DNA of 30,271 nt from a virus. Shown one piece after another: positions 1 through 30,271 of the stretch; position 1 is the first letter of the stretch; every line of letters begins with the position of its first letter. The notes below the pieces were generated by a model. It had not been told where the DNA came from. It worked only from the letters and a program-made list of their open reading frames with translations, and did not search any database. Both the position numbers and the translations under genes were made by a program. Location: IMG/VR virus record IMGVR_UViG_3300030085_001016, positions 1-30,271 of that record, one strand, 5' to 3'.

Positions 1-278
1 ACCAAATCATGTTTTTCTCTTGTATCATTAATCTGAACATCATAACCTTCTTGCATAATAATTGGAAGAATATCATCTAATAAATTTAAGAATGTTCTTC
101 CACCAACATCACAGAACCTAACCGTTCCATCCCAACGACCAAGTTTATAAGCTGGCATATGATATGCATGAGGCAAAAAGAACTTTAGCTTATTAGAACA
201 CTTCCTACGTGTAGCAGGATCAAGTCCTTCTAATCTAATGTTTACCTCGTCTTTGATATTAATAATACAATTCTTCAT
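1..278 (-). CDS. uvsW: UvsW-like DNA/RNA helicase, N-terminal part (runs off the window)
   Basis: The 92 visible codons begin MKNCIINIKDEVNIRLEGLD and contain GRWDGTVRF (about residues 47-55). This matches the N-terminal substrate-binding domain of T4 UvsW, which carries a comparable NWDGRIRL motif. UvsW is a superfamily 2 helicase that unwinds branched DNA and R-loops and helps switch from origin-dependent to recombination-dependent replication. The helicase motifs would lie beyond position 1 and cannot be checked. The ATG shares one base with the stop codon of the SufT-like gene (TGATG), so translation is probably coupled. The family call is a recognition from memory of the N-terminal domain only. 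Confidence 0.72.
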   Translation of the reverse strand, partial: MKNCIINIKDEVNIRLEGLDPATRRKCSNKLKFFLPHAYHMPAYKLGRWDGTVRFCDVGGRTFLNLLDDILPIIMQEGYDVQINDTREKHDL

Positions 279-619
279 CAATCCATATAATCCGAATACA
301 TATAGTTTAAGTAAGCATGACCGTCTTCTGTTAATCTTGCTGGTGTCCACTGAGGAGTAAACGTTACTTCTACTTGACAATCTACTACATTATCAACTGT
401 TAGTGCCGCTCCTTTAACATCATTCACTATCATATCTGCCGCTGGACAAAATGCACTAGTTAATGACATTACAATATTACAGTACTTTTTTTCTTCTGGC
501 ATTTCACCTACGTTTACTTCGTAAATTAATCCAAGATTATAAACATCACAACCCATTTCTGGATCATAAACACCTTTAAGATTTTCGATAATCTTATTTT
601 TTGTTTCTTCAATACTCAT
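278..619 (-). CDS. SufT/MIP18 (DUF59)-family Fe-S cluster assembly-like protein
   Basis: This 113-residue protein has the MIP18/PaaD/SufT signature: DPEMGCDVYNLGLIYEV (about residues 19-35), a conserved cysteine in SAFCPAAD (C58), and a C-terminal FTPQWTPARLTEDG stretch. Cellular relatives act in maturation or delivery of iron-sulfur clusters. I chose the ATG at 619 (MSIEETKNK) because the 28 codons upstream in frame run through the terminator hairpin at 673-711 and do not resemble the family. An extended -10 promoter lies just upstream (629-657). The gene is followed by uvsW with a one-base overlap. Its partner in infection is unknown. Visible candidate Fe-S clients here are the radical SAM enzyme at 26478-27596 and host proteins (inference). 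Confidence 0.85.
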   Translation of the reverse strand: MSIEETKNKIIENLKGVYDPEMGCDVYNLGLIYEVNVGEMPEEKKYCNIVMSLTSAFCPAADMIVNDVKGAALTVDNVVDCQVEVTFTPQWTPARLTEDGHAYLNYMYSDYMD

Positions 620-628
620 AATATATTG

Positions 629-657
629 ATTATAACATAATTCTTTTGGAAATGCAA
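629..657 (-). promoter_or_regulatory. Sigma70-like promoter for the SufT-uvsW pair
   Basis: On the minus strand the sequence reads TTGCAT (657-652), a 17-base spacer, then TATAAT (634-629). The spacer ends TGT, giving an extended -10 element (TGnTATAAT). It lies between the AAA+ gene's terminator and the SufT-like start codon at 619, so it can restart transcription for the downstream pair. The -35 match is weak. Confidence 0.6.
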
Positions 658-666
658 TAGTACAAA

Positions 667-711
667 TAAAAAAAGACAGATTGGGTGAGTGAGAGAAACC
701 CAATCTGTCTT
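667..711 (-). terminator. Rho-independent terminator after the AAA+ ATPase gene
   Basis: A near-perfect inverted repeat pairs 673-686 with 698-711 (AAGACAGATTGGG and its complement, 14 bp). On the minus strand it is followed directly by a run of T residues (about 666-674). This is the strongest intrinsic terminator in the early region and separates the AAA+ unit from the SufT-uvsW unit. Confidence 0.9.
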
Positions 712-716
712 AAAAT

Positions 717-740
717 AACTAGACCTGGGAAGGTCTAGTT
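717..740 (-). terminator. Second hairpin of a tandem terminator
   Basis: A 10-bp perfect stem (AACTAGACCT at 717-726 with AGGTCTAGTT at 731-740) and a four-base loop lie between the AAA+ stop codon and the main terminator. It is followed on the minus strand by only a short T-rich stretch (ATTTT), so it is either a weaker tandem terminator or an RNA 3'-end stabiliser. Confidence 0.6.
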
Positions 741-753
741 AACTGTTTAAGCC

Positions 754-1764
754 TTATGCCGCTCTTTTCATACAAGTGGTCTCAGCTAAACTCTTCCATC
801 TATCGCCAGTCTTAGACATGTTTCTAAGGTCTGCAATCTTTTGAGCCATTCTCAAAGAAACTTCTCTCAATTTCTTTTGATTAGCAACCATGAAGTCAAT
901 AATTTCAACTTCCTGCTCCTTAGTAAGACCTTTAGTATCGAATAGACCACCGTCTCTAGCAATCTGTTTGATTCTCAAAATCTTATCTCTAGCAGTATCC
1001 ATTGTCAAATCAAGATAGTGACACCTTGAAAGAATTGCTTCCAAGTGATCCTTGATTTTAGTTGCTCTAACATTGTCAAACTTTAAGTTTGTAATGAAGA
1101 TAACTGAACCTTTGAATTCAAAAGTATCAGGAACACCTTCCCTTCTCAAGAAGTGTGAGTCAGAGTTCCAAGAAATCTTCCTCTTCTTACCACTATCAAG
1201 AGCCGCCTTAAGAATATTAAGAGCATCCTCATTGAAAAGAATACTATCACAATCGTCCAAGATTACGATATTCTTAGGATCAGAATATTTGTAAAGTGTT
1301 GAATAAAGACCAATCGCAGACATTGTACCTTTTACGAAAGTATGTCTAAGAGGCTTATCAGCCATCATATCAAAGATTGAGTCCTTTTCTAGAACTTGCT
1401 CAACACCAAATGTTTTACCAACACCTGGAGGGCCTGAAACTACCATACCTCTAACAACACCATCGATTGTTGCCTCGGTCATTTCATCTAGGATTTTAAA
1501 TCTTTCTGCAATCCTGTTCATTGCTTGTTCATCAGTTTCATTTACTGATTCAACAGTACCTTCTGAAACTACAACGTTTTCGGGATTGTCAAGTTTAACC
1601 CTGATTTTAGGGTTCTTGAATTTGCTCTTTTGAGCATTGACAGTAATAAACCAACTACCGTCTTTAGCTTGTTTCAACTCTGAAACAACTGGAAAAGTAC
1701 CTTTTACTTTTTCGTTTCTATAAGTACCTTTTTTGATTTGTGCTACGAACTGATTCTCACTCAT
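754..1764 (-). CDS. AAA+ ATPase conserved in marine T4-like phages
   Basis: This 336-residue protein carries a Walker A motif GPPGVGKT (about residues 111-118), Walker B VILDDCD (167-173), a sensor-1-like IFITN (222-226) and a candidate arginine finger in LSRCH (R247). That is a single AAA+ module behind a roughly 80-residue N-terminal region. The start at 1764 (MSENQF) is preferred over an upstream in-frame ATG because AAAGGAG sits seven bases before it. I recognise the protein as a conserved ATPase of marine T4-like phages whose substrate I do not know. It is not the CobS homologue common in cyanophages. The gene is a single-gene unit with its own TTGACA promoter and tandem terminators, so it is probably expressed early. 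Confidence 0.85.
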   Translation of the reverse strand: MSENQFVAQIKKGTYRNEKVKGTFPVVSELKQAKDGSWFITVNAQKSKFKNPKIRVKLDNPENVVVSEGTVESVNETDEQAMNRIAERFKILDEMTEATIDGVVRGMVVSGPPGVGKTFGVEQVLEKDSIFDMMADKPLRHTFVKGTMSAIGLYSTLYKYSDPKNIVILDDCDSILFNEDALNILKAALDSGKKRKISWNSDSHFLRREGVPDTFEFKGSVIFITNLKFDNVRATKIKDHLEAILSRCHYLDLTMDTARDKILRIKQIARDGGLFDTKGLTKEQEVEIIDFMVANQKKLREVSLRMAQKIADLRNMSKTGDRWKSLAETTCMKRAA

Positions 1765-1806
1765 GTTCTCACTCCTTTGTTCTGTTTTAATTATCATTAT
1801 GTTTAT

Positions 1807-1834
1807 ACTATAACACGATTCGTGATATTGTCAA
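1807..1834 (-). promoter_or_regulatory. Early-type sigma70-like promoter with palindrome in spacer (AAA+ gene)
   Basis: On the minus strand TTGACA (1834-1829) is separated by 16 bases from TATAGT (1812-1807). The spacer holds a perfect palindrome CACGA-T-TCGTG (1814-1824), which could be a repressor or activator site. It precedes the AAA+ start at 1764 by a short leader. Confidence 0.7.
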
Positions 1835-1845
1835 GTTTTTGACCA

Positions 1846-2106
1846 TTACCACCTTTTTTCTATTTCCTCCAAATACGCCATATTTCGGTTGTATTCATCA
1901 CGTATTACAACATATTTTTCCCAACTTGCATAATTGTGACTTTCAGGACCATGCATATTATTACGAATCTCTGCACTTCCTTTTGCGAGACCTTCGCCAA
2001 AAGGCCACCATTCTACAATCTCTTTTGTATCTTCACGATACGTTACAAAAATAGGGTACCCTGCATCTAGGGCACCTTCAAGAGTCTTAGTCTTTGCTAG
2101 GTTCAT
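1846..2106 (-). CDS. Hypothetical protein, 86 aa
   Basis: I do not recognise this protein. It is small, charged and rich in Trp and Tyr (ends EEIEKRW), with no signal peptide or membrane segment. The first half (about residues 15-40, YPIFVTYREDTKEIVEWWPF) could form a small beta sheet. The start codon is preceded by GAGG with good spacing, and the first 20 bases overlap the end of the 49-residue ORF upstream. Together with the next two genes it forms a short early operon driven from the promoter at 2691-2718. It is probably a small host-takeover or accessory protein by position (inference only). Confidence 0.7.
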   Translation of the reverse strand: MNLAKTKTLEGALDAGYPIFVTYREDTKEIVEWWPFGEGLAKGSAEIRNNMHGPESHNYASWEKYVVIRDEYNRNMAYLEEIEKRW

Positions 2107-2236
2107 TACTTACTACCTCTTCAATTATTACTTCTTTTTTATCTACTTTGGCACCTGAAAAGAAAGCCATTGCGTCTTCAAGTCTACTACAAATAGCCAA
2201 TACTTTCCCGCTTATCTTTTCTTTTACCACGTACAT
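2087..2236 (-). CDS. Hypothetical protein, 49 aa
   Basis: This ORF starts MYVVKEKISGKVLAICSRLE and ends in an acidic tail with VIIEEVVSNEPSKD. I do not recognise a family. The ATG at 2236 lies four bases after the stop codon of the LPD29-like gene, which suggests translational coupling; the longer in-frame extension up to 2281 would run back into that gene and is not used here. The 3' end overlaps the following 86-residue gene by 20 bases. Packing in the operon is the main support for it being real. Confidence 0.6.
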   Translation of the reverse strand: MYVVKEKISGKVLAICSRLEDAMAFFSGAKVDKKEVIIEEVVSNEPSKD

Positions 2237-2240
2237 TTGA

Positions 2241-2660
2241 TTAAGCCGCCTTAAGAACGTAAGGCTTGTCCCACTTACCAACGTTGATACTTACATAAAA
2301 AGCAGTATCAAAATAATCTGTCATTGCATCAGAGTTATCATACCAAGCACGACCACCATCAGCTTTAGCAGGAGCAGTATGACAAATTGTTTTAATGTCA
2401 TTAAATAGTTGCTCATGCTTACCATAAAAGTGAGTATGATAATGATTGATTTGAGCATATCCGTCGAACTTCTGAACTCGACCTGAATACTTATCGGTCA
2501 TATCCATTGATCCATCAAAGAAGTCAATAACACCTTCCATCAAAGAAACACGAACACCATTATAATGGTCACGTGTTACTGAAAACTTAATGTTCTTACC
2601 GAACTTTTCTTTAAGTGATTTACGAATTTCTTTAACTTCGTTTGTTGAAATATAAGCCAT
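2241..2660 (-). CDS. LPD29-domain-like phage protein, 139 aa
   Basis: The N-terminus (MAYISTNEVKEIRKSLKEKF, then KFSVTRDHYNGVRVSLMEG) resembles the large polyvalent protein-associated domain LPD29, which occurs in phage and mobile-element proteins and has no settled biochemical role. The middle part is rich in Asp, Gly and Tyr (DFFDGSMDMTDKYSG), followed by NHYHTHFYGKH. The protein is about the length of a stand-alone domain. AGAGAGG precedes the start and a TTGACA promoter lies at 2691-2718. It heads a three-gene operon with the two small ORFs downstream. The domain call is from memory of the consensus. Confidence 0.7.
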   Translation of the reverse strand: MAYISTNEVKEIRKSLKEKFGKNIKFSVTRDHYNGVRVSLMEGVIDFFDGSMDMTDKYSGRVQKFDGYAQINHYHTHFYGKHEQLFNDIKTICHTAPAKADGGRAWYDNSDAMTDYFDTAFYVSINVGKWDKPYVLKAA

Positions 2661-2690
2661 TTGTACCTCTCTCTTTTTGATTACTTAATT

Positions 2691-2718
2691 AATATAGCAT
2701 GATTCTATATTTTGTCAA
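2691..2718 (-). promoter_or_regulatory. Early-type sigma70-like promoter for the LPD29-like operon
   Basis: On the minus strand TTGACA (2718-2713) and TATATT (2696-2691) are 16 bases apart. The spacer contains ATAG...CTAT (2694-2697 with 2705-2708), a short inverted repeat that overlaps the -10. The promoter resembles those at 1807-1834 and 3390-3418, all of which have CTTGACA. Confidence 0.75.
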
Positions 2719-2733
2719 GTTTTGAGGTCTAAA

Positions 2734-3030
2734 TTATCCTATATTTTTCGGAATTTTTACTAGTCGGTTTATAGCAGTTCCTTTTCTATTAGTATATTCT
2801 ACTCTTAAATGAGTAGTACCTTTTGGAGCAGATCCTGCCACAGATTTGAATATCTTCTTTAATCCTAAACCTTCTTTTTCTTCGGAAAATTCTTTATCGT
2901 CTGTAATTTTTATTTTGATTTTTCTTGTCATAGAGTTGTCCCTAGCCCAGAGACAATCACATTCATCGATTGTTTCACCACATATTGGACAGTCTTCCCA
3001 ATCTGGTAAATCATCGGGCCAGGGACTCAT
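2734..3030 (-). CDS. Small protein with N-terminal Cys cluster (putative zinc-binding), 98 aa
   Basis: The N-terminal 30 residues hold WEDCPICGETIDECDC, with four cysteines (C14, C17, C24, C26) spaced like a small zinc-binding knuckle. A basic, beta-rich remainder follows (RKIKIKITDDKEF, later THLRVEYTNRKG and RLVKIPKNIG). There is no clear ribosome binding site before the start at 3030. An internal ATG at 2931 (MTRKIKIKI) is preceded by AGGG at good spacing, so a 65-residue form lacking the Cys cluster is possible. The long form is annotated because the Cys motif looks selected. I do not recognise the family. Confidence 0.65.
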   Translation of the reverse strand: MSPWPDDLPDWEDCPICGETIDECDCLWARDNSMTRKIKIKITDDKEFSEEKEGLGLKKIFKSVAGSAPKGTTHLRVEYTNRKGTAINRLVKIPKNIG

Positions 3031-3044
3031 TTATAAGTTAATGT

Positions 3045-3365
3045 TTACCCAAACACCTTTTCGTTAGCTAAAGCCCTGTATCCAGCGGCTACAACCCTTC
3101 TTAAAGGAGCGCCCATCTTATAGATAGTCTTACCGTTTTTGCTCTTATTTGCATACACGGCGTATCCTTTCATTCTTAATGCGGATACTGTCGCTCTTGG
3201 ATTAGCAATAGAAAATCTGTGTTTCATTGCTGATTCAGTTAAAGCCTCTCCATCTTTAAGAGCATTAACTAATCTGTCTTGTTTTGACGTTTTTGATGTT
3301 TTCATCGTTTCTCCTTTTTCTGTTGAAAAAGATTTTTTTGTACTCAAGTTTAACCAATTAAACAT
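3045..3365 (-). CDS. Putative winged-helix DNA-binding protein with two possible starts
   Basis: The core (KQDRLVNALKDGEALTESAM, then PRATVSALRMKGYAVYANK and a KTIYKMG wing) reads as a small winged-helix/HTH fold, with a basic C-terminal tail. The ORF has two in-frame ATGs, each with a strong ribosome binding site: 3365 (AAAGGAGG, then TACT) and 3305 (AAAGGAG, then AAACG). They give 106- and 86-residue forms. The extra N-terminal 20 residues (MFNWLNLSTKK...) are hydrophobic then basic. The gene is directly downstream of the promoter at 3390-3418. A role as an early phage transcription factor is inference. Confidence 0.75.
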   Translation of the reverse strand: MFNWLNLSTKKSFSTEKGETMKTSKTSKQDRLVNALKDGEALTESAMKHRFSIANPRATVSALRMKGYAVYANKSKNGKTIYKMGAPLRRVVAAGYRALANEKVFG

Positions 3366-3389
3366 AGTACCTCCTTTTCTTTAAGGTAT

Positions 3390-3418
3390 AGAATATCATA
3401 AATCACCGGTTGTGTCAA
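3390..3418 (-). promoter_or_regulatory. Early-type sigma70-like promoter for the winged-helix gene
   Basis: On the minus strand TTGACA (3418-3413) is followed after 17 bases by TATTCT (3395-3390). The start codon and its AGGAGG site lie 25 bases further downstream. It shares the CTTGACA core with the promoters at 1807-1834 and 2691-2718. Confidence 0.75.
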
Positions 3419-3460
3419 GTATTAATTTTCCTTGAAATCCCTGGATTTTATAAATACAAT

Positions 3461-3580
3461 ATGGAGAAAATAATCAAAGATATAGACCAATTCTCATTTG
3501 TCATAGGAATGGCCTATGGTATATTAACAGTTGTGTGTATTGTACTATTTGTTTGGATAGCAGTTAAGGTGTATCGTTAA
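3461..3580 (+). CDS. 39-aa single-pass membrane microprotein on the plus strand
   Basis: This is the only credible plus-strand gene. The ORF reads MEKIIKDIDQFSFVIGMAYG, continues ILTVVCIVLFVWIAVKVYR and then stops. It has a charged N-terminus, one strong hydrophobic segment (about residues 13-35) and a basic end (K36, R39), which is the layout of a small inner-membrane protein. It fills a gap left by the minus-strand genes and its last 17 bases overlap the 3' end of the methyltransferase gene tail to tail. TATAAATAC (3450-3458), which resembles a phage late promoter, ends just two bases before the ATG, and no clear ribosome binding site is present, so expression would have to be leaderless or from further upstream. 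Function unknown. Confidence 0.5.
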   Translation: MEKIIKDIDQFSFVIGMAYGILTVVCIVLFVWIAVKVYR

Positions 3581-4208
3581 ACTCAGGGACTTTAACGTTA
3601 GAACGCTTGTTTAACGCATAAAACACATGATTTTCTTTGTTATCACCTGAACTTAACTCATATGAATCGTATTGAACTACTTCAAATCCTGAACGAATCA
3701 TAAACAATCTATAGTTGTCTGGATGTAAAGTAGCATAATATTTGTGTTGATTCGCAGAATGAGGTACTTCAATATATGCCCAACCGCCTACTTTCATGAT
3801 TCTATTCATTTCAAGTAGTGTATAAAATGGCATATGAGAAAACTGAAACGATTGACGCATCCAAACTAGATGAAAATAGTTATCCATCATCTTGCTATAG
3901 TTGTAATCCATAAGATGTACATTTAAATCTTGTGCTTTACAATGATCCCATTCTTCTTTACTGATAGTAACTCCTTGAACATTCTCATATCCAAGTTCCT
4001 TAAATTTAGTCATTGCATATCCTTGACCACAGCCAAGGTCTATAATATTTGCATCTTTTTTGTCTGGAAAAGAGTTTTCAACAAACGGTGGAAGTTGTCT
4101 ATCAATAATACGTTTATCTAAATCTGTATCTGTAAAGTGTCCAACTTCGTTCTGCATTGCATGTTTGAAGTTATTAATTCTAATCCATTCTTCTGTAAAA
4201 TCAGTCAT
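3564..4208 (-). CDS. SAM-dependent class I methyltransferase
   Basis: The 214-residue protein has the class I motif I NIIDLGCGQGYAM (about residues 54-66), an acidic position after the second strand region (GVTISKEEWDHC, about 79-90), a post-II DYNYSKMMDNYFHLVWMRQS segment (101-120) and the MKVGGWAYIEVPHS strand typical of Methyltransf_11/23-like enzymes. No target-recognition domain or NPPY/DPPY motif is visible, so a DNA adenine or cytosine methylase is unlikely. Small-molecule, glycan or protein targets are possible. The start codon directly abuts the stop of the 84-residue unknown, extending the nrdA-nrdB chain. Substrate unknown. Confidence 0.82.
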   Translation of the reverse strand: MTDFTEEWIRINNFKHAMQNEVGHFTDTDLDKRIIDRQLPPFVENSFPDKKDANIIDLGCGQGYAMTKFKELGYENVQGVTISKEEWDHCKAQDLNVHLMDYNYSKMMDNYFHLVWMRQSFQFSHMPFYTLLEMNRIMKVGGWAYIEVPHSANQHKYYATLHPDNYRLFMIRSGFEVVQYDSYELSSGDNKENHVFYALNKRSNVKVPEFNDTP

Positions 4209-4463
4209 TTAGTCCTCTTTGTTAATAAACAATTCCACTACTGGATGCTTGTTTACAAATTTCATTACTGTTTCATAGCTATCACAGTTACCTTTATCTA
4301 CGTTATGATTGCCAATATCCATTGCAATCTTTTGTAGTTTTAAGATAACTGCTTGGTCTACTTGTTTTGGTATTAAACAATAATGTGCTTCGCCTTTTGG
4401 TTCTATTGCTACAAAGTCTTGAACTTCATAATCAACATTACCTAATTCTTTTACATCAATCAT
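4209..4463 (-). CDS. Hypothetical protein, 84 aa, coupled to nrdB
   Basis: I do not recognise this protein. It starts MIDVKELGNVDYEVQDFVAI and contains CLIPKQVDQAVILKLQKIAM, a likely amphipathic helix. There is no membrane segment, and its two cysteines (in HYCLIP and GNCDS) do not form a glutaredoxin-like CxxC. Its start overlaps the nrdB stop by four bases (ATGA) and its stop abuts the methyltransferase start, so it is translated with the ribonucleotide reductase genes. A link to dNTP supply is suggested only by that position. Confidence 0.75.
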   Translation of the reverse strand: MIDVKELGNVDYEVQDFVAIEPKGEAHYCLIPKQVDQAVILKLQKIAMDIGNHNVDKGNCDSYETVMKFVNKHPVVELFINKED

Positions 4464-5590
4464 AGAGACAAGCCGCCAAATGTTTTCTTATCAACATCTT
4501 GCTTAACACCACCAATTACATAAGAACTGATTTCAGTTTCTTGTGGAGCAACTTGTACTTCTGCACCTGCAATCCACTTTTGTGTCCAAGGTAGTGGGTT
4601 TGCTTGTGATGTTTTGTATGGGCATTTTAGTCCAACGGCTGTCATACGTTTACAACAAATCCACTCAATATAATCATCAAGTAGTTGTGCATTCAAACCA
4701 ATCATTGAACCATCTTTAAACAAATATTGTGCCCATTGCTTTTCTTGTTCTACTGCATCAACAAACATTTTAATACATTCTTTTTCTGTTTCTTTTGCAA
4801 TCTTAACGTAATCTTTATCATCTTTTGGAAGTAGTTTTAGAAGTGTCTGAGTACTTGCTAAGTGTAAGTTTTCATCACGTGCAATAAGTTTAATAATCTT
4901 TGCATTGCCTTCCATTTTCTTTAATTCTGCGAATGCCCATGAACAAGCAAATGAAACGTAGAAACGAACACCTTCTAAAATATTAACACTCATTAAAGTT
5001 TTATAAAGAGACTTTTTAATTTCGTATTTTGAAATCTTTACCTTTTTACCATTTACTGTATGTGTGCCTTCTCCTAAGAGATTATAGTAACTTGTCATTT
5101 CAATTAGTTCATCATAGTTTTTAGAAATATCATCTGCACAATCTACGATTTCACCAATCTCCATCATTTCATCAAATACTTTTGATGGGTCTGCATAAAC
5201 ATTTCTAATAATATGTGTATAAGAACGTGAGTGAATTGTTTCACTAAATGTCCAAGTCTGAATCCATGCTTCTAATTCTGGAATAGAAACAATAGGAGAA
5301 AATGCTTCAACTGGAGCACGACCTTGTACTGAGTCTAAAAGAATCTGACGTTTTAGATTTGATGTAAAAATATGTCTTTCATGTTCTGTAAGATTTTTAA
5401 AATCATTTGCATCTTTTAATACATCAACTTCTTCTGGTCGCCAAAAGAAACCCAACTGCTTATCAGTTAGTTTATCAAATTGTTTATACTTTAGCATATC
5501 GTATCGTTGAATACTTACACCACCCGACGGATCTAGAAAAGCCAATGCTTTTGTATGGTCCGCTTTATTACTTGAATTAAATACTGACAT
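4460..5590 (-). CDS. nrdB: Ribonucleotide reductase class Ia, small (R2) subunit
   Basis: This 376-residue protein aligns by eye almost end to end with Escherichia coli NrdB. The di-iron ligands are visible: D86 (LLDSVQG), E117 and H120 (SETIHSRSY), E206 (LEGVRFYVSF), E240 and H243 (ARDENLHL). The radical tyrosine is Y124. The ligands are offset by two from E. coli numbering. R2 houses the tyrosyl radical that is passed to NrdA to reduce ribonucleotides to deoxyribonucleotides in the cytoplasm. The C-terminal tail (EVDKK-like, ending GGLSL) is the expected R1-docking region. It follows nrdA by 12 bases with AAAGGAAG before the start, and is coupled to the next gene by ATGA. Confidence 0.97.
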   Translation of the reverse strand: MSVFNSSNKADHTKALAFLDPSGGVSIQRYDMLKYKQFDKLTDKQLGFFWRPEEVDVLKDANDFKNLTEHERHIFTSNLKRQILLDSVQGRAPVEAFSPIVSIPELEAWIQTWTFSETIHSRSYTHIIRNVYADPSKVFDEMMEIGEIVDCADDISKNYDELIEMTSYYNLLGEGTHTVNGKKVKISKYEIKKSLYKTLMSVNILEGVRFYVSFACSWAFAELKKMEGNAKIIKLIARDENLHLASTQTLLKLLPKDDKDYVKIAKETEKECIKMFVDAVEQEKQWAQYLFKDGSMIGLNAQLLDDYIEWICCKRMTAVGLKCPYKTSQANPLPWTQKWIAGAEVQVAPQETEISSYVIGGVKQDVDKKTFGGLSL

Positions 5591-5602
5591 GTTTATCTTC
5601 CT

Positions 5603-7912
5603 TTATATCACACACGACTCGCAGTAATCATCGTATTCTGCATCTGTCTCAAAATCTTCTCTCGTTTTAGTTTCTTCATCATCTTTATGTACATCGATTT
5701 CACCCTGTCCATCGAATGTGTTAAAGTAGTATAATTGCTTTCCACCGTATTTGTAAAACATAATAAGATGTTGAAGCATTACACTCATTGGAATCTTTTC
5801 ATCTTCAAAGAATACCGGATTGTAGCTTGTATTTACAGATATACCTTGGTCGATATATTTCTGCAAAACAGCCATAATCTTTAAGTAGCCTTCAGGTGAT
5901 TGTTGATCCCATAGTAACTCATATTTATTCTTTAATTTATGAATCCCGGGTACAACTTGCTTTAAAACGCCATGTTTTGACTGCTTCACACTGACATAGC
6001 TACGTGGCGGTTCTATACCGTTGGTTGAATTTGATATCTGTGCTGATGTTTCAGCAGGCATAAGAGCCATCAAAGTAGAGTTACGAATACCATGTTTCTT
6101 TAGATTTTCACGTAACTTCTTCCAACCTTTACGTTCCTTATATTTTACTAGTTCATCTACATCTGATTTTCTAGTATCTATTGGAACAATACCATTACCA
6201 TATCTTGTTTCGTTAGACTTAGGACATGCACCTTTTTCTTGTGCTAACTCATTTGAAGATTTAATCAAATAAAAACTCCAAGCCTCTGCCCATTCATCTA
6301 CAAGTTTTAAATCTGGGTCTGAATAATTTGTATCATTTTTAGCTAACCAATAGGCAAAATTAATAATACCAATACCAAGAGGTCTCCTGTTATTAGTTGA
6401 TAGTTCTGCCGCAAGTACAGGATATCTTTGATAGTCTAAAAGAGCATCAAGTCCACGTACTGCTAAATCACATGGTTTTTCAAATTCTTCTGGAGAACGA
6501 ATATTTCCCCAATTAATAGCACTTAATGTACAAAGAGAAATTTCACCTTCTTCATCATGCAAACTAGTTAGTGGTTTTGTTGGTAGATTAATTTCACAAC
6601 AAAGATTAGATTGCTTGATAGGTGCAACTTCTGGTAAAAATGAACCATGGTCATTTGCATGGTCAACATTCATTAAGTAAATTCTTCCTGTGTTTTTTCT
6701 TTCATTCATAAATGAAGAAAACAATTCGATTGCAGGAATAGTTTTCTTGCGTAATCTTGTATTACGTTCTGCACGTTCATAAATTTCTCTAAACTTATCT
6801 TGGTCTTGAAAGAATGAATCATATAGACCAGGAACATCACTTGGTGAGAACAAAGTAATATCTTCACCAGCAATTAATCTTTCATACATTAGTTTATTAA
6901 ACTGTACACCATAATCCATATGACGTACACGATTATCTTCTGTACCTTTGTTATTCTTTAGAACAAGTAAGTCTTCAACTTCATAATGCCAAATAGGATA
7001 ATACAAAGTTGCCGCGCCACCACGAACACCACCTTGTGAACATGATTTTACACTTGCTTGAAATAATTTATAAAAAGGAATAACTCCTGTATGACTGGCA
7101 TCACCGTTTCGAATTGGTGAATTGATAGCACGTATACTACCAGCACCAATACCGATACCTGCTTTTTGAGAAACATACTTGACAACTGAACTTGAGGTAG
7201 CATTGATAGAATCAAGAGAGTCATCAGTTTCAATCAAAACGCAACTTGAAAATTGTCTTTGTGGTGTTCTTACGCCTGCCATAACAGGAGTTGGTAAAGA
7301 AATATCAAAGTTACTAATTGCGTCATAGTAATCTTTAACATACTTCAATCTTGTTTCTTTTGGATATGTACTAAACAATGTAGCAGAAATTAAAGCATAT
7401 GCAATTTGTGGTGTTTCAAAATGTTTACCAGTAACACGATTTTGTACTAAGTACTTACCACGAAACTGTTCCATACCTACATATGCAATATTGAAATCTC
7501 TATCATGTTTAATAAAATTGTTAATTTCGTCCCATTCATCTTTAGTATAGTCTTCTAACAATGAAGGATCATAGAATCCGTTCTTGACGTTTGCTTCTAC
7601 AACTTTAAGGATATGCCAAGGTTCAAACTCATTGTATACCATTTTTCTAAGATGATAATTAACAAGATTTCCTGCAACCCATTGATAGTTTGGTGTTTCT
7701 TCTGAAATTAAATCAGAAGCCGCCTTAATCAATGTTTCTTGAATTTCTTCACTAGTGATACCATCGTAAAATTGTATGTGAGACTTTAGTTCGACTTCAC
7801 TAGCACTAACGCCTGCGATATCTTGACACGCAAACATTACTACTTTGTGCATCTTTTCCAAGTCTAACGGTTCGCTTATACCGTCTCTTTTTACTACTTG
7901 AATTTCGCTCAT
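5603..7912 (-). CDS. nrdA: Ribonucleotide reductase class Ia, large (R1) subunit
   Basis: At 769 residues this is close to E. coli NrdA (761). An N-terminal ATP-cone begins VVKRDGISEPLDLEKM. Catalytic residues are all present: C224 (FSSCVLIE) and C461 (SLCTLSA) as the redox pair, N436, C438 and E440 in QSNLCCEI, the radical-transfer tyrosines Y728-Y729 (QLYYFNT), and a C-terminal shuttle pair C764 and C767 (YCESCVI). The protein reduces NDPs and is partnered by NrdB just downstream. A GGAAG site precedes the ATG. No intein or split is seen. The 58-base gap before it carries no obvious promoter, so it is probably co-transcribed with uvsY. Confidence 0.97.
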   Translation of the reverse strand: MSEIQVVKRDGISEPLDLEKMHKVVMFACQDIAGVSASEVELKSHIQFYDGITSEEIQETLIKAASDLISEETPNYQWVAGNLVNYHLRKMVYNEFEPWHILKVVEANVKNGFYDPSLLEDYTKDEWDEINNFIKHDRDFNIAYVGMEQFRGKYLVQNRVTGKHFETPQIAYALISATLFSTYPKETRLKYVKDYYDAISNFDISLPTPVMAGVRTPQRQFSSCVLIETDDSLDSINATSSSVVKYVSQKAGIGIGAGSIRAINSPIRNGDASHTGVIPFYKLFQASVKSCSQGGVRGGAATLYYPIWHYEVEDLLVLKNNKGTEDNRVRHMDYGVQFNKLMYERLIAGEDITLFSPSDVPGLYDSFFQDQDKFREIYERAERNTRLRKKTIPAIELFSSFMNERKNTGRIYLMNVDHANDHGSFLPEVAPIKQSNLCCEINLPTKPLTSLHDEEGEISLCTLSAINWGNIRSPEEFEKPCDLAVRGLDALLDYQRYPVLAAELSTNNRRPLGIGIINFAYWLAKNDTNYSDPDLKLVDEWAEAWSFYLIKSSNELAQEKGACPKSNETRYGNGIVPIDTRKSDVDELVKYKERKGWKKLRENLKKHGIRNSTLMALMPAETSAQISNSTNGIEPPRSYVSVKQSKHGVLKQVVPGIHKLKNKYELLWDQQSPEGYLKIMAVLQKYIDQGISVNTSYNPVFFEDEKIPMSVMLQHLIMFYKYGGKQLYYFNTFDGQGEIDVHKDDEETKTREDFETDAEYDDYCESCVI

Positions 7913-7970
7913 AATAATTCTTCCGTCCTCTCTTTACAATGGTCTATTATTTACTTCCATTGAGCCATTG

Positions 7971-8438
7971 TTAATGTCTGTTGTTTATTTCCGAATCTTC
8001 CATTCCCGCCACTCTTAACTTAATAATATTAGTTAATTGGAAGTGTTTGATTTCAAATCCCTTTGTTATACCTAAAAACTGATTTCTAGTATAAGCAACT
8101 TGATTTATAAGTTCTGATATTGCGACAACTTCTTGTTCACCATCAGCATATTTTTCAGCATCCCTACTACTAAGTGCTTTGTTATAGTTTTCAAGATACT
8201 TTCTCAAATATTCACTTCTTTTCTTTCTTAGTTGAATATTTAGATGCTCTAATATTGCCTCTAGTTCTTGTAATTGAGAGAAACGTAGTTCTACATAAGC
8301 TGGAAGTTGTGTGGAGTTCTTTTCTACATTGCCGTGAATACGTACTTCTTTTCTTGCTTCAAGCAATTCATTACTGTAGTGTTCAATACAATCAGGTATT
8401 TTGCCCCAATCTTTTACAACTTCATTATACCAATTCAT
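7971..8438 (-). CDS. uvsY: UvsY-like recombination mediator
   Basis: The protein (155 residues from MNWYNEVVKDWGKIPDCIEH) matches the UvsY of marine T4-like phages as I remember it: a basic central helix region (QLQELEAILEHLNIQLRKKR), a YLENYNKALSSRDAEKYADG segment and a C-terminal helix (NIIKLRVAGMED). UvsY loads UvsX onto gp32-coated single-stranded DNA. T4 UvsY is 137 residues. The ATG at 8438 is preferred over an upstream TTG at 8450, which lies inside the previous gene. It starts two bases after the stop of the 76-residue gene. Its location two genes below uvsX fits this role. Confidence 0.87.
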   Translation of the reverse strand: MNWYNEVVKDWGKIPDCIEHYSNELLEARKEVRIHGNVEKNSTQLPAYVELRFSQLQELEAILEHLNIQLRKKRSEYLRKYLENYNKALSSRDAEKYADGEQEVVAISELINQVAYTRNQFLGITKGFEIKHFQLTNIIKLRVAGMEDSEINNRH

Positions 8439-8440
8439 GT

Positions 8441-8671
8441 TTATTCCCAATCATCCTCTTCTTCTTCAAAATCGTCTGCATAGTAGCGGTCATATGCCGC
8501 TTCTAAAATTTTATCACCATTTACAAGTTCATGTACATCTTCTTTTAATGCACCAACATCGTCTGCCGTTCTAATAAATATTTCTGCGACATCTAATTTC
8601 TCTTTTGCAGGAACATATGCTTTGATTTTCTCCCACATTTCGAATACTGTTTCAATATCTACAGAAGTCAT
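8441..8671 (-). CDS. Acidic hypothetical protein, 76 aa, between uvsX-group genes
   Basis: I do not recognise a family. The protein is highly acidic, with a C-terminal run DDFEEEEDDWE, and is otherwise helical (VDIETVFEMWEKIKAYVPAK; DVAEIFIRTADDVGALKEDV). The start abuts the stop of the PTPS/QueD-like gene (TAA then ATG) and the stop lies two bases before uvsY. An acidic tail in a recombination operon could serve protein binding or DNA mimicry, but that is a guess. Strict packing between known genes supports it being real. Confidence 0.78.
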   Translation of the reverse strand: MTSVDIETVFEMWEKIKAYVPAKEKLDVAEIFIRTADDVGALKEDVHELVNGDKILEAAYDRYYADDFEEEEDDWE

Positions 8672-9118
8672 TTATGCCTCATAAATGGCTGAGTTAGCAC
8701 CGTGTTCTGCACATTCTACACGAACACATCGGCAACGATTATCTGTCATTTGTTTTACTAATTCGTCCGCCTTTCGCCAGGCATGTTCAGCAAACTTTTC
8801 GACCCCCACACCTTCAAGTTGTACAATACTTGCAAGACCTTGAGTCTGTAGCAGTAACAAATGATCCTTCTTGGGATCATTTACATCAATTACAACTTTG
8901 TGGTCAAACGTTTCTTCAAGCCATGCTTTCAGAGGTTTGAGACCACCGAAATCAACTACCCAATTACGTTCATCTAATTCATCACAACCAAATGTGAATT
9001 TAAAAGATAAACTATATCCATGTAGTAATTTACAATGTGAGTGTGCTAAAGGTTGTCTAAACACTGCACTTAGTCCAATGTTATGCCCATAGCACTTGGT
9101 CGAAAAATATTTAGCCAT
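8672..9118 (-). CDS. 6-pyruvoyl-tetrahydropterin synthase / QueD-like protein (HGY variant)
   Basis: The 148-residue protein resembles the PTPS/QueD superfamily: C29-KLL-H33-G-Y35 aligns with the catalytic Cys and zinc-site CxxxHGH of E. coli QueD, FDHK (D72, H73) with the conserved Asp-His pair, NWVVDFGGLK with the family core, and the C-terminal AEHGANSA (E138) with the substrate-binding Glu region. The third-position His is Tyr and the first N-terminal zinc His (AAH in QueD) is not in the usual place; H12, H26 or H28 may substitute. I recall the same HGY form in cyanophages and some bacteria, so it is a subfamily. The substrate could be a pterin or 7-deazaguanine precursor, but is uncertain. 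The start overlaps the uvsX stop (TAATG). Confidence 0.82.
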   Translation of the reverse strand: MAKYFSTKCYGHNIGLSAVFRQPLAHSHCKLLHGYSLSFKFTFGCDELDERNWVVDFGGLKPLKAWLEETFDHKVVIDVNDPKKDHLLLLQTQGLASIVQLEGVGVEKFAEHAWRKADELVKQMTDNRCRCVRVECAEHGANSAIYEA

Positions 9119-10209
9119 TATGCTTCCTCATTTACTTCTATGTTTTCTTGTTCTGGTGCTTCTAATTCTTCTGATTCATCATCAAAATCTTTATTGCCCC
9201 ATTCTTTCATAACTATATCAAGTTTATCACCAGTCCAGTTTTTTCTGAACTCTGACATAATTTCACCTGATGCAGTAGTGTAAGCAAGTTTGTTTCCAGA
9301 CTTAACAAGAATTCCTTTTGCTTCAAAGAAATCAACAAGACCACTATATGGATCCATGCCTGTTTCATATGGAATCTTAACTTGTACACCTTCAAAAGGT
9401 TTTGCGTAACGAGTTTTCATAACTTTACAAGCCGCTCTGATACCACGTACTTCTGAAATCTTGTTACCTGCCTCGTCTTCTTTTAGTTTTAGTTTTTTCA
9501 TTGCAACAACAATACTTGATGCATAGATAAATCCTTGACCACCTGAAATCTTATCATCTGGGTCAAACATATCTTGTGATGCGTATGTATGATTTGTTGC
9601 AACCATACCTACGTTGTAATCACCAAACATATTTACACAATTTCTAACAAGAGCCGCGAGTGCTTTAGGCTTACGACCCATATCACCTTTCATATCACCC
9701 TTGTTAAACTGGTCAACATCAGTTGGTGTTAACATCATACCAAGTGAATCAAGAACAAAAAGAACTTTTGGTCTATCTTGTTCATCTGCATCGGCATATT
9801 CTGCCTTGTAGTCTTTCATAAATTCACTGATAATCTTTGCAACTTCATCAATCATTGCAACATTTAATTTTAAAAGTTTATCTTCATCTGTGCTTACATC
9901 TAATGCATGTAACCACTTTTCATCTAATGCGTTTTCTGAATCGATTAGAACAACAAAGATACCTTGTTCTTGTGCATGTCTAACAATATTACCTGCGGCT
10001 ATAAATGATTTACCTGCACCACTTTCACCTGCTAGTACTGTTACCTTGCCTAGTGGAATACCTTTTTGAAAATCTCCACTGATTAATCTGTTTAGACAGT
10101 AATTACCTGTAGATACCCATGTATCTGGATCACGAAATCCTGCACTTACTCCAGGCACAGATTTCGTTATGCTTTTTCTAAATTTACTTACGTCAAATGC
10201 TCTTGGCAT
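9118..10209 (-). CDS. uvsX: UvsX RecA-like recombinase
   Basis: This 363-residue RecA-family protein has Walker A GESGAGKS (61-68), Walker B KVLFVLDSLG (148-157, D154), a MVATNHTYASQDMF segment equivalent to the RecA motif with the L2 region (ISGGQGFIYASS), and an acidic C-terminal tail (EELEAPEQENIEVNEEA). UvsX forms filaments on gp32-covered single-stranded DNA with UvsY and drives strand invasion in recombination-dependent replication. The start is preceded by AAGGAG. A GC-rich hairpin at 10229-10250 separates it from gp32, so the level of read-through from the gp32 promoter may be controlled there. Confidence 0.95.
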   Translation of the reverse strand: MPRAFDVSKFRKSITKSVPGVSAGFRDPDTWVSTGNYCLNRLISGDFQKGIPLGKVTVLAGESGAGKSFIAAGNIVRHAQEQGIFVVLIDSENALDEKWLHALDVSTDEDKLLKLNVAMIDEVAKIISEFMKDYKAEYADADEQDRPKVLFVLDSLGMMLTPTDVDQFNKGDMKGDMGRKPKALAALVRNCVNMFGDYNVGMVATNHTYASQDMFDPDDKISGGQGFIYASSIVVAMKKLKLKEDEAGNKISEVRGIRAACKVMKTRYAKPFEGVQVKIPYETGMDPYSGLVDFFEAKGILVKSGNKLAYTTASGEIMSEFRKNWTGDKLDIVMKEWGNKDFDDESEELEAPEQENIEVNEEA

Positions 10210-10228
10210 ATTTCACTCCTTCATAATG

Positions 10229-10250
10229 AGAGGGAGGTTGCCCTCCCTCT
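10229..10250 (-). terminator. GC-rich hairpin between gp32 and uvsX (putative terminator or attenuator)
   Basis: A perfect 9-bp stem (AGAGGGAGG at 10229-10237 with CCTCCCTCT at 10242-10250) has a four-base loop. No T-run follows on the minus strand (CATTATGAAGGAG comes next, the uvsX ribosome binding site), so it may act as a partial terminator, an RNA processing site or a 3'-end stabiliser of gp32 mRNA. Confidence 0.5.
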
Positions 10251-10265
10251 AGTTGTTTTAATGAT

Positions 10266-11276
10266 TTAGTCAGATTTACGACTTCTAATCATTGCCAGGA
10301 TATCAGCGGCATCATTTGAACCACCAGTTGCTGGTGTTGATGTTGCCTCTGCCATTGCTGGTTGAGGTGTTGCTTCTGCCTTTGGAGCAGGAGCCGGTGT
10401 CTCAACCGGAGCAGATTTAGTTTCAGCTGGAGCAGAAGGTTGTGCAGTTGCCTGCGTAGTTTCTGTCTTAGCCGTTGTATTACCTAAATCCAAACCATAA
10501 GGTTTGTAGTATGCACCGAACTTCTCTGGATCATATAGATTTCCATCAACTGATGCTTCAAACATTTCCATGATGATACGTAGTTCTTCATCATTAGGAC
10601 GTTTTGGCATGAAGTCGTTTAAGTCATACAACCCATGAGTTTCAATAGCTTTACGTTCATCTTCATTTAGAGAACGTTCTTTACGTGCCCAATTTGAAGT
10701 TGAGTAGTCAGCATATTGACCTTTTTGAGTTTTTGTTAAACGGAAATCAGTTCCTGAATCATAGTCAGTTGGAAGATTTTCCATATCTGGATCCATTAGA
10801 GCCGACTTTAGAAGTTTAAAGATTTGAGGACCAATCACAAAACGTCTGATTGGATTCTCAGGAGATTCCTCGTTCATTGGATCTTGAACAACGAAACCTT
10901 GGAAGATGTAAGAACGCTTCTTCCAATACTTTCGTCCAATGTCTTCCATTGCTGGATCTTTGAACCAAGGACGAATCTCTGCATGTACTGGACATGTATC
11001 ACCCCACATTTCAACGCACGGAACTTGTACAGTTACTGGCTTTGATGTATCCCCACCTTTTACGCCAGGGAATGTCATTTTAATGATTTGACGTTCACGC
11101 CAGAAAAATGTATTTGAGTTGTCCGCATCTGGAAGAAAACGAATTACAGCCGTCGAGTCTGTATCCATGTTCCAGAAAGGATAGATTGCGTCTACCCCAC
11201 GATTTTGATTGGCATTGTCTGCCGATTTTGAGTCTTGTGCAAGAAGTTTTGCACGGATTTCTGCTAAAGTAGCCAT
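10266..11276 (-). CDS. gp32: gp32 single-stranded DNA-binding protein
   Basis: The 336-residue protein has the gp32 core: FLPDADNSNTFFWRERQIIK (48-67), a zinc-site stretch VQVPCVEMWGDTCPVHAEIR with C87, C95 and H98, and YWKKRSYIFQGFVVQDP (about 116-132). It ends with a Pro/Ala/Thr-rich linker (about 265-315) and a short C-terminal segment. gp32 coats single-stranded DNA and organises replication, recombination and repair. The zinc site differs from T4 (H-C-C-C), as remembered in cyanophage gp32. AGGAG precedes the start. A perfect TATAAT promoter and a repeat-rich leader lie upstream, and a hairpin lies downstream. Confidence 0.93.
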   Translation of the reverse strand: MATLAEIRAKLLAQDSKSADNANQNRGVDAIYPFWNMDTDSTAVIRFLPDADNSNTFFWRERQIIKMTFPGVKGGDTSKPVTVQVPCVEMWGDTCPVHAEIRPWFKDPAMEDIGRKYWKKRSYIFQGFVVQDPMNEESPENPIRRFVIGPQIFKLLKSALMDPDMENLPTDYDSGTDFRLTKTQKGQYADYSTSNWARKERSLNEDERKAIETHGLYDLNDFMPKRPNDEELRIIMEMFEASVDGNLYDPEKFGAYYKPYGLDLGNTTAKTETTQATAQPSAPAETKSAPVETPAPAPKAEATPQPAMAEATSTPATGGSNDAADILAMIRSRKSD

Positions 11277-11288
11277 ATTATTCTCCTA

Positions 11289-11342
11289 TATTAGCCTGTA
11301 TTAGTTTTAGTATTAGCCTGAGTGTCAACATAACTCTCTCAG
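11289..11342 (-). promoter_or_regulatory. gp32 mRNA leader with CTAATA repeats and a hairpin (possible autoregulatory operator)
   Basis: The leader between the promoter and start of gp32 holds three CTAATA copies on the minus strand (11289-11294, 11299-11304, 11311-11316). Two of them extend to CAGGCTAATA (11289-11298 and 11311-11320). A CTGAG/CTCAG stem (11318-11322 with 11338-11342) lies upstream of the repeats. T4 gp32 represses its own translation by binding a pseudoknot followed by an unstructured A/U repeat tract; this layout is similar in kind, which is inference. Confidence 0.5.
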
Positions 11343-11354
11343 AGCATGTTTACA

Positions 11355-11383
11355 ATTATACTTATCTTTTTCCTCAAAGTCAA
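11355..11383 (-). promoter_or_regulatory. Sigma70-like promoter for gp32
   Basis: On the minus strand TTGACT (11383-11378) and a perfect TATAAT (11360-11355) are 17 bases apart. It lies just below the terminator of the preceding unit and about 80 bases above the gp32 ATG. It is the best sigma70 match in the window. Confidence 0.85.
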
Positions 11384-11420
11384 GCGTTAAATACGTATTT
11401 TTTGAAATTTTTTTGTGGGT

Positions 11421-11446
11421 AAAAAAAGGGGCGCCTAAACGCCCCT
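11421..11446 (-). terminator. Rho-independent terminator after the 480-aa conserved gene
   Basis: A 7-bp GC-rich stem (AGGGGCG/CGCCCCT, 11427-11433 with 11440-11446) and loop TTTAGG (minus strand) are followed by seven T residues on the minus strand. The loop is the same as in the terminator at 16342-16368. Confidence 0.92.
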
Positions 11447-11468
11447 ATTTTATTGAATTTTTTGAATG

Positions 11469-12911
11469 TTATGCTGGGATTTCAAACTTGTCAAATGCCT
11501 CTGCTAACATAGAATCGAACTGTTCTTCAACATTTTGCTTTTGAACTTCTTCGCCTTCAGTTGCAGTCTTTGATAATTTCATTAGATAACCAGCTAATTT
11601 TAGTTTATCTTTTGTCAAAGTTTTGCCATCACGAATTTCATCTGCTATATCTTGTAAGAAAAGTGATAACTCAGCCGCTCTATCGTGACCTTTGTTTTTA
11701 CGTTTCTTATCATCTGTTGAATCAACATCAACACGATTCGCAATATCATCAACTGATAACGCAAGTTTCAATTTCTTCTGTTCCTCTGCTTCTTCTTTTG
11801 AACGAGGTTCAGCATATTGATTTTTGATTTTGTCAAAATCATATTGAGCATTAGGATCTTTTGGGAAATAGATACGATTTACTTTTTGACCCATCTTATC
11901 TTTTGCAGTAATGATTTGCATAACTCTTTGAATTTGGTTCATTCGGTTATCTTCTACTTCTTCTTCGTGTACACGATGAATTAGCGGTAAGACATCTCTT
12001 AATGATTCTTCAAAAGTTGTTTTTGTAAATTTCTTTACGTAGTTGTTTACAGTATCTTCTGTGATTTCAGCGTTTTGTTTTGCTTCTGTTGTTGCCATCT
12101 TTTCAACAAATGCCGCATACCCTTTTGCACCTTGAATACGCTTGATAGATTCTTTAATAGATTCTACTCTACGTTTTACATTAAGTACAACTGAACGATT
12201 ACTTTCATTCACAAGACTTTGTTTGTTTACTACGTTCATGAACTCTTTTAATTTTGCTAGGTTCGATGATAGTTCGATAATCGCTTCACCCACCATGTCG
12301 CTCGGTACACCACCATGTGATACGTGTCTCGCCATTGCTCTTGCACCATTTAAATGTTTATATGGATACTTGAAACGCTCACCTTCTGCATTCTCAACAA
12401 AAATTGATGAAATGTTACGAGAACGTGCTCCACGTTGTTCTTCATTTACTGGCGCACGATGTTTGACGATTAATCTTACATTTTCTAGTGTCTGGCGACT
12501 AGTACGTGAGGATCCTTCTAGTTTTGACATACCTTCATTGAATACATCACTCATAGTCTGCTCCTTGTTTTTCTCTACTTTGTAAGCATAGTTTTTAGGC
12601 TCGATGTGTCTTCCAAAAGACCTTACATCAAAATCTAACATATACTCACGTGATAAATTTCTAAGACTGTTCATTAATTTTTCTGCTTTTGGTTTATCAA
12701 TATCGACACCTTCACCGAAATGAAGTTTAACTTCTTTTGATGATTCGTCAATAGATACCATCATGTTTGGTTCTTCGATATAGAAAAATCTTGCTTCCTC
12801 TGGATTAGCAACACTTTTACCGTTATCAGAATTATACATCTTCAAAGAAAGACCATTTCCTTGAATGAAACGCATAATTTTTTCTGCGATTGTTGAATAA
12901 TTTACAGCCAT
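11469..12911 (-). CDS. Conserved marine T4-like phage protein of unknown function, 480 aa
   Basis: I recall similar proteins beside gp17 in marine T4-like phages but know no function. It is hydrophilic and largely helical. The first 110 residues (NYSTIAEKIMRFIQGNGLSL, then FFYIEEPNMMVSIDE and VKLHFGEGVDID) look like an alpha/beta domain, and the rest is charged, with coiled-coil potential (about 120-345) and a basic-acidic segment DSTDDKKRKNKGHDR (about 405-418). No enzymatic motif, signal peptide or membrane segment is seen. It has its own GATAAATA late promoter overlapping the gp17 stop and a strong terminator, so it is expressed as a separate late unit. A virion or assembly protein is likely (inference). 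Confidence 0.82.
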   Translation of the reverse strand: MAVNYSTIAEKIMRFIQGNGLSLKMYNSDNGKSVANPEEARFFYIEEPNMMVSIDESSKEVKLHFGEGVDIDKPKAEKLMNSLRNLSREYMLDFDVRSFGRHIEPKNYAYKVEKNKEQTMSDVFNEGMSKLEGSSRTSRQTLENVRLIVKHRAPVNEEQRGARSRNISSIFVENAEGERFKYPYKHLNGARAMARHVSHGGVPSDMVGEAIIELSSNLAKLKEFMNVVNKQSLVNESNRSVVLNVKRRVESIKESIKRIQGAKGYAAFVEKMATTEAKQNAEITEDTVNNYVKKFTKTTFEESLRDVLPLIHRVHEEEVEDNRMNQIQRVMQIITAKDKMGQKVNRIYFPKDPNAQYDFDKIKNQYAEPRSKEEAEEQKKLKLALSVDDIANRVDVDSTDDKKRKNKGHDRAAELSLFLQDIADEIRDGKTLTKDKLKLAGYLMKLSKTATEGEEVQKQNVEEQFDSMLAEAFDKFEIPA

Positions 12912-12932
12912 ATTAATAATTCCTTATAGATG

Positions 12933-12940
12933 TATTTATC
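12933..12940 (-). promoter_or_regulatory. Phage late-type promoter GATAAATA (480-aa gene)
   Basis: The minus strand reads TGATAAATACATC, with no -35 element. It lies 21 bases before the start at 12911 and overlaps the last codon and stop of gp17. This matches the T4 late element TATAAATA apart from the first base. Confidence 0.75.
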
Positions 12941-14498
12941 AAATTATCACAGGAAGAGGGTCATTGTAACTGTCATCACTATCAAGTGATTCACCAAGAG
13001 TTTCCATATATTCTTCATCGAATCTAGAAATTACTTGAATTTGTCTGATACAAAGCAAAGTAGCAGATACTAAGTCATCTGTCTCACCTAATTTTGCTTC
13101 GAAACTCTTACCCTTTGCGATAAATGTTTTTAATTCTCTGATTAAATTTCTACTAAGAGGTATCATTTTATCACTTTCCATCCAGGATTTCATTTTCATA
13201 CATGCTGTAATTTTTGTTTTGTATGATGTTGTAAATCCTTTTCTGATTGCTTTTTGTATTCCTCTTTTCTTTGGTTCGTGTAAAAACTCGCCTGGGAATT
13301 TATCTTCATCCATTTCTTCGATTACGATAAGAGAAGCCTCACCCAATGAGTTGTTTTCAACTGACCAATATATTTCTGGATTGTTATTTCCAAGTTCATT
13401 CATTTCATCTTTAAGAATAGTTAGTATGTCATGCATTGTTTTTACTTGACCTCTAACATCTGTACGATTACTTTGCCATTCTGCAACTTGTACTAGTTCT
13501 GGTAAACTCCAAACTTCAATAGCTGAATAATCTCCGCCTGTACCCATTGCAGGATCAAGACCAACTACATATGTAGAGTCTTTATTAATTTTTTCGTACC
13601 ATCGTACTTGCCCTGTTTTGTGAATTGGTTCTATACCTTTCAAATGAGAAAGTTTAATACTGTCTACAAGTGTTTCATCAAATGCAATAAACTGACATTC
13701 ATGTTCACGTAAAAATCTTTCTTCGCCAACACGTGTTCTTTCTTCTTTTGACCATTGTTCATCTCTATCAGGGTGTTCGTCCCATATAGCTTTGAATGGT
13801 TTGAAGCCATTTACACCTACTGGCTTTTCATTACCGTACTCATCAATCTTTTTATTTGCACCACTCCAGATAAGAGCAAACTGGTCATCATCTAAGTTTG
13901 GTGTTGAAGTGATAATCGCTTTACCACCTGTTGCTAGAGTAGGAGATATCGATGTCCAAAACTCTTTTGCAATATTAGGTCTTACGAATGCAAACTCGTC
14001 ACAATACAATAAAGAGATTGAAAGACCACGACCTGTATTTTCTGTAGTTGCTTGTGCAATAATACGTGAACCGTTATCAAATTCTAAACTACCTTTGTTA
14101 TAACTTGTAACACCACATCGTATATGGTCAGGGCATAATTCATATGCATGTCTAATTCTATGCATGATTTCTTGAGCACCTGAATATTTGTGTGCCGCAA
14201 TTAAAATAGTTTGGTCAGGGTTAAACATAGCATACCAAAGCAAGTAACCTGCCGCAGTTGTAGATTTACCCATTTGTCTACCAAGCATAGAAATAGAAAA
14301 TCTATAATCATGATAAGAATGAAGTAATCCTTTTTGAAACTCATAAGCATCATACAACATACTACCTCTAGTTGGGTGTTGTATTTTGAAATAATTATTC
14401 AAAAAATAAAAAGGATCCGTTGCACACTTACTGAATTCTAGTAATTGTTGATTACTAAATTGTGTTTTCTGATATGCTTTTTTAGTTAAATCTGCCAT
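12939..14498 (-). CDS. gp17: Terminase large subunit gp17 (packaging ATPase-nuclease)
   Basis: The 519-residue protein has the T4 gp17 layout: an N-terminal ATPase with Walker A GRQMGKST (73-80), Walker B LLYCDEF (163-169, D167 and catalytic E168) and coupling motif ITSTPN (196-201), then an RNase H-fold nuclease with D315 (VVGLDPAMG), E381 (WSVENNSLGEA) and D475 (GETDDLVSAT). The enzyme binds the portal, pumps DNA into the prohead and cuts the concatemer. T4 gp17 is 610 residues. The ATG abuts the stop of the 2OG oxygenase and has no strong ribosome binding site, so its translation is probably coupled to that gene. No intein is seen. Confidence 0.96.
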   Translation of the reverse strand: MADLTKKAYQKTQFSNQQLLEFSKCATDPFYFLNNYFKIQHPTRGSMLYDAYEFQKGLLHSYHDYRFSISMLGRQMGKSTTAAGYLLWYAMFNPDQTILIAAHKYSGAQEIMHRIRHAYELCPDHIRCGVTSYNKGSLEFDNGSRIIAQATTENTGRGLSISLLYCDEFAFVRPNIAKEFWTSISPTLATGGKAIITSTPNLDDDQFALIWSGANKKIDEYGNEKPVGVNGFKPFKAIWDEHPDRDEQWSKEERTRVGEERFLREHECQFIAFDETLVDSIKLSHLKGIEPIHKTGQVRWYEKINKDSTYVVGLDPAMGTGGDYSAIEVWSLPELVQVAEWQSNRTDVRGQVKTMHDILTILKDEMNELGNNNPEIYWSVENNSLGEASLIVIEEMDEDKFPGEFLHEPKKRGIQKAIRKGFTTSYKTKITACMKMKSWMESDKMIPLSRNLIRELKTFIAKGKSFEAKLGETDDLVSATLLCIRQIQVISRFDEEYMETLGESLDSDDSYNDPLPVII

Positions 14499-15272
14499 TT
14501 ACTTTTTTATACCGACTTTTCCGTCTTCCTTAATTTCTGCATCTGCTAATCTTTTAACTCTATCACGCCAACCTACTTCACCTATTGCACCTGTAAGTGT
14601 AACTCTGATAGTATCTCCTGCATCTGGGTCAACACGTGTAATACCGTGTACTGAATTCTTTTGTATTAGAACTAATCTATTTGGTTTAGGACTTACAAAA
14701 GTTCCTACACCTTTATCAATGATTGATTTATATTTTTCTTTTTGTTGAAACATTTCCATTGGACTTCTTAGTTCTTTATAGCTATCATAATGTTTTGTAC
14801 CTTCCATTAATTCAATCCATTGAGAATATTCTGGTACACTGCCCATAGGAACAATCAATAATGTAGAGTCCCAATTAATATGCCACTCTTTATGAAGATA
14901 GTATGTGTATGTTGTAAAACCTAAATCACTGTGCCATGGATTTTTTGAGTTAACTGGATATGCATGACAACGCATTGCATAATCTTCGAATTTCCCACCT
15001 TCTACATAATCACCTATATGCTCATATTCATTTAAGAACTTATTAAAGTGTTCAAACCAAACATCACAATTATCACCATAAGGATATTTTCCTTGCCAAC
15101 GTTTTTGATTTTTATAATTTGCACCGTCTGTATAATGCCAAAACTTATCATCGCCTTGAGTTTGTTCCCACTCATCAACTTGTACTTGATTTAAAATCTT
15201 ATCTTGTGCTTCTTCTGGTAAGAAGTCATCAATGACTAAACATTCAGGTGTTCTCATTACAACATTATACAT
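14499..15272 (-). CDS. 2-oxoglutarate/Fe(II)-dependent oxygenase
   Basis: From the ATG at 15272 (MYNVVMRTPECLVIDDF) the 257-residue protein has the HxD iron motif PWHSDLGF (H114, D116), the distal histidine in KNSVHGITRVD (H209) and the 2-oxoglutarate-binding arginine in DTIRVTLTG (R223), within a double-stranded beta-helix layout like prolyl-hydroxylase-type phage oxygenases. The reaction would be hydroxylation of an unknown substrate with 2OG and O2. An upstream ATG at 15290 (MEKEK) is possible. The gene overlaps the end of the amidinotransferase by 8 bases and abuts gp17, so the three are one unit. A CATAAATA-like site at 15338-15345 may add late transcription (weak). Confidence 0.88.
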   Translation of the reverse strand: MYNVVMRTPECLVIDDFLPEEAQDKILNQVQVDEWEQTQGDDKFWHYTDGANYKNQKRWQGKYPYGDNCDVWFEHFNKFLNEYEHIGDYVEGGKFEDYAMRCHAYPVNSKNPWHSDLGFTTYTYYLHKEWHINWDSTLLIVPMGSVPEYSQWIELMEGTKHYDSYKELRSPMEMFQQKEKYKSIIDKGVGTFVSPKPNRLVLIQKNSVHGITRVDPDAGDTIRVTLTGAIGEVGWRDRVKRLADAEIKEDGKVGIKK

Positions 15273-16299
15273 AGCTTTCTCTTTCTCCATTTCTACTTAA
15301 GTCAAGTGTTACGCAATGTAATCCACTATCCCAGAAATATTTATGTCTGAAATCAAACGGTATCATTTCAACACCATATTGTTTCAATTCTTTTTCAATT
15401 CTTGCATCATATCCGTTTGTAATGACTGTATTTTCATCAATACTAACTACATTCAAATCGAATACTGTTTCATCAACATAACCTATCCAGTGAGATAACC
15501 ATTTTTCAACTTTATCTTTATAGAAATGTTGAATTCTTATTTCATGAAACCACTCAGGCAAATCCCATGGTGTTAGAATAATCTTATCCCAATGTTTTAG
15601 TTCTTCGGGAATATATTCTTCTTTCCATGTCATTAATAATCCTGGTTTGATAATTGCTAACATACCATCAGCATGACCGCATTCAGGTATTTCTATCCAT
15701 TTTGTTTCACAACCTATATTTCTTTTTACCCAATCTAACCCTGTTCTTGTTCCTCTTGCCCCAAAATCACGTCCAGCTGGATCATGATAAGGTCTTGAAT
15801 GAATTAAAGTATCACCGCACTTTATAATATTTGCGGCATGATACATTATCTGAGGTTCCATTGTTTCATAGTGTTGATACTGAGATTGCAATAAAGGTCT
15901 AGGCATTGCAATATAGTTTCTTCCTTCTTTATGTTTTTCTAACATTATATCTAAGAAGTAATCACTTTCAGTATATCTATTACAATCACCACCTATAGTA
16001 TTGATAATAGTATCTCCATAAACTATATGATGGTCACGAGGACATATTGCAGGATATGGAAATTCTGATTTCCATTGTCTTGTGCTTTCAGATTGCAAAG
16101 GTATATTCTTTGGTCTGTGAACTTTAACACTTGCTGATTTAAATACATCTGATAATTTTTGAAAATCTTGTTCTGTTTCTTCTAGTATCTTTGACATACT
16201 ATCAACAAATTGTGTATCATCGAATTGTTCTAAAGACTTAGTATCATAAGTGGAGCCAACAATAACCTCTGTTAGCTTATCCCATTCTGTCCATATCAT
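15265..16299 (-). CDS. Amidinotransferase (guanidino-group modifying enzyme superfamily)
   Basis: The 344-residue protein starts WTEWDKLTEVIVGS, a typical opening for glycine/inosamine amidinotransferases. It continues with CPRDHHIVYGDTII (about 86-99), the active-site His in PECGHADGMLAI (H209), and the catalytic Cys in SGLHCVTLDLSR (C329). These match the Asp/His/Cys layout of the family, which moves the amidino group of arginine to an amine acceptor through a Cys-amidino intermediate; deiminase or hydrolase members share the fold. The length fits a stand-alone enzyme. A variant late promoter (CATAAATA) lies between it and the terminator upstream. It is paired with the 2OG oxygenase. The acceptor substrate is unknown. 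Confidence 0.88.
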   Translation of the reverse strand: MIWTEWDKLTEVIVGSTYDTKSLEQFDDTQFVDSMSKILEETEQDFQKLSDVFKSASVKVHRPKNIPLQSESTRQWKSEFPYPAICPRDHHIVYGDTIINTIGGDCNRYTESDYFLDIMLEKHKEGRNYIAMPRPLLQSQYQHYETMEPQIMYHAANIIKCGDTLIHSRPYHDPAGRDFGARGTRTGLDWVKRNIGCETKWIEIPECGHADGMLAIIKPGLLMTWKEEYIPEELKHWDKIILTPWDLPEWFHEIRIQHFYKDKVEKWLSHWIGYVDETVFDLNVVSIDENTVITNGYDARIEKELKQYGVEMIPFDFRHKYFWDSGLHCVTLDLSRNGERESYV

Positions 16300-16330
16300 G
16301 TATTATCCTAATTAACTTCTAATATAATAC

Positions 16331-16338
16331 TATTTATG
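16331..16338 (-). promoter_or_regulatory. Variant late-type promoter CATAAATA (amidinotransferase unit)
   Basis: The minus strand reads GCATAAATAGTATT directly after the T-run of the terminator at 16342-16368 and 31 bases before the amidinotransferase ATG. Placement between a terminator and a new unit supports a promoter role. Confidence 0.6.
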
Positions 16339-16341
16339 CAC

Positions 16342-16368
16342 AAAAAAAGGGAGCCTAAACTCCCTTTT
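16342..16368 (-). terminator. Rho-independent terminator after the 96-aa late gene
   Basis: The stem AAAAGGGAG/CTCCCTTTT (16345-16353 with 16360-16368) has loop TTTAGG on the minus strand and is followed by seven T residues. It closes the unit of the 96-residue gene. Confidence 0.92.
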
Positions 16369-16395
16369 AATTTTAGATAATTTGATAATTAAGTT

Positions 16396-16686
16396 TTAGA
16401 TGTTTGGCCAAACTGTTGGTGTTGTAGCCGTATCAGTTATTGATCCATTGTCCTGTGTATCAACTACTGCTAAATCATTTACTGTTGAAAGACTTACATA
16501 ACCACGTGTTCCTGATGTAGAACCAAGTGAACCTCTATGTAGAGCACCTCTTGTTGGTAAGTCATCTGCGGAGTCTGTAATTGACCCAAAATCGGCTAAC
16601 TCTGCTAACCAAATTGAACGTCTAATTCTTACTCTTGGGCCTGCGCCTGCGTTATTCCAAGTTACGCCACGATATTTGTTTGCCAT
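16396..16686 (-). CDS. Small late protein, 96 aa (probable virion component)
   Basis: I do not recognise a family. The N-terminus is basic (MANKYRGVTWNNAGAGPRVRIRRS). The rest is Ser/Thr/Gly/Asp-rich and beta-like (GSITDSADDLPTRGALHRGS, LGSTSGTRGYVSLSTVNDLA), with a repeated GSITD (about 34-38 and 81-85). The gene has its own GATAAATA promoter (16715-16722) and its own terminator (16342-16368), an isolated single-gene unit typical of an abundant product. A decoration, fibre or other abundant virion protein is a plausible role, but nothing in the sequence proves it. Confidence 0.75.
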   Translation of the reverse strand: MANKYRGVTWNNAGAGPRVRIRRSIWLAELADFGSITDSADDLPTRGALHRGSLGSTSGTRGYVSLSTVNDLAVVDTQDNGSITDTATTPTVWPNI

Positions 16687-16714
16687 TGTTTACTCTCCCT
16701 TAGTTGTATAAATG

Positions 16715-16722
16715 TATTTATC
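16715..16722 (-). promoter_or_regulatory. Phage late-type promoter GATAAATA (96-aa gene)
   Basis: The minus strand reads GCGATAAATACATT, 28 bases before the ATG at 16686. There is no -35 element. Confidence 0.8.
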
Positions 16723-16772
16723 GCAAAGGTGGAAAAATAATACACTTATATAAAGTATATTACAAATACTTA

Positions 16773-17942
16773 TTACTGTGGTGTGTTGTTTTTCTTAGTA
16801 AGTGCCTTGTTAGCTACTGTAGTAGCGGCCGCTCTAGAAGCCATGCCCTTAACACCTTTTGAAACTAATGCTCTACCTATTGCACCTGCTACTGCACCTA
16901 CTGCCGGTAAAATTTCATCAATTTTTTCATTGCCTGCAAGTTTTCTTAGTCTTGCTAATTCTGGGCTTTCTTGTTTCATATCTTTATGAGGCTTTCCACA
17001 TGAATCACATATAGGTTTTCCACAATCGCAACCACAGTCACAATATTCAGAACCTTCGTTAGTTGATTCCATCATACCTAAATCAGACAATCTCATTTCT
17101 AACCATTCTGTTGGATCACCGTCTCTTGCTTTTTGTGTACCGTATGGCATTTCATCTTGATAGTACCCAAATAAATCCATGTAAAGTTGTGAGTCAGGAT
17201 CTAGCTGACCAGTCGCTTTTACTTTTTCAGCGTCTTCTGGATAACTCATGAACATTGCTTTAACTTCATCTGCTTCCATACCTTCTTCAACAGATTCATT
17301 TGCTTTTTCTTTTTTATCTTTGGCCGCTTTTTTCATTGTTTCTTTTTTGTCGCCGTCACCATCGATATCAGCAAAGTCAGGCTTTGCTTTCTTTTCTTCT
17401 ACTTTACTTTCTTCTACTGACTCATTTTTCAGTTTTCTTTGTTTACGTAGTAGTTCAGTCATTTCATCACTACTCTGAATTTGGTTTGCTTTTTGTGGGT
17501 CGCCAGCATCTTTGGCTTTCTGTGCCATATCTTTTAATTTTTTAATTTGTGCTTCGACTTTATCTAAACTGCCTGGTGTTCCTACTTTAGCTTCTTCAAC
17601 TTTTTCAATTTCAGACATTAGTGATTCATAGATTTCATTTTCATCTAAAGAATATTCTAATGGGTTATCGCCTCTTGAAGGTGCTTTGTCTAAACTTTTC
17701 TTTTGTTTTGGAATACTTTCACCTGATTTTTTTGAGTAGTCATCTAAATCTAACTTATCGTTAGCTGGTGTTGGTTGATATTCATTTTCTTCTATTGATT
17801 CTCCACAACCACATGATGAATCTTCCATACCTGCTAGTTGCATCATACGTAGAATTTCTTCTGCATGTTCTGTGCTTGTGTTTGAAGTAGTAACTGATTT
17901 TCCGTTATCATCAGTAACAGTTAAATTGTAGTGTTTACTCAT
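16773..17942 (-). CDS. Acidic virion-associated protein with EF-hand-like loop and Cys cluster, 389 aa
   Basis: A hydrophilic, lysine- and glutamate-rich protein. Visible parts are a CGCGE motif (C44, C46), long charged helices (about 100-225) interrupted by DFADIDGDGDKKET (189-202), which looks like a calcium-binding DxDGDG loop, a cysteine-rich knot YCDCGCDCGKPICDSCGKPH (300-319, six Cys) and a hydrophobic Ala/Gly-rich end (about 345-380). Similar DIDGDG-KKE segments recur in putative cyanophage structural proteins I recall. No enzyme motif is seen. The start overlaps the stop of the upstream gene (ATGA) and the two are one late unit. A prohead core or internal protein role is inference. 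Confidence 0.78.
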   Translation of the reverse strand: MSKHYNLTVTDDNGKSVTTSNTSTEHAEEILRMMQLAGMEDSSCGCGESIEENEYQPTPANDKLDLDDYSKKSGESIPKQKKSLDKAPSRGDNPLEYSLDENEIYESLMSEIEKVEEAKVGTPGSLDKVEAQIKKLKDMAQKAKDAGDPQKANQIQSSDEMTELLRKQRKLKNESVEESKVEEKKAKPDFADIDGDGDKKETMKKAAKDKKEKANESVEEGMEADEVKAMFMSYPEDAEKVKATGQLDPDSQLYMDLFGYYQDEMPYGTQKARDGDPTEWLEMRLSDLGMMESTNEGSEYCDCGCDCGKPICDSCGKPHKDMKQESPELARLRKLAGNEKIDEILPAVGAVAGAIGRALVSKGVKGMASRAAATTVANKALTKKNNTPQ

Positions 17943-18505
17943 TTTTCATCTCCTGAGATAACAGAAGGACTTGATTTCTCATCTGTATCCATTTGTTCAG
18001 GTGCTGGGTCTCTTTTTTCTTTTGGACTTAATTCATTTTCTTTTGTTTCCATCTCTTTTGGAGTTAGAGACTTTAGAAAGTCATCAACAAAAGTACGACC
18101 ATAGTTTTCACCGTCATCTGATTTTGATTCTTCTTCGGAAGTTAAAAGAGGTTCTTTGTTTTCTTTTTCTTCTTCCTCTGTTGGTTCCCAACCTTCTGGG
18201 TGAACTGCAACATGTGACAAATGCATACATAATAAGTCTGCTAATTGTTGACGTAAGATATCGGCTGATACAGGATAACCTGTAACAACATCAATCTTTG
18301 AAACTTCTGAATTTTCTACTTCTTTGAAGAACATCGGATTTTTAGATACCGGTGTAGTAGATGTTTTAGACATGTTTCTTAGGTCATATTTACCTAAAAA
18401 CTTTTCAAGTCTATCTTCGTCATTACTATTTAATTCACAGCAAAAACGCATTGTGAACTTATGTTCTTTTTCTGATTCTGTTAAAAATTCTTTAAAACTT
18501 TTCAT
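17939..18505 (-). CDS. Probable virion/prohead protein with MKSFKEFL start, 188 aa
   Basis: The protein starts MKSFKEFLTESEKEHKFTMR, an opening I recall in several virion-associated proteins of marine T4-like phages. It has a compact N-terminal domain to about residue 105 (FCCELNSNDEDRLEKFLGKY, DVVTGYPVSADILRQQLADL, HVAVHPEGW) and a long acidic, Pro/Ser-rich tail. The start at 18505 has GGAG eight bases upstream; the in-frame TTG 12 bases further is not needed. A GATAAATA promoter lies at 18528-18535. The stop overlaps the next gene by ATGA. It heads a two-gene late unit between gp16 and the 96-residue protein. Function not established. Confidence 0.8.
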   Translation of the reverse strand: MKSFKEFLTESEKEHKFTMRFCCELNSNDEDRLEKFLGKYDLRNMSKTSTTPVSKNPMFFKEVENSEVSKIDVVTGYPVSADILRQQLADLLCMHLSHVAVHPEGWEPTEEEEKENKEPLLTSEEESKSDDGENYGRTFVDDFLKSLTPKEMETKENELSPKEKRDPAPEQMDTDEKSSPSVISGDEK

Positions 18506-18527
18506 GTTGCTCTCCAACGTATATTCT

Positions 18528-18535
18528 TATTTATC
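18528..18535 (-). promoter_or_regulatory. Phage late-type promoter GATAAATA (17939-18505 unit)
   Basis: The minus strand reads ATGATAAATAAGAA, 22 bases before the ATG at 18505 and just after the gp16 stop. There is no -35 element. Confidence 0.75.
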
Positions 18536-18550
18536 ATTTTTATGGATTTT

Positions 18551-19075
18551 TTATTGTTTTTTGTCTGTTGCCTTGTCTGCTACCTTCTGTGCATCTGAAA
18601 TACGCTTCAAAAGTTCATTTCTATCGATATTTAGAGTACCTTCCGCTGTGATTTCATCATCTGACTTACTGATATCTCTGTCTTTTTGATGATCCAGCTT
18701 TGCTTTCTGTAGTTGTAGGTTAATCATACGTAATTTTCTGTCTACTTTACTATCTTTAGCCTCTTTTGCTGTCTTTAGTAGCTGATTTGCTGTTTCTAAT
18801 ATCTTTGCACCAGCATGTACTTCAACATTCATACCTAGTTGTAGCATGTCTTCAAATGTCTGTAGTGCTTTAGCATGTATATCGTCCATTTCTCTATCAT
18901 GCTCATTTAAGTCTGTTACCATAGGTAATGCGGCATCGATTTTTTCAGTATTTTCTATTTCTGCATTTAATAACTCTGTAATTTCTTTAGATTCTTCAAT
19001 ACTAGGAGTATTATCTTCTTTTTCTTCATCATCTGTGGAAGATATATTAAATGTTTCTTCTAATTTTTTCGTCAT
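18551..19075 (-). CDS. gp16: Terminase small subunit gp16-like
   Basis: The 174-residue protein is acidic and almost wholly helical. The N-terminal part (KLEETFNISSTDDEEKEDNT) resembles the T4 gp16 opening. Central helices follow (DDIHAKALQTFEDMLQLGMN, then VHAGAKILETANQLLKTAKEAK), like the T4 gp16 oligomerisation core with its EVAGQLIKT-type helix, and then a basic coiled coil (KLRMINLQLQKAKLDHQKDR). gp16 regulates gp17 and recognises concatemeric DNA. T4 gp16 is 164 residues. The ATG at 19075 overlaps the stop of the upstream gene (ATGA). It is separated from gp17 by about 4 kb of other genes, unlike the adjacent 16-17 pair of T4. Confidence 0.8.
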   Translation of the reverse strand: MTKKLEETFNISSTDDEEKEDNTPSIEESKEITELLNAEIENTEKIDAALPMVTDLNEHDREMDDIHAKALQTFEDMLQLGMNVEVHAGAKILETANQLLKTAKEAKDSKVDRKLRMINLQLQKAKLDHQKDRDISKSDDEITAEGTLNIDRNELLKRISDAQKVADKATDKKQ

Positions 19076-19710
19076 TTCCAATACCTTTCGATTGGTTCTA
19101 AAAACCTCTGCTTATCGCAGTAATGCTTATACACTTTTACTATTTCTTTAGTATTTGATATTGACTTACCAATATTAGTATACTGAATAACACGTGTTAT
19201 TGTTCTAATTGGATTCTTAATCAATTCATCAAAGTGCATATCTATTATATTTGTATTTATTACCAAATTTTTGTATACTTCATTCCATTCTTCTGTATAG
19301 TATAAATGTTCGTTTTTATCATCTTCTACAATACAGTCTAAATTCTTTAGGTTATAGTTAAGATATGTATATGTGGGATCACGATGCAACATAATATTAT
19401 ATGTATCTTTATATCTAGTTTCAAGTTTTTTTACAAACTCATCTTTTTGTTCTGGAAGATAAGGATGACATTTCGAAATATATCTATCAAAGTTTTGTTT
19501 CAAAAACAATTCTTCTAAACTACAATCGTCATCAGTATATTCGTAGTCATCTACTACATCAAGCATTGACTTACCTCTTACTTTTATTCTTCCATCATCA
19601 AAGTATAATATTTCAGGTTCTTCGAAAATATTTAATCCCAATGATAATAATGTAATGAAAAAGTCGCCGCCTGCGCCGGGTTCATAAAAGACCCCTATCT
19701 TTGTACTCAT
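19072..19710 (-). CDS. Sulfotransferase-like P-loop protein, 212 aa
   Basis: The N-terminus KIGVFYEPGAGGDFFITLLS (4-23) looks like the phosphosulfate-binding loop of sulfotransferase-fold proteins (glycine-rich, without the Walker lysine). The segment IDMHFDELIKNPIRTITRVI (about 156-175) resembles the conserved helix-strand near the C-terminus of that family (YEDL..DP). NIMLHRDPTYTYLNYN (about 104-119) fits the 3'-phosphate Arg/Ser region. A PAPS-dependent sulfate transfer is therefore possible, but no substrate or acceptor is indicated and the similarity is partial. The gene lies between gp4 and gp16. Its ATG is close below the gp4 stop (4-base overlap) and its stop overlaps gp16. Confidence 0.6.
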   Translation of the reverse strand: MSTKIGVFYEPGAGGDFFITLLSLGLNIFEEPEILYFDDGRIKVRGKSMLDVVDDYEYTDDDCSLEELFLKQNFDRYISKCHPYLPEQKDEFVKKLETRYKDTYNIMLHRDPTYTYLNYNLKNLDCIVEDDKNEHLYYTEEWNEVYKNLVINTNIIDMHFDELIKNPIRTITRVIQYTNIGKSISNTKEIVKVYKHYCDKQRFLEPIERYWK

Positions 19711-20171
19711 TTACGCTTCCTTGGTTTTACTGGTTTGGGCTTTTTTGTATTTTGATATATATCACCCTCATTCAGTACACGAAAACGCATTCCTCTCTTG
19801 TTTGCCCATTTAGTTGCCGCGTCCCATTTTGCATAATTCTGTACAACTGCCATTTTATCAGTACGTCTTCGTGCAAGATCCGGCTTAGATTGTGTTGCAG
19901 GTTTTATTTCAACTAGTTCCGCTTTCTTTTGACCTGCTTTATCCATATATACAATAACAAAGTCTGGCACATATGCTGTTACTTTACCATTGAGTGGATT
20001 TTGATAAGTTATTTTACAAGGTTCACTAGCCCAAGCAACTACACTTGGGTTATCATCACAGAAATTCATAAAAGTGAACTCCCAACTACTTCTAAAAGTT
20101 GGTTCTCCCTTACCAGAATACTTCTGTGGGTTTTTTATAGTATATTTTCCTTGATGATATTTTTGTCTCAT
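19707..20171 (-). CDS. gp4: gp4-like head completion protein with nuclease fold
   Basis: The 154-residue protein matches T4 gp4 (150 residues) as remembered: FRSSWEFTFMNFCDDNPSVV, then WASEPCKITYQNPLNGKV, a VPDF motif (D70) and VEIKP. E31, D70 and E88-x-K90 together make a PD-(D/E)xK (TnsA/Holliday-junction-like) active site. The C-terminus is strongly basic (KPKPVKPRKRK). gp4 acts late in head maturation, finishing packaged heads before tail joining. The start overlaps the stop of the 89-residue gene by ATGA. A late-promoter-like AATAAATA (20193-20200) occurs in that gene but could be chance. Confidence 0.8.
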   Translation of the reverse strand: MRQKYHQGKYTIKNPQKYSGKGEPTFRSSWEFTFMNFCDDNPSVVAWASEPCKITYQNPLNGKVTAYVPDFVIVYMDKAGQKKAELVEIKPATQSKPDLARRRTDKMAVVQNYAKWDAATKWANKRGMRFRVLNEGDIYQNTKKPKPVKPRKRK

Positions 20172-20437
20172 TTAAGAATAGCCCTTGCGACATATTTATT
20201 TGGTTTTGCAGGAGTAACTTTTCCTGTTTGATAGCCAAATCGCAAAGCACTATTGATTACAAATGAACCTAAATCGTTTAATTTAAAATCTGGTGAGATT
20301 TCGTCTACTAAAGAATACGGACTTAAGCCATAAGACCTTGCAACATTGACTAATTCTCTGGAAAATACATTAGCTTTTTCTTCTGTAAAACCTTTCTTAG
20401 TTAACTTAGCTTTTAGTACGTCAATATCAAATGCCAT
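20168..20437 (-). CDS. Hypothetical protein, 89 aa, between tail and head-completion genes
   Basis: I do not recognise a family. It is a soluble helical protein (AFDIDVLKAKLTKKGFTEEK, FSRELVNVARSYGLSPYSLV) with a positively charged end. The first bases overlap the previous stop (TAATG) and its stop overlaps gp4 (ATGA), so it is translated with the tail-tube-like gene above and gp4 below. This suggests a small assembly or baseplate factor, but no sequence evidence names it. Confidence 0.78.
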   Translation of the reverse strand: MAFDIDVLKAKLTKKGFTEEKANVFSRELVNVARSYGLSPYSLVDEISPDFKLNDLGSFVINSALRFGYQTGKVTPAKPNKYVARAILK

Positions 20438-22017
20438 TATCTAATACCTCTTGTAAGATTCTTTAATACGTTAATATTTGATTGTGCAGAATTTAATGTT
20501 GCAGACGTAGAATTTGCTGTTATGTTAGAAGGAACTGTAGTTGTTTGTATTTGACCTCCACTAGCCGTTCCTGCATTTTTAATACCGTCTCGTATTAAAT
20601 CGCCTGCTATGCCATATTTACTCTGTGATGTTTTGCTAAGATTTTGTAATGTACCTATTCCTGAGTTACCTACAATACCTTGAGCCGCTGAATTTCTTAT
20701 ATTACCCCAATTTATCTTACGACCATTAAAGAAAGCATTTACTAATTCATTTTTTATCGCACCGCCTAAGTTTGAACCACCATATCTTCCTGTACCACCG
20801 TCATACGTATTACCTAAATTAGCAAAGTCTGCCACTTGAGGATATTTCGTTTCGGGAACAAACGGATCATCAAATCTAGGATCAGTTGGAACTGCTTCAA
20901 CAAATTGATGTCTTGATTTTGCTTCTTCAATTTGTTGTCTTATTATATCAGCTTGTCCATCAGCATCTGGACTTGTAGTTGCTGAGAATTGTAAATCTTT
21001 ATTAAGTTTTGCTAACTCATCTAGTTTCTGTTGATTAATAAGACTATTTTGTGCAGTTGTAGTTTGTGAAGGAATTGAATCGTCATTGAATCTAGCAATA
21101 GCCTGTTCATCATTTGCTGGATCAAACTGACTTTTCTGAATTAGTTCATTTAATTTATCGTTTAAAAATTCTGTTTTAAAAGTTGAATAATCACCACTTT
21201 CTATATCACTTATCGCACTTTCTAAATCTAATGGAAGACCATCTGTTAACCAAGTTGGCAATGTTACACTATCTGATACTGTAGAAAACACAACATTTTC
21301 TGGTTGTAGTGCTAATTCGATAGTTCTAAGATTTCCATCTGAGTAATCACTAGGACTAAATGTTATATTTGTTACTAAAGGGTTAATTAATTCTATTTTT
21401 TGTATACCGCCTGACCTTGGAACAGTCCTATCATTAAGTACATTTGTACTTTCATTACGAGGATCTCGTTGGTCAGTATTTCCATCAACATTACCAAAGA
21501 AATGAAATATTGTTACTTTTTCAAAACTCTGATGAAATGCTCTTCCCTTAGTAGAAAATTTTCTACCGTGATTTAGTCCACGTAATGCATTTTCTATTGA
21601 AGCAGATGAAGTACCCATCTGTCCGTTTTTAAAAAACTGATTATATATTCCCATAGCAAATGTAAACATTTCACCATCAACTACATCATACATTGATAAC
21701 TGTACTTCTGGAAAATCTACACGTGTTGGAACATATACACGTTTGCCATATCTATCGATAGGTTGTGTAGTTGTAGCGACTGATACACCGCTTACACCTT
21801 TTGCAAATCTATTGAATGGGAGTGTTGTACTTGATTGTGTTCCTGGTAACGTTGTTTGTTTTATATCGTGGAATTCGATATAAAACATGTCTCCCGTTTT
21901 AGGAGCAGAGGTAATGGGTCCGACTCCGCCGAACCCAAACCTTCTATTAGCATTTTTATTGTCTTGAATGACAATATTGCCTTGTTTATTTTGACCAGCC
22001 TGTTTTGAAGTAGCCAT
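20437..22017 (-). CDS. Tail-tube-fold baseplate protein, gp54/gp48-like
   Basis: The first 280 residues read as a tail-tube-type beta fold: GDMFYIEFHDIKQTTLPGTQ, RYGKRVYVPTRVDFPEVQLS, then YDVVDGEMFTFAMGIYNQFF and IELINPLVTNITFSPSDYSD with RTIELALQPENVVF. These resemble the tail tube itself and the baseplate tube initiator/cap proteins gp54 and gp48 of T4-like phages; I recall close cyanophage relatives annotated that way. The C-terminal 240 residues are Gln/Asn/Ser/Thr-rich and low in complexity. The position directly after gp19 fits a tube-end protein. Which of gp54 or gp48 it is cannot be settled here. Confidence 0.72.
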   Translation of the reverse strand: MATSKQAGQNKQGNIVIQDNKNANRRFGFGGVGPITSAPKTGDMFYIEFHDIKQTTLPGTQSSTTLPFNRFAKGVSGVSVATTTQPIDRYGKRVYVPTRVDFPEVQLSMYDVVDGEMFTFAMGIYNQFFKNGQMGTSSASIENALRGLNHGRKFSTKGRAFHQSFEKVTIFHFFGNVDGNTDQRDPRNESTNVLNDRTVPRSGGIQKIELINPLVTNITFSPSDYSDGNLRTIELALQPENVVFSTVSDSVTLPTWLTDGLPLDLESAISDIESGDYSTFKTEFLNDKLNELIQKSQFDPANDEQAIARFNDDSIPSQTTTAQNSLINQQKLDELAKLNKDLQFSATTSPDADGQADIIRQQIEEAKSRHQFVEAVPTDPRFDDPFVPETKYPQVADFANLGNTYDGGTGRYGGSNLGGAIKNELVNAFFNGRKINWGNIRNSAAQGIVGNSGIGTLQNLSKTSQSKYGIAGDLIRDGIKNAGTASGGQIQTTTVPSNITANSTSATLNSAQSNINVLKNLTRGIR

Positions 22018-22033
22018 ATCAGCTTACCCCGAA

Positions 22034-22633
22034 TTAACCAAGAATACTAGAGTTGTTAGTAAATGTAGTATCTGGCATGATTTCAGTATCAGTGAATACA
22101 GCGTTATCGTACTGTAGTGTTAGTGCGATAGTCACTGGATCTGAAACTGAGTAATCAGATTGAGAGTAGTCTGCATTCTGAACAAAACAACCTTCAAGTT
22201 GCCATTGCTCATTAGGGTTACCTGAGTTACCGTCTAAGATTTCAATTAATGTAGAAAACTTATAGTTAGTACCTGCCGCCGGACCTGCTTGATTTCTATG
22301 GTTCAACTGCGATTGTACTTGTCTACCAACTAGTTTAGTTAAGTTGTTTGCAATATCGTCACGTAGAGTAATTGTGATTGGTTCCCAAGTGTGTTTACCC
22401 ATCATGTACATACGTGAGTTATATGAATCTACTGGAATTGATTCGTGTGTAATCTTTGGTCTAGTCACATTCATTACCTGTCTTGTGAACTCTGTAGTGT
22501 TAGCTGTAACACCACCGAAACCTGCGACTTGAACACGGAAACGATAATTAAGTTTTGGCTGTAGAATACCTGATCCAGTTACGTTATCACCGGAATCTGT
22601 AGGTACACCGAAAGTATTTAATGTTCTTGCCAT
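22034..22633 (-). CDS. gp19: Tail tube protein gp19
   Basis: The 199-residue protein directly follows the sheath gene and has the gp19 pattern: LNYRFRVQVAGFGGVTANTT, ITHESIPVDSYNSRMYMMGK, HTWEPITITLRDDIANNLTK and the closing beta region with VSDPVTIALTLQYDNAVF. T4 gp19 is 163 residues. It forms stacked hexamers that make the inner tube for DNA passage. GGAG lies seven bases before the start. A GATAAATA late promoter is at 22676-22683, and a 16-bp palindrome sits in the leader between them. Confidence 0.93.
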   Translation of the reverse strand: MARTLNTFGVPTDSGDNVTGSGILQPKLNYRFRVQVAGFGGVTANTTEFTRQVMNVTRPKITHESIPVDSYNSRMYMMGKHTWEPITITLRDDIANNLTKLVGRQVQSQLNHRNQAGPAAGTNYKFSTLIEILDGNSGNPNEQWQLEGCFVQNADYSQSDYSVSDPVTIALTLQYDNAVFTDTEIMPDTTFTNNSSILG

Positions 22634-22648
22634 TGTTTTGTCTCCTAA

Positions 22649-22664
22649 AAAGTTTCGAAACTTT
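22649..22664. repeat. Perfect 16-bp palindrome in the gp19 leader
   Basis: AAAGTTTCGAAACTTT is exactly self-complementary. It lies between the late promoter and the ribosome binding site of gp19, so it would form a tight hairpin in the mRNA 5' end or a protein site in the DNA. Confidence 0.7.
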
Positions 22665-22675
22665 GTTTATAAGAG

Positions 22676-22683
22676 TATTTATC
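22676..22683 (-). promoter_or_regulatory. Phage late-type promoter GATAAATA (gp19 unit)
   Basis: The minus strand reads TTGATAAATACTCT, 42 bases before the gp19 ATG and just below the gp18 terminator, so gp19 transcription restarts here. There is no -35 element. Confidence 0.85.
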
Positions 22684-22712
22684 AATAATGTTAAGAATTA
22701 AAGTTGTAGTTA

Positions 22713-22743
22713 ATAAAAAAGCCCCTTATTTCTAAGGGGCTTT
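22713..22743 (-). terminator. Rho-independent terminator after gp18
   Basis: An 11-bp stem (22718-22728 with 22733-22743) is capped on the minus strand by a GAAA tetraloop and followed by a T-run. It closes the single-gene gp18 unit. Confidence 0.93.
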
Positions 22744-22768
22744 AATAAATTTGTTGTTTTCTCTACTA

Positions 22769-25450
22769 TTATGCTAGAGATTCGCCTGTATTTCTGATAC
22801 GTAGCGGAATGTAAATGAATTCTACAGATTTAACTGGTTGAATTGCAACATCTACCCATAACTCGTTTCTATCGATACGAGCAGGTGTGTTGTTTGATTC
22901 ATCACAAACTACTAAGAAGTCATACAAGCCTCTGTTAGTAACTAATTCACCACAGAAACGTTCTACTGCATCACGCATGTTATCACGTGTAATCTTATCG
23001 TTTTGTTCGAATAAGAAGCCACGAGATAGTTGATCCAAATTGAAACGCATATAGTTTGTTAGTCTTGCAACATTGATACGGTCAAGTGCAGAAGCAAATG
23101 CTTGTGCTGTTTTCTGACCATAAACTACTAGACCTTGATTTGGAAGGTCTGCGATTGGATTCATACGATTTGTATATAAAACATCTCTTTGTCCGTTGCT
23201 TAAACGTACTTGTGTAAATTCGCTTTCGTCATTTACATAACCAACTCTACTTGCGTTAGTTACAACACCACGTGTCAATCCTGCTGGAGCAAACCATGGG
23301 AATGATACTTGGTCTGAAAATGCGATAGTACGTAATGCTACTGCTGATGAAGGAATAACAACATCATTACCTGATAAGTCTGTAGATAGACCGTGTGGAT
23401 AATAAACGCCTGCATATGTTTCTGCTGGCATGTTGTTAGTTGCCCAATTTTTGATAGAAGTTGAATCTGACTTAAGATCCATTGGTGTATCACCAATTAC
23501 AAAAGCGATTTCTTTTTTATCTTTGTTTAGAGCAATCATTTCATCCATTAGTTCTGGGTATCCAGGAGATGCAATTAAGTTGAAGTATACTGCTTCTGAA
23601 CGTATACCATCATTACTTGTTAATGCACCTTGCATTGCTTCAACAACCATGTGACGTTGTGCATGTTTACCGAACTTACCTGAGCCATCTAGATTTACTC
23701 CTGACGCCCATTCCCATTTACCGTTAGCATATTTTTTAACGTTGTAAGTAGAATAGTCCATGTTAACCATTAACATGTTTTCTGGATATAGTTCAGCATT
23801 TGGTGTATTTGCATGTGCAGTACGAGAGTTTGCAGTTCCATCTGCATCATACGGAGCCATAGCTGAATAGTTTCCAAATAAAACACCGTTAGTTGATGAT
23901 TGGTCTGCGTTATCTAGTTTAACCCATTCTGTACCTGACCATGAGTAGATTGCTGGGTATGGCATTTCATCACCATCGACCCATAAATCACCTGTTTGTA
24001 GTGGAGATGTTCCGTCTTTACGAGTTGTTGGCATACCAGTACGTAATTGTAATTCTACTGGTGCAACATTATTAACATCTTCTGACCATCCATGTTTAGT
24101 CCATTCCATTTGTGTACCGTTAAATACATTTTTTAGAATTTCTATTTTAAGGTCAGTGTTATACCATAATGTACCTTCTGATACTTCACCTGTTGGTTGT
24201 GTATCTTTTGCTTCATATGATAAATCATCCCATACACTATCTACGTTAGATGAGTTTGCAAATCCCATATCTCCGAATCCTGATACGAAATCTAAGTTTA
24301 GTTCCATGCCATCAGTTTTTGTAATTCTGATTACAGCATTTCCAACTTTTTCAACTTTTACTTTTGCGGCGTTTAGTGCAGTGTTTGACTGCATTTGAAC
24401 GATTAATGCATCAAGTGTTGAAGCATTTGGTTGAAACTGTACACCTTCTACTGTAAAATCTGATGTGATAGAAGCAGTATTTGGTATTGTACCTGATGAG
24501 ATTTGTGTTTGAGTTTTACCTGTGTGTCTACGTAATTCTACAAAGCCTTTAGTTGCATTGTATCTTGTGTAAACATCACCTGAGTCAATTAAGTCTGCAC
24601 TTGCGGCATCATCTGATGCATAACACGGTGCTTGAATTGATGTAAATAAACCTGATGTTGCATCATATACTGATACTCCTAGGTCTAATCCACCACCTTG
24701 TTTTGTTAAACGTACATAAACATTTCCTGTAGTTAATGATGATGTTCCGTCTGACTGTGTTGTTGGTGCAAATTTGTTAAATTGGAAATCTGATGAACCT
24801 GTGTCACCTAAGATGACCCAGTTAACACCAACTTTTTCCCAAAATGTAATTTTTGATGTTGATGCAACAACGCATATGTCACCTGCTGAACCAAATGTGT
24901 TCACTGGTGATGCAAATCCGTCTGCGTTAATGGCTTCGACATTCCCTGTACCTGGTGCATCTGTCAATATTGTTGGAGTTACTGATTTCCAGTCACTGCC
25001 ATCATGTTGAAAAATACCAAATGCAGAAGATGATGTGTCGTGCCAATATGTACCTGATGTAATTGCACCTGCAGGCTCAGATGTAGTAGCTTCTAACTGT
25101 GATAAGTCAATTGGTGCTCTTAATACATAAGCGTTATTTGATACGCCAAGATATTGATAAGCCGCTAAAAGACCATATTCACTAGTTTCTGCTCCTTGCA
25201 CAACCGATCCGCCAACTTCGTAGAATTTAGGCTCTCCGAAAGTCTCAACTAATTCTCGTTGTGAAGAAACAAGATATGCAACACCGGCATTTTGCTCAAG
25301 TGTCCCAGAAGCTATAGCTGAACCAGATGCGTCTGTTTTGTTTGTTGCAGTTGCAACAACGATTAGTGGAAGTGTACCTTGAGTAGCCGCCGCATATTGC
25401 GATTCATCGACTACTGTAACTGACACGCCCGGTGATACTAATGTAGGCAT
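22769..25450 (-). CDS. gp18: Tail sheath protein gp18 with repeated insertion modules
   Basis: The start at 25450 (MPTLVSPGVSVTVVDESQYA) is set by GGAG seven bases upstream. The 893-residue protein is longer than T4 gp18 (659). The N-terminal fold ends near residue 120 (YQYLGVSNNAYVLRAPIDLS) and the conserved C-terminal sheath domain starts near 590 (KHAQRHMVVEAM), closing with NELWVDVAIQPVKSVEFIYI. Between them lie about six short modules with a G-[LYV]-[WY] strand and often a nearby Trp-x-Lys (for example 417-454 and 471-514). gp18 polymerises around the tube and contracts to drive the tube through the cell envelope. It is a single-gene late unit. Confidence 0.95.
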   Translation of the reverse strand: MPTLVSPGVSVTVVDESQYAAATQGTLPLIVVATATNKTDASGSAIASGTLEQNAGVAYLVSSQRELVETFGEPKFYEVGGSVVQGAETSEYGLLAAYQYLGVSNNAYVLRAPIDLSQLEATTSEPAGAITSGTYWHDTSSSAFGIFQHDGSDWKSVTPTILTDAPGTGNVEAINADGFASPVNTFGSAGDICVVASTSKITFWEKVGVNWVILGDTGSSDFQFNKFAPTTQSDGTSSLTTGNVYVRLTKQGGGLDLGVSVYDATSGLFTSIQAPCYASDDAASADLIDSGDVYTRYNATKGFVELRRHTGKTQTQISSGTIPNTASITSDFTVEGVQFQPNASTLDALIVQMQSNTALNAAKVKVEKVGNAVIRITKTDGMELNLDFVSGFGDMGFANSSNVDSVWDDLSYEAKDTQPTGEVSEGTLWYNTDLKIEILKNVFNGTQMEWTKHGWSEDVNNVAPVELQLRTGMPTTRKDGTSPLQTGDLWVDGDEMPYPAIYSWSGTEWVKLDNADQSSTNGVLFGNYSAMAPYDADGTANSRTAHANTPNAELYPENMLMVNMDYSTYNVKKYANGKWEWASGVNLDGSGKFGKHAQRHMVVEAMQGALTSNDGIRSEAVYFNLIASPGYPELMDEMIALNKDKKEIAFVIGDTPMDLKSDSTSIKNWATNNMPAETYAGVYYPHGLSTDLSGNDVVIPSSAVALRTIAFSDQVSFPWFAPAGLTRGVVTNASRVGYVNDESEFTQVRLSNGQRDVLYTNRMNPIADLPNQGLVVYGQKTAQAFASALDRINVARLTNYMRFNLDQLSRGFLFEQNDKITRDNMRDAVERFCGELVTNRGLYDFLVVCDESNNTPARIDRNELWVDVAIQPVKSVEFIYIPLRIRNTGESLA

Positions 25451-25464
25451 TCTGTTTCTCCTTT

Positions 25465-25500
25465 TTCTTAAATTGCTATTGAGCAATTCTTAAATTGCTA
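25465..25500 (-). repeat. gp18 leader: tandem 14-base repeat with alternative hairpins
   Basis: TTCTTAAATTGCTA occurs twice on the plus strand (25465-25478 and 25487-25500), 22 bases apart, between the late promoter and ribosome binding site of gp18. Two mutually exclusive 6-bp hairpins can form: 25472-25477 with 25482-25487, and 25483-25488 with 25493-25498. Confidence 0.7.
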
Positions 25501-25504
25501 CATA

Positions 25505-25512
25505 TATTTATC
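25505..25512 (-). promoter_or_regulatory. Phage late-type promoter GATAAATA (gp18)
   Basis: The minus strand reads CCGATAAATATATG, 54 bases before the gp18 ATG and after the gp1-like stop. There is no -35 element. Confidence 0.85.
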
Positions 25513-25546
25513 GGAAATGGAGAAAAAAAGGCGTTTTTAGAGTTAA

Positions 25547-26173
25547 CTACGTAGACAATGTGTCCGAAACTTGGCTATATAGATGCTCCAAGTCTTTAGA
25601 GTTATCAAATTCTACATCAAAGTCCCATCCAGCCCAACTATACTCGCTTTTATGTACATCTGGATATCGTTTCATAGGATCAATCATGTTTTCTGATGTT
25701 GATTGATTAGCCTTACAAGCACTGTCCCACCATTCTGGCTTTTCTTTACGCCATACTACAGTAGTCTTACCACCTAGTCGTTTGATAACATCTAATTCAT
25801 TGTAAAATCTGCAATCAGAAATGACTACATTTTTATCTGTTAGTTCTACTTGTCTTTCACATGCCGCTACCCAGATATCTGGATGAAAGTTCATTCTGAA
25901 TACATCTGTGCCTACATGTTGTAAAGCCCATCTTGGTGTAAAGTTAGGAATACCTAATCTTTCTGCCCACCATTCGTCTACTTGTTCTCTGAATACTCTG
26001 CTTTCTGATGTGTTGCCTTCTAGAAGAATTCTATCCCAACCGAATATATTTGCACATGCATCTTTTAGTACTCCTGCAAAACTAATTCGCTGAAACCCGT
26101 TTTCAATTAAGTGACCTGCGACTGTATCTTTACCATGACCTATCAACCCACAGATACCTATAATTTTTTTCAT
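25547..26173 (-). CDS. gp1: gp1-like deoxynucleoside monophosphate kinase
   Basis: The 208-residue P-loop protein begins KKIIGICGLIGHGKDTVAGH with Walker A GLIGHGKDT (9-17), followed by SFAGVLKDACANIFG, a lid-like WAERLGIPNFTPRWALQHVG and the NVVISDCRFYNELDVIKRLG segment seen in T4 gp1-type dNMP kinases. The T4 enzyme phosphorylates dTMP, dGMP and 5-hydroxymethyl-dCMP. Here the exact base preference is unknown, and no cytosine-modification gene is visible. The gene overlaps the membrane-protein gene by ATGA and lies just above the gp18 promoter. It would feed nucleotides together with NrdA/NrdB although it is transcribed with structural genes. Confidence 0.85.
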   Translation of the reverse strand: MKKIIGICGLIGHGKDTVAGHLIENGFQRISFAGVLKDACANIFGWDRILLEGNTSESRVFREQVDEWWAERLGIPNFTPRWALQHVGTDVFRMNFHPDIWVAACERQVELTDKNVVISDCRFYNELDVIKRLGGKTTVVWRKEKPEWWDSACKANQSTSENMIDPMKRYPDVHKSEYSWAGWDFDVEFDNSKDLEHLYSQVSDTLST

Positions 26174-26493
26174 ATAATCCTCAAAAGAATGTTATACAGT
26201 ATTATCGTTACAGATAAACCGGCTATAACACTACACCAAAATCCTATCTTTGTAACTAGTAACCCAAATATAACAAAAAATACAAGGCTTGTCAAGACAA
26301 AATATGTAGTTTCAAAACTAAATTTTGCAAAAGTCTCTGCATCTATGCCTGAATACCACATAAAAATCATAGCAAGAAAGGCAGTGAAAGGTATACCCAT
26401 CAAAAGAGCCGCCATAGTAGCATTACGCAAAGCCATCATACTAACTGATGCTACTAATATTCCTGATATAAGTGCTTTTAAAAAGAATTCCAT
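26170..26493 (-). CDS. DUF3147-like small membrane protein, 107 aa
   Basis: The protein is almost entirely hydrophobic with about four predicted membrane segments (roughly 4-22, 26-47, 62-82, 84-105). The second and third flank a conserved-looking loop (MWYSGIDAETFAKFSFETTY). The pattern of an MALRNATMAALLMGIPFTAF segment, then TSLVFFVIFGLLV and a final GFWCSVIAGLSVTIILY segment resembles bacterial DUF3147 proteins as I remember them. It overlaps the end of the radical SAM gene by 16 bases and the gp1-like start by ATGA. GGAG lies 10 bases before the start. Function unknown. A holin role is not ruled out but four segments and location do not favour it. Confidence 0.7.
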   Translation of the reverse strand: MEFFLKALISGILVASVSMMALRNATMAALLMGIPFTAFLAMIFMWYSGIDAETFAKFSFETTYFVLTSLVFFVIFGLLVTKIGFWCSVIAGLSVTIILYNILLRII

Positions 26494-27596
26494 AAATCTA
26501 ACACTCCTAACTTTTCTATCATTGTATTTACTCTAATATCATTTTCTTTTTCTTTGTCTATAATTTGTTTTATCGTAAATGAATGATTTGTTTCTTGGTT
26601 TATAAAATCTAATAGATATGTTAATTGCTCTTGTCCGTCAAACTCTGATTTCAGTAAATGTGTTAGTTTTTCTTTTGTATCTTTATCTAAATTTTTTAAT
26701 GACATATGCTCTGGATAATCTAGTAAATCAAACACAGGCATTTTATTAAACTTTTGAAATGAATATTCTAATACATCTTTCATTAAATGAATATTAAAGA
26801 CGTTTACTACTGTATGCATACCCAACTTAACGTTATCAGTTTTATGCTCTATAAAATGATTTATGGTGTTCTCAATAGCATTCCATTTGTGTGGAGGTCT
26901 AAGTATTTCATTTGCTTCACCAATAGCATCAATACTGAATATAACTTCTACTTCTTTTAGTTTTGACCATGATTCAAATATCTCTTGTTTTGGTATTATA
27001 GTTCCATTAGTATTATAAAACAATCTGACATTCTCTGGATTATCTGATTTACTTACAATCTGTGTCAAAAAATCCGCATGTTTCTTATCTAATAAAGGCT
27101 CGCCGCCTACAAACTTAACAAAGTCTAATTTAGATAAATCAGTATCGTAATATTTTAAGTCAAATGAATCCACAGAAACATCAACTGACATTCCTGGGTT
27201 TTTTATTAATTTCCATTTACTACTGAAAGTATCGTTACACATTCTACATGATAAATTACAATGTGTAGATAAAGCAGTTTCTATATATCTTAATTCTGGT
27301 TTGTTTCCTATAAACTTATCATATTGTTTGAATTGTTGTCTAAAAGACTCTATACCATTGTCTTCTGCACGCCAACATTTATCACACATTGAAAGTTTTT
27401 CACCTTTCAACATCTTATCTCTTATGTCATTGAAAAATTTAGAATTGAATGCATGATGCAAACCGTCTGATAACTTAGGTGCTTCGTTAATATTTGGTAT
27501 ATTGTTTTCTTCTACAAAACAACAAGGAAGTACAGTGCCATCTACTTTAAGTCTGGCGTGAGACCATAACAATGAACATGCTGATGAATTATCCAA
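26478..27596 (-). CDS. Radical SAM protein with twitch-like auxiliary cluster motif
   Basis: The 372-residue protein has the CX3CX2C motif STHCNLSCRMCND (C113, C117, C120) that binds the SAM-coordinating 4Fe-4S cluster, then VKFVGGEPLLDKKH (the GGEP motif) and a VIFSIDAIGEANEILR strand. N-terminal cysteines C7, C25, C26, C71 and C74 (VLPCCF, CDKCW) fit a twitch/SPASM-type auxiliary cluster. The start is TTG: an in-frame TAA lies just before it, and the next candidate start would remove C7. AGGA is eight bases upstream. Such enzymes often modify peptides or small molecules; no peptide substrate is identified here. It overlaps the gp13-like gene and the DUF3147-like gene. Confidence 0.87.
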   Translation of the reverse strand: MDNSSACSLLWSHARLKVDGTVLPCCFVEENNIPNINEAPKLSDGLHHAFNSKFFNDIRDKMLKGEKLSMCDKCWRAEDNGIESFRQQFKQYDKFIGNKPELRYIETALSTHCNLSCRMCNDTFSSKWKLIKNPGMSVDVSVDSFDLKYYDTDLSKLDFVKFVGGEPLLDKKHADFLTQIVSKSDNPENVRLFYNTNGTIIPKQEIFESWSKLKEVEVIFSIDAIGEANEILRPPHKWNAIENTINHFIEHKTDNVKLGMHTVVNVFNIHLMKDVLEYSFQKFNKMPVFDLLDYPEHMSLKNLDKDTKEKLTHLLKSEFDGQEQLTYLLDFINQETNHSFTIKQIIDKEKENDIRVNTMIEKLGVLDLWNSF

Positions 27597-28338
27597 TTAC
27601 AAATCCTAGAGGAGCAGATCCGTCAGTGTACGTCTGCAAGTCAGTTTCTAATTTATCAAGTAGGACATCTGCCTCTTGTTTCATTGCGTCACCGTTTAGT
27701 GTAACCCCGCCTTGGGCGCCTGGTAATGAACCAAACTTACTTCTTGCTTCACCTAACATCTTCTTGCAATACGCAAGTGTGTAATCTCTCATCCAAGATT
27801 TTAAATAAGGGTCTTTAATTAATTCGTCTTCTGAACGTTCTAAATGAACATGTAGAAGAACCATTTCATCTGCCCTCATTCTACGTAATAGTTTTAATTT
27901 TTTAGTTGTTGGATTCCAAATAAATTGAATATCAGTTGCCGCCACTCTGTTTAATGCTTCACGATATTGTGCAAATGCATCAAACGTAGCAATACCACCA
28001 ATGTGATTATTTAAAAAGAAATATGAATTAGCATATGCTAGTTCAAATGGATCCATATCAACACCACCTGAAATACCATGACCAAAAGAACGATGCCAGA
28101 CTTGTTTAACTTCCATAATTTCTTTTGGAAGTGTATATTCATCTACATCTTTCTTTAACTCTATTGAGTAGAAATCTTCTTCAACTGCATTTTCGGATCT
28201 TTGTTGTATCTTTGATAAAGCAACATCTACTGCTAAATCGTAATGATCCGGATCCAATTCGATATCAACCATTCCGTCGCCTAATAATAGACGAACTTCT
28301 TTGATTAACTCATTTCTTACTTTGCTATTTTTTGGCAT
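27589..28338 (-). CDS. Neck / head-tail adaptor protein, gp13-like
   Basis: The 249-residue protein begins NSKVRNELIKEVRLLLGDGM then VDIELDPDHYDLAVDVALSK, a helical opening like head-tail adaptor proteins. It continues SIELKKDVDEYTLPKEIMEV, DPFELAYANSYFFLNNHIGG and ends SAPLGFVIG. I recall close relatives in marine T4-like phages annotated as neck protein or gp13. T4 gp13 is 309 residues. In virions the neck connects the portal to the tail and completes packaged heads. The gene has a GATAAATA promoter at 28359-28366 and GGAG before the ATG. The exact T4 equivalent (gp13 or another neck protein) is uncertain. Confidence 0.68.
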   Translation of the reverse strand: MPKNSKVRNELIKEVRLLLGDGMVDIELDPDHYDLAVDVALSKIQQRSENAVEEDFYSIELKKDVDEYTLPKEIMEVKQVWHRSFGHGISGGVDMDPFELAYANSYFFLNNHIGGIATFDAFAQYREALNRVAATDIQFIWNPTTKKLKLLRRMRADEMVLLHVHLERSEDELIKDPYLKSWMRDYTLAYCKKMLGEARSKFGSLPGAQGGVTLNGDAMKQEADVLLDKLETDLQTYTDGSAPLGFVIG

Positions 28339-28358
28339 TGATTATCTCCAATATAATG

Positions 28359-28366
28359 TATTTATC
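28359..28366 (-). promoter_or_regulatory. Phage late-type promoter GATAAATA (neck gene unit)
   Basis: The minus strand reads ATGATAAATACATT, 20 bases before the ATG at 28338. It lies just below the terminator at 28386-28417, so transcription restarts here. Confidence 0.85.
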
Positions 28367-28385
28367 ATTTTTGTAATTGGAGCCA

Positions 28386-28417
28386 ATAAAAAACCCACTA
28401 ACAAGTAGTGGGTTTTT
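28386..28417 (-). terminator. Rho-independent terminator after the 159-aa late gene
   Basis: A 12-bp stem (28389-28400 with 28406-28417, AACCCACTA core) with a five-base loop is followed by a T-run on the minus strand. It ends the 28436-28915 unit before the next late promoter. Confidence 0.92.
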
Positions 28418-28435
28418 AAAATTTTAGACTAATTA

Positions 28436-28915
28436 TTATGCTAGTTCAAAGCCACGTGCAACTGCTAGGTCTTCTAAAACTGCTTTTTTTCTAGCTTCTG
28501 CATATGTGAAGAAGTTACCCTCTGCGGATTTAACTTCTGCGCCACCTAAGTTGTCTTTATCTGCAACATCATAAGGAACATCAGTTGTAGCTTCATAAGT
28601 GTAAGTAATACCATGATTATCATTTAACCATGTTCTAAAATCGGCTGTATATGTCTGATAGTTTTCAAAATGTCTCGCATTAATGAAAGTTAAGCAATAT
28701 GCCATTTTGTTAGTGTCTGTTGGATGCCAACCATAAGATTTAACATCTTCATAGATGAAGTCAAATAATGCTCTTGCATATTTTGTTCCAGTTGCATCTT
28801 TCCATGCTAGAAGTAAATCTCTCATAATTGATGATGGATCTTTGTCTGGATTAGCAGTTTTTACTGCATCAGGGATATTGACTTCAACGAAATAATATCT
28901 TTTTTTGTTTGCCAT
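28436..28915 (-). CDS. Small late protein, 159 aa, single-gene unit (probable virion protein)
   Basis: I do not recognise a family. The protein begins MANKKRYYFVEVNIPDAVKT and contains helix-rich stretches (SIMRDLLLAWKDATGTKYAR, ARHFENYQTYTADFRTWLND) and a short beta segment (ITYTYEATTDVPYDVADK). It ends in a helix (RKKAVLEDLAVARGFELA). No signal or membrane segment is present. It has its own GATAAATA promoter (28974-28981) and a strong terminator, so it is produced as a separate late transcript, as is the 96-residue gene. That arrangement suits an abundant structural protein (inference). GGGAG is placed for a start at 28915. Confidence 0.8.
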   Translation of the reverse strand: MANKKRYYFVEVNIPDAVKTANPDKDPSSIMRDLLLAWKDATGTKYARALFDFIYEDVKSYGWHPTDTNKMAYCLTFINARHFENYQTYTADFRTWLNDNHGITYTYEATTDVPYDVADKDNLGGAEVKSAEGNFFTYAEARKKAVLEDLAVARGFELA

Positions 28916-28973
28916 TTATCTCTCCCGGGATAATAAATTTACTAATTATGATACTCGTCAGTATCTACAGTTA

Positions 28974-28981
28974 TATTTATC
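28974..28981 (-). promoter_or_regulatory. Phage late-type promoter GATAAATA (159-aa gene)
   Basis: The minus strand reads TTGATAAATATAAC, overlapping the stop codon of the 424-residue gene and 58 bases before the ATG at 28915. There is no -35 element. Confidence 0.8.
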
Positions 28982-30254
28982 AAAAAACCTTGAGAAGTAA
29001 TGTATGTTCGTTAATTCTGCCATTCATTTTGGTCTCTACAGATTTGATGGCATTAAACTCTTTATTTAATGAGCGTTTTGTTATCTTTTTGAAGATTGGC
29101 AACTGCTCCTGTGGCTTTCGTAAAGTCTTTTGTAGACTTTCATCTTCTTTAAATCGTATCATTGTAGTACCTTTGACACTCAATCCAGAGCCGTCACGTC
29201 CTAGACCCATGGGGTCAATATTACTTGCATGATATACCCCTATCTTACGTGTCTTTGTATTGTATACAACTGCGATACTGGCTCCTACAAGTTCTACTGG
29301 ATTAATGCTTACTGAACCTGTTTCTGTATGTTCTTTGCAGAACTTCATTTTAGATACAACTTTTTCTGCACTAACTGGTTTCTTCTTACGAGGCTTTCGG
29401 TCAAATTTTGCATTAGCAATAATCATATCACATGCTTGTACAATGCTTTTATACATTTCATACATTGCTTTAATTTCAGACTTTTCTAAATGCTTATATC
29501 CTTCAATCAACTGATTGTGCCAATCAAGTTCTTTTTCAGTCATATTTTTTGTTGAAGGTGGGTTGATAAGTTCATCATATTCTTTATAACAACCTTCATA
29601 TAGTTCTTTAATTATTTTGGCATGATTGGCTTTTGCTTGTACTTTACGTAACAAACTCAAAGGTTTGAAAGATTTCAAAGCACCACTAGTCATTTCGAAA
29701 TCATTAATAAAATCATCAATTTCATTAGTCATAGAAAATGCTTTAGCACGTAGTAATTCTTGAATACTAGGGCGATAAAGATTATTCTTTTTCGATTCTT
29801 CTTTTTCTTTTTCTTCTTTTTCTTGTTTGACACCTTTACCTGTTTCTATTGCTTTGGCAATTCGTTGTTTGATAAAGACAGTTGCAGGCTGTACATGTCC
29901 CATAGTACCTGCAAGTGTTTGCCAATAATCATCTTCTTTTTGATTAAAGTCTGGCATACCATCTAGTAAAAGTTTACAAGAAATTGCACCAGTAACTGTT
30001 ACTTCATAGTCTGGTGCGGCTTTTACATTACGAATATCTTCTTTTGAATAACCGTTCTTTTCCATCCATGTATATACATATGGATATAAGTCTGCTGGTT
30101 TATAATTTTGGTAATAGAATTCTCTAGCGGCTTGTGACTTACGATGAAACTCTGCACCAGATAACTTTTCCCAGTTATCCCATTTCGGTGATTCAAGTTT
30201 TGCACCACGGCGAGGCGCCGCTCTTGTAGTCTTCTTTCTTTTTGCCAAACCCAT
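28980..30254 (-). CDS. Conserved marine T4-like phage protein of unknown function, 424 aa
   Basis: The N-terminus is very basic (MGLAKRKKTTRAAPRRGAKL) and is followed by WDNWEKLSGAEFHRKSQAAR and EFYYQNYKPADLYPYVYTWM, which I recall from unannotated proteins of marine T4-like phages. A middle low-complexity Lys/Glu segment (about 140-155) separates it from a helical region (about 160-290). The last 110 residues look like a small beta domain (VELVGASIAVVYNTKTRKIG, LSVKGTTMIRFKEDE). There is no enzyme motif or membrane segment. AGGAG precedes the ATG at 30254. A DNA-binding or structural role is possible from its charge, but is not shown. Confidence 0.82.
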   Translation of the reverse strand: MGLAKRKKTTRAAPRRGAKLESPKWDNWEKLSGAEFHRKSQAAREFYYQNYKPADLYPYVYTWMEKNGYSKEDIRNVKAAPDYEVTVTGAISCKLLLDGMPDFNQKEDDYWQTLAGTMGHVQPATVFIKQRIAKAIETGKGVKQEKEEKEKEESKKNNLYRPSIQELLRAKAFSMTNEIDDFINDFEMTSGALKSFKPLSLLRKVQAKANHAKIIKELYEGCYKEYDELINPPSTKNMTEKELDWHNQLIEGYKHLEKSEIKAMYEMYKSIVQACDMIIANAKFDRKPRKKKPVSAEKVVSKMKFCKEHTETGSVSINPVELVGASIAVVYNTKTRKIGVYHASNIDPMGLGRDGSGLSVKGTTMIRFKEDESLQKTLRKPQEQLPIFKKITKRSLNKEFNAIKSVETKMNGRINEHTLLLKVF

Positions 30255-30271
30255 CGGGAACTCCTATAATT

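Follow-up and report, generated by a model that had tools for sequence, protein, structure and literature searches.

A predicted pentein-fold protein with an altered catalytic triad and a 2OG-Fe(II) oxygenase form a two-gene module upstream of the terminase gene in uncultured phages

The window, i.e., the complete stretch of 30,271 nucleotides that was analyzed (IMG/VR record IMGVR_UViG_3300030085_001016), contains on its minus strand, in this order, an open reading frame of 96 amino acids, a terminator hairpin, GCATAAATA, and three tightly packed genes. The first gene, AmT (16299-15265), encodes an AGAT/StrB1-like protein of 344 aa with a predicted pentein fold, and the second, Oxy (15290-14499), encodes a 2OG-Fe(II) oxygenase of 263 aa as called. 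Directly downstream lies the gene for a gp17-like terminase large subunit of 519 aa (14498-12939, minus strand), which probably belongs to the same transcription unit. The ORFs called for AmT and Oxy share 26 nt. Because most homologues begin at Met7 of Oxy, the conserved start is probably at 15272, which results in a protein of 257 aa and an overlap of 8 nt. The stop codon TAA of Oxy (14501-14499) abuts the ATG of gp17. The original prediction had described both the overlap and the abutment on gp17, and ORF calls and a sequence check revealed that these, its coordinates, and its motifs (GHADG and GLHCVTLD in AmT, HxD...H in Oxy) were right. The order AmT-Oxy-gp17 is also present in about 20 other IMG/VR contigs, and dN/dS is 0.03-0.2 for both AmT and Oxy; together with the PDB matches of AmT described below, this argues that the gene pair is not due to chance. 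The 96-aa ORF upstream (16396-16686, minus strand) has no family match and varies in length and copy number among relatives, and it was regarded as a flank of the insertion site, outside of the module. The closest terminase among deposited phages is 54% identical and belongs to Pseudomonas jumbo phages, and the phage of the window is no known cyanophage. Elsewhere in the window a SPASM radical SAM gene (26478-27596, minus strand) overlaps the head-tail adaptor gene.

Co-occurrence as neighbors had been named as a check in the original prediction, and a co-occurrence analysis showed that the two genes are conserved neighbors. Among the relatives with at least 2 kb of upstream sequence at the gp17 site, 13 carry both genes, 32 carry neither, and none carries a single gene. 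The pair-less relatives include terminases that are 93-95% identical to that of the window, closer than several pair carriers, and, thus, the pair was gained or lost as a unit. Fifty-one Oxy loci were also inspected, five of which have at most 61 nt of upstream sequence and were left out of the judgement. AmT was found directly upstream, overlapping by 8-26 nt, at 41 of the 46 assessable loci. Because many contigs are near-duplicates, all of these counts overstate the independence of the cases. AmT is one gene away at one locus (L283, on the contig of L110), and it is missing at four (L288-L291). At these four loci, Oxy is 51% identical, has 1.5-4 kb of upstream sequence free of AmT, and lies between portal- and protease-like genes. 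Conversely, L020-L022 have an AmT that is 88% identical and no Oxy in the 32-kb contig. Taken together, AmT and Oxy form a real two-gene module, and, as expected from the original prediction, it lies outside of the T4 core.

The overlapping pair occurs in unrelated backgrounds, i.e., before gp17 and in a cluster with radical-SAM, ATP-grasp, and PP-loop genes (L029-L034, L042). In L102-L111 and L270 it is followed by a gene for a PLP aminotransferase, and this gene is missing from five of the six long contigs of the window clade. Related enzymes are found together also in other combinations. In L142-L155 another AmT lineage occurs with F22 and F23, and the neighborhood contains a different 2OG oxygenase and a class-III aminotransferase. 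AmT is accompanied by three AspH-like ORFs in L139-L141, and in L098 it has an AspH-like oxygenase as well as an aminotransferase for neighbors. As recognizable 2OG genes are few in the long window-clade contigs, the adjacency of AmT and an oxygenase seems unlikely to be a matter of chance. The phage clusters around AmT-Oxy in L030 (positions 1-11105), L034, and L270 encode ATP-grasp, QueC-like PP-loop, AMP-ligase, SDR, aminotransferase, and radical SAM proteins as well as several 2OG oxygenases.

A T4-type late promoter motif, CATAAATA (GCATAAATA), is located at 16331-16338 on the minus strand, with 39 nt from its first base to the ATG of AmT. It is preceded by a terminator hairpin (GGGAG...CTCCC, 16345-16368) that is conserved in position and ends the preceding gene. 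The motif NATAAATA has been reported as the late promoter motif of T4-like cyanophages (PMC2984593), and before the pair it is found at promoter distance and at a conserved position. The motif alone is not significant, with three matches to YATAAATA in the window versus seven expected by chance. What is significant is its position, which is conserved both upstream of the pair and, in the pair-less relatives, upstream of gp17. In the latter (L299-L305, L353) the hairpin, GCATAAATA, and a short leader directly precede gp17, while the window and L023/L025 have this arrangement in front of AmT instead; the leader of L353 closely resembles that of L023/L025. Thus, the pair lies between gp17 and the late promoter of gp17. 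The sharing of a late promoter by the pair and the terminase, which had been proposed before, is therefore supported by sequence comparison, and late co-expression of AmT, Oxy, and gp17 is predicted to follow from the promoter position. A pattern scan of the three genes on their strand revealed no terminator between them. A second copy of CATAAATA, at 15338-15345, was rejected as a promoter, since it encodes the conserved AmT residues His-Lys-Tyr.

For Oxy, the proposed HxD...H site was found to be intact. H120xD122, H215, and the 2OG-binding R229 are invariant in 16 homologues, and the HxD...H...R site holds also in a 27%-identical protein of S-CAM4. This motif is shared with 2OG-FeII_Oxy_3 (PF13640), which was matched by 15 of the 16 family members (best value 9.3e-6); the score of the window Oxy alone was below the gathering cut-off. 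The AF2 model of Oxy had a pLDDT of 33, and, thus, a double-stranded beta-helix fold is predicted from the sequence. One other assignment was rejected. The label "DNA endonuclease V" of PHROG 19810/274 is contradicted by the HxD...H...R motif and the PF13640 matches; it is probably a misannotation, as the oxygenase motif is present both in Oxy of the window and in the protein of S-CAM4. A weak PDB match to a DNA 6mA demethylase (E 0.027, 46 residues) was regarded as not significant. DNA hypermodification was also considered as a role, and evidence was found neither for nor against it.

AmT by itself had no match in Pfam or NCBIfam, and its relatives were recovered by a PDB sequence search and by profiles. 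PDB sequence matches were obtained with SxtG (2.9e-20) and StrB1 (1.7e-18), and also with HsvA and AGAT. An AF2 model was generated with a pLDDT of 86 and a pTM of 0.88, and the top seven Foldseek matches of this model were all amidinotransferases, the best being HsvA, AGAT, SxtG, and StrB1 (E 5e-25 to 5e-23). According to the model, AmT has a pentein (alpha/beta propeller) fold that is closest to AGAT/StrB1. With these four enzymes it has in common the fold, the Cys, the His, and two Asp of the active site, the length, and a C-terminal HC.T.D motif. The nucleophile Cys329 (AGAT Cys407) is present in 68 of 68 viral and 61 of 61 cellular sequences, and the catalytic His209 (AGAT His303) in 67 of the 68 viral sequences. 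Asp89 and Asp211, the equivalents of the guanidinium-cradling StrB1 residues Asp108 and Asp229, are retained in AmT, and all four residues are kept almost without exception across the viral homologues.

The third member of the triad is different. The catalytic triad of human AGAT includes Asp254 (PMC3684758), which is Asp179 in StrB1, and at this position the window AmT has His154; in gap-free profile alignments YHAAN of AmT stands opposite FDAAN/FDAAD of HsvA, StrB1, SxtG, and AGAT. Among 68 viral homologues that are distinct in the sense that identical sequences were removed, and whose lineages are not necessarily independent, position 154 is His in 61, Ser in three, Asp in two, and Trp and Ala in one each, while the 61 cellular homologues have Asp (59) or Glu (2). 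In all 61 His-type sequences Trp323, Asp324, Glu277, Phe280, Asp281, and Gly208 are invariant. Trp323-Asp324 precedes the nucleophile loop, and Glu277, Phe280, and Asp281 are borne by an insertion that distinguishes AmT from AGAT, StrB1, HsvA, and SxtG. No fewer than 60 of the 61 His-type viral sequences have a gap in place of the StrB1 loop N243-P-S-R246. We take this Arg246 loop (AGAT Arg322), by AGAT numbering, to be the anchor of the donor carboxylate; Arg is present in the Arg246 column in 44 of the 61 cellular homologues, so it is not universal there either. AmT had been called a family-typical amidinotransferase, and this description does not hold, since AmT lacks the Arg246 loop and has His154 in place of the triad Asp, an exchange found throughout its viral clade. 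The proposed Asp/His/Cys site was, thus, recovered with regard to His209 and Cys329, but the Asp is lost, which weakens the amidino-transfer part of the prediction. Because the triad acid and the donor-side loop are altered, amidino transfer by AmT and arginine as its donor are put forward here as hypotheses and not as something that the sequence itself tells.

Phylogenetic analysis revealed that the His-type sequences form one virus-only clade (support 97/90) separate from the cellular AGATs. A smaller viral clade of other (non-His) types adjoins it, and CP220 and the cellular AGATs are located elsewhere in the tree. A cellular AmT homologue above 30% identity was not found. None of the 50,697 deposited phage records contained the His type, and distant AmT relatives were found in 14-15 of them, while a scan of IMG/VR yielded at least 591 confirmed AmT relatives. 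The separate clade, the His at position 154, the six invariant residues, and the gapped loop would all fit the main rival explanation, namely that AmT is a repurposed pentein with a changed reaction, e.g., hydrolysis/deimination or the use of a non-arginine donor, and that Oxy belongs to the same pathway. A His type next to an Asp or Ser type (L114, L127, L128) points in the same direction, and NnhA, a pentein enzyme redirected to a non-guanidino substrate, offers a precedent (PMC11659421). Nevertheless, we consider repurposing possible but somewhat unlikely, as Cys329, His209, Asp89, and Asp211 are nearly always retained and an aminotransferase, expected for the synthesis of an amine acceptor, is present in some contexts.

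Most likely, AmT and Oxy catalyze two steps of a single pathway that is expressed late and serves small-molecule synthesis or decoration. A small molecule would be bound between Asp89 and Asp211 of AmT, and Cys329 would form a covalent adduct at its amidino or guanidino carbon; His209 would serve as acid/base, and the bound group would be passed to an amine. An amine acceptor is suggested by the recurring aminotransferase; in other phages the PLP aminotransferase encoded beside the pair would supply the amine, and in the phages of the window clade it would be made by the host. Oxy would hydroxylate the same scaffold with Fe(II) and 2-oxoglutarate, before or after the AmT step. The product would be made while virions assemble. 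It would be either a guanidino or amidino compound that has been hydroxylated, or a substituent attached to a component of the virion or of the host envelope. We infer that both enzymes may act in sequence on one substrate, and this is strengthened by the recurrence of the neighborhood of aminotransferase, 2OG oxygenase, and AmT. The uncultured marine phages that bear the pair probably make or decorate a nitrogen-rich molecule late in infection. That the pair is a mobile two-enzyme biosynthetic module between the terminase late promoter and ORF, transcribed late and working by this mechanism, has in our view an even chance of being correct.

The late promoter common to the pair and gp17 would also suit a modification of a virion protein or surface polymer instead of a free metabolite, as would the distant Oxy between portal- and protease-like genes (L288-L291), the Oxy relative of S-CAM4, whose gene has a tail fibre gene and a virion structural gene as neighbors, and other AmT genes in glycosyltransferase/nucleotide-sugar islands (L073, S-SCSM2R). 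However, the characterized enzymes of the AGAT, StrB1, HsvA, and SxtG type act on small molecules, and neighbors such as ATP-grasp, AMP-ligase, aminotransferase, and radical-SAM genes suit small-molecule or glycan biosynthesis equally, so that a virion or surface target is judged to be improbable. A still simpler alternative is that the genes are ordinary auxiliary metabolic genes, AmT yielding guanidinoacetate for a creatine-like metabolism, which has been suggested for ocean viruses, and Oxy being an unrelated neighbor. The creatine-pathway gene GAMT has indeed been reported to be virus-enriched in ocean viromes (PMC11360552), but GAMT was not identified among the Pfam-scanned neighbors, the altered triad speaks against a plain Arg:Gly transfer, and the presence or absence of the pair as a unit and the repeated overlap make an unrelated Oxy unlikely. 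This alternative is, thus, very improbable.

AGAT-like genes had already been noted in phages of Campylobacter (PMC2853527), and ocean viruses had been reported to carry a creatine-pathway gene (PMC11360552). In the Campylobacter phages (Firehammervirus, CP220/CPt10) this "glycine amidinotransferase" gene is part of a radical-SAM module, and the accessory cluster that contains it together with radical SAM genes is exchangeable (PMC2853527). In contrast to AmT, the CP220 protein has kept the canonical Asp, groups with the cellular AGATs, and has no annotated 2OG oxygenase beside it. Synechococcus phage S-SCSM2R encodes a glycine amidinotransferase followed by a directly overlapping 2OG-Fe(II) oxygenase gene; it differs in that the AmT is 27% identical, the oxygenase was missed by the Oxy-family profile, and the context is kdsA/kdsB and a glycosyltransferase, not gp17. 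T4-like cyanophages have a hyper-variable g15-g18 structural region with accessory metabolic genes (PMC2984593), and the window locus resembles it in having such genes among structural genes and NATAAATA late promoters. In the published literature searched, the His-type clade, its 2OG oxygenase operon, and the insertion at the terminase promoter were not found, and nothing specific was found on the AmT-Oxy pair or on a phage biosynthetic cluster of such make-up. A more far-reaching and rather doubtful possibility is that the virus-only His-type pentein clade catalyzes a reaction foreign to cellular amidinotransferases and, with the oxygenase and often a PLP aminotransferase and radical SAM, constitutes a late phage pathway family widespread in marine phages. 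If AmT and Oxy do form a late pathway, uncultured marine phages would bear modular natural-product-like pathways under late promoters, and a pentein lineage would exist with a catalytic triad unlike that of all 61 cellular homologues recovered. Since the module is present or absent at one defined site, closely related phages that have it and others that lack it form natural pairs. The altered active site poses a direct biochemical question, i.e., which reaction is catalyzed by a Cys-His-His pentein.

Several further observations were made around AmT genes. In L114, L127, and L128 the two paralogues (His-type and Asp/Ser type) are within about 5 kb of each other in a radical-SAM-rich region. 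The window-clade contig L068 contains genes for a TctC-like periplasmic binding protein and a TctA-like permease (4734-7336, read by eye). Just after them come another AmT paralogue and an ORF that shows an HxD...H-like pattern and has no Pfam match. Four consecutive ORFs with SPASM radical SAM Cys patterns (by eye) are located upstream of two AmT genes in G009 / L072 (6458-11297). In addition, a family of ORFs with a CPFA motif often precedes AmT (L022:5042-5997, L069:7203-8139, L140:4559-5011). The L140 member had a match to DUF6875 below the cut-off (0.0019), and in L022 and L069 the CPFA ORF is followed by a short ORF, which in L022 weakly resembles the C-terminus of arginyl-tRNA-protein transferase.
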